Source of the DNA: Arachnia propionica
Lineage (GTDB): Bacteria; Actinomycetota; Actinomycetes; Propionibacteriales; Propionibacteriaceae
Length of the DNA stretch: 64,000 nucleotides
Assembly (NCBI RefSeq): GCF_037055325.1
Contig: NZ_CP146373.1
Span: 2,852,001 to 2,916,000, forward strand
Direction of reading: 5' to 3'
In this document: positions 1 through 64,000 of the stretch, one piece after another
How the letters are laid out: every line of letters begins with the position of its first letter
Numbering within the stretch: position 1 is the first letter of the stretch
The notes under the pieces: generated by a model
Databases searched by the model: none
Seen by the model: only the letters and a program-made list of their open reading frames with translations
What the model was told of the DNA's origin: nothing
Translations under genes and position numbers: made by a program

Positions 1-514
1 CGTATTCGCGACCGTCCCACGGCACCCCGGTACGTTTGGAGCTTCGTCGATACAGCCTCCTGACCCGGGCTCCCTCACGACCCCGGAGCTGCTGAATACT
101 CAGGCTTCCAACGTTCTCGCCCTGGAATCGCATGAGATACATCTGTCTAGCCACCGAAGCCCGCAGAACCGGGTCGCTCACGGCCTTGGCCTGCGCCTCC
201 AACAAACGGGAGGACCTCGACGGCGGAACGCCGTGAGCGTAGTAACGCACACCATTCTCCCCCACCCACACCGTGGTGGCGCCGCTCTCCGACAAGACAG
301 ACATGGCACTATGAGTGACACGTACCCCCGGCCCGATCATCAAGACGGACAACGCAGCCGCTGGAACATGGGCCACGCCTCTGGCGTCAGTCACGGTGAT
401 CGCGTTGGAGTCCCGATGCACCGTGCACCTTTCCACATACAAGAAGGTGAGGCGGTCCCGGATCCGAACCAGGTCTTTCGGAGCCGGAGGCCGCGCTCCC
501 GGTATGTCCCTCAT
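1..514 (-). CDS. cas1e: Type I-E CRISPR integrase Cas1 (partial, runs off the left edge)
   Basis: Reading the minus strand from the ATG at 514 gives an open frame of about 171 codons that continues past base 1. It matches the N-terminal half of Cas1e, the endonuclease/integrase that with Cas2 inserts new spacers. Recognisable stretches are LRIRD-type start residues, the PGVRVTHSA loop, TVWVGENGVRYYAHG, and QLRGREGARVRRLY, whose Glu matches the first metal-binding Glu of Cas1e (E141 in E. coli). The remaining His and Asp ligands would lie off the edge. The start is fixed by an ATGA overlap with the cas6e stop, so it is translationally coupled as the seventh gene of the operon. cas2 and the array are presumably to the left, outside the window. 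Confidence 0.93.
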   Translation of the reverse strand, partial: MRDIPGARPPAPKDLVRIRDRLTFLYVERCTVHRDSNAITVTDARGVAHVPAAALSVLMIGPGVRVTHSAMSVLSESGATTVWVGENGVRYYAHGVPPSRSSRLLEAQAKAVSDPVLRASVARQMYLMRFQGENVGSLSIQQLRGREGARVRRLYRRSSKRTGVPWDGREY

Positions 515-1272
515 GGCCGTGCCAACGTCAACAGGCCAGCACCGTAGCCCTTGGCCCTACCGATTCCATTGGCGAGTGCCGACCGCAAAGCCCGCGGATC
601 GGTCACTTTGAGAGTCCCCTGGAAGGTCGCCAACTTGAGGGTGACAGGACGTTTGTCCTCGCCCTTCACCCGGACGAAGTTCTCGACACGCCGATCCACC
701 AGGGAAACCAGCAGATTCTTTCCGTCCACTCGTTCTCCTGCCTTGTTTTCGAGAACCGGCAGGTCCCCTCCAACCTCAGCAGACATCGGGATCTGGAATC
801 CGTTTGCCTCCGCACGATCCAGCAACCATTGCGTCTGCTGAGCCACGGTGACGTGCCCCAGGAGCCGTTTCCTGCCGTCATTGTCCGTGCGGCGATAGGT
901 CGGGTTCACCGTTATGCGGAACCCCCACACCTGGTTTTCCTCCAACGTGGCCAGGAAATCGTCGAGTTTCTTCACCACAACCCCTCCCTCGGTCTCGTAT
1001 CCCGCCTGTTCGACGAGACCAGCAGGATCGGGGGCCGCCGGCGAGGAAATGTAGAGACAGAGCCCAGGACTCACGTCCGTGCCTGCGCTTCTGCTGGCCT
1101 GGCGGTTGTCGTTTGGCCTGTCCAGCCGCCACAGCACCCTGCCCCCACCTTCTGTGTGGAGAACTCCCGGGGGGAAGCTGGTGAGAACGGCCGCATGCAG
1201 CCTTTGAAGAGATGACACCAGGTGCCGGCAACCGCGACGGTATGGGTTCAGGTACACACGTGTGAGATACAT
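511..1272 (-). CDS. cas6e: Cas6e, pre-crRNA endoribonuclease of type I-E Cascade
   Basis: The 253-residue protein starts MYLTRVYLNP, typical of the Cse3/CasE family, which cleaves the repeat hairpin of pre-crRNA and stays bound as the head of Cascade. The C-terminal glycine-rich segment NGIGRAKGYGAGLLTLARP is the hallmark RAMP signature (A-K-x-Y-G-x-G-L-L). The usual catalytic His is expected near the N-terminus; one candidate lies in the LHAAVL region around residue 26, but I did not align it. The start ATG shares one base with the cas5e stop (TGATG), and its own stop overlaps cas1. Length is slightly above the family norm of about 200-220, with extra residues in the 60-110 region. Confidence 0.95.
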   Translation of the reverse strand: MYLTRVYLNPYRRGCRHLVSSLQRLHAAVLTSFPPGVLHTEGGGRVLWRLDRPNDNRQASRSAGTDVSPGLCLYISSPAAPDPAGLVEQAGYETEGGVVVKKLDDFLATLEENQVWGFRITVNPTYRRTDNDGRKRLLGHVTVAQQTQWLLDRAEANGFQIPMSAEVGGDLPVLENKAGERVDGKNLLVSLVDRRVENFVRVKGEDKRPVTLKLATFQGTLKVTDPRALRSALANGIGRAKGYGAGLLTLARP

Positions 1273-2003
1273 CAGATCACCGCCATGGGATCGTGACCGC
1301 CGGACCTCGGGACCGGCGATTCCTTGGGTTTTTCATACTGCGGATTGTGGATCGTCACCCTTGTTTCATCGACCGAACGCAGCCCGTAGAGGCGCCGTGT
1401 GGAGTCAAAGCTCACGGGTACGTCCTGCAGGCTGTGGGAGGACGATGACGGCTCATCTTCCGGAAGAATTCCTTTGTCGGCCACCACCCGCAGGGAAATG
1501 TGTTCTTCCCACTTCTTCTGCTGCTGCCAGAAACGAGCAGCCTGCCACGGCAGCTGAGTGATGATCTCCCACGCCCTGCCCTCGTGTACCTGCAGGAACA
1601 AGGGCATGGTCGGGGGACAGGACCGTCTTCCCAGATAGAGCGGGAAAACCGGTCGTCGGAGGGCCTCGGCCAGCCCCTCGATGAGCTCTGCCGGCCCCTC
1701 GACGAATGCCACGAAAACCGCATCCGCCCGGTAGAAACGATCCGAGAGGGGCATGGAGGTTCCTTCACGGTGTGCCGTGTGAAAATCACGCAGCAGCTCA
1801 CCGGGCTGATCCACACGCGCCGCCATCCTCAGATTCGCGAGATCCTCAATGGGATCGGTGCGGCGTCTCCCCTGAGCAGCTGCGAGCAGTCCCACAATGC
1901 CGCTCTTCGTTGGGAAGGCCTCCGTGGAGCGTCGAGTGAAACGGCTGGAGGAGCCCCATGCCTGCATGGGGCCTGCCAGCCTGAGTACGAGGACCTTGCT
2001 CAT
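1272..2003 (-). CDS. cas5e: Cas5e, Cascade subunit binding the crRNA 5' handle
   Basis: The 243-residue protein begins MSKVLVLRLAGPMQAWGSSS, the strongly conserved Cas5e/CasD start. PTKSGIVGLLAAAQGR follows, the family's second signature. It caps the 5' end of crRNA in type I-E Cascade. The order after cas7 and before cas6e is canonical. Its ATG overlaps the cas7e stop by four bases (ATGA), so translation is coupled. The mid region YLGRRSCPPTMPL is also typical. Nothing is missing relative to the family. Confidence 0.95.
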   Translation of the reverse strand: MSKVLVLRLAGPMQAWGSSSRFTRRSTEAFPTKSGIVGLLAAAQGRRRTDPIEDLANLRMAARVDQPGELLRDFHTAHREGTSMPLSDRFYRADAVFVAFVEGPAELIEGLAEALRRPVFPLYLGRRSCPPTMPLFLQVHEGRAWEIITQLPWQAARFWQQQKKWEEHISLRVVADKGILPEDEPSSSSHSLQDVPVSFDSTRRLYGLRSVDETRVTIHNPQYEKPKESPVPRSGGHDPMAVI

Positions 2004-3136
2004 CGAGCGTCCCGAAGCGCCGTGACCGTTGCCTCACCCAGGTCCACCAGCGGGACACGCTCCCCGAGGGCCTCGATTCCCTGGGCGCGCGCGACCGTCC
2101 AAGCGACGAGAGACTTCTCGGGCAGCAGGCCGCTGCCCTCGCGCAGTTCCTTCTCGAAACCGACGAATTCTTTCACGGCCGGCTCGACGAAACCCTTCTG
2201 GTCAGCCACGATGGGACTCTCGAAGGCGCCGACCAGGTTGATCGGCTGATCGTCCCGCAGCTGCACCAGAACCGCGTCGGGCAACGTACGGTTCGCGAAA
2301 GTGGTGATCTTCCCGGTGGGCATGGAACGCACGAAACTGTCGATGAAGACCTTCACGGCCTCCTCAGCCACCTGTTCGGAACCCAGGTTTTCCTTGAGCA
2401 GCTCGAGGTTGATGGTCGCGTAGCGGTAAAGCGTCGCCGATGCGAACTCGATGGAACCGATCATGCCCGCGCCCTCATCCGCCTCGTCGTCGGCGTTCTT
2501 CGCGTCATCCACGGCGGTGTAGTAGTCGAACTCCGACTCGACGGCCCCCACTCCCAGAGCATGCGCCACCTGGCAGGCGGCATCGACGTTGAGGCTGTTG
2601 GGTTCCGCCACCATTCGCCCGAAGAGAGCAATATCGACGGAGTGATCGACATCGGCCAGGTTCTTGGGTTTGAGTTCCTTGAACGCCTTCTTCGGGTCGT
2701 CGGCGTGGGCGACGGAGACGATGGCGTCCGCCACGTGGTCGACCTGCTTGGCGGAGAGGAACACCAGGAATCCGGCTTCCTTGAGCTGCTCGTCGGTCAT
2801 CGCTTCGGATTTGTTGCGACGAGGTTTCTTCAGTTTGAAACCCATCTCGGTGAGTGCCATCTCAGCCAAGCCTGCAGCGGTCTCAGCCAATGCCGGATCA
2901 CGCTGGACGACAGCGTCCCTCAACACCTCGACGACCCGCTTGGTGCGGATTCCCCGGTTTCCTTCCGGCAGGGAATCGATAAAGTCCTGACGGGTGGCCC
3001 GCTTCACGGCCTGGGAGGAGACCCGCATGCGGCGAACGCCGCCGAAGGTGGCCGATTTCGGGGCTCCGGTGTCATCCCTGTTCGGGTTGGACGGAGGGAG
3101 GGTCTGCAGGACGTGAATGTCGACGAAACGTGCCAT
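2000..3136 (-). CDS. cas7e: Cas7e, Cascade backbone subunit
   Basis: I place the start at the ATG at 3136 (MARFVDIHVLQTLPPSNPNRD), preceded by an AAAGGA ribosome-binding site. A longer in-frame reading to 3232 has no Shine-Dalgarno sequence and would run into cse2. At 378 residues it matches the Cse4/CasC family. Visible family features are LPPSNPNRDDTGAPKSATFGG, RMRVSSQAVKRATR and, towards the C-terminus, FANRTLPDAVLVQLRDDQPINL. Several copies polymerise along the crRNA spacer in Cascade. A 19-bp gap separates it from cse2, the only intergenic gap inside the cas operon, so cas7 has its own ribosome-binding site, which suits the high copy number of this subunit. Confidence 0.95.
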   Translation of the reverse strand: MARFVDIHVLQTLPPSNPNRDDTGAPKSATFGGVRRMRVSSQAVKRATRQDFIDSLPEGNRGIRTKRVVEVLRDAVVQRDPALAETAAGLAEMALTEMGFKLKKPRRNKSEAMTDEQLKEAGFLVFLSAKQVDHVADAIVSVAHADDPKKAFKELKPKNLADVDHSVDIALFGRMVAEPNSLNVDAACQVAHALGVGAVESEFDYYTAVDDAKNADDEADEGAGMIGSIEFASATLYRYATINLELLKENLGSEQVAEEAVKVFIDSFVRSMPTGKITTFANRTLPDAVLVQLRDDQPINLVGAFESPIVADQKGFVEPAVKEFVGFEKELREGSGLLPEKSLVAWTVARAQGIEALGERVPLVDLGEATVTALRDAR

Positions 3137-3155
3137 GGAAGTGGTTCCTTTCAAA

Positions 3156-3842
3156 TTAGTTGGGTTCGGGGATAGAGGTTGTGGTGGAGGAGCCGGTTTG
3201 TTCCTCATCGGCCGGGGTCCGAGCGAAATCACGGCCCCACTGACGCAACACGCCCGCGCGGCGCTCCGGTTTCTGCCAGTTGTAAAGGTCCGCCGCGAAA
3301 CGTCCGTAGTCCATCGGGATTTCCGCGCTGCCGAGCATGCTGACCAGGCCCCGCGCGTGCACGGTCAAGGATTCGAAGGTGGGGGCGGCGATCATGGCGC
3401 ACAATCGCTTGTAGACGGGATGCTCCTCAGCTCGCTCACGACCTCCCATGTCGGCGTGAGCCAGTCTGCGAACGGAAGCGCCGATGGTGCGTTCGTGTTT
3501 CCATGTGCTGTTCATGGGAGCGTCGTTCGATCCTTGGTGCAGGGCCCACAGCGTGAGCGCGGTGTGCACGGCACGCTCCCCCACGGTTGGTTTCTGTCCC
3601 AGTTCTTTCTCCGACCCGCTGTCGAGGGTGTAGGACCAGATGGCGGGCACGTCCCCGACCTCCCGTCCGGCGGCGGAACGCAGGTGGGCGCGGGCGGCCA
3701 CCGCGGCCGAATCGTTTTTCTGTCGCATTCTGATCACGCTGCGCACTCGTTTCTTGACGTCGTCTGCTGAGCGCAGGGGACCGTTCCAGTCCACGTTCTC
3801 GGATTCATCGGTCGGGGTGGCATCCACGGTATCCGCGGTCAC
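3156..3842 (-). CDS. cse2: Cse2 (Cas11), small subunit of type I-E Cascade
   Basis: The 228-residue protein has the Cse2/CasB layout: an acidic N-terminal tail (residues 1-25), a basic helical body with SADDVKKRVRSVIRMRQ, then GERAVHTALTLWALHQGS and the C-terminal MDYGRFAADLYNWQKPERR signature. Cse2 dimers line the Cascade belly and stabilise the target-strand R-loop. The position between cas8e and cas7 is canonical, and the ATG overlaps the cas8e stop by four bases. The protein is longer than E. coli CasB (about 160 residues) because of extended termini, as is usual in actinobacteria. Confidence 0.93.
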   Translation of the reverse strand: MTADTVDATPTDESENVDWNGPLRSADDVKKRVRSVIRMRQKNDSAAVAARAHLRSAAGREVGDVPAIWSYTLDSGSEKELGQKPTVGERAVHTALTLWALHQGSNDAPMNSTWKHERTIGASVRRLAHADMGGRERAEEHPVYKRLCAMIAAPTFESLTVHARGLVSMLGSAEIPMDYGRFAADLYNWQKPERRAGVLRQWGRDFARTPADEEQTGSSTTTSIPEPN

Positions 3843-5503
3843 TTGTTCTCTCCTTTCATGGAGTTGGTGGGTGGCAGTGTTTTGTTCAGCTCCTTGTTGA
3901 AAAAGTTCTCGGCGATTCCGCTGCTCATGTAGGTCTTGCCAGTGTTCCGCCCCGTGGTCGCGGAGCGGGGGGCGGATGCGATCAGCTCACCGGCGACCTG
4001 TTTCGCTATTCTCCGGGCGGTCTCAGTCCACTCCCGCTGCTTGTTCTCGACATCGCTATTCCCGTCGAGTGACGCCAGCCAGGAGCGGAACGGATCATCG
4101 ATCTGCGCGAAGAACCTCTCCTTGGCTCGTTTCTGGGCGCCCTCGCCTGCGCCGTCCCCGCTTTCCCCGGCCGCCCTGGAGAGGTTGGCACCCAGGATTC
4201 CGACGGCCTTGGCAACCTCTTCGACGTTATCAACCTGCTTCGTCACCAAGTAGGCGAGTGCCTTGCCCTCCTCCTCCAACAGAACCTTCGCCAAGGTCAT
4301 CTGGTCATGGTAGAGATCCTTGATGGACGCTTCCTTCTTGCCATAGGTCATTCCGACGGCCTCGAGTCGGATGCGCGCCGGGAAATCCAGCTCCAAGGTT
4401 TTCAAATGCGTCTGGAAGAGCAGGGTGGCGGACTGCTGGAACTTTTGCTGCTCACGCTTGTCGAAGCCGGGGATTTTCTCGTTCACCGGCAGGGTGGATG
4501 GCAGGTTCCGCCAGAAGGCCCGTCCCGGCTCGTGCTTGGCGGGCATGTAGACGTGTTCCTTGAACTTCTTGGACTGTGAGTCGGAGTATCGCCACAGGCT
4601 CATGGGTTCGAAGCGCTGCATGTTCTGCGGCCCCAGCTTGTCGCCCTGGGCCAGGAGCACCCCGGTCACGCCATCGCGGTCGCCGTGCAGGCGCATCCGC
4701 CGGGAATGCCAGGTGAGCAGCCTAGGAATGCCGATCCCGTTCGGGTCCGGATTGCCTTCCCTGCTGTAGTCGCGCCGCGCCGCGGTTTCCACCGCCTCCG
4801 ATTCCCACGTGCAGGCCGCCTCGTCGCTCTGTGAGGATGGTCCCTGAAGGCACACCGTATCCGCGACGACCAGGTTCAACATCAAAGTCTCCTTGAGGTT
4901 GTCGCCCCGGAGCCAGACGGTGCCGGTCTGCCCGCACCACGCAGGGCCTATGGAATATCCCTTGCCGTCTTTCATCCCATCGTCGCCGACGGCGCCCGAG
5001 TGTATGCCGGAGGGATCGTATGCCTGCGCGTGGATCACCCAGACAGCCGCTTCCGCGGGGGTGATGCGTTTCAGGGCCCGTCCGTTACGGGTGGTGAAGA
5101 GCTGTCGCTTGCGGTCCGGGACGTCCGCGACGATCTTCTCCAGCCCGGACACCGCACCCTTCGGCGTGCGCAGATCCGGAGCCTGCATGAACGGATACCT
5201 TCCACCGAACAGGTAGAAGCGGTCACGCCACTTCTCCAGATAGGCACGGATCGCATCCACCGGCAAACCCGCACTCCGCAGGTTTTTCCAGTCTTTCTTA
5301 TTCGCCAACGGCACCACCCGGTAGCAGATGGCCAAGAGCACACGTTGGATGGCGATCTTCTGCGTCGGCAGCTCGCAGGCGAGATCCTCGATGTCGTGGG
5401 CGCGCTCGAATGCCCCGAGGATTCCCACCTTTTCCACGCCACCGTCCGTGAGCAGGACGGGGATCCACTCCTCGTCCAGCAGGTTGTAGTCACATTCGGT
5501 CAA
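3839..5503 (-). CDS. cas8e: Cas8e (Cse1), PAM-recognising large subunit of Cascade
   Basis: The likely start is a TTG at 5503 giving MTECDYNLLDEEWIPVLL, with GGAGGT eight bases upstream. This matches the family's N-terminus and leaves a 14-base overlap with cas3; the upstream reading to 5593 lies wholly inside cas3. The 554-residue product is normal for Cse1, the subunit that reads the PAM and recruits Cas3. Recognisable regions are NLLDEEWIPV, FYLFGGRYPFMQAPDL, and the L1-loop region around AVGDDGMKDGKGYSIGPAW. Cse1 is poorly conserved, so the assignment rests on the N-terminus, length and position between cas3 and cse2. Confidence 0.93.
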   Translation of the reverse strand: MTECDYNLLDEEWIPVLLTDGGVEKVGILGAFERAHDIEDLACELPTQKIAIQRVLLAICYRVVPLANKKDWKNLRSAGLPVDAIRAYLEKWRDRFYLFGGRYPFMQAPDLRTPKGAVSGLEKIVADVPDRKRQLFTTRNGRALKRITPAEAAVWVIHAQAYDPSGIHSGAVGDDGMKDGKGYSIGPAWCGQTGTVWLRGDNLKETLMLNLVVADTVCLQGPSSQSDEAACTWESEAVETAARRDYSREGNPDPNGIGIPRLLTWHSRRMRLHGDRDGVTGVLLAQGDKLGPQNMQRFEPMSLWRYSDSQSKKFKEHVYMPAKHEPGRAFWRNLPSTLPVNEKIPGFDKREQQKFQQSATLLFQTHLKTLELDFPARIRLEAVGMTYGKKEASIKDLYHDQMTLAKVLLEEEGKALAYLVTKQVDNVEEVAKAVGILGANLSRAAGESGDGAGEGAQKRAKERFFAQIDDPFRSWLASLDGNSDVENKQREWTETARRIAKQVAGELIASAPRSATTGRNTGKTYMSSGIAENFFNKELNKTLPPTNSMKGENK

Positions 5504-8501
5504 GTTCCTGCACCTCCAGCCCTTTCTCCTGGGTGTATACGAGTTTGCGGTTGTGTAGTTCTGTCTCCAGGCGAGTCGAGTACGCGTCCACACGGCTCAT
5601 CGGGAGAATCAGCTCGCCCCTGAACAGGGGGTGTTCGAGCCACTCCCAGTTCCGGGTGATTTCACAATCCCAGATGGCACTGACAATTTTTTCGATGGTC
5701 TCGTCAAGAGAATCGCCCTTATCCCTAAAAGACCACGGCGGCAATGAGATGCTCCAGGATCGCACCCGCCTCACCTGCTCGGCACTGGGCCAGGTTCCGA
5801 CGTCCAGGGCCACCGGAATGCCGTCCTCATCCTCCAACCACGGAGGAATGACCGGGACGTTTCCCATCGAGGGATCCAAAGGCACGATGAGCACGGGAAT
5901 CTGATCTTCCGTGTCCCGCACCGCCGCCTGCGCGTAAATGCCCTCCTTGTTTAGACCCTCCTCCCCTGTCGCCGCGTCCCCGGCGAACGAGGACACCAAG
6001 GCGTCTGCTTCCCACGTCGGCAGCTCGCTGCCACCCAGGAAGTAGTGATGTGCCTTGTCGATCGACCTGCGGTTCTCGACGCCCTGTTTCTCCCGGGCCT
6101 TCTCGACGGTTTCTGCCCACGATTGCGGACCGACTTCCTTCGTCGAGTAGGCAAGCTGCGTGTAGGCCGCGTAGTCGCCGGGTTCCTCGACCACCAATCC
6201 GTCGGGGTGCTCGGCCAGGACACCGAGGAATCTGAGAAGCGGATACGCCCCGTAGACGACCTCGCTGCCACGCCCGTAACTCCACGGCGAGGCGCCGCGG
6301 TCGGTGACGATGACGTGGCAGACGGCCTCCTCCAACCCAGCCGGTCTTCTCCGCCCCAGGTGCCTGTGCAGGCGCCCTATCCGTTGCAACACGAGGTCCA
6401 TGGGGGCCGGATCGGTGATCATCACGTCGAAATCGACATCCAGGCTCTGTTCGATGACCTGGGTGGCGACCACGATGTGCCGCCCGGGACGGTTGGAACC
6501 ATCCTTGCCGAAGAGGCGCAGCATCCTTTTGTCGCGTTCCACCCGATCGCAGGCCAGGAAACGCGAGTGCAGCAGCGTGACCTCATCGGTGCCGAACCTC
6601 TGCGCCAGGACATCGTAGGTTTCCTGGGCTGCCCTGACCGTGTTGCGTATGACGACGGCGCAGCCGCCTTTTCTTGTTTTCTCCCGCAAGAGGTCCACCA
6701 CGGAGTTCTCGTCAACCACATCGAGCGGGACGATTCGTTTGGGTGTGTGAACACCGCCCCCCGAGACCACCTCGCGGTGAATGGTGCGGCCCTCCTCGCC
6801 CACTGTGGTGATCACCGGGTACCCGATATCGCCGTCCAGGCCGGAATCGTCACCCAGTTCGCCGTGGGTGCGTCCGCGGCGGTAGGCGGCGACGAGGCCC
6901 CGCCGGCGATCCGACGGGAGCGTGGCCGAGAGCAGCACGACGGGTACCCGGTACAGCCCGAGCCAGGTGAGTGCCGTCTCCAGGTACACCTCCATGTAAG
7001 TGTCGGCGGCGTGCACCTCGTCGATGATCACCACCTTGCCCATCAACCCCAGGTGACGCATCAGGACGTGTCGCGATTTCAGGGCGGCCAGTAGCACCTG
7101 ATCGATCGTCCCTACGACGACCGGCGACAGGGTGGCGCGCCATCGAAGCGCCATCCATCTGCTGGCCAGAAGGCCGTTCTCCCTGCCGCCACCCGATTCG
7201 TCGTCGTACACCTGCATGGGGGTTTGTCGCCTACCGAAAAGCGAGAGGAAACCTTCGTTGAGGTCGTTCTTGCCGTGCGCCAGATGGATACCGATTTCTT
7301 GGGGGCTGTCCTTCAGAATGGATTTCAGCCAAGCTACGGAACGGGCATACATGGCATCGGTGGTGGCCTGCGTGGGAAGGGCAATCATCACCCCTTGCAG
7401 CCCGCGTTTCCGCATCAGTCCCTCGGCGACGGCGAAGGCCAGTTCGGTCTTTCCCGATCCCGGAGGGGCCTCGACGATCATGAGGTCCGGGTCTTCGTCG
7501 TTGACGATCTCGACCGCTCGTTGCTGGGCTCTGGTCGGCTGCATCTCGGGGCCCCAGCCGAACCTGTGGCGATAGTGGTCGCGAGGGTTCGTCTCCTCGC
7601 GCCTCGGGGCTCTCACGGGGGGAAGCACTTTCGCCAGCGACCATCCTCGCTCCACTCTTTGCCGCTGTTCCGCCGGGTTCAATGGCTCCCGGCGCTCCTC
7701 CTGGGGAAGGAGGGGGAAGTAGTCCTCGTTCGACGCGATCCAGTCCGCCATGACGACCACCGAGGAATAGGCGGCGGCCACGCTGATCGGCAGTTCGGGC
7801 AGCGCCGTCTCAGCACAGTTCTCGATAGGGAAACCAGACCGACGGGCCATCCACCAGATAATCTCCTGCCTGGATTCGTGCCAGCGGGGTTCGCTTCCCA
7901 AGCAACCGTCCCCGTTCTCATATTCCTCACGAGCCGCCCCGAGCACCGCCGGGTTCGGGTAACGGCCATGGTGGACGCCGACGATGACACCCCACTGGGC
8001 GGCGCGCTCTCTCTCGCCGCCGCCGGCCGCCACGGCATCCACCAGCGCGAACTGGCTGGCGAATCCGTGCGGAAGATGCTCGCGGTTTTGCACGTCCCTC
8101 TTCTCCGGGACGGGCAGGCCGAGTTCACGGACGAACTCCGCGAGTCCGGTGTGCTGGCAGCAGAAGTGAAGCGAGATCTTCCCGACGTCGTGAACACCCG
8201 CCAGGAAAACCAGTGCGGCTCGCGCCTTGGACGTGTCACCGTCCCAGACCAACGCCAGGAGCCGACGGTGATGCTCCGACAGGTAGTGGTCGAAGAGCAG
8301 CCCCGCGACATCGGCAGCATCCATCAGGTGCTGACTCACGGACAGCCAGGTCGTCGGATCCGATTTGCCGCTCTTGGCCCAGAAGGAAAGCGTCAGCTCC
8401 GAGAGAGCAGCTCCGGTCAGGTCCGGTTGCGGATCAAGAAAAGACGGAGATTTCAGGTCTTTGAGTTCGGGGGCAGGACCCCCCGGGCACGGGCGTGCCA
8501 T
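5490..8501 (-). CDS. cas3: Cas3, HD nuclease-helicase of type I-E CRISPR
   Basis: The start is the ATG at 8501 (MARPCPGG), directly behind a GGGAGGGAAG Shine-Dalgarno sequence; an upstream ATG at 8579 has none. The 1003-residue product carries the N-terminal HD nuclease (H58, then H104-D105 in GVHDVGK, then VGVHHGRYP). A superfamily 2 helicase follows: Walker A APPGSGKTE near residue 340, DEVH box IIDEVHAADTYM near 490, motif III LLSATLPS, and motif VI QRIGRLHRH near 705. A Cas3 C-terminal domain ends the protein. Cas3 is recruited by Cascade to unwind and degrade target DNA. It is the first gene of the minus-strand operon; the upstream 339 bp is the likely promoter region. Confidence 0.97.
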   Translation of the reverse strand: MARPCPGGPAPELKDLKSPSFLDPQPDLTGAALSELTLSFWAKSGKSDPTTWLSVSQHLMDAADVAGLLFDHYLSEHHRRLLALVWDGDTSKARAALVFLAGVHDVGKISLHFCCQHTGLAEFVRELGLPVPEKRDVQNREHLPHGFASQFALVDAVAAGGGERERAAQWGVIVGVHHGRYPNPAVLGAAREEYENGDGCLGSEPRWHESRQEIIWWMARRSGFPIENCAETALPELPISVAAAYSSVVVMADWIASNEDYFPLLPQEERREPLNPAEQRQRVERGWSLAKVLPPVRAPRREETNPRDHYRHRFGWGPEMQPTRAQQRAVEIVNDEDPDLMIVEAPPGSGKTELAFAVAEGLMRKRGLQGVMIALPTQATTDAMYARSVAWLKSILKDSPQEIGIHLAHGKNDLNEGFLSLFGRRQTPMQVYDDESGGGRENGLLASRWMALRWRATLSPVVVGTIDQVLLAALKSRHVLMRHLGLMGKVVIIDEVHAADTYMEVYLETALTWLGLYRVPVVLLSATLPSDRRRGLVAAYRRGRTHGELGDDSGLDGDIGYPVITTVGEEGRTIHREVVSGGGVHTPKRIVPLDVVDENSVVDLLREKTRKGGCAVVIRNTVRAAQETYDVLAQRFGTDEVTLLHSRFLACDRVERDKRMLRLFGKDGSNRPGRHIVVATQVIEQSLDVDFDVMITDPAPMDLVLQRIGRLHRHLGRRRPAGLEEAVCHVIVTDRGASPWSYGRGSEVVYGAYPLLRFLGVLAEHPDGLVVEEPGDYAAYTQLAYSTKEVGPQSWAETVEKAREKQGVENRRSIDKAHHYFLGGSELPTWEADALVSSFAGDAATGEEGLNKEGIYAQAAVRDTEDQIPVLIVPLDPSMGNVPVIPPWLEDEDGIPVALDVGTWPSAEQVRRVRSWSISLPPWSFRDKGDSLDETIEKIVSAIWDCEITRNWEWLEHPLFRGELILPMSRVDAYSTRLETELHNRKLVYTQEKGLEVQELDRM

Positions 8502-8840
8502 TATATTTCTTCCCTCCCTTGGGAAAACTAATAAAAACTGCAACCACAAGAGGAAAGCGGCATGATGCACGCCAACCATCAGGCGCCGATCAGGCTATCC
8601 GACAGGCAACAACAACCCATCGAAATATCCCAACGACACATCCGAAGCGTCTTCAAACCACTTCTCCGCTCGCGGCTTTCAGCATTGTAGTGATATTTCT
8701 CCCAGGACGACGCCCGGGATCAGACAACATGGCACCGAATCCAGCCTCGCGAGGGACCGAAGGGCCTCGTCCTGACGACCTCAACCAGGCCCCCTACCTC
8801 ACATGCAAGTGATGCGATACCAACCCGTCAGGTTTCGCGA
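8502..8840 (-). promoter_or_regulatory. Intergenic region upstream of cas3; probable cas promoter
   Basis: These 339 bases hold no gene I can support and no CRISPR repeat units. Read on the minus strand there is a TACAAT -10-like hexamer (plus positions 8684-8689) without a convincing -35, and an A/T-rich stretch just before the cas3 ribosome-binding site. Short open frames here are codon-poor and lack ribosome-binding sites. Confidence 0.4.
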
Positions 8841-8862
8841 CTACAACTGTGGGTCGCGAAAC
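8832..8862. repeat. 9-bp perfect inverted repeat at the 3' end of the TetR gene
   Basis: GTTTCGCGA (8832-8840) and TCGCGAAAC (8854-8862) are exact reverse complements separated by 13 bases. They bracket the stop codon of the TetR-like gene. There is no U tract after the stem in either direction, so it may be a Rho-independent-like hairpin of the actinobacterial kind or a protein-binding site upstream of cas3. Confidence 0.55.
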
Positions 8863-9716
8863 AGGCTGGCGAAATCGGTCAGCAGCAGGTCTGAGATTCG
8901 TTCCTGATCCCATGTAATGCCCGGATCGGGCTCGATGTACGAAAAGATTCCGTTTGTCGACACAAAAGTCTGCGGACTCCATTGGCGCGGTTCCGACATA
9001 CCGAATGCCCGGAGCCGCATGGTCTCCGCCGTGACGGTCGTGTCGTATTGGGCGCGAATCAGGAAACCCGTGAAGGCGGCACCTGCCGCCTCGGACATCT
9101 GTCGAAAACCGGAGGGGCCCGCCAGGGGGGCGCGCAGACGGTATCCCGCAAATGCCGCGAACTGCCCGTACAGCTGGGCGCGAGCTTCGATGCGTCTCTG
9201 ATCGGACACGCGCAGTGCCGCGGTAACGGAGGCGCGAAGTTCGGGATCGGTCAGCGAGGAGGACGCGGCACTGAGGGCCGTGTGCAGATGCCAGCTCGGT
9301 GATTGCAGGATGCTTTCGAAATCACCTTTGACGAGCGTCCGGGTCAGGTCGACGATCAGGTTCCGACGCCCTTGAGGTGTGGCTAGCGTTGATCCATCAC
9401 CGACCATGTCCGCGACGATGGCCGGAACCTCGGCCACGAAATCGGAGGCGAGGTGCAGCCCCTTGGCCAGCTCCACGAGGACGGCATTCCCGAAAGCCTC
9501 CTTGGTCGACCATTGGCGATACGCGGTGGCTCGTGCCACGTGCGCCCGTTTGATGGCTTCCTCGAAGTTGAGCCTCCCAAGTCCCGTATCCAAACCGACC
9601 TCGGAGACGATCTCGACTCCAGCAGCGAGAAGCCGTTCCCTCACCCCCAGAGCCGAGGAGCCATCGGGCAGGGACCGTTTCCCCCTCCTCCGAGGATTGT
9701 TCTGCGCCCTGCTCAC
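8841..9716 (-). CDS. TetR-family-like transcriptional regulator
   Basis: I choose the GTG at 9716, which has GGAGG ten bases upstream. The ATG at 9788 would leave one base before the reading frame of the divergent gene and no promoter. The 291-residue product has an N-terminal helix-turn-helix of TetR type: RERLLAAGVEIVSEVG, then FEEAIKRAHVARATAYRQWSTKEAFGNAV (recognition helix ending in the A-Y-R-x-W-x-x-K-E pattern). A long all-helical effector domain follows. Ligand unknown. It faces the Rieske gene across a short region containing inverted-repeat sequence, so it probably controls that gene and itself. The C-terminal domain is longer than in a typical 200-residue TetR protein. Confidence 0.75.
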   Translation of the reverse strand: MSRAQNNPRRRGKRSLPDGSSALGVRERLLAAGVEIVSEVGLDTGLGRLNFEEAIKRAHVARATAYRQWSTKEAFGNAVLVELAKGLHLASDFVAEVPAIVADMVGDGSTLATPQGRRNLIVDLTRTLVKGDFESILQSPSWHLHTALSAASSSLTDPELRASVTAALRVSDQRRIEARAQLYGQFAAFAGYRLRAPLAGPSGFRQMSEAAGAAFTGFLIRAQYDTTVTAETMRLRAFGMSEPRQWSPQTFVSTNGIFSYIEPDPGITWDQERISDLLLTDFASLFRDPQL

Positions 9717-9768
9717 AGGCTCCCATCCTCCTTCTGAAACGCCCCGCTTTGCACTCCGACTCGTCGCA

Positions 9769-9786
9769 CGATATCGTATTTGATAC
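9769..9786. promoter_or_regulatory. Candidate operator/promoter between the TetR and Rieske genes
   Basis: CGATATCG (9769-9776) is a perfect palindrome and GTAT-TTG-ATAC (9776-9786) is an inverted repeat directly next to it. They lie in the only A/T-rich stretch between the two divergent genes. Role as the regulator's binding site is inferred from position. Confidence 0.4.
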
Positions 9787-9810
9787 ACAATGTCTCATTT
9801 AGGAGTGGGT

Positions 9811-10248
9811 ATGTATCCAGACGGGGAGGCGTCACCGCACGCGTGCACACGCCGCACACTGATCCACACTTCACTGGGCCTTGGCGCAGGCGCCACCCTC
9901 GCCGTCGTGGGCCTGTCGGGATGCAGCATGGAGCGCAGTGGCGACGGCGGCACCCAGCGCGTCCAGAAATCCGATGTACCCGTAGGCGGTGGAGCCCTGG
10001 TCGGCTGGTACGTGGTGACACAGCCGGCAGCAGGAACCTTCCACGCCTACTACGCGGCCTGCCCCCACGCCGGAGTGAAGGTCAGCCGCATCGAGGGGCA
10101 GGACATCGTCTGCGACAGTCACGGCGCCCGATTCAGCACAGACAGCGGAGCCGTACTCAAAGGCCCCGCGAAAAAGTCCCTCACCCCTGCCCCATTCACC
10201 ACGGATGGCGACGTCCTAGTCATCAGCATGCCCAAGGACAAGCAATAA
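9811..10248 (+). CDS. Tat-exported Rieske [2Fe-2S] lipoprotein
   Basis: The start is the ATG at 9811, with AGGAG five bases upstream. The 145-residue product begins with a twin-arginine signal (T-R14-R15-T-L), a hydrophobic stretch, and a lipobox LSGC ending at Cys38, so it should be folded with its cluster, exported by Tat and lipid-anchored outside. The Rieske motif is complete: C84-P-H86-A-G and C101-D-S-H104-G, two Cys and two His ligands. The small size resembles stand-alone Rieske lipoproteins of actinobacteria rather than the cytochrome bc1 subunit. No partner oxygenase or cytochrome gene is adjacent; the neighbours are two TetR-type regulators, so its electron partner is unknown. Confidence 0.85.
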   Translation: MYPDGEASPHACTRRTLIHTSLGLGAGATLAVVGLSGCSMERSGDGGTQRVQKSDVPVGGGALVGWYVVTQPAAGTFHAYYAACPHAGVKVSRIEGQDIVCDSHGARFSTDSGAVLKGPAKKSLTPAPFTTDGDVLVISMPKDKQ

Positions 10249-10328
10249 GCGCACGCGTCATCGTCGAGCCATAGCCCGACGACACGTCGCACAACACCCA
10301 CGCCACAGGCTGGCCCGCCTCATCTTGA

Positions 10329-10348
10329 ATGAGTGAGTACTCACTCAT
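10329..10348. promoter_or_regulatory. Perfect 20-bp TetR operator
   Basis: ATGAGTGAGTACTCACTCAT is an exact palindrome of 20 bases ending 16 bases before the chosen TetR start. Its placement over the likely promoter of the regulator-exporter operon makes it an autoregulatory operator. The ATG inside it opens the reading frame of the TetR gene but is not the likely start. Confidence 0.85.
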
Positions 10349-10364
10349 ACACTGGTGCGTCGTG

Positions 10365-10952
10365 ATGACCCGTGCCCGACCTCTTCCACCCGCCGAACGA
10401 CGGGCGTCGCTGATTGCCGCGACCCGCCAGTTGATCCTGGACCACGGTCCGGACGTGACCACCCGGCAGGTGGCGGAGGCCGCCAAGGTGGCCGAGGGAA
10501 CCCTGTTCAGGGTGTTCCCGACCCGACGCGACCTCATCGCCGCCACCATCGCCGACCACCTCTCCCCCGAACGGCTCGCCGATATCTTCGCTGCGGCTTC
10601 CCCCACCACGACCGTCGACGAGACCACCGAGGTGTGTCTGTCCACCGCCGCCGACTACGTCACCACCTTCGGGCGTTTCATCCCCCGACCGCACCGGGGC
10701 GGTGACCAGGACGAGATCCGGTTTCGGATCATGGAGCTGTGGGAGGCCCGGGTCTGTGACATCGCAAACTGGATGCGTGATCGCCTGGCCCCGCACGAGA
10801 CCCAGTTGACGATCCCAGTCAAGGACTTCGCCCATCTCGTCATCACCCTGGCCATGGGGTATGCGCACGGCAGATCTCCCGATACCAGCTTGAACCCCGC
10901 CACCCTGGCGCGCCTCGCCCTCGACGGAGCCCGCAGGAAGGATTCCCTGTGA
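10365..10952 (+). CDS. TetR-family repressor of the ABC exporter operon
   Basis: The start MTRARPLPPAER (ATG at 10365, or the GTG just before it) follows the 20-bp palindrome; the ATG at 10329 is part of that palindrome. The 195-residue product has a standard TetR helix-turn-helix: ASLIAATRQLILDHG, TTRQVAEAAKVAEGTLFRVF, then PTRRDLIAATI. The absence of a clear Shine-Dalgarno sequence suggests a leaderless or near-leaderless message. Its stop overlaps the first exporter gene (GTGA), so repressor and pump are co-transcribed. The likely logic is drug- or metabolite-induced relief of repression; the ligand cannot be read from the sequence. Confidence 0.9.
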   Translation: MTRARPLPPAERRASLIAATRQLILDHGPDVTTRQVAEAAKVAEGTLFRVFPTRRDLIAATIADHLSPERLADIFAAASPTTTVDETTEVCLSTAADYVTTFGRFIPRPHRGGDQDEIRFRIMELWEARVCDIANWMRDRLAPHETQLTIPVKDFAHLVITLAMGYAHGRSPDTSLNPATLARLALDGARRKDSL

Positions 10953-12694
10953 TCGCACGACTCAACCGGCTGATCTTCACGTACCTGAAACCGTACTGGC
11001 GGGAGCTGTTGGCCGTCCTGGTCCTCCAGGTGCTGGCGACCGCCATGTCGCTATACCTGCCGAACCTGAACGCGCAGATCATCGACGACGGCGTCGTCAA
11101 GGGCGACACCGACCTGATCTGGCACAGCGGCGCCCTGATGCTGCTGTTCTCCCTGGTGCAGGCGGCGGGGCAGATCGGCGCCACCTGGTTCGGCGCCCTC
11201 ACCGCCATGTCGCTGGGCCGCGACCTCAGGGCCGCCATCTTCGACCGGGCCCTGTCGTTCTCCACCCGCGAGATACGCGACATCGGTGCGTCGTCGCTGC
11301 TGACCCGCACCACCAACGACGTCCTGCAGGTGCAGACGATCGCCCAAACCACCCTGACCATCATCGTCGGGGCACCCATCATGATGGTCGGCGGTTTCGT
11401 CATGGCGGTGCGCGAGGACTTCGGGCTGTCGTGGATCATCGCGGTCAGCGTCGCGGTGCTGGGCGTGACGGTCTCGCTGCTGGTGATCTTCGCCTCTCCC
11501 CTGTTCCAGCAGATGCAGACCAACCTCGACAACCTCAACCGGGTACTGCGCGAACAGATCAGCGGCATCCGGGTGATCCGCGCCTTCATTCGCGAGGACC
11601 ACGAGTCGAAGCGCTTCGAGGGCGCCAACGAGGACGTCTACTCCGTCACGCTGCGCGCCTCCCGCTGGATGGTGCTGCTGTTCCCGATCGCCATGTTCAT
11701 GGTGAACGTCTCCTCGGTGGCGGTGATCTGGTTCGGCGCCTTCCGCATCGACTCCGGCGACATCCAGATCGGTCAGATGACCGCCTTCCTGAACTACCTG
11801 ATCCAGATCCTCATCTCGGTGATGATGTCGACGATGCTGCTGTTCCTGGCGCCGCGCTCCGCAGTGTCGGCGGACCGCATCCTGGAGGTGCTGGACACCG
11901 AACCCACGGTGGCTCCCCCCACCGACCCGGTCACACCGCAAGAGCTGACAGGAGTCGTCGAGTTCCGTGACGTCACCTTCACCTACCCGGGCGCGGAGGA
12001 CCCGGTACTGGCGAACGTGTCGTTCACCCTGACCCCGGGCCGCACCACCGCGATCATCGGGTCGACGGGGTCGGGCAAATCCACCCTGGTGAACCTGATC
12101 CCCCGCCTGTACGACGTCAGCAGCGGCGAGGTGCTGGTGGACGGCGTCAACGTGCGTCACCTCGACCCCGATGCCCTGTGGTCGCGGATCGGGCTGGTGC
12201 CGCAGAAACCCTACCTGTTCTCCGGGACGGTGGCCTCCAACCTGCTCTACGGGCGCCCCGACGCCACGCAGGAGCAGATGTGGGAGGCACTGCGGATCGC
12301 CCAGGCCGCCGATTTCGTCGAGAAACTCGACGGCGGTCTCGCCGCCCACATCGCGCAGGGCGGCACGAACGTCTCGGGCGGGCAGCGGCAACGTCTGTCC
12401 ATCGCGCGGGCGCTGGTGAAGGAACCCGCCATCTACGTCTTCGACGATTCCTTCTCCGCCCTCGACGTCGCCACCGACGCCCGGCTGCGGGCCGCCCTGG
12501 CCCCGGCGACGGCGGAGCGCGCCACCCTGATCGTCGCCCAGCGCGTCGCCACCATCCGGGGCGCCGACGAGATCCTCGTGCTGGAACACGGTCGCATCGT
12601 GGGTCGCGGCACCCACGATGAACTGCTGGCGAGCAACGCCACCTATCAGGAGATCGTCGACAGCCAGCTGAGCGCCGAGGAGGCCCGGGCATGA
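10949..12694 (+). CDS. ABC exporter half-transporter with a degenerate nucleotide site
   Basis: The 581-residue protein has a six-helix type IV ABC exporter domain (residues 1-320) followed by an ATPase domain: Walker A GSTGSGKST near 370 and signature VSGGQRQRLSIARAL near 475. The Walker B region reads YVFDDSFSALD, with Asp where the catalytic Glu normally sits. The switch His is Gln (IVAQRVATI instead of IAHRLSTI). Both changes are those of the non-hydrolysing site in heterodimeric exporters. The partner follows immediately with a four-base overlap and has intact residues. The pair probably exports a lipophilic drug or lipid and is repressed by the TetR protein encoded upstream. Confidence 0.93.
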   Translation: MIARLNRLIFTYLKPYWRELLAVLVLQVLATAMSLYLPNLNAQIIDDGVVKGDTDLIWHSGALMLLFSLVQAAGQIGATWFGALTAMSLGRDLRAAIFDRALSFSTREIRDIGASSLLTRTTNDVLQVQTIAQTTLTIIVGAPIMMVGGFVMAVREDFGLSWIIAVSVAVLGVTVSLLVIFASPLFQQMQTNLDNLNRVLREQISGIRVIRAFIREDHESKRFEGANEDVYSVTLRASRWMVLLFPIAMFMVNVSSVAVIWFGAFRIDSGDIQIGQMTAFLNYLIQILISVMMSTMLLFLAPRSAVSADRILEVLDTEPTVAPPTDPVTPQELTGVVEFRDVTFTYPGAEDPVLANVSFTLTPGRTTAIIGSTGSGKSTLVNLIPRLYDVSSGEVLVDGVNVRHLDPDALWSRIGLVPQKPYLFSGTVASNLLYGRPDATQEQMWEALRIAQAADFVEKLDGGLAAHIAQGGTNVSGGQRQRLSIARALVKEPAIYVFDDSFSALDVATDARLRAALAPATAERATLIVAQRVATIRGADEILVLEHGRIVGRGTHDELLASNATYQEIVDSQLSAEEARA

Positions 12695-14685
12695 GCACCA
12701 CCACCGAGAACACCAAGGCCGCCACCAAACCCGCGGCCAACAAACGTCCCGCACACGGCCCGGGGAAGATCAGCTTCGGGCCCGGCGGTCCCAGCGGCTC
12801 CGGGGAAACCGCGGTCGCTTTCCTGCCGTCGCTGAAGCGCCTGCTCGGAATCATGAAACCGCACCGGATCGCGGTGGCGGTCGCGCTGGCGCTGTCCGTC
12901 GGCGCCGTCGTGATGTCCGCCCTCGGCCCGAAGATCCTGGGGGCTGCCACCGACCTGCTGCTGGCCGGGATCGTCGGCAAGAACATGCCCGCAGGCGTCA
13001 CGAAGGAGCAGGCCATCGAGACCGCCCGCAGCGGCGGAAACGACACCCTCGTCGAGATGCTGCAACGCGTCAATTTCACCCCCGGTCAGGGCATCGACTT
13101 CGGTGCCATCGGGTCGATCCTGGCGCTGGTGTTGACGCTCTACATCGTCTCCGCCGTCGCCACCTACGTCTCGAACTGGCTGCTGATCGGCGCGGCCCAG
13201 AAGTCGGTGCGGCGGATGCGCAGCGACGTGGAGGCCAAGCTGCAGCGCCTGCCCCTGTCGTACTTCGACGGGCAGCCGCGCGGCGAGCTGCTCTCCCGCG
13301 TCACCAACGACATCGACAACATCTCCCAAACCCTGATGCAGACCCTGCCGCAGCTCATCAATTCGCTGCTGACGGTGGTCGGGGTGCTGATCATCATGAT
13401 GTGGATTTCGTGGCCACTGGCGCTGGTCACGCTGGTCTCGATCCCGCTGTCGATGCTGATCGTGCCGTTGATCATGCGACGCTCCCAGAGGCGGTTCGCC
13501 GACATGTGGAAGTCCACAGGCGAGCTGAACTCGGAGATCGAGGAGGCCTACACCGGCCATTCCCTGGTGAAGGTGTTCGGTCGCAAGTCAGAGGTGGAGG
13601 CCACCTTCCGCACCCGCAACGAGGAACTGTTCAGGTCGTCGTTCGGGGCGCAGTTCCTCTCCGGGATCCTCATGCCTGTGATGTTCCTGGTCGGCAACCT
13701 CAACTACGTCATCGTCGCGGTCTTCGGTGGTCTCCAGGTGGCGACGGGACAGATGAACATCGGCGACGTGCAGGCTTTCATTCAGTACTCGCGCCAGTTC
13801 ACGCAGCCGCTGACGCAGCTCGCGTCCATGATGAACCTGCTGCAGTCGGGGGTGGCCTCCGCGGAGCGGGTCTTCGAGTTGCTCGACGCCGACGAGATGT
13901 CGCCGGAACCGGGCCGCGACCTGACCGCCGAGGGCGGGCACGTCGTCTTCGAGGACGTCACCTTCTCCTACAGCCCGGATCGTCCCCTCATCGAACACCT
14001 CAACCTGGAGGCGAAGCCGGGCCAGACGGTCGCGATCGTGGGGCCCACCGGCGCGGGCAAGACCACGCTGGTGAACCTGTTGATGCGTTTCTACGACCTG
14101 AACTCCGGTCGCATTCTCCTCGACGGGACGGACATCGCGACGGTGGATCGGGGGGCGTTGCGCGACAACATGGGCATGGTGTTGCAGGACACGTGGCTGT
14201 TCGGCGGCACCATTCGCGACAACATCGCCTACGGCAAGGAGGGCGCCACTGAGGAGGAGATCCTGGCCGCGGCGAAGGCGGCGTTCGTGGATCGTTTCGT
14301 CCATTCCCTGCCCGACGGCTACGACACCGTCATCGACGAGGAGGGCAACAACGTCTCTGCGGGTGAGAAGCAGCTCATCACCATCGCGCGGGCTTTCTTG
14401 TCGGAGCCGGAACTGCTGATCCTCGACGAGGCCACCTCATCGGTCGACACCCGCACCGAACTGCTGCTGCAAAAGGCGATGGCAGCGCTGCGCAGTGGTC
14501 GCACGTCGTTCGTGATCGCCCACCGCCTGTCCACCATTCGTGACGCCGACCTGATCCTCGTCATGAACGACGGCGCCATCGTCGAGCAGGGAACCCACCA
14601 CGATCTGCTCGCAGCGAAAGGTCGCTACCACGAGCTGTACCAGTCGCAGTTCAATGCGCCCGTCGAGGAGGTCCCCGCCCGTTGA
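12691..14685 (+). CDS. ABC exporter half-transporter, catalytic partner
   Basis: The 664-residue protein has an N-terminal extension of about 45 residues rich in Thr, Lys, Pro and Gly, then a six-helix exporter domain with a long first extracellular loop. The ATPase domain follows: Walker A GPTGAGKTT near 450, signature NVSAGEKQLITIARAF, Walker B LLILDEATSSVD with the catalytic Glu, and switch His in VIAHRLSTI. It therefore supplies the Walker B/His side of the active site in the heterodimer with the preceding gene. The ATG overlaps that gene's stop (ATGA). The second of two co-translated subunits, it ends the operon before the convergent tRNA gene. Confidence 0.93.
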   Translation: MSTTTENTKAATKPAANKRPAHGPGKISFGPGGPSGSGETAVAFLPSLKRLLGIMKPHRIAVAVALALSVGAVVMSALGPKILGAATDLLLAGIVGKNMPAGVTKEQAIETARSGGNDTLVEMLQRVNFTPGQGIDFGAIGSILALVLTLYIVSAVATYVSNWLLIGAAQKSVRRMRSDVEAKLQRLPLSYFDGQPRGELLSRVTNDIDNISQTLMQTLPQLINSLLTVVGVLIIMMWISWPLALVTLVSIPLSMLIVPLIMRRSQRRFADMWKSTGELNSEIEEAYTGHSLVKVFGRKSEVEATFRTRNEELFRSSFGAQFLSGILMPVMFLVGNLNYVIVAVFGGLQVATGQMNIGDVQAFIQYSRQFTQPLTQLASMMNLLQSGVASAERVFELLDADEMSPEPGRDLTAEGGHVVFEDVTFSYSPDRPLIEHLNLEAKPGQTVAIVGPTGAGKTTLVNLLMRFYDLNSGRILLDGTDIATVDRGALRDNMGMVLQDTWLFGGTIRDNIAYGKEGATEEEILAAAKAAFVDRFVHSLPDGYDTVIDEEGNNVSAGEKQLITIARAFLSEPELLILDEATSSVDTRTELLLQKAMAALRSGRTSFVIAHRLSTIRDADLILVMNDGAIVEQGTHHDLLAAKGRYHELYQSQFNAPVEEVPAR

Positions 14686-14745
14686 GAGGCAGCGTCGATT
14701 CACGCCGGTTGAGCCGATCCGCGACTACCAACCCATCGGCCCAAA

Positions 14746-14780
14746 CAAAGAAACCTGAACCTCCAAAACGAAGGTTCAGG
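14746..14780 (-). terminator. Intrinsic terminator of tRNA-Leu
   Basis: CCTGAACCT (14754-14762) pairs exactly with AGGTTCAGG (14772-14780). On the minus strand the stem is followed by TTTCTTTG, a U-rich tail, so it terminates the tRNA transcript; it may also stop readthrough from the exporter operon. Confidence 0.8.
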
Positions 14781-14809
14781 CTATGCCAATGTCCCGAGAC
14801 ATCACACCG

Positions 14810-14892
14810 TGCGCGAGAGAGGAGTTGAACCTCCACGCCCTTGCGGGCACTGGCACCTGAAGCCAGCGCGTCTACCATTCCGCCACTCGCGC
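14810..14892 (-). tRNA. tRNA-Leu (anticodon CAG)
   Basis: An 83-nucleotide cloverleaf on the minus strand. The acceptor GCGCGAG pairs with CTCGCGC, followed by discriminator A. The anticodon stem CTGGC/GCCAG encloses loop TTCAGGT, giving anticodon CAG (plus 14857-14859). A long variable arm (GTGCCCGCAAGGGCGT region) marks it as a class II leucine tRNA, and the T arm carries GGTTCAACTCC. CCA is not encoded. Confidence 0.95.
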
Positions 14893-15022
14893 GTCCGGGG
14901 AGGAACTCTAGCACGACTGCACGGAGAGTGTGCAACTCGCTTGAGGGGCGTTCAGGGGCCCACACCACGTGCCGGAACATCTACTCACAGAACCTCATAC
15001 GATGTGGGGCAAGGAGGTATGA

Positions 15023-15823
15023 ATGAGCAACAACCAGTGGACCACGCCGGGAGGACAGCCGCAGCAGGGGTACCCGCAGCAGCCCCTTCCACAGTCGGGA
15101 TATCCACAGCAGCCATCCTTCACCCCTCCTCAGCCCAGCTACGGACAGCCCGGCTATCAGCAGCCCGGCTACGGACAGCCCGGCTACGGACAGCCCAGCT
15201 ACGGGCAATCCGGCTACGGACAGCAGGGGTTTCAGCCCGCCCAGGGCCCCGTTGGTCAGGGCATGCCCCCGCGCAATGGAGGCAACACAGGACTGATCGT
15301 TGCGCTCGTCGCCGTCCTGGTTGCGATCGCCGCTGTCGGGGCATGGTTGGTTCTCGGCAAAAACAACCAACCGATCGCGAGCCCCACCTCCAGCACGCAG
15401 ACCGCGGCACCACAAGAAACCCAACGCTCTGAGAGTCCCTCCTCCCCTTCAAAGAAGAAGAGCACCGGCCCCACAAGCTCCTCGACCACCCGGAGCAAAG
15501 GTTTCAGCACTGCACCGGAGATGCCCACATCTTTCGGCGACTTCACACGCACCAGCACGCCCCAGGGGGAAGCAGTCACCTACAAGAACTCGCATGGGGA
15601 TTTCTTCATCGTCGCCTACGGTCAGGGAGAAACCGTCGAAGCAAATTCCACCGACCTCACAAACATCGAGAAGATCGGGAAATGGACCTGCGGCAAGGAC
15701 TCCGATAACACCCCCATGTGCCTGACCGAGGCCCATTCCGGCACCGTGCTCACGCTCATGATCGACACGCCTTTCTCCACACTGACGGAAATCTCCGACA
15801 CTTTCCTCGACGCCTGGAAATAG
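15023..15823 (+). CDS. Membrane protein with Gln/Pro/Gly/Tyr repeat tail, copy 1
   Basis: I do not recognise a function. The 266-residue protein begins [11 protein letters not shown] after an AGGAGG ribosome-binding site. Residues 10-80 are a low-complexity tail of [12 protein letters not shown] repeats, presumed cytoplasmic. One membrane helix follows at about 89-113 ([20 protein letters not shown]), then a Ser/Thr/Lys-rich linker, and an outside domain of about 100 residues that contains two Cys (WTCGKDS, TPMCLTE), which could form a disulfide. It is a tandem paralogue of the next gene: same start MSNNQW, same architecture, and similar EMPxSF and F-L-x-A-W-K ends. Similar Gln/Pro-rich tails occur in actinobacterial envelope proteins. 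Confidence 0.8.
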
Positions 15824-16040
15824 CACCGCGCGCTCCGAGAAGCGCTGACCTGCCACCCCGACAGACACCCACGATGCTCCCGTGCAACCACCACGGATTC
15901 CACCATCAGACACCTCCCGGAGGACATGACCGACAGGGGTGCTGACACCTCGCGACCCGAACCTGCAGAAACCAGCAGGATTGACGGCTCCGGAATACGT
16001 CGATCCCATGCCCCGTTACCATGACAGGCAGGAGGTACGC

Positions 16041-16907
16041 ATGAGCAACAACCAATGGTCCGGATACGACCAACAGCAACCTCAACCCGGACAGGGCAAC
16101 CAGCCCTACGGACAGCCGGGTTACGGCGGGCAACCCTCAGCCGGTTATGCAGGACAGCAACCCCAACCCGGATACGGCCAGCAGCAACCTCAACCCGGAC
16201 AGGGCAACCAGCCCTACGGACAGCCGGGTTACGGCGGGCAACCCCCAGCTGTTTATGCCGGACAGCAGCCCTACGGCGGCGGTTACAACACACCCCCACA
16301 GCCACCGAAGAAGAACCTCAACGTTCTGCTGATTGCACTCACTGGGGTCCTGGTCGTCGCCCTGGCCTTTGGAGCCTGGTGGTTCCTCGGCAGGAACGAC
16401 CAGCAAGCCGCCAATCCATCCGCGACCCCCACCACGACGCAGGCGTCCTCACAGACTCCCAGCAGCACCACCCCGTCCCACGACAAGACGCCAAACCCAA
16501 CCACGAGGAACTCGGAAACGGAGAAGCCCACCTCGCCGGAGACCACCGACGAGGACTCGGGTAGTTTGAGCAACGTCCCCGAGATGCCCAAGTCGTTCAA
16601 TGGTTTCGAGGCCCTGAGCCCAGGCAAGTTCTTGACCTTCTACCGCAAGGGGTCGCAGATGTTCTCGGTCATCTATTTCGCGGGTGAATCGAAGGCCAAG
16701 AGCATGGCTGAAGCTTTCGAGAACCCCGAGACCTTCGGCGACTGGACCTGCGGAAGGCGCACCGCGACTGACTCGTCGGACTCACCAGGTGGTGTATCGT
16801 GCATCGCCGCCGCTCATGGCGGAGCCGTTTTTGCGACCATGGGACTCGACGGGCAAGCCTCGGAAGTCGCCGAGAACGGCAAGGCTTTCCTGGCGGCCTG
16901 GAAATGA
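16041..16907 (+). CDS. Membrane protein with Gln/Pro/Gly/Tyr repeat tail, copy 2
   Basis: Paralogue of the preceding gene. The start is the ATG at 16041, five bases after GGAGG; an upstream reading to 15939 has no ribosome-binding site. The 288-residue protein starts MSNNQWSGYDQQQ, has Gln/Pro/Gly/Tyr repeats to about residue 88 and a membrane helix at about 93-117 (LNVLLIALTGVLVVALAFGA). A Thr/Ser-rich linker and an extracytoplasmic domain with two Cys (WTCGRRT, GVSCIAA) follow, ending FLAAWK like copy 1. The tail is encoded by a 108-bp tandem duplication, so tail length probably varies between strains. Function unknown; possibly a sensor or envelope factor. Confidence 0.8.
   Translation: MSNNQWSGYDQQQPQPGQGNQPYGQPGYGGQPSAGYAGQQPQPGYGQQQPQPGQGNQPYGQPGYGGQPPAVYAGQQPYGGGYNTPPQPPKKNLNVLLIALTGVLVVALAFGAWWFLGRNDQQAANPSATPTTTQASSQTPSSTTPSHDKTPNPTTRNSETEKPTSPETTDEDSGSLSNVPEMPKSFNGFEALSPGKFLTFYRKGSQMFSVIYFAGESKAKSMAEAFENPETFGDWTCGRRTATDSSDSPGGVSCIAAAHGGAVFATMGLDGQASEVAENGKAFLAAWK
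16074..16247 (+). repeat. Tandem 108-bp repeat inside the copy 2 gene
   Basis: The sequence from 16074 to 16139 recurs almost unchanged at 16182-16247, a period of 108 bases or 36 codons. It encodes the QQPQPGQGNQPYGQPGYGGQ block. The near-identity at DNA level, including third codon positions, points to recent duplication rather than selected protein repetition. Confidence 0.85.
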
Positions 16908-16952
16908 TTCACCTTCGATAAAAAGGGCTTCTTCTCATCGGTTTTCGCCAAC

Positions 16953-16994
16953 GATGGTGTTCCCCGCAGTAGCATCACTGCGGGGAACACCATC
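16953..16994. repeat. 18-bp perfect inverted repeat before mshA
   Basis: GATGGTGTTCCCCGCAGT (16953-16970) and its exact reverse complement (16977-16994) flank a six-base loop AGCATC. It sits 12 bases before the mshA ribosome-binding site and 45 bases after the preceding stop. The stem is strong but no T run follows. It could terminate the preceding gene or act on mshA expression. The inner GTGTTCCCCGC resembles the end of known type I-E CRISPR repeats. Confidence 0.85.
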
Positions 16995-17019
16995 CCCGGA
17001 GAATCCGGAGGACAACACC

Positions 17020-18231
17020 ATGAGCCATCAGCCCTCCCTGCCGGGAGCCGGACTTCGTGTCGCTTTCGTCACCATGCACACGTCCCCCCTGGAACGCGCC
17101 GGCACCGCTGACGCGGGGGGCATGAATGTGCTCATCGCCGCGCTGGCCCGGGCGCTGGGCAGGCTCGGGGTGGATGTGGAATTCCTGACCCGCCGCACCG
17201 ACCCCGACCAGCCGGACCGGCAGGACGTGGCCCCGTCGGTGACGCTGCGACGTCTCCCCGCAGGCCCTCCGACCCCATTGCCGAAAAGCGAAATCGACCA
17301 GCACATCGACGAGTTCCGGGAGGCCATGGAGGCCCTAGAACCCCACGACCTGATCCACTCCCACCACTGGATGTCGGGGGTGGCGGCATTGCCTGTCGCC
17401 CGCGCCTGGGGGGTGCCGCACGTGATGACCTTCCACTCGGTGGCGGCCCACCCGAATTCGCCGCTGCGCGACGGGGAACCTCCCGAATCACCTGCCCGGG
17501 TAGACGGTGAGGTGGTGTGCGCGGAGCAGTCGGATCTGGTGCTATGCGTCTCCCGTCATGAGGCGGCTGTGGTCATCGGTCGTTGCGGGGCCGATCCGGA
17601 GCGGGTACGGATCGTGCGCCCTGGCGTCAACGTCGACCTGTTCCACCCCGCCACCCAGCCCTGGGCGCCGCCCGGGATCCGACCCGGCTACGTCGTGTTC
17701 GCCGCCCGACTGCAACCCCTCAAAGCCCCCGACGTCGCCATCCGCACCGTGGCCTGCCTGCCCGACGCCATCCGCCCGGACCTGGCGGTGGTCGGTGAGG
17801 CCTCGGCGGACTTCGCGGACTACGAGGCCGAACTGCACACTCTCGTCGACGACCTCGGGTTGCGCGGACAGGTGCACTTCCTGCCCGGCCAGGACCGCGA
17901 GTCGCTGGCCCGCATCGTGCGGCACGCCTCGGTGATGCTGGTGCCGTCACACTCCGAGACCTTCGGATTGATCGCTCTGGAGGCCTCGGCCTCGGGAATT
18001 CCCGTCCTGGCCGCCGCGTCGGGGGGATTGACCGAAGCCATCTGCAACACCCACACCGGCCTGCTGATCCCCACCCACGACCCCCGCACGTGGGCCGAGG
18101 CCCTCGAGGCGCTGCTCACCGACAAACCACGCCGCACACTCATAGGCGCCACTGGAAGAGACCGAGCGCTGGCGATGACCTGGGAGCGCGCCGCGGAAAA
18201 CACCCTGCAGCAGTACCGGAGGATCCTGTGA
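17020..18231 (+). CDS. mshA: MshA-like GT4 glycosyltransferase, first step of mycothiol synthesis
   Basis: The start is the ATG at 17020, with GGAGGA seven bases upstream; a longer frame to 16684 overlaps the previous gene. The 403-residue product is a GT-B glycosyltransferase of family GT4: N-terminal ADAGGMNVLIAALARALGRLG loop, LIHSHHWMSG, and the C-terminal donor site HSETFGLIALEASASGIPV with the E-x7-E pattern. MshA joins GlcNAc from UDP-GlcNAc to inositol 3-phosphate. Identity as MshA rather than another GT4 enzyme is supported by the next gene, an MshB-like deacetylase, overlapping by four bases (GTGA). MshC and MshD are not in the window. Confidence 0.8.
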   Translation: MSHQPSLPGAGLRVAFVTMHTSPLERAGTADAGGMNVLIAALARALGRLGVDVEFLTRRTDPDQPDRQDVAPSVTLRRLPAGPPTPLPKSEIDQHIDEFREAMEALEPHDLIHSHHWMSGVAALPVARAWGVPHVMTFHSVAAHPNSPLRDGEPPESPARVDGEVVCAEQSDLVLCVSRHEAAVVIGRCGADPERVRIVRPGVNVDLFHPATQPWAPPGIRPGYVVFAARLQPLKAPDVAIRTVACLPDAIRPDLAVVGEASADFADYEAELHTLVDDLGLRGQVHFLPGQDRESLARIVRHASVMLVPSHSETFGLIALEASASGIPVLAAASGGLTEAICNTHTGLLIPTHDPRTWAEALEALLTDKPRRTLIGATGRDRALAMTWERAAENTLQQYRRIL

Positions 18232-18980
18232 GAATCACCTTCATCCACGCCCACCCCGACGACGAAACCCTCGCCACGGGCGCGCTGATCGCCTGGCTGG
18301 TGACCTCCGGGCACGAGGTGAGCCTGCTGACCGCCACCCGCGGGGAACGCGGCGAGGTGGTGCCGGGGCCGCTGTCGCACCTGGCCGGAACCCCCGCCCT
18401 GGAAACCCACCGGGAGGGCGAGCTGGCCGGGGCCCTGAGGGTGCTGGGGGTGTCCCGGCACGCCTTCCTAGGGGATCCGCCCGCCGGTTCGGGACGTCGT
18501 TACCGCGACTCGGGGATGCGCTGGATCCGCGAAGGACTCGCAGGTCCCGCCGAGGACGCGGAACCAGATTCGCTGTGCTCGGCAGACCTCGATGATGTCG
18601 TAGCAGACGTCGTCTCCTGGATCCGGACGGTGGATGCCGACCTGGTGATCTCGTATCACACCGACGGCGGCTACGGACATCCCGACCACGTCCGCATCCA
18701 CCACGCGTCCCTGGCGGCCGCGCAGCGCACCGGGAAGGGTTTCGCGGCCGTCGTCCACTCCCCGGGCGATGGGGTCCGCTGGTTCGACCTGCGCGACCTG
18801 CAGCCCGTCGTCGAGGAGGCCCTGCGACACCACGCCTCCCAGCTCACCGCCCACGGCGACGGCACCCTCACCCACTCGGGTGGCCAGTCGGAGGCGGTGA
18901 CGACCTCCGTCGGGTTGCTTCCCGCCCCCGACACCCCATCGGCCGCTGGCCTGGTGGATTCGCTCACCACAACCGGGTAA
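18228..18980 (+). CDS. mshB: MshB-like PIG-L deacetylase of mycothiol synthesis
   Basis: The GTG start overlaps the mshA stop. The 250-residue protein carries the PIG-L/LmbE zinc site: HAHPDDETLATG at residues 7-18 and YGHPDHVRIH around 148-157, which together supply the His, Asp and His metal ligands and the catalytic Asp. In mycothiol synthesis this enzyme removes acetate from GlcNAc-inositol. Mycothiol conjugate amidase (Mca) belongs to the same family and is the alternative. Coupling to mshA favours MshB, though the C-terminal half is shorter than in some MshB proteins. Confidence 0.78.
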   Translation: MRITFIHAHPDDETLATGALIAWLVTSGHEVSLLTATRGERGEVVPGPLSHLAGTPALETHREGELAGALRVLGVSRHAFLGDPPAGSGRRYRDSGMRWIREGLAGPAEDAEPDSLCSADLDDVVADVVSWIRTVDADLVISYHTDGGYGHPDHVRIHHASLAAAQRTGKGFAAVVHSPGDGVRWFDLRDLQPVVEEALRHHASQLTAHGDGTLTHSGGQSEAVTTSVGLLPAPDTPSAAGLVDSLTTTG

Positions 18981-19067
18981 GCGGTTGCGCCCTTGCGCGC
19001 TCACGCAGCACCCAACCGGGTCCTTCCTCCCGGTCGGCGAAAATCCACTGCCAGTCGCGAGTCGTCC

Positions 19068-20165
19068 TCAGCCCAGCCGAATCCACGCGAAGGCCAGCAG
19101 CAGGGCGGCGGGCAGCAGGTATTTGCGGGGGTGCCGCCAGGCGTCACGTCGGGTGCGGAGCCCCCGGAGCGGGGCGTGACGCTCCAGCGCGGGGACGGCG
19201 AGGGCCTCCAGCGCCGTGACGACGACCACCAGCCCGGCGAGCAGCGGCAGGTCGCGGGCGCCCAGCAGCCAGTACACCACGCCAACCCCGACGTTGAACA
19301 TTCCCAGGAAAACAGCGACGGCCGCCGCGTAATGCCACCAGGCTAGTGCGGGCCGCCCCAGCATTGTCAGCTGCCTCGCCAGATCAGGATCGCCGGAGAT
19401 CATCGTGGTCAAGGGACTATTGACGGCGATCAGCGCCCATGCCAGCGGGAACCGAAGGCCCTGCTCCCAGGAAGTCACGGTGAACACCGTCGCCACGGCG
19501 AACAACCCCACCGCGTTGATCCACACGACACGATCCGCCAGCGAGGCGCGCAGGAAATAGTTGGTCCCCGCCCGTCCGCGCATCGCGGCGGAACCGCGGG
19601 TGGGCAGCAGGCCCGTGGTGGGAAGGGCGGCCAGCCCGGCCACCAACGTGGCGGACAGCGCCGCGGCCACCAGCCACGAAGGCACCACCGTGCAGGCCCA
19701 CACCGCCAGCCCGTCGAGGGCCACCACCAGCAGCGGCCCGGCCCATCGCGGCCGGGTGCCGGCCGAGGCCAGCACGGCCGTCACTGACAGGGGACCGCAA
19801 GCCGCCACCACGAGCATCGCGCAGACGTCCGGCGCGGCGAGCTGTCCCAGCCGCAGGCCGAACAAGGCAGCGGGCACCACGATCTCGGCCACAAGAAGCA
19901 TCCACGCAGCCGCCGCAAACGCCAGGTTCACCCGGACTGGGTGGGGCGGCAGCTGGGCGTAATCCCGCATGACATCCACCCGGAAGGTCGCGCTCACCAG
20001 CAGGCCCGACGACACCAGCGATGCGGCGGCCACACCCACCACGTACATCGTCGGCGAGATCCGGAGCTCCACCACAGGGGCCAGCACCCAGGCCAGGCCC
20101 CAGATCAGCACATCCACGACGACACGGCGACGTGTGGTGAAAGCGCGCAGCAGGACCAGGGTCAT
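19068..20165 (-). CDS. Integral membrane protein, likely permease of an ABC system
   Basis: A 365-residue polytopic protein with about ten hydrophobic segments (for example VVGVAAASLVSSGLLVSA, MLLVAEIVVPAALFGL, LALIAVN near the middle, and LLLAFAWIRLG at the end). I recognise no catalytic motif. Its ATG overlaps the stop of an ABC ATPase gene by four bases (20162-20165), so the two are co-translated, and a 58-residue membrane protein lies upstream of the ATPase. The simplest reading is a divergent ABC-2-type exporter permease. Substrate unknown. Ends convergently with mshB, separated by 87 bases that include a short ACCGGG/CCCGGT inverted repeat. Confidence 0.7.
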   Translation of the reverse strand: MTLVLLRAFTTRRRVVVDVLIWGLAWVLAPVVELRISPTMYVVGVAAASLVSSGLLVSATFRVDVMRDYAQLPPHPVRVNLAFAAAAWMLLVAEIVVPAALFGLRLGQLAAPDVCAMLVVAACGPLSVTAVLASAGTRPRWAGPLLVVALDGLAVWACTVVPSWLVAAALSATLVAGLAALPTTGLLPTRGSAAMRGRAGTNYFLRASLADRVVWINAVGLFAVATVFTVTSWEQGLRFPLAWALIAVNSPLTTMISGDPDLARQLTMLGRPALAWWHYAAAVAVFLGMFNVGVGVVYWLLGARDLPLLAGLVVVVTALEALAVPALERHAPLRGLRTRRDAWRHPRKYLLPAALLLAFAWIRLG

Positions 20166-20887
20166 CGGTGACGTTCCTTGAGCAGGGCGCGGATGTCGGT
20201 GGCGGGATCCAGCGGATAGGGGCGGCTGAGGTCACCCCCATCGAGCACGTACAGGTGGTCGCAGCACCGGGTGAAGCTCTCTGCGACGTGGGAGCTCATC
20301 ACCACCGCTCCGGTGTCACGGTAGGCGTTGATGCGATCGTAGAGAAATTCGGTGCCCTCGAAATCCAGTCCGTCCACGGGCTCGTCCAGGATGAGCAGGG
20401 GCAACCCCAGGCTCAGCCCCGCGATGAGGAAAGCCTTCTTCTTGTTTCCCGTCGACAGACTTCCGATGGTCTTGCGACGAAACGGCTCGAAACCGAACCC
20501 CGCCACCAGCTCGTCCACGCGCGACGGGTCCGGCGAGCGACCGAAGACGCGAGACGTGAAACGCAGGTAGGGATCCAACGACCAGTACGCGAAACCACTG
20601 CTCTCGGTGAACACGGCGTAGCGTCCGAGCTGGAATGCCTTGTCGCGCGGCTGTGTGGCACGGGAGCGCCAGGTCATGTGCTGGAGGCTGGCGTGCTCGT
20701 GAACCCCCACGAGCGTGTTGATCAGGGTGGTCTTGCCGGCGCCGTTGGTGCCCAACAACCCGACCACGGAGTGCTGACCGACGTCGAGTTCCCCAATGTT
20801 CAGCACCGGGGAGCCCGCCTTGTACCACGCGGTCAGTCCCCGCACGGTAAGCAGGGGCTCCGCTGCATACTGTGGCCGGTCAGTCAT
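20162..20887 (-). CDS. ABC transporter ATP-binding protein
   Basis: The start is the ATG at 20887 (MTDRPQYAAEP), with GGAAG upstream. The 241-residue ATPase has Walker A GTNGAGKTT, Q-loop region, Walker B LLILDEPVDGLDF with the catalytic Glu, and switch His in MSSHVAESFTR. The signature is unusual: SLSTGNKKKAFLIAGLS instead of LSGGxxQR, retaining Ser and Gly but with a Lys run. That degenerate form occurs in several ABC-2 exporters of unknown substrate. It overlaps by eight bases the small gene upstream and by four the permease downstream, so all three form one transcription unit. Confidence 0.9.
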   Translation of the reverse strand: MTDRPQYAAEPLLTVRGLTAWYKAGSPVLNIGELDVGQHSVVGLLGTNGAGKTTLINTLVGVHEHASLQHMTWRSRATQPRDKAFQLGRYAVFTESSGFAYWSLDPYLRFTSRVFGRSPDPSRVDELVAGFGFEPFRRKTIGSLSTGNKKKAFLIAGLSLGLPLLILDEPVDGLDFEGTEFLYDRINAYRDTGAVVMSSHVAESFTRCCDHLYVLDGGDLSRPYPLDPATDIRALLKERHR

Positions 20888-21056
20888 CTTTCTTCCGTAA
20901 CGATCCCCGCACGGCGAGCACCGTGCGGACGATGAAGGCGAGACCACCCAGCCCACACACGACGGCCATCAGGGTGTCGCTCCGGATGAGCGACAGCACG
21001 GCCCCAGCCACGAACACCAACGCCGCCAGGGCGCCGATCACGATGTGACGGTTCAC
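20880..21056 (-). CDS. Small two-helix membrane protein of the ABC operon
   Basis: A 58-residue frame starts at a GTG at 21056 behind AGGGG (seven-base spacing) and reads MNRHIVIGALAALVFVAGAV, then RSDTLMAVVCGLGGLAFIV, ending in a basic-acidic tail (RGSLRKKDD). Two membrane helices are predicted. It ends eight bases inside the ABC ATPase gene, the tight coupling expected of an operon partner. It may be a small accessory subunit of the exporter. No family recognised. Confidence 0.65.
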   Translation of the reverse strand: MNRHIVIGALAALVFVAGAVLSLIRSDTLMAVVCGLGGLAFIVRTVLAVRGSLRKKDD

Positions 21057-21169
21057 GACATCACCCCTCTTCGTACCCGGGAATCCGGGGGAAACGGCAG
21101 GTCTCGTCGTAGAGCAGTCGTCACGAATGGGACATGGGCGCTGCCAGGAAGCAGGGAAAGCAGGCCGGC

Positions 21170-21199
21170 GGAACGGTGGTGATGGATAACACCGGTTCC
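21170..21199 (-). terminator. Candidate terminator between tilS and the ABC operon
   Basis: GGAACGGTG (21170-21178) faces CACCGGTTCC (21190-21199), an inverted repeat with a single bulged base and an 11-base loop, just downstream of tilS on the minus strand. No T tract. The surrounding 198 bases (21057-21254) hold no convincing gene. Confidence 0.4.
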
Positions 21200-21254
21200 C
21201 ATCGGATTCCTCTCCTCAGTGAGTTCGGCTACAGCTTCATTGCACGCTTCCAGT

Positions 21255-22187
21255 TTAGCCAGCCACCCATTCAAGCCGTCCCGCGATCCTTTTCACCGAC
21301 CCTCCCGGCACCGCGACCGGACCCTGGCCCCGCCAGGCCAGCACGAGGTCATCGACGGCGGCGACGTGGATCCGGGTCGCCTCGCTGCCGTGGTTTCGCA
21401 GCCAGCCGAGCAGCACCCGACCCCGGAGAGCGTCCGGCTGCCCGGCCAGAGTGGCCACGTCGAGGGCGTCGTCCCGGGCCGCCCGGGCGAGGGCGAGTTC
21501 CGCCAGCTCGTCGAGGAGGTCGGCGTCGCCGCGAGCCAGGTCGGCGGTGCGGGCCAGGCCGACGGCGACGTCGCGACCGAGCTCCGAGGCAAGCAGCGCC
21601 AGCGCCGAGCGAGCACGCACCCGCGCGAACCGCGGGTCGGTGTTCATCGGGTCGCTCCACCACTCGACCCCCCATTCACGACAGGCCGCCTCGGTCTCGG
21701 CGCGCCGGATCCCCAGCAGCGGTCGCAGGAAGGGGCCGCGCCGCGCCGACATGCCGGCCAGCGACCGGATGCCGGAACCGCGCAGCAACCCCAGCAGCAC
21801 CGTCTCTGCCTGGTCGTCGAGAGTGTGTCCCAGCAGCACGGGATACCCGTCGCGCGACAGGGCCGCCAGGCGCGCCTGGCGGGCCGCCGCCTCGATTCCG
21901 CCGTCGCGTCCCACCTCGACGCGCCGCACCTCGGCAGCAATGCCACGCGACATCAGCGCGTCAACCGTCCGCTCCGCCACCTCGGCGGACCCTGCCTGCA
22001 GGCCGTGGTCGACGACGACACACAGCACCTCGGAACGCGTGCGAGGTGCGGCCCACACGGCCCCCAGCGCGAGCGCCATGGAGTCGGCACCACCGGAGAC
22101 GCCGACGACGACGGGACCGGAGGGCAGCAGTTCCGCCACCGCCTGCCCGACCCTGAGCGCGGTGGGCCCGAGTTCACGCCTGGCCAC
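21255..22187 (-). CDS. tilS: tRNA(Ile)-lysidine synthase TilS
   Basis: The 310-residue protein has the PP-loop VGVSGGADSMALAL at about residues 28-41, followed by VVDHGLQAGSAEVA and LGHTLDDQAETVLLGLLRGSG, all signatures of TilS. The enzyme attaches lysine to C34 of tRNA-Ile2 so that it reads AUA. The length fits the short actinobacterial form that lacks the long C-terminal domain of E. coli TilS. It lies 15 bases after the metalloprotease gene. The tilS-DUF2342-dacB-ppa order recurs in actinobacteria, where hpt and ftsH often come next; here an ABC operon follows instead. Confidence 0.95.
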   Translation of the reverse strand: MARRELGPTALRVGQAVAELLPSGPVVVGVSGGADSMALALGAVWAAPRTRSEVLCVVVDHGLQAGSAEVAERTVDALMSRGIAAEVRRVEVGRDGGIEAAARQARLAALSRDGYPVLLGHTLDDQAETVLLGLLRGSGIRSLAGMSARRGPFLRPLLGIRRAETEAACREWGVEWWSDPMNTDPRFARVRARSALALLASELGRDVAVGLARTADLARGDADLLDELAELALARAARDDALDVATLAGQPDALRGRVLLGWLRNHGSEATRIHVAAVDDLVLAWRGQGPVAVPGGSVKRIAGRLEWVAG

Positions 22188-22202
22188 GTTCCCTGCGCCT
22201 CC

Positions 22203-23168
22203 TCAGCCGTGGATCCGCCGCAGCCAGGAGTCGGGGTCGGTGATCTCCGCCGCGGTGGGAAGGTTCGCGGGTCCCGCGAAGGCGGCGGTCAGCGCCTCCA
22301 TCCCGGCCCGAAGACCCACGTACTGGCAGAAAGCCAGGCCGTCGCGGTACTGGAGGCCCTTGTCGAGGCCGGGTATCAGGCGTCGCCAGCCGGTGCCGGC
22401 ACTCGGACGGGCGAAGGCCGCGCGCAGCTGCCGCACCGAGGGCACGTGCACCGCCCCGGCTGTGTCCGCGACCAGGTCGGCGTGGCCCTCCAGGAGGGTC
22501 ATGGTGGCCGTGAGGGCGTCGAGGCACTGTTGCCCCTCGGCGGTAACCAGCAGCGAGCCCAGGCCACGGCCCGCGCGGACCCCCTCCGCCATCTCCACCG
22601 GGGAGGGATTGTCGACGCCGAGCGCGGTGATCAGCTCCTCGACGTGACCGAGCAGCCAGGGCGCGGAGTTGAACTGCACCGCGTGGGTTTGTTCGTGGAG
22701 GCTCACCCACAGCCGGAGGTCGTCGGCGTCGAGACCGCGTCCGCGCCGCACCTCGACGATGCTCGGGGCCACCAGCATCAGCCGCTTCGACCAGGGATCG
22801 TACTGACCCAGCAGACCCCGGCCCATCGCCGCGAAGGAGACCCCCACGCCCAGCCCGTAGCCGATCCCCGTCAGGCTGCGTCGCAGACCGGCGGGTTGCT
22901 CCTCGAGCGGCAACCGGCCCAGCAGGTCGCGGGCCATCGCCGCGGCCCGCCGGGACCATCCCGGACGATCCACCACCGCGATCTCCGCAGCAGCCGGACC
23001 ACCCAGTCGCGAGTACTCGACGGCCAGGTCACCGGCCCTGCGGGCCGCAGCCCGGAGCGCGGCCACCTCACGCACCGCCTCCGGTCGCGCAACACCAGGC
23101 CCCGGGTCGGCGAGCAGCCGCTCGACGGCCCGCGCCAGCGACCAGGAGATGTGGGGTCGGCGTTGCAT
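22203..23168 (-). CDS. Zinc-dependent metalloprotease, DUF2342 family
   Basis: The start ATG at 23168 shares a base with the dacB stop (TGATG); a longer reading to 23213 lies inside dacB. The 321-residue protein carries the HExxH metal site SLHEQTHAVQF in the middle of the chain and the family's N-terminal SWSLARAVERLLADPGP region. The family has been annotated 'coenzyme F420 biosynthesis associated', but there is no F420 gene here. Its actual substrate is unknown. Location between dacB and tilS is typical of actinobacteria. Confidence 0.85.
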   Translation of the reverse strand: MQRRPHISWSLARAVERLLADPGPGVARPEAVREVAALRAAARRAGDLAVEYSRLGGPAAAEIAVVDRPGWSRRAAAMARDLLGRLPLEEQPAGLRRSLTGIGYGLGVGVSFAAMGRGLLGQYDPWSKRLMLVAPSIVEVRRGRGLDADDLRLWVSLHEQTHAVQFNSAPWLLGHVEELITALGVDNPSPVEMAEGVRAGRGLGSLLVTAEGQQCLDALTATMTLLEGHADLVADTAGAVHVPSVRQLRAAFARPSAGTGWRRLIPGLDKGLQYRDGLAFCQYVGLRAGMEALTAAFAGPANLPTAAEITDPDSWLRRIHG

Positions 23169-24571
23169 CAGCAGCCGCACCCCGTGATCAGAGAAGCCCC
23201 CCGGTCGCTCCACACCTGGGCGGCCCAGCCGTCGGTGGAGCCGTTGGTCATGAACGCGAACGCCACCTCGCGGCCATCGGTGGTGACGGTGGTTCCCGCG
23301 AGGGTGGACACCAGCGACAGGGTTCCGGTCTTGGCCCGCACGATGCCACGACCAGCGGTGGAGATCTCGTCGTCGAAGCGCCTGGCCAGCGACCCCGAGA
23401 CCCCGGCGACGGGGAAACCCTCCTGCACGACCGAGGCCCGGGGGGTGATCATCACGTACCGGACCACCCCGGCCAGCATCGACGCCGTGACGTGATTCTC
23501 GCGGGTCAAGCCGGAACCGTCGTACAGCACCGCCCCCTCATGCCACAGACCCAGACGGGTGAGTTCCTGCTGCACGGCGGTGGCCGTGCCGGCGAACGTG
23601 GTGGGCTGGCCCAGTTTGCGGGCCAGTTGCATGCCGAGCACCTCGGTGTAGGAGTTGTTGGAGGTTTCCATCGCAGCCGCGGCGAGGGCGTGCACCCCGG
23701 GTGAGCTGACCTTCGCGATCTCCTCCCCGGAGCCCGTGGCCGACGCCGGGCTGCCCTCGACGGTGATGCCCTGGGCGGTCAGCTGGGCGGCGAAGATGCG
23801 GGCGGCGTCACCCGCGGGGTCGGTGGAGCGCACCTGCTTGTCGTCGCGGCCCTCGTTGGCCCAGAGCGCGGAAATCTGGGTCACCTGGTCGCGGTAGCTG
23901 GCGGGCCAGGTGGTGGCCCACGACTCCTGGAACAGGGAGGCGTCGTAGCCGAGGCTCACCGTGCTGAGGCCCTGCGACTTCAGCTTCTCCGCGGTTTTCG
24001 CGGCCAGTTCCTCCAGCGAGGCGCGTTTCGGGGTGCCGCCGGATGCGACGGAGGCGAGCAGCGGATCACCGCCCCCGACCAGCACCAGCTGCCCGGGAGC
24101 CGGGGAAACGACGGTGGTGTCGAAGGTTTCGGTGCCGTCGAAGACCGACAACAAGGCGGTGACGGTCAGCAGTTTCGTGTTCGATGCGGGAACCAGGAGC
24201 TGATCGGCATTCGATGCGGCGAGCACGTCCCCGGTCTCGACGTCGAGCACCTGATAGGCAAGGCTCAGTGACGATCCCTCCGGCACACCTTTGTTCAGGG
24301 CGGCGACGTCCTGGGAGTTGAGGCGCTGCTCCAGCACGGTGCGGTCCGGAAGCTTGCCGGGCGCGGCCTCCGGCGCGGCGGAGACGGGACCGGCTGGTCG
24401 CTGCTGCGGGGACGGCGCGGGCGAGGACGGGGAGGCACTCACAGAGGCCGGCGCCCCGGCCTCGGATGATGCCGCGCCGTGAAGGACCGCAGTGATGAAA
24501 ACGGCCATCAACAGCGTCCCGACCACCCCCCCGATGATCACGGGACGCCACGGGATGTTCTGGGGGGACAA
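23168..24571 (-). CDS. dacB: D-alanyl-D-alanine carboxypeptidase/endopeptidase (PBP4 type)
   Basis: I prefer the TTG at 24571 (GAGGAG seven bases upstream) over the ATG at 24634, which would intrude on the divergent ppa promoter. The 467-residue product has one N-terminal membrane helix ([21 protein letters not shown]), a Pro/Ser/Ala linker, and the peptidase S13 catalytic triad motifs: SxxK in PASNTKLL near 127, SxN in ETSNNSYTE near 304, and KTG in RAKTGTLS near 417. It trims peptidoglycan stem peptides outside the membrane. The last residues are TGCGC, an odd Cys-rich end. Coupled to the downstream metalloprotease gene. Confidence 0.9.
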
Positions 24572-24648
24572 ATCGACGCTCCTCGTCCGGTAAAGTGCTT
24601 GAAAACTGGCCGCCAACGGACGGCGGCGCATCAATCATAGGAGCGACA

Positions 24649-25212
24649 GTGAGCGACGACGTCATCGAGAGCATTGAGATCTTCAACCCCGAGAGCCGAG
24701 TACTGTTCGACGTCACGGTCGAGATCCCGAAGGGCACCAAGAACAAATACGAGATGGACCACCTGACGGGTCGCATACGACTGGACCGCACCTTGTTCAC
24801 ATCCACCCAGTACCCCTACGACTACGGTTTCATCGAAGGCACCCTCGGGCTCGACGGCGATCCCCTCGACGCCATGGTGATCGGCGCCGAACCCACCTTC
24901 CCCGGCTGCTTGATCCAGTGCTACGCGGTCGCGATGTTCCGCATGACTGATGAGATGGGTGGCGACGACAAGGTGCTGTGCGTTCCGACCGCGGACACCC
25001 GCCGCAGGCACCTCAAAGACCTCGACTCGGTTGCCGAACACATCCTTCTGGAGATTGAGCACTTCTTCAGCGTCTACAAGGACCTGGAGCCGGGCAAGTC
25101 CGTCGAGGGTGCCACCTGGACCGGTCGCAAGGACGCGGAGGACGAAATCATCGCCTCCATCGAACGCGCGAAAGGCACATCCTTCGAGCACCACCACGTC
25201 AACCTCGCCTGA
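24649..25212 (+). CDS. ppa: Inorganic pyrophosphatase
   Basis: The start is a GTG at 24649, five bases after AGGAG; the ATG at 24595 has no ribosome-binding site. The 187-residue enzyme is a family I soluble pyrophosphatase: [35 protein letters not shown], and the metal-binding DGDPLDAMV. It hydrolyses pyrophosphate to drive biosynthesis. Size and N-terminus match actinobacterial Ppa, with a short charged C-terminal extension ending FEHHHVNLA. Divergent from dacB with a 77-base shared promoter region containing TAAAGT. Confidence 0.95.
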
Positions 25213-25281
25213 AACCGACGAGGCATCAAAGAACCGCAGCGGTGGGCATCACATACGTCCTGAACGGGACGACGGGGAGGA

Positions 25282-25620
25282 TCAGCTCACCACCACACCG
25301 GCGAGGATCCTACCCGCACCCGCCAACAGGAGACACCCGGTCGCGGTGACGACCGCATACGTTGCCGCCCGCCAGCCCCGGAGGAGCCGCACGGTTTGCA
25401 GGCAGGCCGTCGAGAACGTGGTGAACCCGCCGCAGAAACCGACCCCGGCGACGGCCACGACCGCCGCATCCGCGGTCGAGACGAGCCCCATCAGCAGCGA
25501 ACCCGCGAGGTTGATACCCAACGTCGCCGCCCATGCGGGCCCGTGTCGCGCCACGGCCACATCCACCAGATTACGGGCCACGGCACCCGCTCCCCCAGCC
25601 AGTGCGACGAGCAACGGCAT
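25282..25620 (-). CDS. crcB: Fluoride channel subunit FluC/CrcB, second gene of a pair
   Basis: The start is the ATG at 25620, which shares a base with the stop of the upstream crcB gene (TGATG). The 112-residue membrane protein has four predicted helices and the FluC signatures ALAGGAGAVARNLVD, NLAGSLLMGL, and GFCGGFTTFSTACLQT; the TTFST segment lines the fluoride pore. Two-gene crcB pairs encode heterodimeric channels that let fluoride leave the cytoplasm. Ends convergently with ppa. Confidence 0.92.
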   Translation of the reverse strand: MPLLVALAGGAGAVARNLVDVAVARHGPAWAATLGINLAGSLLMGLVSTADAAVVAVAGVGFCGGFTTFSTACLQTVRLLRGWRAATYAVVTATGCLLLAGAGRILAGVVVS

Positions 25621-25982
25621 CACGTCCGGGTCCGCCCACGCCGAACTAGCCGCGTTCCCAGACGGCGCCCCAGCCACGCCGCACCCACCCCGGCCGGCAC
25701 CTCGAACACCAGGACCATCAAACCCGTCACGGAGAGCCCCTGCACAGCCAGTGACGACCATGAGGTGAAGGCCCCGATCCCGCCGACGACCAAGAAACAC
25801 CGCAGCCGTTGCCGTCGCGACCCGAGGATCGCATCCAGTATCCCGAGCAGCGCGCACCCCAGCAGGTTGGCCACCGCCAGACCGGCGGCAGGCCCCAGCA
25901 GGAGCACGACCTGACGTGCGGCGGTTCCGACGAACCCCCCGGCGAGGACGGCGAGGAGATCAGCGGGACGCGGGGTGAACAC
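25620..25982 (-). CDS. crcB: Fluoride channel subunit FluC/CrcB, first gene of a pair
   Basis: A membrane protein of about 121 residues if the GTG at 25982 is the start; the frame stays open to an ATG at 26045 and neither has a clear ribosome-binding site. FluC signatures are LAVLAGGFVGTAARQVV, NLLGCALLGILDA and GGIGAFTSWSSLAV. In this subunit the pore motif reads TSWSS instead of TTFST, consistent with specialised subunits in a heterodimer. It is followed without gap by its partner. I saw no obvious fluoride riboswitch upstream, but did not fold the region. Confidence 0.85.
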   Translation of the reverse strand: MFTPRPADLLAVLAGGFVGTAARQVVLLLGPAAGLAVANLLGCALLGILDAILGSRRQRLRCFLVVGGIGAFTSWSSLAVQGLSVTGLMVLVFEVPAGVGAAWLGRRLGTRLVRRGRTRT

Positions 25983-26143
25983 ACGGCGACGATACCCCCG
26001 GATCGTGTTCCCCGGCCGCGGGGATGAGGGGATGCCACACCCCATGCGGTTCTTCTGTCCACCGCCTACGGGATCACGAGGGGCTCACGCTACGCTACGG
26101 CCGTCCCGGGCCCGTCGAACGCCCGAGACGGAAGGAAAACCTG

Positions 26144-26812
26144 GTGAAAACCATCAAGTTTCGCGTCCGCAACCCACTCACATGGTTGTCTCCCCTGATC
26201 TGCGTGGTGTACCTGATCGGTGTCGTCGTCTTCGTCGTCCAAAACCACAAAGACATCTACGTCATCACCGGCGGTTCTGGAGCCCTGCTCATAATGCTGC
26301 TGTCCCCCGCGCTCGCGCCGCTGTTTCTGCTCCTGTGGCTGCTCGACCCTGTCCGCCAGGTCCACATGGGTGAGGGTCGGTTCGTCCTCGCCCAGGGCAA
26401 CGACGTGCTGGGACAGATCACCTACCCGGAGATCGCGCACATGCGTCTCACCGGCTCGAATCACTGCCTCGACGTGTTCGACCATGCAGGCGTCAACAGG
26501 ATTCACATCGAACCCGCAGTGTTCTGGCGCAACGACAGAAACAAGACCGTCACGATCGCCATCGTCGATTTCATGCGCACCCAGCTTCCCCACGTGGAGA
26601 AGTCCGTCGAACAAGGGAAGGGCCAGAAAGCCTACGTAGAGCGCTACATCGACTGCTTCCCGCCCATATCCCACGAAGCGCAGCAGCCCACGGGGCAGCA
26701 GTCCCCAACCCAGCCCACCTATCAGCAACCCACCTACCAGCAGCCCCAGGGGCAGCAGTCCCCACCCCAACCCACCTACCAGCAGCCCCAGGGGCAGCCC
26801 GGCTGGCGGTGA
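26144..26812 (+). CDS. Membrane protein with Gln/Pro repeat C-terminus, unknown function
   Basis: A GTG start at 26144 (AGGA seven bases upstream) gives 222 residues. Two membrane helices lie near residues 15-35 (WLSPLICVVYLIGVVVFVV) and 43-70 (GALLIMLLSPALAPLFLLLW). A soluble domain with VHMGEGRFVLAQGNDVLGQI and HIEPAVFWRND follows, then a tail of QQPTYQQPQGQQ repeats. The tail recalls those of the two paralogous proteins at 15-17 kb, though the core is different. Function not recognised. It lies just before, and in the same direction as, an ABC-2 exporter. Confidence 0.7.
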   Translation: MKTIKFRVRNPLTWLSPLICVVYLIGVVVFVVQNHKDIYVITGGSGALLIMLLSPALAPLFLLLWLLDPVRQVHMGEGRFVLAQGNDVLGQITYPEIAHMRLTGSNHCLDVFDHAGVNRIHIEPAVFWRNDRNKTVTIAIVDFMRTQLPHVEKSVEQGKGQKAYVERYIDCFPPISHEAQQPTGQQSPTQPTYQQPTYQQPQGQQSPPQPTYQQPQGQPGWR

Positions 26813-26862
26813 TGCCTGCCGGGCACGGATTTCTGCGGGGCGACGGCGTAGGGTTTTATCCC

Positions 26863-27789
26863 GTGAGCGATCCGGTGATCCTGGCCCAGGAGCTGCGCAA
26901 GTCCTACGGGACCTTCGAGGCGGTGCGCGGCATCGACTTCGAGGTCGAACCCGGGACGTCCTTCGGGTTGCTCGGCCCCAACGGGGCGGGCAAGTCCACC
27001 ACCATGCGCATGATCGCCGGGGTCTCGCACCGCTCCGGAGGTCGGCTGCGCATCCTCGGAATGGATCCCGACGAGCAGGGACCGCGGATCCGCGCCCACC
27101 TCGGGGTGGTGCCACAGAACAACAACCTCGACGCCCAGCTCACGGTTCGCGAGAACCTCATCTTCTACGGTCGCTACTTCGGCCTGCCGAAACGCTGGCT
27201 GGCCGCCAAGGCGGAGGAGCTGATCGACTTCGCGCAGCTCGCTGACAAACGCGACGCCCGGGTCGACGACCTCTCGGGCGGTATGAAACGCCGCCTCACG
27301 ATCGCCCGGGCGCTGGTCTCCGACCCGCGCATCATGCTGCTCGACGAACCCACCACGGGCCTGGACCCGCAGGCCCGCAACGTGTTGTGGGATCGGCTGT
27401 TCCAGCTGAAGGAGAAGGGCACCACGCTGGTGCTGACCACCCACCACATGGACGAGGCCGAGCAGCTCTGCGACCGGTTGATCGTCATCGACCACGGCGT
27501 GATCGTCGCCGAGGGCAGCCCACCGGACCTGGTGCGGGAACACGCTGGCCGCGAGGTGGTGGAGCTGCGTTTCGGTTCCACCCGCAACGCCGGGGCCGCC
27601 GAGCGCATCACAGGCATCGGGAACCGCATGGAAACCCTCCCCGACCGGATCCTGGTCTACTCCGACGACGGCGAGACCGCGCTGCGCGCCGTCATGGAAC
27701 GCGGCCTCGAGCCGACCTCGTCGCTGGTGCGACGATGCTCACTGGAGGACGTGTTCTTGAGGTTGACGGGGAGGTCGTTGATTGACTGA
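26863..27789 (+). CDS. ABC-2 exporter ATP-binding protein (DrrA/NodI type)
   Basis: The GTG at 26863 follows TAGGGT by eight bases, so the message is probably leaderless. The 308-residue ATPase has Walker A GPNGAGKSTTMRM, the NNNLDAQLTVRENLIFYGRYFGL region typical of NodI/DrrA proteins, signature LSGGMKRRLTIARAL, Walker B IMLLDEPTTGLDP and switch His in TTHHMDEAEQL. A C-terminal domain of about 85 residues ends in EDVFLRLTGRSL, the NodI-type end. It energises the double permease encoded next. Substrate unknown; this class exports polyketides, lipids or oligosaccharides. Confidence 0.93.
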   Translation: MSDPVILAQELRKSYGTFEAVRGIDFEVEPGTSFGLLGPNGAGKSTTMRMIAGVSHRSGGRLRILGMDPDEQGPRIRAHLGVVPQNNNLDAQLTVRENLIFYGRYFGLPKRWLAAKAEELIDFAQLADKRDARVDDLSGGMKRRLTIARALVSDPRIMLLDEPTTGLDPQARNVLWDRLFQLKEKGTTLVLTTHHMDEAEQLCDRLIVIDHGVIVAEGSPPDLVREHAGREVVELRFGSTRNAGAAERITGIGNRMETLPDRILVYSDDGETALRAVMERGLEPTSSLVRRCSLEDVFLRLTGRSLID

Positions 27790-29485
27790 GACCCTCTCCC
27801 CCGTCGATCACGACGCCCAGGCTGCGCGGGTCGCACGCTGGGGTGCCTTCCACCACGCCCGTAACGTCGTCATGCAGCTGCGTTCCTGGTGGGTGAGCCT
27901 GTTCGCCATCGGCGCCCTGGAACCGCTGCTGACGGTACTGGCGCTCGGGGTGGGCCTGGGAGTGGTGGTGGACGCCGCCAGCCCGGGGGCGCTCGGGGTG
28001 CCTTTCCTGCAGTTCGTGGCGCCCGCGATGCTGCTCTCCTCAGCCGTGCACGCCGCCCAGGCCGAGAACACCCTCGGGGTGTTCTCCAGTTTCAAGTGGC
28101 ACGAGCTGTACCAGGCTGCCGCCTCCACCCCCACCACCCCGTCGCAGCTGGCGGAGGGACACTGGCTGGGCGCAACGGTGCGTTACCTCATCAACTGCGC
28201 CACCGTCATCGCGGTGCTGCTGGTCTTCGGGGCCATCACCCCCGCGAGCGTGCTGGTCCTGCTTCCCGTGGCGGTGCTGACGGCGTGGTCGTTCGGCAAC
28301 CCGGTGATGGCCTGGACGGCCCTCCAACACGACGAGAAGGGCCAGTTCTCCATCCTCTCGCGGCTGGTGGTGCTGCCGTTGACGCTGTTCTCCGGCACCT
28401 ATTTTCCCCTCGACGTGCTGCCCGGCTGGCTGCACCCGATCGGCTGGGTCTCGCCGCTGTGGCACGGGGTGAACCTGACCCGCATCCTGACCCTCGGGCA
28501 GGCCGCGCCGGCGTGGCTGCCGTTCGTGCACGTCACCTACCTGATCGTGCTGAGCGTCGCCGGACTGTTGATCGCCCGGCGGATCTTCCACCTGCGACTG
28601 ACCGGGGTCCTGCCCCGCCCCCGCCAGAAACGAACCAGAAAACAGGCCGCGTCGAAACCGGTGGCTGTGCCGCCGAGCGAACTGTCGGACGGCCAGTCGC
28701 TGCTGGCCGGGACACACCACTCGGCCTCGTTCAGCGGCAGATTCCCCGTCGTCGCAGCCCGGGGTTTGAAAGCGAACTGGGGTGCCAACAGCCTGCTCAT
28801 GGCCACGGGGGCGGTCGAACCGGTGCTGTACCTGCTGGCGATGGGAATCGGGCTGGGCACCTTCATCGGCCAGGTGCAGGCGGGGACCAGTTACGCCGCC
28901 TGGATCGCGCCCGCGCTGCTGGCCACCTCCGCGTTGAACGGGGCGGTCATGGATGCCACCTGGAACGTGTTCATGAAACTGAAGTTCGACAAGCTCTACG
29001 AGACGATGCTCAGCACCTCGCTGGGGCCGCTGGACGTGGCGCTGGGCGAGATCACCGTCGCTCTGGTGCGCGGCGGCATCTACGCCACCAGCTTCGTCGC
29101 GGTCATGGCGCTGCTGGGTCTCGTCGGGTCGTGGTGGGTGCTGCTGGCCATCCCGGCATGCCTGCTGATCGCCCTCGGGATCGCGGCCCTGGGGATAGCG
29201 GCCACGTCGTTTTGCCGCACCTTCCAGCAGATGGACTGGATCATGCTGGTGCTGATGCCGATGTTCATGTTCTCCGGCACCTTCTACCCCGTCGACGTCT
29301 ACCCGGCCCCGATCGCGGCGGCGGTGAAATGCCTGCCACTGTGGCACGGCATCGAAATGCTCCGCGACCTCAACGCCGGCGCGGTCAGCTGGCTGACCGC
29401 AGGTCACGCCCTCTACTTCGTCGTCCTGGCCATGCTCGGGGTGTGGGTGGCATCGCTGCGCCTCAAGGCCCTGTTCCTGCGGTGA
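27782..29485 (+). CDS. Duplicated ABC-2 permease (two NodJ/DrrB units in one chain)
   Basis: A TTG start inside the end of the ATPase gene gives 567 residues. Residues 1-285 and about 315-567 are two copies of one ABC-2 permease unit, each with six predicted helices. Corresponding pieces line up: ALEPLLTVLALGVGLGVVV with AVEPVLYLLAMGIGLGTFI, and TLFSGTYFPLDVLPGWL with FMFSGTFYPVDVYPAPI, then LWHGVNLTR with LWHGIEMLR. A basic linker (RPRQKRTRKQ) joins them. Most family members are single units that dimerise; here one polypeptide could form the whole channel with two copies of the ATPase. Confidence 0.9.
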   Translation: MTETLSPVDHDAQAARVARWGAFHHARNVVMQLRSWWVSLFAIGALEPLLTVLALGVGLGVVVDAASPGALGVPFLQFVAPAMLLSSAVHAAQAENTLGVFSSFKWHELYQAAASTPTTPSQLAEGHWLGATVRYLINCATVIAVLLVFGAITPASVLVLLPVAVLTAWSFGNPVMAWTALQHDEKGQFSILSRLVVLPLTLFSGTYFPLDVLPGWLHPIGWVSPLWHGVNLTRILTLGQAAPAWLPFVHVTYLIVLSVAGLLIARRIFHLRLTGVLPRPRQKRTRKQAASKPVAVPPSELSDGQSLLAGTHHSASFSGRFPVVAARGLKANWGANSLLMATGAVEPVLYLLAMGIGLGTFIGQVQAGTSYAAWIAPALLATSALNGAVMDATWNVFMKLKFDKLYETMLSTSLGPLDVALGEITVALVRGGIYATSFVAVMALLGLVGSWWVLLAIPACLLIALGIAALGIAATSFCRTFQQMDWIMLVLMPMFMFSGTFYPVDVYPAPIAAAVKCLPLWHGIEMLRDLNAGAVSWLTAGHALYFVVLAMLGVWVASLRLKALFLR

Positions 29486-29521
29486 GCCCCTGCGGCGTCG
29501 CGACGTGAAAGACTTGCCCCC

Positions 29522-30517
29522 ATGTCGTCGTACCTGCTGTTGCGCAACCCGTCCGCGAATCGCGTCTACGCGGGCGAGGCGGCCACGCTGACCGCCGCCG
29601 AACTAGAGATCACCGCTCCCTTCGTCTCGGAGATCACGCAGGCCGAGGTGGCGGGCGTCGACTACCTGGCCTTCGAGGCCGAGCGCATGGGTCGCGACGA
29701 ACTGGCAGGCATCGCGCGGCAGTCGTCGGCATTCGCATTGTTCCAGCGCGACGGCGACCTGCTGCGGCCCGTCGCGCTGCCGCACACCGATGTCCTCGAC
29801 GACGACCTCGTGACCATCCCCAAGTACCAGGGAAAGACCAACGAACAGTTCACCCGACTGCTGCTGAACGTCACCGTCGCGGCGGCCAGGCGCAACGCCC
29901 CCCACCGGGTGCTCGACCCGATGGCCGGGCGCGGCACCACCGTCTCGACCGCACTCATCGCAGGTCACGACGCCTTCGGAGTGGAGGCCGACGACAAGGC
30001 ATTCGACGCGATGGCCGCGTTCTACAAGACCTGGCTGCGCCGCAAACACGTCAAACACACGGCAGCCGTCACCCCGGTGCGTCGCGACGGGGTGCGCATC
30101 GGTCGTCGCTTCGACGCACGCATCACCGTCGGCAAGCGAGAACTGGTGGCGACGGTGTTCACCGGGGACGCCCGCTCGTCGGGCTCGCTGTACGGAAAGA
30201 AACGTTTCGACGCCATCGTCACCGACGCCCCCTACGGGGTGGTGCACGGATCGACGTCGGGCGGACGCAGGTCGCGCACCCCGGCGCAGCTGCTGGCGGA
30301 AACGATCCCGGTGTGGGCGGGGCAGCTGCACCCGGGAGGGTCGCTGGGGATCAGCTGGAACACCCTCGGCATGCCCCGCGAGGACCTGGCAGCGCTGCTG
30401 ACCAACGCCGGCCTGGAGGTCCTCACCGGCGGGGCGTGGGACCGGTTCGCGCACCGCGTCGACTCCTCCATCCGCCGCGATCTCATGGTCGCCGTCAAAC
30501 CGGTCGCCACATCCTGA
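29522..30517 (+). CDS. SAM-dependent methyltransferase, Trm11-like
   Basis: The 331-residue protein has a class I methyltransferase core in its second half: motif I LDPMAGRGTTVSTALIAGH, GVEADD, then the catalytic IVTDAPYGVVHG, a D-P-P-Y-type motif with Ala in the second position. This layout, with a separate N-terminal domain of about 90 residues, is that of Trm11-like enzymes that methylate guanine in tRNA. The exact substrate (tRNA, other RNA or DNA) cannot be read here. The gene stands alone, 36 bases after the exporter. Confidence 0.75.
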   Translation: MSSYLLLRNPSANRVYAGEAATLTAAELEITAPFVSEITQAEVAGVDYLAFEAERMGRDELAGIARQSSAFALFQRDGDLLRPVALPHTDVLDDDLVTIPKYQGKTNEQFTRLLLNVTVAAARRNAPHRVLDPMAGRGTTVSTALIAGHDAFGVEADDKAFDAMAAFYKTWLRRKHVKHTAAVTPVRRDGVRIGRRFDARITVGKRELVATVFTGDARSSGSLYGKKRFDAIVTDAPYGVVHGSTSGGRRSRTPAQLLAETIPVWAGQLHPGGSLGISWNTLGMPREDLAALLTNAGLEVLTGGAWDRFAHRVDSSIRRDLMVAVKPVATS

Positions 30518-30567
30518 AAGATCACATCGCCCGAGGATCACGCTGACGGATCCCACCCCACCCCATG

Positions 30568-30702
30568 CGTCGGTTTGCTGGCCTTCATGCTGCTTTGCTG
30601 GCCTTACCACCGGTTTGCTGGGCTTGTTCACGTTTGCCTGCGCTGTGAGGCCAGCACACATCAACAAGCCCAGCAAACAGGGAATAGGGCCAGCAAAACG
30701 AA
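30568..30702. repeat. Dispersed palindromic repeat cluster, copy 1
   Basis: Three forward units of the type GTTTGCTGGCCTT (30572, 30592, 30612) are followed by the inverted units AACAAGCCCAGCAAAC (30663-30678) and AGGGCCAGCAAAAC (30686-30699), around a core CGTTTGCCTGCGCTGTGAGG. The whole block is related, in reverse orientation, to 38947-39057. It occupies most of the gap between two genes. Confidence 0.8.
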
Positions 30703-30747
30703 TCAGGGACGACGGACCAGTGCCGGTAGAGCTCGTAGACTCGCCCC

Positions 30748-31236
30748 ATGCGACAACTCGTGCTGATGCGCCACGCGAAAACCCGGGCCAGCCATCCCCG
30801 CGGCGACCACTCACGGGAGCTGCTGCCCGCCGGCGTCCAGGACGCCCAGGAGGCAGGCCTGCAACTGCGTCCCCTCGGGTTGGAGCACGCCCTGGTCTCC
30901 ACCGCCACCCGCGCCCGGCAGACCTTCGCGGCACTCGGCCTCGACATTCCCGTCGAATACCTCGATGACCTCTACTACGAGGGTGTCGACGCCCTCATCC
31001 GGCACATCAGCGAAACCGATCCCGCCGTGAACGGTCTCCTGGTGGTGGGGCACGCCCCCACCATCCCCGCGCTCGCCTCCCACCTCGGCAACGCCTCCGA
31101 CAGCCAGGAAGCCGACCGTCTCCAGTGCTGGTACCCGACATCCACCTTCACGGAGTTCACCTTCGACGACGACTGGTCCAGCCTGGCTCCCTTCGAGCTG
31201 GGGCACGTGAGGATGGAACGCACCGTCCGCCGCTGA
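30748..31236 (+). CDS. SixA-like histidine phosphatase
   Basis: The 162-residue protein begins MRQLVLMRHAKTRAS, the R-H-A-K-T start of SixA-type phosphatases, whose His is phosphorylated during catalysis. VSTATRARQTF and LLVVGHAPTIPAL supply the further Arg and the second catalytic His. SixA removes phosphate from phosphohistidine; actinobacterial relatives have unproven substrates. TAGACT lies six bases before the ATG with no ribosome-binding site, which suggests a leaderless message. Sits alone between two repeat elements. Confidence 0.85.
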   Translation: MRQLVLMRHAKTRASHPRGDHSRELLPAGVQDAQEAGLQLRPLGLEHALVSTATRARQTFAALGLDIPVEYLDDLYYEGVDALIRHISETDPAVNGLLVVGHAPTIPALASHLGNASDSQEADRLQCWYPTSTFTEFTFDDDWSSLAPFELGHVRMERTVRR

Positions 31237-31246
31237 ACCTCCACGT

Positions 31247-31307
31247 CGAGACGGTGTCGACACATCCCACTCGCTGATACCGGCAGGCCGGCTCAACCAG
31301 CTGGCTG
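31247..31307. repeat. GTGTCGACAC-centred intergenic repeat, copy 1
   Basis: Contains the palindrome GTGTCGACAC (31254-31263), then CCCACTCGC, then CCGGCTCAACCAGCTGG. The same blocks in the same order occur at 40656-40714. It lies between the convergent SixA-like and winged-helix genes and could serve as a terminator region. Confidence 0.5.
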
Positions 31308-31312
31308 GGAGC

Positions 31313-32392
31313 TCACTGCGTGAGGAACGGCCAGGTGTGGAAGGCCTTCTCGAAACTCGACTCCGACCGGGACGACAGGGCCTCGAAACGGGTCAGTTCC
31401 AGGCGACGCCTGCCAGGGGTTCCGGCCCGTTTCCACGACCCCACCACGCGACCTCCCAACACGGCGCTTCGTTTGAACATCCCGTTGTTGCCGGGGACCA
31501 GTTTCGGGTGGTCGCGTTCGGTGAGGGCGAACAGGCGGTCCTGGTATCCGAGGATGAACTCGTCGAAGCCTGGCAGCAGGAGTGGCCGCGACGCCGACCT
31601 CCCGACCTCGGCGACCTCGTCGGCCAGCCCGACCCGCTGGTAGCGGGGTTCGTCACCGGGCAGCTCCTCGAAACGTTCCCGGATCAGCGCCAACGCCCGA
31701 CGGGCGGCGCCGAGGGACAGCTTGCTCCACCAGGAGAAGTCGCGCAGCGTCGCGGGGCCGCGGCTGGTCAGGTAGCGGTCGAGCAGTTCGGCGCAGGCGG
31801 CGTCGCGGTCGCCGTTGAAACGATCCTCCAGCCCGGTGCCTGCGGGCAGCCATGACTCCGTGAGGGCGAGGTGCTGATCGCCGTCGATGACCGGCCCGTA
31901 GCACAGCATTCCGGTGGCGATGTGGTGGAAGGTCATGTGATAGTTCGCGCCCTGCACCTCCGACAGCCCGGCCTCGGCCCAGTGCGCGTGCAGCTCCGCG
32001 CGCGGCCTCGGCCCGTCGGCCAGCAGTTCGGCTGCGATCTCGGCGGCGCGTTCGAGATGCCCCGCCGAGATCCCGCGGCCCTTGAGGATGCGCTCCGACT
32101 CCCGCAGCGACTTGTCCACGCACAGCTGCGTGATCCACCAGGCATCGGCTGCGGCCATCAGGAAAACGGTGCCGCGCATCGGGTAGCCGCGCACGATCTC
32201 ACCGCGGGCACAGGCCTCCACGACGGCCTCGATGCCGCCGTCGCTGCGCAACGCGATCGACGCCAGCACCCCGGGCAGGTCCTGGCCCTGATGCGCGCCG
32301 AACGCGGCCGCTACCTCGACGGGACGCTCCCACCTGCGGACAACAAGCCCCTGGGAGACGAGCCGGGCGCGCGCAAGCGCGACATCAACCAT
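31313..32392 (-). CDS. Winged-helix protein of the AlkZ/HTH_42 family
   Basis: The 359-residue protein matches the AlkZ-like (HTH_42) family, winged-helix proteins that include DNA glycosylases acting on interstrand crosslinks and alkylated bases. Visible are the N-terminal LVVRRW region, AHQGQDLPG near residue 33-41 (place of the Q-x-Q catalytic motif), RGYPMRGTVFLMAAAD, a winged-helix segment GPRPRAELHAHWAEAGL, and SRPLLLPGFDEFILGYQDR near the end. Whether this protein is a glycosylase is not proven by the motif alone. It has a GGAG ribosome-binding site and begins three bases after the SIMPL gene, in one transcription unit. Confidence 0.78.
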   Translation of the reverse strand: MVDVALARARLVSQGLVVRRWERPVEVAAAFGAHQGQDLPGVLASIALRSDGGIEAVVEACARGEIVRGYPMRGTVFLMAAADAWWITQLCVDKSLRESERILKGRGISAGHLERAAEIAAELLADGPRPRAELHAHWAEAGLSEVQGANYHMTFHHIATGMLCYGPVIDGDQHLALTESWLPAGTGLEDRFNGDRDAACAELLDRYLTSRGPATLRDFSWWSKLSLGAARRALALIRERFEELPGDEPRYQRVGLADEVAEVGRSASRPLLLPGFDEFILGYQDRLFALTERDHPKLVPGNNGMFKRSAVLGGRVVGSWKRAGTPGRRRLELTRFEALSSRSESSFEKAFHTWPFLTQ

Positions 32393-32395
32393 CGT

Positions 32396-33016
32396 TCACT
32401 CCGTCCGGAACCTGCCGTGGACGCTGACCGCGCGGTGGATCTCGTCGGGTTCCACGACCCCTCCCCCACCCTCGGGCGCCGCGGCGGCCATCGCAACCGC
32501 CTCGCCGTAGGCGAGCTGCGGATCCGACCGGTGGTCGGAGAGTTCGACGCAGACGCTCACCTCCGCGCCCGCGGCCCGAGCCATGATGTCGGCGCGGCGA
32601 CGGGCCGCCCGCACGGCCTCGGTCAGCAACTCATCCTCCACTTTCTGTTCCGTCTCCGGGGTCAGTTTCCAGGACGTGTGACGCACCTCCACCCCGGGGG
32701 CCGTTCCCCACCTCACCGCGAAATCCGCGAGCGCCTGGAAGTCCCGGAAGACCACCGTCGCCTCGGCAGAGGCCCGGTACCGCAGGGCACCCCTGCGCTG
32801 CGACCGCCACGTGCACACCCGAACCGGCTCCAACCCCCACGAGACGACGGCCTGCGGGTGCAGCGGCGCTACGGCCTCGGAGAACCGCTTTGCCAGGTCG
32901 GAGGTGAGGCCCACGACGAACTCCCGGTCGTCGCCTTCGTGTTCCAGCCCCAGCCGGAGCTCCCCCAGCTCAGGCCGTACCTGTCGTTCCGCTCCCCCCT
33001 CGACCAGAATCTCCAT
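32396..33016 (-). CDS. SIMPL (DUF541) domain protein
   Basis: The 206-residue protein starts MEILVEGGAERQVRPELGELRLGLEHEG, the usual opening of the DUF541/SIMPL domain. EQKVEDELLTEAVRAARRRADIMARAAG is the conserved helix that follows. No signal peptide is visible, so it is cytoplasmic, unlike many SIMPL proteins. The function of the family is unsettled. The start is preceded by TAGGAT at six bases and no ribosome-binding site, so probably leaderless. It is the first gene of a two-gene unit with the AlkZ-like protein. The 172 bases upstream (33017-33188) hold nothing further I can support. Confidence 0.8.
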   Translation of the reverse strand: MEILVEGGAERQVRPELGELRLGLEHEGDDREFVVGLTSDLAKRFSEAVAPLHPQAVVSWGLEPVRVCTWRSQRRGALRYRASAEATVVFRDFQALADFAVRWGTAPGVEVRHTSWKLTPETEQKVEDELLTEAVRAARRRADIMARAAGAEVSVCVELSDHRSDPQLAYGEAVAMAAAAPEGGGGVVEPDEIHRAVSVHGRFRTE

Positions 33017-33188
33017 GCGCGAATCCTACGGGCTTGCACCGCCCCACAAGCGCCAGAACAGGTCGAGTCGAAGCCGTCGCGGCTGTACCCGGAGACATGG
33101 GGCTGCCTCTGAGCACCATATGCCGGAATGGTTTCGCCACGGCGCACTCCTTCGTCGCAACCCGGCTCATCCAGGTCCGAGAAGCCCT

Positions 33189-34217
33189 CTACGCCGCGGG
33201 AGGCGGGGCGGTGCTGCCCCGCAGGATGAGTTCGGTGGGGATGATGATGCTCCGGCTGCCGTCGCGCACCCCGGAGGCCACCTGCTCCAGCACGAGCCCC
33301 ACCATTTCGCGACCGTGGCGTCTGAAGTCCTGGCGCACGGTGGTCAGCGGCGGGAAGCTGTACTCACCGACGTCGAAGCCGTCGAAACCGACGACGGAGA
33401 CGTCGCCGGGCACCCGCCTGCCCTGTTCGTGCATGGCCCGGATCAGACCGAGGGCCAGTTCGTCGTTGGCGCAGAACACGGCTGTCACCTCCGAGTCGGC
33501 GGCCAGCAGTCGGCCTGCCGCGTAGCCCGCCGCAGCGCTCCAGTCGCCGGGAATCGGTTCGGGGACGGGCAGCCCCGCCTCCCGCAGGCACCTGGCCCAG
33601 GTGGCCCTGCGGATCAGGCTCGACTGGGAATCCCTCGGCCCGCACACGTGCTGGATGGTGCGGTGCCCGAGCCCCAGGAGGTGTTCGACGGCGTCGCGCA
33701 CCCCGCCGACCTGGTCGGCACTGGCGGAGGGGTAGTGGTCCACGAGCGTGGAGTCCGAGACCGCCACCGGCATCGACGGCGGCAGGACGAGGTGTTCGCG
33801 ACCGGCCCGCCCGGCCTGCACCACGACGAGACCGTCGATTGCCTGGTGGGAGAGCCGATAGACGGCCTGGCGCAGGTCGTCGGAGACAGGACGTTCCACC
33901 TGGACGAGGTTGACGGCGTAGTCGGCGGCGGTGGCGGCCTCCAGCACGCCCGCGGTGGTGAGGGCCTCGCCGGTGCGCTGGATCCGCTGGGTCAGCACGC
34001 CGATCGTCTTGAAGGAGCCGCGGCGCAGGGCCTGGGCAGCGCGATTGGGGGAATACCCCAGCTTGTTCATGGCCCGCAGCACCTTCTCGCGGGTTTCCGG
34101 GCGCACGTGTTCGGACCCCGTCGCCACGCGCGAGACCGTCTGCACGGACACGCCGGCCAGACGGGCCACGTCACCCATCGCTGGCGCTCCCTCCGCGCTC
34201 CGGCGTTGCCTCGGCAT
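33189..34217 (-). CDS. LacI-family repressor of the lactose locus
   Basis: The 342-residue protein has a LacI helix-turn-helix, MGDVARLAGVSVQTVSRV, with hinge helix YSPNRAAQALRRGS, and a periplasmic-binding-type effector domain (IGVLTQ..., VFCANDELALGLI, VSVVGFDGFDVGEYS). The ATG at 34217 gives the longest protein; the ATG at 34178, with GGAGGG ten bases upstream, would begin at MGDVARL and is an equally good start. It is divergent from lacZ, with two LacI-type operator-like sites between them, so it most likely represses lacZ and the transporter and responds to a galactoside. Confidence 0.9.
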   Translation of the reverse strand: MPRQRRSAEGAPAMGDVARLAGVSVQTVSRVATGSEHVRPETREKVLRAMNKLGYSPNRAAQALRRGSFKTIGVLTQRIQRTGEALTTAGVLEAATAADYAVNLVQVERPVSDDLRQAVYRLSHQAIDGLVVVQAGRAGREHLVLPPSMPVAVSDSTLVDHYPSASADQVGGVRDAVEHLLGLGHRTIQHVCGPRDSQSSLIRRATWARCLREAGLPVPEPIPGDWSAAAGYAAGRLLAADSEVTAVFCANDELALGLIRAMHEQGRRVPGDVSVVGFDGFDVGEYSFPPLTTVRQDFRRHGREMVGLVLEQVASGVRDGSRSIIIPTELILRGSTAPPPAA

Positions 34218-34263
34218 GACGGGAGGCTATCAGGAGCGCAACGACGACCCCACCCATAGCTTT

Positions 34264-34277
34264 TGTGAACGTTACCA
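34264..34277. promoter_or_regulatory. LacI-type operator 1
   Basis: TGTGAACGTTACCA is an imperfect palindrome centred on ACGT, the usual core of LacI-family sites. It lies 46 bases from the repressor gene in the 211-base divergent promoter region (34218-34428). That region also contains the ATATCT/AGATAT inverted repeat at 34301-34314. Confidence 0.6.
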
Positions 34278-34323
34278 TAATGCTTCACTTCGTGACGCCG
34301 ATATCTTGAGATATTTCCCGTGA

Positions 34324-38933
<4,610 letters not shown>

Positions 38934-38946
38934 CCCCGCATCGCCC

Positions 38947-39057
38947 GTCGGTTTGCTGGCCTTAACCCGGTTTTGCTGGCCTTGTTCGTGTTTGCTGGCC
39001 TCACAGCGCAGGCAAACGTGAACAAGGCCAGCAAACCGTAAAGAAGGCCAGCGAACC
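38947..39057. repeat. Dispersed palindromic repeat cluster, copy 2
   Basis: Forward units GTTTGCTGGCCTT (38951), TTTTGCTGGCCTT (38970) and GTTTGCTGGCCTC (38990) are followed by inverted units AACAAGGCCAGCAAAC (39021-39036) and GAAGGCCAGCGAAC (39042-39055). The core CAGCGCAGGCAAACG is the reverse complement of that in copy 1. It fills the space between the convergent transporter and NDH-2 genes. Confidence 0.8.
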
Positions 39058-39065
39058 CCGGCGTC

Positions 39066-40466
39066 TCACCCCGCGACCGGTGCCGTCTCCTTGTCGTCGG
39101 AACCCTCCGATTTCGTCTCTCCGGACACCTTGGCCGCCCCGGACATGAGACGGGCGCTGGTGCCCTCGCCGAGTTCCTCCAGAGCCAGGCGACCGACCAT
39201 CTGCTGGTTCGTCGTGACGCGTTCCGCCCGACCGCGGGTGAGGAAGCTGACGAACCAGTGCAGCAACGTCGACATCCGCTGCTTGAAGCCCGCGATGTAG
39301 AGCAGGTGCAGCACCAGCCACGCCGCCCAGGCCAGGAAGCCCGAGAACTTGACCTTCCCTGCGCTGACGACGGCGGAGAACCGGGAGATCGTCGCCATCG
39401 ACCCCTTGTCCTTGTACGTGAACGGGGTCGTCGGGCGGTTCCCGGCCAACTGGCCACGGATGACGTTGGCCGCATACCTGGCGCCTTGGATCGCGCCCTG
39501 CGCCACCCCGGGCACCCCGTCGACGGCGGCCAGGTCACCGATCACGAACACCTCGGGATGGCCCGGCAGGGTCAGGTCCGGCAGCACCTTGACCCTGCCC
39601 ACCCGGTCGGTCTCGGCGCCGGTTTGTTCGGCAAGATTCGGACCGAGCGGATTCGCAGACACACCAGCGGCCCACACCTTGCACACCGATTCCACCCTTT
39701 CGGTGGAGCCGTCCTTGCGTTTGACGGTGAATCCGCGCGAGTCGACCTCGGTGACCATGGTCTCCGTCCACACCTCGACGCCGCGTTTTTCCAGCGACCT
39801 GCGGGCCGAGCCACCGAGGTCCTCGCCGAAGCTGGGCAGCACCAGGGGTCCACCCTCGATGAGAATCACCCGTGCCTGACGCGTGTCGATGCGACGAAAC
39901 TCGCCGACGAGAGTCTTGGAGGCCAATTCTCGGATCTGCCCGGCCATCTCCACTCCCGTCGGTCCCGCGCCGACGACCGCGAAGGTCAGGAACCTGGAGA
40001 CGTCCTCCCCCTCCGGGGCGAGTTCGGCCAGCTCGAAGGCGCCGAAGATCCGGGCACGCAACTCCAGGGCATCGTCGATGGTTTTCATGCCGGGCGCGTA
40101 GCGGGCGAAATGGTCGTTGCCGAAGTACGACTGCCCCGCACCGGCGGCGACGATCAGCGAGTCGTAGTCGGTGACCTGTTCGAGGCCGTGGAACCGCCAC
40201 CGCACCTGCTTGGCCTCCATGTCGACCCCCTCGACGAGACCGAGCTGCACCGTCACGTTCTTGTTTTTGCGCAGCACCTCCCGGGTCGCAGGGGCGATCT
40301 CACCCTCCGACAGGATGCCGGTCGCCACCTGGTAGAGCAACGGCTGAAACAAATGATGGGTGGTGCGTGCTATCAACGTCACATCGACGTCGGCGCGCCT
40401 CAAGGCCTTCGCCGCGAACAGACCACCAAACCCAGAACCGATTATCACAACATGATGCTTGCGCAT
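39066..40466 (-). CDS. ndh: Type II NADH dehydrogenase
   Basis: The start is the ATG at 40466 (MRKHHVVIIGSGFGG); an upstream reading to 40514 has no support. The 466-residue flavoprotein has two dinucleotide folds, VIIGSGFGGLFAAKALRRA for FAD near the N-terminus and FAVVGAGPTGVEMAGQI for NADH in the middle. FVIGDLAAVDGVPGVAQGAIQGA, the NDH-2 quinone-site region, and a hydrophobic C-terminal segment (LAWAAWLVLHLLYIAGF) that anchors it to the membrane follow. It passes electrons from NADH to quinone without pumping protons. Confidence 0.93.
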   Translation of the reverse strand: MRKHHVVIIGSGFGGLFAAKALRRADVDVTLIARTTHHLFQPLLYQVATGILSEGEIAPATREVLRKNKNVTVQLGLVEGVDMEAKQVRWRFHGLEQVTDYDSLIVAAGAGQSYFGNDHFARYAPGMKTIDDALELRARIFGAFELAELAPEGEDVSRFLTFAVVGAGPTGVEMAGQIRELASKTLVGEFRRIDTRQARVILIEGGPLVLPSFGEDLGGSARRSLEKRGVEVWTETMVTEVDSRGFTVKRKDGSTERVESVCKVWAAGVSANPLGPNLAEQTGAETDRVGRVKVLPDLTLPGHPEVFVIGDLAAVDGVPGVAQGAIQGARYAANVIRGQLAGNRPTTPFTYKDKGSMATISRFSAVVSAGKVKFSGFLAWAAWLVLHLLYIAGFKQRMSTLLHWFVSFLTRGRAERVTTNQQMVGRLALEELGEGTSARLMSGAAKVSGETKSEGSDDKETAPVAG

Positions 40467-40655
40467 ATCGGCTATTGTGCTGGGCGGGACGGCTTCATGC
40501 CAAGTCGGACTCACCTACCGGACGGCGCGAGGGTCGAGCATACACCACCACGCCGGGTGAGCCCCATCCCCTCAGCTGGTTGCACCGAAGCACGAGCAAC
40601 AAGCACCCCGAGTCGACGCCATCGACGCCTGGTGGCCAGAATCCGACCTCGGCCA

Positions 40656-40714
40656 CCGAGGTGTCGACACGACCCACTCGCAGATGCTCGTGAGGACCGG
40701 TTCACCCAGCTGAA
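40656..40714. repeat. GTGTCGACAC-centred intergenic repeat, copy 2
   Basis: Palindrome GTGTCGACAC (40661-40670), followed by CCCACTCGC and CCGGTTCACCCAGCTG, in the order seen at 31247-31307. It lies in the 258-base gap between ndh and the amine oxidase gene, which holds no other feature I can support. Confidence 0.5.
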
Positions 40715-40724
40715 GACCCCGGAA

Positions 40725-42071
40725 TCAGATGAGGGCCACGGCGATCGTGGCCGCGACACCCTCACCGGAACGAACGGCGCCTTCCATGTAGCCGTTGAAC
40801 TTGGTCGAGTACTCCGCCCCGGCCCAGTAGAGGCAGCCCTCAGAGGCCGCGAGAACGGGGCCGCTGGAGGTCCAGATCCCGGGCGCGAAATGTGCCCCGT
40901 GACAGCCCCGCGTGTACTGCTCGGCGCTCCAGTTCCGTTCGACGTACTCGCTGGGTTCGGCGGCCTCCTCCCCGAATGCACGGACGGCCGACTCGACGAA
41001 TGCGCGCCGCCGGGTCTCCAGGGAGCGATGGGCCAGGGAATCGGCCTCGTTGCCCTCGAAGAAACCCATCAGCAGCCCACGGGTCGAGTCGGCCGGTGTT
41101 GTGTCAAACGTGACGCGAACCGCCCCCTCGTCAGAGCTCGACTGCCCTGAAAGTCCTCGTTCGCGCCAGAAGGGCGTCTCATACACCAGATATGCCTTGA
41201 TCACGTTGCCGGGAGCCACCTTCTCCGCGACGTCTCGTCTCCACTGCGGAAGAGGCGGGTCGTATTCCAGGGCGACGGCCAGGCGTGGCGGTAGCGTCGA
41301 GACGACGGTGCGGGCCTCGATGGTTTCCCCGGATGCGAGCGTCACGACGGCGGTGTCGCCGTGCGTGACCTTCGTCACGGGATTCCCGAGGCGCACCACC
41401 TCCCCGAGATCGTTGGCCAGGGCCTCGCACAGGGCGGTCATGCCTCCCTCGATGCGCTGCTGGTTCAACCCGCCGTTGTTCGCGATCATCGTCTCCAGGC
41501 TCGGCCCCGAATTGATCTGCCGCAACCCCTCCTCCAGGGTCGCCTTCGGGATCATCGGCCCGAAAGCCGCTTCGTAGACCTCACCGAAACGGGCCTGCGC
41601 CCCACCGGTGCGTAAATTCGTGCGCACCCAGCGTCGTAGGTCCTGCCGCAACCAGGCACCGTTCGCCGCCACCCATGCCGGATCATCGGCCAGGCGGTGT
41701 GCGAGACGTCGCAGTCTCAACAACCCCTGGCTGAGGTCGGCGACCTCGAACGGGGTCAATTCCGCCCCATCCGCAGCCGACGGCACCTCAAGCAATCTGC
41801 CGTGGATACGCACCACCAGATTTCCACGAGCTGGAATACCAATAGTCCTCAGCCCGTAGCGCTCGATCAGTTCAAAGATGGCGTCGTGTCCGGCGCCAAT
41901 CCATTGACCTCCGAGCTCCACATACTGGCCGTCGGCGAGAACCCCATTCTCGACACGCCCTCCCACACGGTCTCGAGCCTCGAGCACAACAACACCGAGT
42001 CCTCGGTTCCGCAGGTCGCGAGCAGCCACGAGGCCCGCTAGGCCAGCCCCAATGATGGCGCAGTCCAGCAT
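40725..42071 (-). CDS. Flavin monoamine oxidase family protein
   Basis: The 448-residue enzyme starts MLDCAIIGAGLAGLVAARDLRNRG, the FAD fold, with VLEARDRVGGRV and the conserved LGGQWIGAGHDAI. At the C-terminal end YWAGAEYSTKFNGYMEGAVRSGE is the second FAD-binding signature of monoamine oxidases. The usual cysteine for covalent FAD is not evident near the end, so FAD may be non-covalent as in putrescine oxidase-like proteins. The substrate amine is unknown. GGAGG lies four bases before the ATG, and two direct repeats sit just upstream. Confidence 0.88.
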   Translation of the reverse strand: MLDCAIIGAGLAGLVAARDLRNRGLGVVVLEARDRVGGRVENGVLADGQYVELGGQWIGAGHDAIFELIERYGLRTIGIPARGNLVVRIHGRLLEVPSAADGAELTPFEVADLSQGLLRLRRLAHRLADDPAWVAANGAWLRQDLRRWVRTNLRTGGAQARFGEVYEAAFGPMIPKATLEEGLRQINSGPSLETMIANNGGLNQQRIEGGMTALCEALANDLGEVVRLGNPVTKVTHGDTAVVTLASGETIEARTVVSTLPPRLAVALEYDPPLPQWRRDVAEKVAPGNVIKAYLVYETPFWRERGLSGQSSSDEGAVRVTFDTTPADSTRGLLMGFFEGNEADSLAHRSLETRRRAFVESAVRAFGEEAAEPSEYVERNWSAEQYTRGCHGAHFAPGIWTSSGPVLAASEGCLYWAGAEYSTKFNGYMEGAVRSGEGVAATIAVALI

Positions 42072-42080
42072 GTTTCCTCC

Positions 42081-42115
42081 TATAAACCGGCATGCTCTAT
42101 ATAAACCGGCATACT
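42081..42115. promoter_or_regulatory. Two direct repeats upstream of the amine oxidase gene
   Basis: TATAAACCGGCATGCT (42081-42096) and TATAAACCGGCATACT (42100-42115) are 15 of 16 identical and spaced by 19 bases. They start 10 bases upstream of the amine oxidase start on the minus strand, over its likely promoter. Probably a regulator binding site, though the near copy to the start could also reflect local duplication. Confidence 0.6.
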
Positions 42116-42160
42116 GTTTTCCCCGGATTTCTTACATTACAAGGGGGCCGATTCCCGTTC

Positions 42161-43576
42161 TCAGGCGACCCCACCAATAACGCGTCTCACCGCATCCGCA
42201 TCCACGGGGATGCGGGTCACATGCCTGGGGAGGTCCTCGATCCCGGCGAAGCGCTCGGGGCGCGGCGGGACGATGCCGATCGCCTGGGTGATGGTCTCGG
42301 CGAACTTCACGGGGAGCGCGGTCTCCAGCACCACGACCGGCCCTGAGATCTCACCTGCGGCCAGCAGCCCGCGGGCGACGTGCACGCCGTCGGCGGTGTG
42401 GGGGTCGATGAGTACCCCGTCGCTCTCCCAGGTGGCGCGGATCTCGGCCAGCCGGTCGGCATGGGTGGAGGATCCAGAGACGAAACCGAAGCGGTCGCGA
42501 TCCTCACCGGACAGGTCGAGCCTGCCGGTTTCCGGCAGTTCCCGGCCAAACAGGTCGGCAACGCGCGCGCCGTCGCGACCCAGGAGGTCAGCAACGAAAC
42601 GTTCGAAGTTCGATGCCTTCGAGATGTCCATGGACGGGGAGCTGGTGGCGTGGGTCTGCTGTGCGGCGCGGGGCCGATAAATGCCGGTGCGGAAGAACTC
42701 GTCGAGGACGTCGTTTTCGTTGGTGGCCAGCACCAGCTGGCGGATCGGCAACCCCATGAGGCGGGCGATGTGTCCAGCCGCGATGTTGCCGAAGTTGCCC
42801 GACGGCACCGCAAACGAGACCGGTTCCTCGCCACCGATACGCAGCCAGGCCGCGACGTAGTAGACGATCTGCGCCATCAGGCGCGCCCAGTTGATGGAGT
42901 TCACCGCGCCGATGTGGTGGTCGCGTTTGAACTCGGCGTCGGCGTTGATGGCCTTGACGAGGTCCTGGCAGTCGTCAAAAACCCCTTCGACGGCCAGATT
43001 CACCACACCGGGATCGTCGATGGAGTACATCTGCGCCTGCTGGAACGGGGTCATGCGGTCCGCCGGGGAGAGCATCACCACCCGTATCCCAGGCCTGCCC
43101 AGCAGCGCGTACTCGGCAGCCGAACCGGTGTCTCCGGAGGTGGCACCGAGGATGGTCAAACGCTCACCGCGGCGCGCTAGTTCGTGTGCGAACAACTCGC
43201 CGAGCAGCTGCATGGCCATGTCCTTGAAGGCCGCCGACGGGCCGTTGCTGAGGTGCGCCAACCGTACCCCGTCGGAGAGTTCGGAGACTGGCACGATCTG
43301 CGGGTCCGAGAACTTCTCGGGCGCGTAGGCGCGCCGGCAGATACCCAGCAGGTCGTCGGCGGAGATGTCGTCGATGAACAGGGAGCACACCTCGAAGGCG
43401 AGCGCCGCGTAGCCGTCGTCGGCCAGCACCTTCCGCCACTGGGCAAGGGTGCCTGCGTCCACCCGCGGGTACTCGGCGGGCAGGTAGAGACCACCGTCGG
43501 GCGCCAGGCCCTCCAGGAGGATGTCGCTGAAGGCCTTGGTGGTGTGGTCGGTGGCACGGGTGGAGACGTATCGCAC
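42161..43576 (-). CDS. thrC: Threonine synthase
   Basis: The GTG start at 43576 follows TAGGAT by eight bases without a ribosome-binding site, so the message is probably leaderless. The 471-residue PLP enzyme has the N-terminal MRYVSTRATDHTTKAFSD opening, the pyridoxal Lys at about 117 in SAAFKDMAMQLL, LGATSGDTGSAAE and the glycine loop FAVPSGNFGNIAAGHIA. It is of the long type found in E. coli and many actinobacteria, converting O-phosphohomoserine to threonine. It stands alone here, not next to hom or thrB. Confidence 0.95.
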   Translation of the reverse strand: MRYVSTRATDHTTKAFSDILLEGLAPDGGLYLPAEYPRVDAGTLAQWRKVLADDGYAALAFEVCSLFIDDISADDLLGICRRAYAPEKFSDPQIVPVSELSDGVRLAHLSNGPSAAFKDMAMQLLGELFAHELARRGERLTILGATSGDTGSAAEYALLGRPGIRVVMLSPADRMTPFQQAQMYSIDDPGVVNLAVEGVFDDCQDLVKAINADAEFKRDHHIGAVNSINWARLMAQIVYYVAAWLRIGGEEPVSFAVPSGNFGNIAAGHIARLMGLPIRQLVLATNENDVLDEFFRTGIYRPRAAQQTHATSSPSMDISKASNFERFVADLLGRDGARVADLFGRELPETGRLDLSGEDRDRFGFVSGSSTHADRLAEIRATWESDGVLIDPHTADGVHVARGLLAAGEISGPVVVLETALPVKFAETITQAIGIVPPRPERFAGIEDLPRHVTRIPVDADAVRRVIGGVA

Positions 43577-43645
43577 GGGCAGCGATCCTACCGGGAGACG
43601 CCGGGCACGGCCGGCATGCCGACCGAATCAACTGGCTTCGGGCGG

Positions 43646-44578
43646 CTATTTGAGGATGTTACGACGCGAGAAGCTGGCCGAGGCCCAGATCCCGAGGACC
43701 ACCAGCCAGAAGATCGCATACCCCAGCGAGTATCCGTAGTCGAGGTGCGGGGCCGGTTCCTGCCGCACCCCGTCGCCGTTGTAAATGGTGCGGCTCCAGC
43801 CGCCGGTGATGAGGTTGAATGCGTTGGTGGTCGGTAGCAACCAGGCCGTCTGGGCGACGTCCCTGGAGAATTCGAGGAACTGGGAGAGCGCCAGACCGAC
43901 GGAGATCAGCACCCACGCTTTGCCGGTTGACGCCAGGGCCATCGTCACCAGCGCCGCCAGCATCCCCATCACGGCCCCGGCCAGCAGTGCACGCCCCACC
44001 TGCGCACCCAGCAGGGAGCCGGCACTCAGCCCCTCGATTCCGCGCACATTCAGGTAGAAGAACACTCCCAGGAGCACCATGAGTGCCGCCCAGAAAGCCA
44101 TCAAACAGGTCCCGCAGATCGCTGAGGCCAGGGCTTTCGCCCACAGCAGCGGCAGCCTGCGTGGGGTGAAGGTCAGCTGGGTGCCGATGGCGCCAGTGCT
44201 GAACTCGGCCCCGATCATCACGGTGATCAGGACCACCACGATGAGCAGGCCCATCTGTATCGTCAGCTCGAGGGATGCGATGACGAATTGTTCGAAGCTC
44301 ATCTGGGGACGCAGGAACCCCTCCACGGTGATGTTGGTCGGAAGCGCCGTGCAGTCGCTGCTGGACGAACTCGACCCGCAGATCACCTCCAGGTTTATCT
44401 GGGCGTCGTTGGACTGCCGCCGCGCCTCGTCCCATTCGAGCGCGGTGTAGGGCTTGAGCGTCACGGCCATCGAGGCCGAGATCCAGAAACCCAGACCCAG
44501 CACGAACGCCCCCAGCACTGCCACCTTCCGGTTGCTGATCAGCCTGAGAAGCTCGGCGCGCAGCAGATTCAGCATCAC
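43646..44578 (-). CDS. ABC-2 exporter permease
   Basis: The 310-residue protein starts MMLNLLRAELLRLISNRKVAVLGAFVLG and has six predicted helices, with a long first extracytoplasmic loop (residues 40-100) that contains a Ser run and two Cys (VICGSSSSSSDCTALP), plausibly a disulfide. The rest resembles ABC-2 permeases of BcrB type (GAEFSTGAIGTQLTFTPRR is the typical intracellular loop). It overlaps by four bases its ATPase gene. Substrate not evident; such pairs often give resistance to peptides. Confidence 0.85.
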   Translation of the reverse strand: MMLNLLRAELLRLISNRKVAVLGAFVLGLGFWISASMAVTLKPYTALEWDEARRQSNDAQINLEVICGSSSSSSDCTALPTNITVEGFLRPQMSFEQFVIASLELTIQMGLLIVVVLITVMIGAEFSTGAIGTQLTFTPRRLPLLWAKALASAICGTCLMAFWAALMVLLGVFFYLNVRGIEGLSAGSLLGAQVGRALLAGAVMGMLAALVTMALASTGKAWVLISVGLALSQFLEFSRDVAQTAWLLPTTNAFNLITGGWSRTIYNGDGVRQEPAPHLDYGYSLGYAIFWLVVLGIWASASFSRRNILK

Positions 44579-45537
44579 GCCACAGCCCTCCCCTGCGTGG
44601 TGGTGAGGCGTTCATCCTCGGTCAGTTCCAGGAACACGGATTCGAGGCTGGAGCGTTGCAGGCTGAGGTGCCTCGGCCACAGGTCCGCCTCCCCGAGGAC
44701 CCGGGCGACGGCGGCAGGATCGAGTCCTTCGTCACGGGTGACGCGCAGCTGCCCTCCCACCAGCTGGCCGCCGAAACCCGCCTGCCGCAGTGCCTCGAAA
44801 GCCGCCGGGACGTCGTCGATCTCCACCACCACGTACTCGGAACCGTCGTTGAGGAATTCCTCCAGCTCCCCCGCCGCGATCACCCGTCCCCGCCCCATGA
44901 TGGACACGGAATCGGCGATCTGCTCGATCTCCCCCAGCAGATGGCTGGCCACCAGCACCGTGCGACCCGCATCAGCGAGGGCACGCATGGTGGTGCGGAT
45001 CTCCTGGATACCGGCGGGGTCGAGGCCATTGGTGGGTTCGTCGAAAATCAGCAGGTCGGGTTCCCTCAACAGGGTCGCGGCGATCGCGAGTCGCTGTTTC
45101 ATGCCGAGGGAGCAGGTGCGGAAAGCCGCCTTCTCGCGTCCCCGCAGCCCAACCTCCAGCAGCACCTCCGTGACGCGGCGGCCCGGCACCCCGGTGGAGA
45201 TCGCGAGGATCTCCAGGTTGCGCCGAAGACTTATGTTCGGCGCGAACTTGGGGCTCTCGACGATGGCACCCACTTTGTCGATCACATCGGGCAGCCCGTA
45301 GGGCACCTCGTGGTCGAAGATGCGCATCTCGCCGTCGTCGGGGCGGATCAGGCCGAGCAGCATCCGCAGCGTCGTGGTTTTTCCGGAGCCGTTGGGACCG
45401 AGCAGTCCGTGGATACCACCGAGGGGGACATCCAAGTCGAGTCCGGACACGGCCTGGACGCGCCCGAAACGCTTGGCGAGACCGCGAATCCGCACGGCCC
45501 ACGCCCCGGGGGTCCGTTTCCAACGCTGCTCGGTCAT
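44575..45537 (-). CDS. ABC exporter ATP-binding protein (BcrA type)
   Basis: I use the ATG at 45537 (MTEQRWKRTPG); the frame opens earlier at 45627 inside the 3' end of the MptB-like gene. The 320-residue ATPase has Walker A GPNGSGKTTTLRM, signature CSLGMKQRLAIAATL (LGMKQR in place of SGGxxQ, common in BcrA-type proteins), Walker B LLIFDEPTNGLDP, and switch His in VASHLLGEI. A C-terminal domain ends in SLESVFLEL. It forms an exporter with the permease encoded next. Confidence 0.92.
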   Translation of the reverse strand: MTEQRWKRTPGAWAVRIRGLAKRFGRVQAVSGLDLDVPLGGIHGLLGPNGSGKTTTLRMLLGLIRPDDGEMRIFDHEVPYGLPDVIDKVGAIVESPKFAPNISLRRNLEILAISTGVPGRRVTEVLLEVGLRGREKAAFRTCSLGMKQRLAIAATLLREPDLLIFDEPTNGLDPAGIQEIRTTMRALADAGRTVLVASHLLGEIEQIADSVSIMGRGRVIAAGELEEFLNDGSEYVVVEIDDVPAAFEALRQAGFGGQLVGGQLRVTRDEGLDPAAVARVLGEADLWPRHLSLQRSSLESVFLELTEDERLTTTQGRAVA

Positions 45538-45595
45538 GCCCGCGACCCTAGTCCGCGGTCGTGGAAAAAAGCGTCGGCCCGCAGTCGTGGAGACG

Positions 45596-46984
45596 TCAGA
45601 CTCCGGTCCGCTCATCGAGAACGTCAAGGTTCTTCGCCTCGAGGCGTCGCCACATCAACCAGGCTGCCAATCCCAGCAGCGGGGAGCCGAAGGCAATCCG
45701 GGTGGTAGCCGCCACCACGACCACCACGGTTGCGCTCAACCAGATCCGCTGCCAACGGCGGTCGGGCAAGGCCAGGGCGACGAAGGGCGCCGCCCAGGTG
45801 AAATACCAGGGTTGCAGGGCGGGACCGAGCAGCGCGAAGGCGAGCAACCCGCCGAGCAGCACCACCCAGGGACGTCCCGGTTCTCCGGGCCGAGGGCCGA
45901 ACCGCACCACGAGCCACACCCAGGCCGTCAGCACCGCCAGCCCGGCGATAAGGGTGAGTATCCGGATCACCGAGGTCAGCGACTCTTCCTGCCCGAGGAA
46001 TTTCATTGCCTGGGTGACCCACGACAGCGGCGAGTCGCTCATCACGGCCAGGGGATTACCAGCAGTGGGCTTGTTCCATCCAAAGCCCAGGCCAGAGCCC
46101 AGCGACACCCCGACGAACACCCCGACCGCGACCGCTCCCGCCGCCGCGGCCCGGCCCGCGAGCCGCCACCAGTCGCGCCCCGGCGAAGCCGCCCAGGCCA
46201 GGGCGACGATCCCGAGCCCCGCGGCTGCCCCCGACTGCTTGATCGTCAGGGACGCTCCGATCAGGGCCCCGCCCAGCAGCAGCCCGGACCAGCCGCCGCG
46301 AGTCGCCGCCAACACCGCCAAGGCGATCAAGGCCACCAGCACGGCATCGTTGTGCAGGCCCCCGATCCACTGGAGGATCAGCAGCGGAGTGGCGATTCCC
46401 GCCCACAGGGCCGTGTTCACGGGGACCCCGACGCGTAGCGCGATACGTTTCACCGCCCACGCCACCACCAGCAGACAGGCCAGGTGCAGCAGCCGGAACA
46501 ACAAGATTCCCAGCCATGGCAGGCCACCGCTGGCCCAGAACACGGCTGCGAAGATCAGCAACGCCCCCGCCGGGTAGACCGACGTAGTTTCCACCCAGTC
46601 AGCCCCGACCGTGATTCCGGGCAGCTGCGGTTCCCCGAGCGTCATGACGTAGGGGTCGTGGCCGCCCAGCACCATCCAGCCCTGCGTCAGATAGGCGTTC
46701 ACATCGAGGCTATACACCAGCGGACAGGCCAGCAGCGGCAGCGCCCACAGCACCGTCGCGACCACGGGATGCGGGAAACGCGGCCCGATCCGCCACCACG
46801 CGAACAGCATGCCCGCGCAGGACGCCAGGAACAAGACGGCCAGCAGACTGTCGACGACAGGCGCGGGGTCCAGCAGTGCCCAGGCGACAGCGGTCGTGAC
46901 CGCACTGGAAAGCATCCCGAGCCCCACCCATCCCCACCCGCCGGCGGGATTGGTGACCCGGGAACGTGTTTCGAGAGCAGACAT
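45596..46984 (-). CDS. MptB-like polyprenol-phosphomannose alpha-1,6-mannosyltransferase
   Basis: The 462-residue membrane protein has about 12 helices and resembles the MptA/MptB GT-C glycosyltransferases of actinobacteria, which use polyprenyl-phosphate mannose to extend mannan chains. Visible signatures are LVYSLDVNAYLTQGWMVLGG with the GT-C acidic residue, GHDPYVMTLGEP, and LQPWYFTWAAPFVAL near the C-terminus. The start is the ATG at 46984, with a TTG three codons earlier as alternative. A role in lipomannan or related glycolipids is inferred from the family. Confidence 0.75.
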   Translation of the reverse strand: MSALETRSRVTNPAGGWGWVGLGMLSSAVTTAVAWALLDPAPVVDSLLAVLFLASCAGMLFAWWRIGPRFPHPVVATVLWALPLLACPLVYSLDVNAYLTQGWMVLGGHDPYVMTLGEPQLPGITVGADWVETTSVYPAGALLIFAAVFWASGGLPWLGILLFRLLHLACLLVVAWAVKRIALRVGVPVNTALWAGIATPLLILQWIGGLHNDAVLVALIALAVLAATRGGWSGLLLGGALIGASLTIKQSGAAAGLGIVALAWAASPGRDWWRLAGRAAAAGAVAVGVFVGVSLGSGLGFGWNKPTAGNPLAVMSDSPLSWVTQAMKFLGQEESLTSVIRILTLIAGLAVLTAWVWLVVRFGPRPGEPGRPWVVLLGGLLAFALLGPALQPWYFTWAAPFVALALPDRRWQRIWLSATVVVVVAATTRIAFGSPLLGLAAWLMWRRLEAKNLDVLDERTGV

Positions 46985-47064
46985 CGGACACAACCCTAGA
47001 GGAGGCGCTGTGCAGGGTGGGCGCGTGTTGCTCCACCGCGACCGTCGGGGCGGTTCGGACGCGA

Positions 47065-47499
47065 TCAGCTGGGTTCGACGAACCGCACCAGACCTTCACC
47101 GCCGCCGCGCAGCATCACGCCATGAGTGAACAGTTTTCCGAAATCCCCGGGGTGGAACACATCCGGCGCCACCATGAGCGCTCGGACCACCTTTCCGTCC
47201 TTGAGGAACACGAAGAGGCTGGCGGAGCCGAGGTAGCGTTCGTCTCGGATGATCCTCTCCCCGAACAGGGACTCGATCTCCTCGGCCTTGGTCCCTTCAC
47301 CCACAACTCCGAACTGATCCCAGTCGAAATCGGTCATTGAGGAGAGCGCGACCGGGCCACCCCCCTCCTTGATGAACGCCGACAGCGCAGCATCGACGTG
47401 TGCATCGGAACTCGGCATGACACCCTCACTCTTCAAACAGGCTGTGAGCGAGACGACGGCGCAAACCACGCACACAATCCTGAACAAAGCACCACGCAT
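47065..47499 (-). CDS. Putative lipoprotein, unknown function
   Basis: The start is the ATG at 47499, six bases after GAGGAGG. The 144-residue product has a signal peptide ending in the lipobox SLTAC (Cys near residue 21), then a soluble domain with FIKEGGGPVALSSMTDFDWDQFGVVG, a weakly recognisable outline of small secreted proteins in which a segment can bind a surface. The 47500-47751 gap between this gene and the divergent DoxX gene has no further gene; it contains the DoxX promoter region. No family assigned. Confidence 0.7.
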   Translation of the reverse strand: MRGALFRIVCVVCAVVSLTACLKSEGVMPSSDAHVDAALSAFIKEGGGPVALSSMTDFDWDQFGVVGEGTKAEEIESLFGERIIRDERYLGSASLFVFLKDGKVVRALMVAPDVFHPGDFGKLFTHGVMLRGGGEGLVRFVEPS

Positions 47500-47751
47500 G
47501 AGGCGCCTCCTCACGACTTTGCAGACTCATCCGGCCCGCCTGGGCTCTCGTCGAGGACGTCAGGCTCCAGAGCCCACATTGCCCCGAAGCTCTTTCGCCC
47601 CTGCACCCGCGCAAGTATAACGGGACCCTAGGTGACGTCCCCCGGGAGCAGCCTCAGCACCGGAGGGCGGAGCATTTTATCAGGAAAATTCTGAAGCAAC
47701 CGGTTGGTTCGTGTCATACGATTGGCTAAAAGACCGACGGCTGGGAGAACC

Positions 47752-48387
47752 ATGAAGGCATTCATCCACGTGCTCAAAGGCATCACCCTGATGCTCGCCC
47801 GCATCGTCATGGGCTTCATCATGGTCACCCACGGCTGGCACCGCTGGCAAAACGAGGGAATCGCCGCGGAGGCCGGCATCCTCGAACAGGCGGGCATCCC
47901 GAACCCCGGGCTCATGGTGTGGTTGTTGATCGGGTTCGAGGTGGTCGGAGGCATATTCCTGATCCTCGGGCTGGCGACCCCCGCGATCGGCCTCGGCCTG
48001 ATGGTTCTGAACATCGGCATCATCCTCACCCTCAGATCGCACAACTTCTACGTCCATGACTCCGGCTGGGAGTACAACGCGGTGATGGCCGTAGTCGGCA
48101 TGATGCTGATGAGCCACGGAGCGGGACGGCTGGCCCTGGACAACCTGTTCCGAACTCCAAAGGACATCACACCAGTCAAGGAGGATCCACTTCCCGAGGA
48201 GGAATCACCACAACGCCCCGCCCGATCCCTCCCGGAAGAGCCCGCCTGCTCCCTGGACGCGGAGCCCGCGCGTTCCCTCGACGCGGAGCCTGTCCTCGCC
48301 ACGTCGGACAGCTGGGCCACCTCGACATGGGGAACACATGCCACACAGGAAACACACAGCAGTCTCATGGCGAAACCCCACTCCTGA
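47752..48387 (+). CDS. DoxX-family membrane protein
   Basis: The start is the ATG at 47752 (MKAFIHVLKGITLMLARIV), with GGGAGAA upstream. The 211-residue protein has the four-helix DoxX core (residues 1-135): GFIMVTHGWHRWQNEGIA, GLMVWLLIGFEVVGGIFLILG, IGLGLMVLNIGII and VGMMLMSHGAGRLALDN. In mycobacteria DoxX works with SodA and SseA in thiol defence. The C-terminal 75 residues are a charged, Pro/Glu/Ser-rich tail that repeats EPACSLDAEPARSLDAEP. The tail is not part of the DoxX domain and resembles disordered repeats. A two-component system follows 16 bases later. Confidence 0.85.
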   Translation: MKAFIHVLKGITLMLARIVMGFIMVTHGWHRWQNEGIAAEAGILEQAGIPNPGLMVWLLIGFEVVGGIFLILGLATPAIGLGLMVLNIGIILTLRSHNFYVHDSGWEYNAVMAVVGMMLMSHGAGRLALDNLFRTPKDITPVKEDPLPEEESPQRPARSLPEEPACSLDAEPARSLDAEPVLATSDSWATSTWGTHATQETHSSLMAKPHS

Positions 48388-48403
48388 CTGTCACAGTAGA
48401 GGC

Positions 48404-49134
48404 ATGCCTCCCGCACAGCCCACTGCACTGACCCGCCCCGACGGCACGCCCCTGAGGGTCCTCACCGTCGACGACGAACCCAGCCTGACCGAGCTGCTGG
48501 CCATGGCCATGCGCTACGAGGGTTGGGACGTGACCACTGCCGCCACCGGCACCGACGCCGTCCACGCGGCCCGCGCCGTCAAACCCGATGCCATCGTGCT
48601 CGACATGATGCTGCCGGACTTCGACGGCCTGGAGGTGATGCGTCGCATACGCACCGAACAACCCGATGTGCCCGTGATCTTCCTGACCGCCAAGGACGGC
48701 GTGGCCGACCGCATCACCGGGCTCACCGCTGGGGGCGACGACTACGTGACCAAACCGTTCTCCCTGGAGGAGGTCATCGCACGGCTGCGCGGGCTGCTGC
48801 GACGCTCCGGGGCGACGACGGTGCAGCCGGAAACCCAGCTCGTCGTCGGCGATTTGATCCTCGACGAGGACTCCCACGAGGTCACCCGCGCTGGCGAGAA
48901 CATCAATCTCACCGCCACCGAGTTCGAGCTGCTGCGCTACCTGATGCGCAACCCCAAACGGGTGCTCAGCAAAGCCCAGATCCTCGACCGGGTGTGGAAC
49001 TACGACTTTGGCGGCCAGGCCAACGTCGTCGAGCTCTACATCTCCTATCTGCGCAAGAAGATCGACGCGGGCCGCTCCCCGATGATCCACACCATGCGCG
49101 GGGCCGGGTACGTGCTGCGACCCGCGAGTTCCTG

Positions 49135-49135
<1 letters not shown>
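48404..49135 (+). CDS. OmpR-type response regulator
   Basis: The start is the ATG at 48404 (MPPAQPTALTRPDGTPLRVLT); no ribosome-binding site, so perhaps leaderless. The 243-residue protein has a receiver domain with TVDDEPS, phospho-acceptor Asp in VLDMMLPDF near residue 68, FLTAKDG and VTKPF. A winged-helix DNA-binding domain follows (FELLRYLMRNPKRVLSKAQIL, VVELYISYLRKKID, TMRGAGYVLRP). It is of the TrcR/TcrA group common in actinobacteria and is translationally coupled to its kinase (TGATG). Confidence 0.95.
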
Positions 49136-50541
<1,406 letters not shown>

Positions 50542-50573
50542 GTCTCACCCCGAAAACCGGCTACCCTCGGCGC

Positions 50574-51230
50574 ATGGAGATTTCCCGGGAAGCGCTGGCG
50601 CGCATGATCGACCACACCCTCCTGCGAACCGACGCCACACCGGCGCAGGTCTCTGCGCTGATCGCGGAGGCCAGGGAGCTGGGTGTCTTCTCGGTGTGCG
50701 TCTCGCCGTCGATGCTGCCGCTGACCGACGACCTCACCCCCTTGAAGGTGGCGACGGTGTGCGGGTTCCCGTCCGGCAACCACACCCCGGCGACGAAGGC
50801 CGCCGAGGCGGCGGAGTCGTCGCGGCTGGGCGCCGACGAGATCGACATGGTCATCAACATCGGTCATCTGAAGGCCGGTGAACCGCACCGGGTGCTCGAG
50901 GAGATCGCCGCTGTGCGCGAGGCCACTACCGGAACGTTGAAGGTCATCATCGAATCCGCGGCCCTGACCGACGAGGAGATCATCACCGCCTGCCGGGCCG
51001 CCGAGGATGCGGGCGCCGACTTCGTGAAGACCTCAACGGGCTTCCACCCGGCGGGCGGCGCCAGCCCCCACGCCGTCGCACTGATGGCGGCTACCGTTGA
51101 CGGTCGCCTCGGGGTCAAGGCCTCCGGTGGCATCCGCGACTGGGCCACCGCCCAGGAGATGGTCGCCGCGGGGGCCACCCGCCTGGGGTTGTCCGCCAGT
51201 CGCGCCATCCTGGAGGGCGCCCCAGCCTGA
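50574..51230 (+). CDS. deoC: Deoxyribose-phosphate aldolase
   Basis: The 218-residue enzyme begins [26 protein letters not shown], after TACCCT nine bases upstream with no ribosome-binding site (probably leaderless). Schiff-base Lys lies in [14 protein letters not shown], with the second active-site Lys in [11 protein letters not shown] and an Asp in [13 protein letters not shown]. It splits 2-deoxyribose 5-phosphate into glyceraldehyde 3-phosphate and acetaldehyde in deoxynucleoside salvage. The last gene before the IS remnant. Confidence 0.95.
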
Positions 51231-51290
51231 TTGGTCAATCGGCCGGAATGGGCAATGATCTTTGAGGTTGCCGCAGGGCCTTTCAACCAA

Positions 51291-52592
51291 CCTGACTTGG
51301 CTCATTTAGTGTCATTCCGGGGTGTTGTGGATGGCGTCAAGCCAGGCTTGGGGGTTGGCGGGGATGGGGTCTTCAGCGGTGACGATGGCGTCACCGGTGT
51401 CGCGCGTCAGACTGTGTGGCAGGGGTAGTTAGTTGCTGATGCAGTGCTCTAGCTGAAAGGTTTGAGTCATCATGAGTCGTCTTGTGACGATTCGTGTGGA
51501 GAAGAAGCTCCGTATCGTGTTGTCCGTGCTGCAAGGTGAGACCTCAATTGAGGCAGTCCGCTGGGAGAAGGTTTCCGAGCAGGCGATCGGGAACTGGAAA
51601 CGGCAGTTCCTTGAAGGTGACAGAGCTGGGATTGAGGCGGGTAGGTTCAAGCCCACGTCTCGGGAGTAGCAGTTGGAGGCTGAGCCGCCGAAGAGACCGT
51701 GGCCCCAACCGGCTCGTATGGCTGCACAGGATCTTGTGGTCGGACATGCAATGTCCCCAAGCCGGCTTGGGGCATCGCACGATCTGGGCGATGCCCCTTC
51801 ACGACGAGGCATAAGGTCTCACAGGCGACTGTGCTGCGGCTACTGCGTGACGAGGACCTCTTGCTGCCCTCGACACGTACACCAAGCAGTGTCGTGAGCT
51901 CGCCAAGGACTGCAAAGCCGGCGTTCGTGAAGATCCCGAACGGCCCCGTACCAGGTGTGGCAACTGGCTCTTGCCTGAGTTCGAGACCACGACTGGTGGG
52001 ACCTGGCGGTTCGCGGGATGCCGGGACTGGTGCTCCAAGCTTGAGTATCGATTGCCATATCTCGTCGGCTGCGAACCAGCATGACGCGATCGCTGCGGTT
52101 GAACTCGGCGGTAGTCGATTACGAGCGTATGTTCGGGCATCCGCTGGCCCGGTACCTGTCCCATCGACGAGAACGCTGGAGAGCCGTTACCCGTGGTTAC
52201 GATCGTGACCGATATTGGTGGCCCGTTTCGGTCGCTGAACTTCGAGCTGTTCATCACCTCTCACCCTGAACTGCGACACGTCCGCACACGGGTGCGGACA
52301 CCACGCCAGAGCGTGTCCCCGGGGACGCGGGTTCGGAACGTTGAAGTACGAACGCCTGAACGTTGAAGTACGAACGCCTGTTCCCAGGCGACATCCCCGA
52401 CGCATTGACGCTGATCGAGCGAGCTGAGGACTACCGCATCGAATACAACACCACGCGCCCTCACGAGGCCATCGCCTGGAGCCGGCCCCTTCGCAATCCA
52501 CCTCGGGCACGCCGACCCCATCACCCCCAACTTCGAACAAGAAGAAAACCCTGCCAACTACTTGACGCAAGACAATATTGAGCCAAGTCAGG
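51291..52592 (+). mobile_element. Decayed insertion sequence with intact terminal inverted repeats (IS3-like)
   Basis: CCTGACTTGGCTCA at 51291-51304 is matched exactly in reverse complement at 52579-52592, defining a 1302-bp element. The interior reads as a transposase with an Asp-rich integrase core on the plus strand, broken by stop codons and frameshifts. If the ends start at TGACTT...AAGTCA the element is 51293-52590. No target duplication is seen. Upstream of the transposase, 51305-51471 also contains the reversed end of another reading frame (minus strand, ending ...WLDAIHNTPE at about 51317), possibly a fragment. Confidence 0.8.
51472..52578 (+). pseudogene. Transposase pseudogene of the IS element
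   Basis: The start MSRLVTIRVEKKLRIVLSVL is a helix-turn-helix transposase N-terminus, ending at an in-frame TAG at 51667. Continued reading in shifting frames gives QLEAEPPK..., VSQATVLRLLRDEDLLLP, EFETTTGGTWRFAGCRDWCSKLE, VVTIVTDIGGPFRSLNFELF (core D-x-G, normally DNGG) and LKYERLFPGDIPDALTLIERAEDYRIEYNTTRPHEA, the C-terminal Glu-bearing part of the integrase domain. At least one stop and several frameshifts make it non-functional. The DDE catalytic order fits IS3-like enzymes; family not certain. Confidence 0.75.
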
Positions 52593-52631
52593 CTCCAACG
52601 ACTCACCTTTGCCTAGATAAGCATCAAGTGT

Positions 52632-52723
52632 CTATGGCACGTACCCCAGAAGTTTCGCGACCACTGTGGCGAAAAACACTGCGAGTGCCGGACATCCCAT
52701 AAGCAACGATACAGCCTTGAGGC
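52632..52723 (-). pseudogene. Possible C-terminal remnant of a membrane protein
   Basis: Minus strand reads ALKAVSLLMGCPALAVFFATVVAKLLGYVP and a stop, with a stop just upstream. It looks like the end of a membrane helix protein whose body is absent, between the IS element and the monooxygenase gene. The remaining bases of the 52593-52798 gap show no further feature. Very short, so low confidence. Confidence 0.25.
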
Positions 52724-52798
52724 TTATTCACAGGAAACGCATCAGCCGAAAAATCCCTAGTCAGAGCGCACTTGGGAAGGGCTGTGAATGACCTTCCA

Positions 52799-54133
52799 TC
52801 ATTTCTGTCTTCCAGCACTTCTTCGATCGGCGTCAAGAATATCGCCAGGAAGAGTCCCCACCCCCATGCCGGCCAAAATCCGATCCGACAGCTCACCCAA
52901 GCAGCTGAGGTTGGCAAACCCCGGCCCCTGACGCAATCCCGAAAGCATGGGTAGGAACAGCTTTGGAACGACCCCTTCGAGTGCCAGATCAGCACCGACC
53001 CGCTCTTCCACTCCCGATAATCTGAGTGTTCCTCCGCAGGCGCCAGCAAGAAGCTCCCGTACGTCATCATCCATGAGCTGCGTGAACCACAGCGGATTAT
53101 TGCCTCGAGCATCAACGACCAGATCGAAACTCTCTTGCCGAGTACCCAACACCGTGTCGCTGATACTGATCACCACAAACTCTCCATTCCCCTCAACAGT
53201 TTCAGCTTTTCCACGCAGGTGCAGAACCCGATCATCGCTCTGGAGAAAATCCTGTACCCGCACAGAAAAAACCCCACGATCCGTGCGAGAAATAACATCG
53301 CGGCGTGCGGCTTCATCAAGCGCGAGCCAACGGGCAGGTTCGCTGTACAAGCGATTTTCGAACTGGCTTTCGCCGCGCGAGAATATGGTTGCTGCCGGAG
53401 AAATTACCTTGATTTCCTTGCACGGGTAGCGTACTAGTTCGTTGACCACACTGGCCGCACTCTCGCCCCCTCCGATTACGGCCACCCGATCCATCTCAGG
53501 CAGGGAACCTTCACCTGCCGCGCGCCAGAAACGCGCCAATGAGTACACCTGAGGCAGATCAGCAATGCAGCGCGAGCTGGTTCCAGGGCCAGTAATCATG
53601 AGCGCTTCAGAAACCACGTCATGAGTTGAACCGTCATTGAGCTGAACCGATAGTGACCAGCATGCGGGCTCCCCACCACACACCGAAATCCTATCAACAC
53701 GCCCTGACAGCAGCTTCAGATCAATTCGCTCCGCCGCCCAATTTAGATATTCGGCCCACAGTCGATGCAGAGGCGAGGGATGCCCACGATCAACCCAGGA
53801 AGTATATCTATTGGTTTCGATGAGGAATTGGATCCAACTGACTTGAAAAAGTTCCCGATCAACCTTCCTGTTGAGGATGCCCAAGGAGGAGCCTGCTTCA
53901 TGCCCAGCTATGCGGGTGTTGTAGGGAAAGCCGATGTCCTTAAGCGGTGAAGTACCCAGCAGGTGGCGGCCATTGGTCCAGCCGCCATCCGAAAGCCAGT
54001 TTCCACCCACACCCAAGGGATCGAGAACAAGGATCTCGGCTTTTGAGATACCCAAGCATCGCAACGCATGCGCCTTGGCTTGAACAGCAATTGCCTTCGG
54101 CCCAGCCCCCAGCACCGTCAAGGACAGCACCAT
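52799..54133 (-). CDS. mbtG: MbtG-like lysine/ornithine N-monooxygenase of siderophore synthesis
   Basis: The start is the ATG at 54133 (MVLSLTVLGAGPKAIAV); the next codon, GTG, has better spacing from AGGGG. The 444-residue flavoprotein matches mycobactin MbtG along its length: VLGAGPKAIAVQAKAHAL (FAD), VGGNWLSDGGWTNGRHLLGTSPLKDIGFPY, YSLARFWRAAGEG, VIGGGESAASVVNELVRYPC (NADPH), and VPKLFLPMLSGLRQGPGFANLSCLG. Enzymes of this group hydroxylate the side-chain amine of lysine or ornithine to make the iron-binding hydroxamate. It is divergent from the NRPS genes, with an iron box between. Confidence 0.92.
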   Translation of the reverse strand: MVLSLTVLGAGPKAIAVQAKAHALRCLGISKAEILVLDPLGVGGNWLSDGGWTNGRHLLGTSPLKDIGFPYNTRIAGHEAGSSLGILNRKVDRELFQVSWIQFLIETNRYTSWVDRGHPSPLHRLWAEYLNWAAERIDLKLLSGRVDRISVCGGEPACWSLSVQLNDGSTHDVVSEALMITGPGTSSRCIADLPQVYSLARFWRAAGEGSLPEMDRVAVIGGGESAASVVNELVRYPCKEIKVISPAATIFSRGESQFENRLYSEPARWLALDEAARRDVISRTDRGVFSVRVQDFLQSDDRVLHLRGKAETVEGNGEFVVISISDTVLGTRQESFDLVVDARGNNPLWFTQLMDDDVRELLAGACGGTLRLSGVEERVGADLALEGVVPKLFLPMLSGLRQGPGFANLSCLGELSDRILAGMGVGTLPGDILDADRRSAGRQK

Positions 54134-54183
54134 CCGCCCCTTTCGCCTGTTTTCAATAATTTTACTTTCAATAAGCTCATGCT

Positions 54184-54231
54184 TTGCACTATGAGATTGT
54201 ATGCATAATATATGAGGCATGCCTACCCTAA
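54184..54231 (+). promoter_or_regulatory. Iron-regulated leaderless promoter of the NRPS operon
   Basis: TTGCAC (54184-54189), a 16-base spacer and TAATAT (54206-54211) form a -35/-10 pair pointing right; the ATG at 54219 lies seven bases after the -10, so the message would be leaderless. TGAGGCATGCCTACCCTAA (54213-54231) is a 19-bp IdeR/DtxR-like site; its reverse complement matches 14 of 19 positions of the consensus as I recall it, and it covers the start point. Iron-bound repressor would thus block transcription. Divergent mbtG is controlled from the same region (direct repeats TTTCAATAA at 54151 and 54166). Confidence 0.65.
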
Positions 54232-55400
54232 ATCTACCGCCGGTTGATCATGGCCCCTTCTTGGCGGTCGCAGTCAGTGACGGTGATGCGGCTTGCGCAT
54301 CCCTGCTGTCGCGCACTGACGCAGGACTCTTCGTCGAGGAGGGGACACAGACCGATACGAGGGAGATCTTGCGCACTGACGCCGTTGGCGTGCCCTCCGA
54401 TGGCTGCGTGGTGCGTCTCAGGCTGTATCGACGCGGAAAATCCGCCTTGATCACGGCATTGGGCAGTGATGCAACAAGCCTCGGCATGCTTTCCCAGGTC
54501 TTGGACCAGGCCCTTGCTGATGCTCCCCTCAAGCTGCCACTGACGACCACTTCGGCGCCTCCTCGGCACTCGGAAATCCAACGCGACCAAGCAGAGGGCA
54601 GCGTTCCTCGCGACACATTTGACATCCTCGTCGCTCTGGGGACCGGAGATCCGTGCGCAGCCCTCGCCCGCATCGTTGCGGCAAGTTTAGGGGCTCCGAC
54701 ACAGAGCACCACCATCTGCGCGGCGCCCCCCAGCGGCTGGCCATGCACCCCGCGATCCATTATGGAGTCAACCGATCAAACAGCAAACGCCATAATCAGT
54801 GTGGCGATAAGCGATTCCCCACCCAATGATCGGTTTCGTCGTGAGCTAGAGCGCCATGCCCCAGATCAACACGGACAGGTGTGTTCTATCACCGCAGTGC
54901 GTAGCAGCTCCAGAGTGCAACTAGTAGTGCGGACCATCACCACCGTAGACCCTGCAGTCGTGCTCCACACTTTGATCTCAGCGATGACGCGTTGGGCATC
55001 CGCACCCGATACACCGGTCCCTGCTGCGGAGGTGGGTGCAGTACTACGTCATCCAGATTCCGGCAGTGATGCCGATGACACGGGCCCCTGTAACGAGCAG
55101 GAGCAGCTCCTCATCGACCAAGTGCGCCTGGTTCTACATCTCCCTGATGACCAGATCACACTGCGCAGCAACTTTTTCGCTCTCGGCGGTGACAGCATGA
55201 GTGCCCTGCAACTGGCCACAGCACTGGGGACCCACGGCTGGCAGGCCGATATCAAGGACGTTTTCCTCAGTCCAGACCTCAGGTCATTGGCAGCCACACT
55301 GGTGCCAGGGCCCACAGGTCGACCCGAGGTGACACCTCTCACAGCGTCCGGACTCGACCAAAAAATTCTGGATCGGCTCTTGGACGAGGACAAAGCATGA
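54219..55400 (+). CDS. Unusual NRPS carrier protein with an unassigned N-terminal region
   Basis: The 393-residue protein has a clear peptidyl carrier domain at about 290-370, with FFALGGDSMSALQLATALG and pantetheine Ser326. The first 290 residues do not match any catalytic NRPS motif I can see: no HHxxxDG, no A-domain FTSGSTG and no ketoreductase glycine loop. They contain regions such as ALGTGDPCAALARIVAASLG and RVQLVVRTITTVDPAVVLHTLISAM that could be a remnant or a divergent condensation-like fold. The C-terminal tail (LDQKILDRLLDEDKA) looks like a docking segment. First gene of the leaderless operon; its stop overlaps the next start. Role unknown; it may carry a chain element between modules. 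Confidence 0.7.
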   Translation: MPTLNLPPVDHGPFLAVAVSDGDAACASLLSRTDAGLFVEEGTQTDTREILRTDAVGVPSDGCVVRLRLYRRGKSALITALGSDATSLGMLSQVLDQALADAPLKLPLTTTSAPPRHSEIQRDQAEGSVPRDTFDILVALGTGDPCAALARIVAASLGAPTQSTTICAAPPSGWPCTPRSIMESTDQTANAIISVAISDSPPNDRFRRELERHAPDQHGQVCSITAVRSSSRVQLVVRTITTVDPAVVLHTLISAMTRWASAPDTPVPAAEVGAVLRHPDSGSDADDTGPCNEQEQLLIDQVRLVLHLPDDQITLRSNFFALGGDSMSALQLATALGTHGWQADIKDVFLSPDLRSLAATLVPGPTGRPEVTPLTASGLDQKILDRLLDEDKA

Positions 55401-58400
55401 CCTCGATTGTCGATGTGGTGGCCCTCTCCCCCACGCAAGCAGGCATGGTCGCCGTCTCTGCATCGCATCCCACCTATGACCCCTATTTGGTAACCATGGC
55501 GTTCGACCTGACAGAGATCACCACAACGCAGGTGCACCGCCTTCGCTCTGCCTTGGAAGGTCTGTGCCAACGTCACGGACATCTCACCGGCCAGATTCGC
55601 AGCGAGGGGCTACCCCATCCGGTACTGCTCATCCGCGACGGCGCCCGCCCACAATGGGAGATGCGTGATCTACGCGCTGAGCCCGATCCCATTGCTGCAG
55701 CGCAGGAACTCCGGGCCACGGAAGGCAATCGACCGCTGTCCTTGTCAACCGGCCCGCTGACCCGGGCGACACTACTCCAGGTAGGTGGAGACAGCGTCAG
55801 AGGACGCTACGTGCTGTTACTCACGATGCACCACGTGATCATCGACGGCTGGTGTATGCCAACCCTGGTCAGTGAACTTGTTTCTCTAATGAGCGAAACC
55901 GGAAATCACCTGGAACCCCCTGTGCCATTGCGAAATTATGCGTCCTGGATCGCCGCCCAGGATCGCGGTGTTTCCGAGGACATCTGGAAAGCAGATCTTG
56001 CCGACGTCCAGGACATGCCCCGGGTCGGACGCGGAAACGCAGCCGAGAAAGCACCACACGTCGGTGAACACCGTCTTGATGATGCGGACACCACTGCCGT
56101 GCGGAATTATGCGCGTGAGCATGGTCTTACCTTGGCCACTCTCGTGCAGTTGGCGTGGGGACGGGTGCTGAGCAGCGCGGTCGGCCAAGATGAGGTCACA
56201 TTCGGCCAGACAAGTTCTGGTAGGCACCCCGACATTTCAGGAGGAGATCACATCATCGGTGGCCTGGTGACCACCACTCCGGTGCATGTTCGGATCGACG
56301 ATCGCAGCCCAGCAGAAGCGGGTGCCGAGTTGCAGGCGAGACTCGCACGGTTGAGGCGACACGACTGGCTCGGCTCCGGAGGGGTCGCACAGGCATCGGG
56401 ATCTGGCGATCGTGAGCTCTTCGACACATTGGTGGTGGTGGAAAACACCCCGACCGGAGATGTGCACCAACCCATAGACCTGGGCGACGATGCAAAAGCT
56501 CGCCTACTGCGCATCGATTCCCCCAGCCATTACCCGGTGACACTGGTCGTCGTCGATGATGGCGAGTTGGTGGTGCGAGCTGAATGTCATGACAGCCACG
56601 CTCTTGGCGTGTGGTCCTTTGCCGACCCACAACAAACCGCACGCCGGACTGCTCGGGCGCTGACGGAACTGGTCACAGCTCATTCGTTGGCCGAGGTGGA
56701 CATCCTCTTGGAGGGTGAATCCGCAACGATACAGGGGGCTATTGCACCGATTAACCTGCCGGAATCCCTGGACTCGGCGCTCCAAGCGGCAGTATCCAGG
56801 GCTCCCCAAGCTCGAGCTCTGTTGGATGAATTCGGCGAAATTAGCTTTGCGGAATGTCACGCTGCTGTGACTGCTCTAGCGGGAACGCTGCACACGGCAG
56901 GAGCGGACACGGGTGAGCCGGTTGCCGTGGCGCTGCCCCGGGACCGGCGAGCCGTAATCGCGCCTTTTGCCATAGCAGCTGCCGGTGGGATCACGGTCCA
57001 TCTGGACCCCACCCAACCCGTGGGACGGATGGCACAGATCATCTCTGATTCGGGAGCATCCTTGGTACTCACTGATTCCACGACGGCGACCGCCCTGGGG
57101 CAGGAGATGTCCCAAGGGATACGCTGCGGCGTTCCTGAGATCCTGGCTCCGGGCCGGGTGACGTGGCACACATTCGGCTACCCACGCCCGGGACAGCTGC
57201 CACCGTTGCCCGATGCTCGTCGACTGGCGTACGTCGTGTTCACCTCTGGCAGCACGGGCCGGGCGAAGGGAGTGGCCGTTTCTCACGAAGCCATCTTGAG
57301 CTACTGGAAGCACCACGACGGCCATGTCCTGCGTCCCACAGAGAAGCTCCTCGGACGTCAGGTGCGGGTGGCTCATGCTTGGTCCACGGGGTTCGACGCC
57401 GCATGGCAGCCCCAAGTTGCTCTGCTCAGTGGACAGTGTGTTGACATCATCAGCGAGGAAACCCGCAACGATCCCGAGAGGTTGGTGCATGCTCTGGCCA
57501 CGCGCTCGATTGACATATTCGATACCACGCCATCGATGCTTCTGCGCCTGCTATCCGCAGGACTGCTTGAGGATGAGCAGCACCGCCTGAGCGTGCTGGC
57601 GCTGGGAGGCGAGGCCATCCCACAGGATCTGTGGAATCGGCTCAGGTCCTTGGGAATAGTTGTATGGAACTGTTACGGCCCCACGGAGGCCACTGTTGAA
57701 TGCTTCATGGCGCGCGTCGATCGTCACGCCCATCCCACCATCGGTTACCCACTCGATGGCATGGGCGCTGCGATACTCGATCATCGCCTGCGCCCCTTGC
57801 CCCCCGGCATGCCGGGCCAATTGACCGTATGGGGAACACAGCTAGCAGAAGGTTATCTTGGACGTCCTGAAGAAACCGCTCAAGCTTTTCAGCAAGCCAT
57901 CGGTGGTCAACGGTGCTACCTGACCGGAGACATGGCACGCCGTAATCCGGATGGCACTGTCATCTTCGATGGTAGACGTGATGAACAGGTAAAAATCAAT
58001 GGTTATCGCGTCGAACCGGAGGAATCTGCAACGATATTGCGTTCCCTGACCGGCGTACATGACGCCTGTGTGGTAGTGGAGGAGGAACACGAAAGACCAT
58101 TTCTCGGTGCACTGGTGGTTACTGATCGCCCAGCGGTCGAGATACGCAGTGAGGCGGCGACCCACCTGCCCCCTTATCTTCTGCCACGAGTGATGGTTCC
58201 CGTCCGCCGCCTTCCTCTGACTCGTAATGGCAAGCTGGACCGAGTAGCAGTCACCCGACTACTGAAAGAAACAAGCCACAGAGAAAGAGAAACCGTTGAT
58301 GGCCCAGGTGAAAGCTCACCTGCGCTGAAAGATCTCTTGGCTGCGGTCTCCCGACTGACCGGTCAAACTCCCGCTCCCTCGTCCCGGTTCGATGAGCTCG

Positions 58401-59782
58401 GAGTCGACAGTATTGGATTGATGGACGTGGTCGCCGCGTTGCGCAATCCTCCTGCTGACGGAACGGCATGGCAGGTCCGGGTACGCGATCTTGTTGAAAG
58501 CTTCAGCCTGGCTGACGCCGCCTTACAGATGCGGCCGTTTGAGGCACCCGATCCCGATAATCCAGCAGCAACACCCCGCTCCTGGCCTCTGGCTCGGCTG
58601 GCCCGGACCTATGTCACAACTTCGGGTTCCTCTCTCGCTACGATCGCCCAGAGCCAGGTAGTCGCCCTTCCCAAGGGGGATGATGCAGAACTGATGCGTA
58701 TCGCCGAAGACTTGCTGAGCTCCCTCGTAGTGGCTCATCCCATTCTTGCAGCCCGTCTCAACGACAACGGAACCATGCTACTCAGCAGCGGTGCCCCACC
58801 CAGCCTTGACATGCACCCGGCAGACCGTGCGCTAGCTGATATCCGCGACTGCCAGCTCGACCTGCTGGATCCTTGGAGAGGTCCTTTGTGCACGGCCAGT
58901 GTGCGCCGCGGGGAGCCCGGTCAATCGCCCTTGCTGCTCATCACGGTACATCACCTGGCGGTGGACGTGGTCTCCTGGCATGTCCTAGGCGATGACATTG
59001 GTCACTTCAGTCAGGGCAAGGCCATCACACCCGAACAGCCTCTGCCCCAGAACAGTGAAGCCGTCACGACCCGCGAGCTGTCCGACCGGATAACCTATGG
59101 ACCCGCGCTGGGGAAACGGCACGCCGACCCCCGTGTCGACCTAGGTTTGACACCCGCACTATGGCGCCGCACTTCAAGGTCAAGTACGGACGCCGTGTTA
59201 AACGCAGCGAGCCATGGAATCAACATGGCCGACCTTCTGGGCATCATCACAGCAGTGACGGATCGTGATATCGCACAGTCATACGGCAACTCGGTTGACA
59301 CTGATCGCGCTTGGTACACCCTTGAAACCCACGGTCGCAAGGGAATGGAGAACACGCGCGCAGTGGGCTGGTTCACCGCCGAGCGGACATATTCGGTGCC
59401 CGTACCGGAGGCCATGCACCGTGACGCGCTGATGTTGTCATTGGTCGAGAAACGCGAGGACAGCTACGCCTTAGCCGTCAGCTGCCTAAATTACCTAGGG
59501 CGAATGGACTTCCCCCGCCAGTCGGAAGGGGCCGCATGGCAATTCCTTCCACCCGATCAGCTCATCTCAGAGCTAGGTTCATCCGGGGTGGGGACGCTCC
59601 CTGCACGGTTCTCAATGATGCTGACAGCCCATGTCGAGGGCGCTGATGAGGGCCCAGTAATCACCATTGCCTTCGCCGGCGCATCAGGCTTGCTGACACA
59701 GGATCAGGTCGAGGAATATGCAACGCGATGGTTGACCAACCTTGAACGATTCGCTACTGAAACTGAGGAGATGAACCGTTGA
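55397..59782 (+). CDS. NRPS module C-A-PCP-E, MbtF-like
   Basis: The ATG overlaps the previous stop (ATGA). The 1461-residue length is close to MbtF of mycobactin synthesis as I recall it. C domain (1-430) with HHVIIDG at 145-151; A domain (about 450-980) with FTSGSTGRAKG near 615, binding-pocket STGFDAAWQPQ, NCYGPTEATVE, LTGDMARR and NGKLDR; carrier (985-1050) with ELGVDSIGLMD and Ser1005. The C-terminal condensation-like domain (about 1060-1461) has HHLAVDVVSW at 1185-1194, RAVGWFTAERTYSVPV and NYLGRMD, the layout of epimerisation domains. The expected Gly in HHxxxDG is Val, so epimerase activity is doubtful. Likely adds hydroxylysine. Confidence 0.88.
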   Translation: MTSIVDVVALSPTQAGMVAVSASHPTYDPYLVTMAFDLTEITTTQVHRLRSALEGLCQRHGHLTGQIRSEGLPHPVLLIRDGARPQWEMRDLRAEPDPIAAAQELRATEGNRPLSLSTGPLTRATLLQVGGDSVRGRYVLLLTMHHVIIDGWCMPTLVSELVSLMSETGNHLEPPVPLRNYASWIAAQDRGVSEDIWKADLADVQDMPRVGRGNAAEKAPHVGEHRLDDADTTAVRNYAREHGLTLATLVQLAWGRVLSSAVGQDEVTFGQTSSGRHPDISGGDHIIGGLVTTTPVHVRIDDRSPAEAGAELQARLARLRRHDWLGSGGVAQASGSGDRELFDTLVVVENTPTGDVHQPIDLGDDAKARLLRIDSPSHYPVTLVVVDDGELVVRAECHDSHALGVWSFADPQQTARRTARALTELVTAHSLAEVDILLEGESATIQGAIAPINLPESLDSALQAAVSRAPQARALLDEFGEISFAECHAAVTALAGTLHTAGADTGEPVAVALPRDRRAVIAPFAIAAAGGITVHLDPTQPVGRMAQIISDSGASLVLTDSTTATALGQEMSQGIRCGVPEILAPGRVTWHTFGYPRPGQLPPLPDARRLAYVVFTSGSTGRAKGVAVSHEAILSYWKHHDGHVLRPTEKLLGRQVRVAHAWSTGFDAAWQPQVALLSGQCVDIISEETRNDPERLVHALATRSIDIFDTTPSMLLRLLSAGLLEDEQHRLSVLALGGEAIPQDLWNRLRSLGIVVWNCYGPTEATVECFMARVDRHAHPTIGYPLDGMGAAILDHRLRPLPPGMPGQLTVWGTQLAEGYLGRPEETAQAFQQAIGGQRCYLTGDMARRNPDGTVIFDGRRDEQVKINGYRVEPEESATILRSLTGVHDACVVVEEEHERPFLGALVVTDRPAVEIRSEAATHLPPYLLPRVMVPVRRLPLTRNGKLDRVAVTRLLKETSHRERETVDGPGESSPALKDLLAAVSRLTGQTPAPSSRFDELGVDSIGLMDVVAALRNPPADGTAWQVRVRDLVESFSLADAALQMRPFEAPDPDNPAATPRSWPLARLARTYVTTSGSSLATIAQSQVVALPKGDDAELMRIAEDLLSSLVVAHPILAARLNDNGTMLLSSGAPPSLDMHPADRALADIRDCQLDLLDPWRGPLCTASVRRGEPGQSPLLLITVHHLAVDVVSWHVLGDDIGHFSQGKAITPEQPLPQNSEAVTTRELSDRITYGPALGKRHADPRVDLGLTPALWRRTSRSSTDAVLNAASHGINMADLLGIITAVTDRDIAQSYGNSVDTDRAWYTLETHGRKGMENTRAVGWFTAERTYSVPVPEAMHRDALMLSLVEKREDSYALAVSCLNYLGRMDFPRQSEGAAWQFLPPDQLISELGSSGVGTLPARFSMMLTAHVEGADEGPVITIAFAGASGLLTQDQVEEYATRWLTNLERFATETEEMNR

Positions 59783-62700
59783 TCGATGCCTCCTGGCTGA
59801 GAGAACAACTCACCAAAGAACTTTCACTGGACCCAATGGAAGCCGCCGTTCTGTCCGAAGAAACGGATCTGATTGGTCTCGGCCTAGACTCCCTACGAGT
59901 TCTAGCAATCAGTGACGCTCTGGCACGCGCCGGGGTTCGAGTGCACTTCTCAGAGCTGATGATAGATCCGACGTTCGGTGGGTGGCTTGCTGTAATCGCC
60001 GAGGCAGAAAACAGCTCCGTGACCGACCTTACTCCACAGATTGATGCTACGCAGGAAGAGTTCCCCCTCGCCACCATGCAGCATGCATATTGGCTGGGTC
60101 GCCGCATGGACCAACCACTCGGAGGCGTTGCAGCACATCTGTATGTCGAGTTCGATGGAACTAGCAACGATCCAGACGCATTCATTGCAGCATTACAGAA
60201 AGCCACCACAGAACTGGTGCACCGCCATCCCATGCTGCACACCGCAGTGCTCGAGACCGGTTTCCAGAAGATTCTTCCCGTCCCTGACACCTCACCACTC
60301 CAAGTACACGACCTGCGCACGCTGAGTAAATCCGACGTGCAGGCACGACTCGATCATTTGCGTGCTCAATACAGCCATCAGATGCTCGATCTGAGCCAAG
60401 GAGAGGTCTGGAAGCCAGTACTGACCGTTCTACCGGATGGACGACACCGTTTCCATCTAGACGTCGACATGGCCGCTGCGGACGCCATGAGCTACAGACG
60501 CCTGACCGAAGACCTCGCAGTACTGACGCACTCGGCCTTGGAACAAACAGCCCCATCCTTGGCGCCCCTACCCGTGACCTACCGCGACTATCTCCTAAGG
60601 CAGCAACAGGCTCTTTCAGCAGCTGACAGCCCCCAAGCGCAACGAGTGGAGCAGGATCGTCAGTGGTGGCAGACACGACTTGCCGACATGCCGAACCCGC
60701 CAAGTCTCCCGTTCATACCTGAGGAGCACCGAGCAGATCCCCACCACAGCATCCGCTTGGCGGCCACCCTATCCTCCGCCGAATATCACTCATTGCAAGA
60801 GCGAGCACACAGCCGTTCCTTGACCCCGGCAATGGTGGTCGCCACGGCTTTCACCCAAGTCCTCGGGCGTTGGGCTGAAAACAATCGGATGCTGCTCAAC
60901 ATGCCGCTGTTTGCACGTGAGCCAGTCCATCCTGAAATCGACTCGGTGGTCGGCGATTTCACCAACTCTGTGATGGTCAGCGTCACAACATCAGCCAACA
61001 GCTTCGTACAAGCTGTTCAGGCCTTGTCCGCCGAGGTCCACACCGCGGCCGCCCATTCATCCTATACCGGTCTACATGTCCTTCGTGACCTGGGACGACA
61101 TCGCGGACATTCCCTCACGGCGAATGTTGTCTATACATCCGGCCTCGATCTGGGCGATCTGTTCTCACCCAAGGTACGGGAACTCTTTGGAACACCGGCC
61201 CATATCATTTCCCAAGGCCCTCAAGTAGACCTTGATGCGCAGGTGGTGGAATTTGACGGTGGCATGTTGCTGAACTGGGATCTTCGGCGAGACGCCCTAC
61301 CTTCTGGTCTCGCCGAAGACATGTTTTCAGTATTCGTGGGCTACCTACGACAACTAGCTTCAGACGACGCGATTTGGGAAAAGTCTTGCACGATTGAGCT
61401 GCCCGAACATCAGCGACGCACACGCATCCAAGCGAACTCCACACAGTGTGACTTGCCTGCCCGCACTTTGCATGACGACATCCTACGGCGGGCTCAACAA
61501 CAGCCCGCTGCACCGGCCTTGCACTGGCAGGATGTTGACGGAGCAGCCAAGGTACTGACCTACGAAGAAATGGTACGTCGGGCGGGCGCCGTAGCTGAAG
61601 CACTACGTTCCAGTGGCGTACACCCAGGAAACACGGTTGCGCTACAACTACCCCGCGGCCCTCAACAGGTAATCAGCATCTTGGGAGTTCTACTGACCGG
61701 GGCCGCTTATCTTCCCGTGGGGATTCAACAGCCCAATAGCCGGCGCGACACAGTACTTGCAGATGGCGCTGTGACGTCACTGTTGACTACCGACGATGTC
61801 TCAGCGATGCTCGCATCCGACCTTCCAACGCTAAGCGGCGTGCTCGCAGCTGCTGTGGAGGTGGCACCTGAGGCCATTGCGTACGTCTTGTTCACCTCCG
61901 GTAGCACTGGACGACCCAAAGGCGTCGAGGTCAGCCACGCCGCCGCTGCAAACACGCTGGATTCACTGACGGCTCGTTTCGGGTTGGCAGCTCGGCCACC
62001 AATTGCGCTGGCGCTGTCTGCCTATGATTTCGATCTGTCCGTGCTCGACATCTTTCTGCCGCTGGGGCTGGGAGGTCGAGTTGTTCTCCTGGAGGAGAAG
62101 CAGGCGCTGGACGCATTGATATGGGCCGAGCTGATCGAGCAATTCCAGGCCGACCTGCTCAACTGCGCACCCGGGCTCGTGGGTATGCTGCATGAAGCAG
62201 CCAAACCGGAACAGCTGGCCTCCTTGCGGCTGCTGCTTACGGGTGGAGATCGTATACCCCCAGCATTGGCTCACGCAATGCGTCACAAGGTTCCCGGGCT
62301 GACCTTCGTCGGTTTGGGCGGAGCAACCGAGGCTGCAATTCACTCAACAACGTTCGTAGTCGATGATTCGTTGCCCAGTGACGCGACGGCGGTACCCTAC
62401 GGCACCCCTCTGAATAACGTCGCAATGCGAGTGGTCAACAAGAACGGACTCGATGCCCCGGACTTCGTCGCGGGAGAACTCTGGATCGGTGGAAACTCCC
62501 TGGCGCGGGGATACCGGGGAGATTCAAGGCGCACCGCAGAGCGTTTCGTCACCGTCGCCGACAAACGCTGGTACCGCACGGGTGATCTCGCCCGTTACCG
62601 CAGTGACGGGATTGTGGAGATCCTGGGACGCATCGACAACCAGGTCAAGGTCCGCGGTTTCCGCGTGGAACCGGGCGAGGTGGAAGCCGCGCTTGAGTCA

Positions 62701-63273
62701 CTGGACGCAGTGGAGGCGGCTGTAGTCGTGGCACACAACGAACGCCTGCTGGCCGCGGTACAGTCAACTCCCACGGCTTCAGAGACCTTCTCAGGTCAAC
62801 ACATCAAGGAGAGTCTAGCCGCCCTTCTGCCTCCACACATGATTCCAGCAGCCATCATTGACGTGGCAAAGATACCGATCACAAACAATGGAAAGAAGGA
62901 TCGCAAACATACGTCACAGCTGATCAAGAAATCCTTGGCGAAGACAGTCAATTCGTCGCCAGCCGAGGTTGACGAACCCCGCGACGCTCTTGAGGCAGCA
63001 CTTAGTTATCTGCTGGGGCAGGTCCTGGGTATTGAAATCAGTTCGGTGACCGCCGACTTCTTCGATCTGGGTGGTGACTCCATCCTGGCCACTAGCTACA
63101 CCGCTCGGGTACGGGAATTCCTGGATGCCGAAACAATGACGGTGGCCGACGTCCTGGAGCATCGCTCTATACGACAGTTGGCTGACCGTTTGAACCACAT
63201 ACATCCCCAAGCTAAAGATCTACAGGCCACTGCCAAGCTTCTGCTCGAGGTGGCCTCGGTGGAGGTACCATGA
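59779..63273 (+). CDS. NRPS module ArCP-Cy-A-PCP, MbtB-like aryl-azoline synthase
   Basis: A TTG start with GAGGAG upstream, overlapping the previous stop (TTGA). 1164 residues: aryl carrier (1-75, LGLDSLRVL, Ser38); cyclisation domain (about 92-545) with the Cy motif D230-M-A-A-A-D235-A-M-S238; A domain (about 555-1055) with FTSGSTGRPKG at 705-715, the pocket region YDFDLSVLDIFLPLG and NGKKDR; then a carrier with FFDLGGDSILA and Ser1101. This is the order of MbtB/PchE-type proteins that join an aryl acid (salicylate or 2,3-dihydroxybenzoate) to Ser, Thr or Cys and close the ring. There is no thioesterase at the end. The next gene overlaps (ATGA). Confidence 0.92.
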   Translation: MIDASWLREQLTKELSLDPMEAAVLSEETDLIGLGLDSLRVLAISDALARAGVRVHFSELMIDPTFGGWLAVIAEAENSSVTDLTPQIDATQEEFPLATMQHAYWLGRRMDQPLGGVAAHLYVEFDGTSNDPDAFIAALQKATTELVHRHPMLHTAVLETGFQKILPVPDTSPLQVHDLRTLSKSDVQARLDHLRAQYSHQMLDLSQGEVWKPVLTVLPDGRHRFHLDVDMAAADAMSYRRLTEDLAVLTHSALEQTAPSLAPLPVTYRDYLLRQQQALSAADSPQAQRVEQDRQWWQTRLADMPNPPSLPFIPEEHRADPHHSIRLAATLSSAEYHSLQERAHSRSLTPAMVVATAFTQVLGRWAENNRMLLNMPLFAREPVHPEIDSVVGDFTNSVMVSVTTSANSFVQAVQALSAEVHTAAAHSSYTGLHVLRDLGRHRGHSLTANVVYTSGLDLGDLFSPKVRELFGTPAHIISQGPQVDLDAQVVEFDGGMLLNWDLRRDALPSGLAEDMFSVFVGYLRQLASDDAIWEKSCTIELPEHQRRTRIQANSTQCDLPARTLHDDILRRAQQQPAAPALHWQDVDGAAKVLTYEEMVRRAGAVAEALRSSGVHPGNTVALQLPRGPQQVISILGVLLTGAAYLPVGIQQPNSRRDTVLADGAVTSLLTTDDVSAMLASDLPTLSGVLAAAVEVAPEAIAYVLFTSGSTGRPKGVEVSHAAAANTLDSLTARFGLAARPPIALALSAYDFDLSVLDIFLPLGLGGRVVLLEEKQALDALIWAELIEQFQADLLNCAPGLVGMLHEAAKPEQLASLRLLLTGGDRIPPALAHAMRHKVPGLTFVGLGGATEAAIHSTTFVVDDSLPSDATAVPYGTPLNNVAMRVVNKNGLDAPDFVAGELWIGGNSLARGYRGDSRRTAERFVTVADKRWYRTGDLARYRSDGIVEILGRIDNQVKVRGFRVEPGEVEAALESLDAVEAAVVVAHNERLLAAVQSTPTASETFSGQHIKESLAALLPPHMIPAAIIDVAKIPITNNGKKDRKHTSQLIKKSLAKTVNSSPAEVDEPRDALEAALSYLLGQVLGIEISSVTADFFDLGGDSILATSYTARVREFLDAETMTVADVLEHRSIRQLADRLNHIHPQAKDLQATAKLLLEVASVEVP

Positions 63274-64000
63274 GATCGCTCGATGAGGTGCGGACCCTGC
63301 TTTCTCAACGGCGAAAAGGCACTACGTCCAGTGCAGCCGACAGCATCCCGGGTCCGCGAGCAATGCACCCACGGCTGAGTTCTGCGCAGCAGGGAATCTG
63401 GCTCCAGCAACAACTCGACCCGGACAGCAGTGTTTACAATCTGTGCTTGAGAATGACCCTGAAAACTGCAGAAGGAGCTGCCCCTGTAAATCAGGAGCGT
63501 CTCATCGATGCCTTTCGCAAACTTGTGCGTCGGCATGAGGTTTTGCGCACAACGTATCACAGCGGTCCGGACGGTGAACCGTGGCAACAGGTGCACGATG
63601 AGCTTGCCCCGGTTGTGCGTCTGCATGCCCCCGGATCTGACCTGATCGAGATCACACGTAGTGCAGCCATCCGTCCATTCGACCTGGCCGTAGACAGCCC
63701 AATTCGACTGGATCTGATGCGTGTGGACCCAAACACGCTTGTGATCATCATGACCTTGCAACACATCATCTGGGATGGCATGACGATGTCTGTTCTGGCG
63801 CGAGATTTGGCTGCGGCCTATACCAGCGGCGAGGAGCTTCCAGAGTTGACCTGGCACGTCGCGGACTTTGCTGCTCAAGAAGCTTCCAGACCCCAGGAGG
63901 CCGAGCGCGTCTATTGGGCGGAAGTGTTTGCTGACGGTATACCCCAACTCACCCTCCCGACGGTCGATGACGCAACCGAAGCAGCAGCCCGCCGTGATCA
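63270..64000 (+). CDS. NRPS condensation domain protein (partial, right edge)
   Basis: The ATG overlaps the previous stop. About 243 codons are visible: MRSLDEVRTLL, a charged linker, then a condensation domain starting RLSSAQQGIWLQQQLDPDSSVYNL, with RRHEVLRTTYH and MTLQHIIWDGMTMSVLARDL. The HHxxxDG active site reads QHIIWDG (164-170): the second His, needed for catalysis, and Asp-Gly are present, but the first His is Gln, an accepted variation. By position it may correspond to MbtE, the first lysine-adding module. The gene continues past base 64000. Confidence 0.9.
   Translation, partial: MRSLDEVRTLLSQRRKGTTSSAADSIPGPRAMHPRLSSAQQGIWLQQQLDPDSSVYNLCLRMTLKTAEGAAPVNQERLIDAFRKLVRRHEVLRTTYHSGPDGEPWQQVHDELAPVVRLHAPGSDLIEITRSAAIRPFDLAVDSPIRLDLMRVDPNTLVIIMTLQHIIWDGMTMSVLARDLAAAYTSGEELPELTWHVADFAAQEASRPQEAERVYWAEVFADGIPQLTLPTVDDATEAAARRD

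Follow-up and report, generated by a model that had tools for sequence, protein, structure and literature searches.

A nocobactin-like gene cluster in Arachnia

The window (the whole 64,000-nucleotide stretch of DNA analysed) contains the left part of a cluster of 13 genes and 29 kb that runs beyond the window edge at 64000 and probably encodes a complete siderophore pathway of nocobactin-like type whose aryl cap would be imported; the product and the reaction order are what we infer from the genes. A siderophore role for the cluster is well supported, and it resembles nocobactin clusters more than mycobactin ones. The host, taken for a propionibacterium in a first-pass annotation, is indeed of the genus Arachnia, so that the cluster would place the mycobactin/nocobactin class in a Propionibacteriaceae genus of the human mouth.

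The genes encode, in order, an NbtG-like hydroxylase, a protein named here X, C-A-T-E, ArCP-Cy-A-T and C-A-T-E-C synthetases, a thioesterase, a KS, an AT-KR-T protein, an aryl-AMP ligase, an IrtA-like protein, an ABC transporter, an acyltransferase and a second thioesterase (Table 1). All 13 frames are open, and neighbouring genes overlap or are spaced by 31 bases or less. When the sequence beyond 64000 was examined, the ligase and further modules were present, and the C-containing NRPS cut by the window end was completed as the C-A-T-E-C synthetase. Of the parts that the first-pass annotation had expected to the right, a thioesterase, PKS parts and an aryl-AMP ligase were found, whereas no salicylate synthase passed the cut-off in the genome.

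Table 1. Features of the cluster and its right flank. Window-equivalent positions (w.e.), used for genes beyond the window, are the L005 coordinate plus 63000.
Feature	Position	Strand	Support
NbtG/MbtG-like L-lysine N6-hydroxylase	52799..54220	-	PF13434 1.8e-12; PDB 4d7e 1.4e-131
X, C-T didomain with shrunken C domain, 393 aa	54219..55400	+	Pfam PP-binding 3.7e-11
Carrier (T) domain of X, motif LGGDSM	55107..55301	+	Pfam, residues 297-361
NbtE/MbtF-like C-A-T-E synthetase, 1461 aa, code DAQDAGCVE, putative terminal lysine module	55397..59782	+	Pfam C, A, AMP-C, PCP; E motif
NbtF/MbtB-like ArCP-Cy-A-T synthetase, 1164 aa, code DLLNLGLIH, without fused thioesterase	59779..63273	+	Pfam, translation
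C-A-T-E-C synthetase, 1976 aa	63270..69200 (L005:270-6200; in window to 64000)	+	Pfam: 3 Condensation stretches, A, PCP
Thioesterase (TE)	69122-69997 (w.e.)		Domain search beyond window
KS	69988-71334 (w.e.)		Domain search beyond window
AT-KR-T	71327-74314 (w.e.)		Domains AT, KR, T
Aryl-AMP ligase	74317-75930 (w.e.)		Domain search beyond window
IrtA-like SIP-ABC transporter	75962-78505 (w.e.)		IrtA match 1.3e-217
ABC transporter, partner of the IrtA-like protein	78505-80208 (w.e.)
Acyltransferase, PF13523	80178-80855 (w.e.)
Second thioesterase (TE2)	80852-81592 (w.e.)
MFS permease gene, right flank of cluster	81862-83178 (w.e.)	-

A scan of the window for IdeR-type boxes, with up to 3 mismatches allowed, gave 0 matches, and one ORF on the left side of the cluster, when scanned with Pfam, yielded nothing informative. 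Truncated genes were observed on the right flank.

The whole set of 13 genes recurs in collinear order in A. propionica, a second Arachnia species, with identities of 47-77%, and chance is therefore excluded. X and the PKS were found in 2 of 198 genomes of the family. The core order X-NbtE-NbtF-CATEC-TE-KS-NbtC-NbtT is common to A. propionica and a Corynebacterium (C. halotolerans, 307_CHAL record), which ties the Arachnia cluster to the Corynebacterium one; the latter differs in having its own isochorismate synthase genes, a ligase pocket of Asn/Ala/Leu and NbtG on the other strand, and IrtB was not found in the Corynebacterium stretches examined. As this order is shared, a 'rearranged mycobactin' cluster as an isolated oddity was ruled out. 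It is also very improbable that the cluster is decaying and without product: X is far shorter than its Nocardia relative, a starter synthase was not recognised in the genome and there are truncated genes to the right, but the 13 frames are open and tightly packed, the short X is shared by A. propionica and by two clusters from databases, and every gene has been kept in A. propionica at the identities given above.

Relationship to nocobactin and mycobactin systems

The AT-KR-T protein scored 635 bits with the NbtC model and 489 bits with the MbtD model of NCBIfam, both below the curated 1150, NbtC being the best model. Of the nocobactin-type parts, T-Cy-A-T, C-A-T-E, KS, N-hydroxylase, aryl-AMP ligase and N-acyltransferase were present (Cy and E signatures by eye). 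Regarding the features of mycobactin type, MbtD was below its cut-off, the thioesterase is separate and not fused to MbtB, and no MbtI-type match exceeded the cut-off.

In the accessible part of a study of Nocardia (PMC7413640), nocobactin subfamilies II, VI, VIII and IX have a discrete C-T protein together with a C-A-T-E-C protein. The likeness extends to T-Cy-A-T, C-A-T-E, KS and AT-KR-T proteins and, in the same account, to an N-hydroxylase, an N-acyltransferase or formyltransferase and transporters in the operon. By comparison, Arachnia has an X with a reduced C domain, no recognised NbtS-like salicylate synthase and a ligase pocket of Asn/Ser/Cys, and its PKS is 33-35% identical to Nocardia NbtC proteins, among the matches listed. 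With the mbt system it shares the same logic, an IrtA homologue and a lysine-module code identical in the Mycobacterium homologue, whereas it differs in the separate thioesterase, the NbtC-like PKS, another central-module code and the lack of a recognised MbtI. The proposal of a mycobactin cluster with rearranged order is correct in part, in view of the higher NbtC score, the Nocardia precedent and the recurring order. No identical cluster was found described in the accessible text of the literature searched.

Mycobactin-type chemistry, with a long acyl chain on hydroxylysine and a PKS yielding a short hydroxy acid alone, appears improbable: a PF13523 acyltransferase is in the cluster and a mycobactin-type molecule has been found in Nocardia, in a strain whose genes are of nocobactin type (PMC7413640, accessible part), but the NbtC model gives the PKS a higher score than MbtD does, and both the TE-KS-AT/KR run and the C-T protein are nocobactin-like.

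Hydroxylase, X and synthetases

The MbtG-like hydroxylase of the first-pass annotation was confirmed by PF13434 (Lys/Orn N-monooxygenase) and by its sole PDB sequence match, the 'L-Lys monooxygenase' 4d7e, over residues 33-450, while the NCBIfam models named no family for it. As homology starts at residue ~30-33, the true start may be near 54133.

In X we see the C-T protein of certain Nocardia clusters, but with a shrunken C domain. Nocardia sp. 2YAB30 has a C-T protein of 564 aa with which X shares 29% identity, and a sequence search found no HHxxxDG motif in it. Its structural model had a pLDDT of 63.7 and a pTM of 0.37, and the listed fold matches were mostly C/E-type domains (TM 0.20-0.27 to the query); given the low confidence of the model, these matches count merely as agreement with homology. 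Compared with NbtD, in its C-A-T-C-T or split form, X and the C-A-T-E-C protein are both present, but the C domain of X is reduced and lacks HHxxxDG. X would act as a pure carrier.

The C-A-PCP-E protein of MbtF length was borne out by Pfam (C-A-PCP, with one Condensation stretch in the whole protein) and by an E-type motif, HHLAVDVVSW, in its C-terminal stretch. A-domain codes were taken as nine residues from the alignment; that of this protein is matched at all nine by its homologues from Corynebacterium, Mycobacterium and Antrihabitans, and the lysine-module code was identical in 5 of 5 aligned NbtE/MbtF homologues. For the protein described as MbtB-like, the ArCP-Cy-A-PCP reading stood (two PP-binding stretches, Condensation and A domains by Pfam; the Cy-type signature DMAAADAMS by eye in the translation), with the correction that no thioesterase is fused to it. 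Of 8 positions compared in its Cy-module code, 6 agree with published Cys codes.

Proposed pathway

The aryl-AMP ligase would load 2,3-dihydroxybenzoate (DHB) or salicylate onto the ArCP of the ArCP-Cy-A-T protein, which would add and cyclise Thr/Ser, or possibly Cys, into an aryl-oxazoline or else a thiazoline. Next, the C-A-T-E-C protein would add a lysine-type residue, turned by NbtG and the PF13523 acyltransferase into an acylated N-hydroxylysine. A 3-hydroxy fatty acid, predicted to arise from the KS and AT-KR-T proteins, would be ester-joined through the terminal C domain of C-A-T-E-C with X as carrier, and the C-A-T-E protein would supply the last lysine, with release as an N-hydroxy-caprolactam. 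The IrtA-like SIP-ABC transporter and its ABC partner would import the iron complex. The aryl acid itself would enter from outside, plausibly via the flanking MFS permease.

Source of the aryl acid

The ligase pocket is Asn/Ser/Cys, combining a DHB-type serine with an unusual cysteine. In the one-contig genome, no TIGR03494 match (salicylate synthase of NbtS/MbtI type) exceeded 325 bits; the two matches below the cut-off were TrpE and a menaquinone-type isochorismate synthase. A candidate salicylate synthase at C1:344610 was ruled out, as it passes the TrpE model and adjoins TrpC. Antrihabitans served as positive control for the starter-synthase searches (502 bits). Dedicated DHB genes were not recognised in the contig either, the best DhbA score in this genome being 122.9 bits against a cut-off of 300. 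Salicylate is not established as the phenolate, since no synthase passed the cut-off and the serine in the ligase pocket is of DHB type. The mixed phenolate/hydroxamate siderophore first predicted is supported as an aryl-cap/hydroxamate cluster.

The family searches of the genome recognised no dedicated aryl-acid synthase, although an isochorismate synthase is present, which makes the surroundings the most likely source of the aryl acid. Synthesis within the cell, by an unrecognised enzyme turning menaquinone-type isochorismate into salicylate or DHB, with the MFS protein as exporter or unrelated, seems less likely. The isochorismate synthase passes TIGR00543 (245 bits against 224.75), the genome has three PF00857 proteins and one CM_2 protein, and the Corynebacterium cluster has its own isochorismate synthase. 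However, the Arachnia synthase adjoins a MenJ-like reductase gene, two of the PF00857 proteins are hydrolase/nicotinamidase-like and the third was read by eye alone, no DhbA exceeds its cut-off and none of the candidate genes lies in the cluster.

A precedent for uptake is equibactin of Streptococcus equi, for which, in the accessible part of the report (PMC3672683), salicylate must be supplied in defined medium, no salicylate synthase was found in the genome and an aryl-AMP ligase is retained. It differs in its yersiniabactin-like thiazoline assembly line and Cys-type (salicylate) ligase, and salicylate dependence is shown for equibactin, while dependence on an aryl acid is proposed for Arachnia. 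The C. kroppenstedtii ligase is 69% identical to that of Arachnia, with the same pocket, and a subspecies of C. kroppenstedtii is reported to carry DHB genes (PMC13244258, accessible part). Corynekropbactin glycolipids were considered as product of the related Corynebacterium cluster and rejected, their structure being glycolipid and their biosynthetic genes yet unfound according to the accessible text (PMC11491465).

The flanking MFS permease

The MFS permease is plausibly the importer, a substrate and direction that we infer. Among 18 families its best match was that of aromatic acid/H+ symporters (TIGR00895), at 173.8 bits, far under the curated 418.55, and a PDB sequence search gave general MFS matches alone, which were weak. 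In A. propionica, nbtG, a PPTase gene and the MFS gene are packed on one strand, the MFS gene overlapping the PPTase gene beside nbtG; in this genome it is convergent with the nbt run and 93% identical to that of a genome (G023) without nbt PKS or X, and may be the leftover of another cluster.

Uptake can tentatively be extended to an obligately scavenged cap that is 2,3-dihydroxybenzoyl and not salicyl, making the oral Arachnia product a catecholate nocobactin, with a permease travelling with aryl-AMP ligases in Propionibacteriaceae. If so, the pathway would have a borrowed iron-binding head group, and siderophore output would be tied to aryl acids from neighbours or host, possibly breakdown products of others' catecholate siderophores. 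The pairing of MFS and ligase would also mark other siderophore systems that import their aryl acid.

From 34 genomes with a match, 12 MFS loci were compared. An aryl-AMP ligase lies beside the MFS homologue at 4 of the 11 other loci, in addition to the nbt arrangement of A. propionica, and neither ligase nor nbt gene lies within about 1.5 kb at 6 of the 11. One genome (G118) carries a 93-residue MFS piece (61%).

Gene content and order of the cluster

The genes of the cluster are listed below, with coordinates beyond 64000 continuing the numbering of the window; adjacent frames overlap or lie at most 31 bases apart. The first-pass annotation had suggested that the missing mycobactin parts may lie to the right of the window, and the thioesterase, the polyketide synthase (PKS) parts and the aryl-AMP ligase were found there, whereas no salicylate synthase scored over the cut-off in the genome (G000), a single contig of 3,307,556 bases rated 100% complete, of which the window covers C1:2852001-2916000. 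The SIP-ABC protein matched the sequence of the solved mycobactin importer IrtA at 1.3e-217, and the second ABC protein is IrtB-like by position only.

Features of the Arachnia cluster and of its counterpart in A. propionica G025
Feature	Position	Strand	Basis or remark
NbtG-like hydroxylase	52799-54220	-	homology
X (393-aa C-T protein)	54219-55400	+	carrier domain recognised
C-A-T-E synthetase	55397-59782	+	domains
ArCP-Cy-A-T synthetase	59779-63273	+	domains
C-A-T-E-C synthetase (CATEC)	63270-69200	+	domains; crosses window end
Then rightward: thioesterase, KS, AT-KR-T, aryl-AMP ligase (NbtT), SIP-ABC	right of CATEC	+	domains
Then second ABC protein, PF13523 acyltransferase, second thioesterase	last ends 81592	+	domains
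MFS permease	81862-83178	-	convergent with the cluster
nbtG, A. propionica G025 (L021)	9991-11349	-	
PPTase, A. propionica G025 (L021)	9283-9987	-	
MFS, A. propionica G025 (L021)	8043-9299	-	

The gene order, earlier regarded as a rearranged oddity, does not stand alone. All 13 genes are collinear in the same-genus A. propionica genome G025 (cluster on a 66,360-base contig), at 47-77% identity, and a Corynebacterium record (G198; loci L064, L120 and L121) keeps the order X-NbtE-NbtF-CATEC-TE-KS-NbtC-NbtT; therefore, the order is that of a conserved subtype. The Corynebacterium cluster differs in that NbtG, at the left, is on the same strand as the other genes there and the acyltransferase, at the right, on the opposite one, and within the stretches covered neither IrtB nor TE2 was matched separately. 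Within the genus Corynebacterium, a PKS match at E<=1e-60 was detected in 5 of 242 genomes, three of them at 40% identity, and the nearest named PKS and ligase belong to C. kroppenstedtii (43% and 69% identity, respectively).

The G+C content is 58.8% in 52799-64000 vs. 65.9% in the remaining window, and the same 2 of 198 family genomes, the present one included, contained matches to X (E<=1e-10) and to the PKS (E<=1e-60). This low G+C and restricted distribution suggest that the cluster may have been gained horizontally.

Probable assignment to the nocobactin type

The cluster is very probably a nocobactin-like siderophore cluster. According to PMC7413640, nocobactin biosynthesis employs NbtF (T-Cy-A-T), NbtD (C-A-T-C-T), NbtB (KS), NbtC (AT-KR-T), NbtE (C-A-T-E) and NbtG plus an N-acyltransferase; in some Nocardia subfamilies the C-T part is a discrete protein, and a C-A-T-E-C protein is present. 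The Arachnia gene set matches this latter version, except for the reduced C domain of X. With NCBIfam models, the PKS scored higher as NbtC (635 bits) than as MbtD (489 bits), both under the curated cut-off of 1150.

Aligning 15 A domains gave their nine-residue codes. The C-A-T-E code, DAQDAGCVE, did not vary among the five NbtE/MbtF-type domains of the alignment (two from Arachnia and one each from Corynebacterium, Mycobacterium and Antrihabitans), and the C-A-T-E-C code, DVASLGLMD, was unlike the mycobacterial one and allowed no substrate assignment. The code of the Cy module, DLLNLGLIH, ends in the same four residues as that of a Mycobacterium MbtB homologue and resembles the threonine code. 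It also equals the PchE cysteine code at six of eight positions in the table of PMC3672683. As the code fits both Thr-like and Cys-like codes, both an oxazoline and a thiazoline ring are possible.

C-A-T-E keeps an intact HHxxxDG motif in its first domain, and C-A-T-E-C keeps one (HHLITDG) in its last domain, which would be the ester-forming domain. Elsewhere in C-A-T-E-C, the sequence reads QHIIWDG in the first C domain and SHLVVDA in the E domain.

Four relatives of X were found in a large database: two short ones (393 and 395 aa), one of 278 aa and one of 564 aa, the last being a condensation-domain protein of Nocardia sp. 2YAB30. In the alignment, blocks of the C domain were entirely absent from the Arachnia-type proteins, and the carrier was the sole domain recognised by Pfam in the Corynebacterium protein. 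The AlphaFold model of X was of low confidence, and nearly all of its 50 listed Foldseek matches were C, E, Cy, X or related acyltransferase domains, either free-standing or as part of synthetases. Thus, X is a C-T didomain whose reduction has brought it closer to a carrier, and its LGGDSM motif suggests that it may still carry a substrate. Searches of the open-access literature found no description of the Arachnia cluster.

Origin of the starter acid

The salicylate synthase model TIGR03494 (cut-off 325) gave two sub-threshold matches in the genome, of 191.8 and 88.8 bits. One is TrpE, adjoining TrpC, and was rejected; the other is an isochorismate synthase (passing TIGR00543) adjoining a MenJ-like reductase gene. 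Four further genomes that carry such a cluster were searched: Antrihabitans scored 502 bits, and none of A. propionica, Corynebacterium G198 and a draft Mycobacterium passed the cut-off. As the draft, Mycobacterium sp. ACS4331 (G200, locus L025), carries mbt-like genes and scored 174.9 bits at best, the lack of a match in such a draft may say little; there it may reflect an incomplete assembly. For 2,3-dihydroxybenzoate (DHB) synthesis, the DhbA model TIGR04316 reached 122.9 of 300 bits at best. The genome encodes one CM_2 protein and three PF00857 proteins, two of which were hydrolase- or nicotinamidase-like and below cut-offs when scanned with profiles, the third being judged by eye.

Two isochorismate synthases lie near the Corynebacterium cluster (L121:4733-5848 and 13129-14286), one adjoining the acyltransferase gene. 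According to PMC13244258, a C. kroppenstedtii subspecies carries mbtG, an NRPS cluster and genes for DHB biosynthesis, with no known siderophore pathway. Experimental precedent for starter dependence comes from equibactin of S. equi: according to PMC3672683, the species lacks a homologue of salicylate synthase, and in defined medium it had to be supplied with salicylate to make equibactin. We consider the chances roughly even that the Arachnia aryl cap comes from outside the cell, and its identity as DHB is less sure still.

The pocket of the ligase bears on the acid used. According to PMC3672683 and PMC12005286, Ser marks DHB-activating and Cys salicylate-activating enzymes at one position, and Val is set against Leu/Ile at another; the Arachnia ligase has Ser and Cys, respectively. 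Among 121 sequences (the query and the 120 best of 7998 matches), 109 had Asn/Ser/Val, seven Asn/Ser/Cys, three Asn/Ala/Leu and two Asn/Cys/Leu, and the seven comprised, among the matches listed, the query, an identical record, three at 77-88%, C. kroppenstedtii and one at 61%. As the Ser enzyme BasE also accepts salicylate, about threefold less efficiently than DHB (PMC12005286), either acid may be the substrate.

The MFS permease beside the cluster

The best NCBIfam family of the permease was that of aromatic acid/H+ symporters, at 173.8 bits, below the cut-off of 418.55. Its counterpart in A. propionica G025 (60% identity) lies at the opposite cluster end, where nbtG and a PPTase gene are 3 bases apart and PPTase and MFS overlap by 17 bases, an arrangement that strengthens the link with the cluster. 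In the present genome the link is weakened, because MFS and PPTase have homologues at 93% and 83% in the family genome G023, and the stretch separating the two genes corresponds to that region of G023 in shortened form; the permease may thus stem from a lost neighbour cluster.

Homologues at E<=1e-15 occur in 34 of 198 family genomes, and near-full-length ones at >=50% identity in five (the present one, G023, G025, G117 and G042), G118 having a 93-residue piece at 61%. In G023 and G117, where the cluster is of a different type, the MFS gene stands next to one gene that combines a carrier (by eye) with an aryl-AMP ligase and to a further ligase gene, and no ligase matched on the 3.5 kb MFS contig of G042. 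Within about 1.5 kb of 11 other MFS loci, a ligase was found in four (G023, G117 and two distant homologues), the A. propionica arrangement in one and neither in six.

Other loci

Loci L141 (G023:C1:2998001-3018000) and L142 (G117:C37) carry the MFS, the carrier-plus-aryl-AMP ligase, a second aryl-AMP ligase, ECF-type transporter genes (by eye) and an IrtA-like ABC pair; that of G023, possibly equibactin/yersiniabactin-like, further contains an NRPS resembling NbtF and a saccharopine-dehydrogenase-like gene. Right of the Arachnia MFS, at 83319-84430, truncated CbiQ-like and ABC ATPase genes are shortened compared to G023. A second MFS copy of the present genome (L144, G000:C1:660001-672000) is broken in two pieces beside an NbtT-like ligase fragment.

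No gene was recognised in the roughly 1.6 kb (51231-52798) that separate nbtG from a deoC-like gene (by eye), and one ORF therein matched no family in a Pfam scan. A second large NRPS locus (L013/L014, G000:C1:2450001-2473000), with frames of 4170 and >2600 aa, contains the only PF03621 MbtH match of the genome, at 2472394-2472543.
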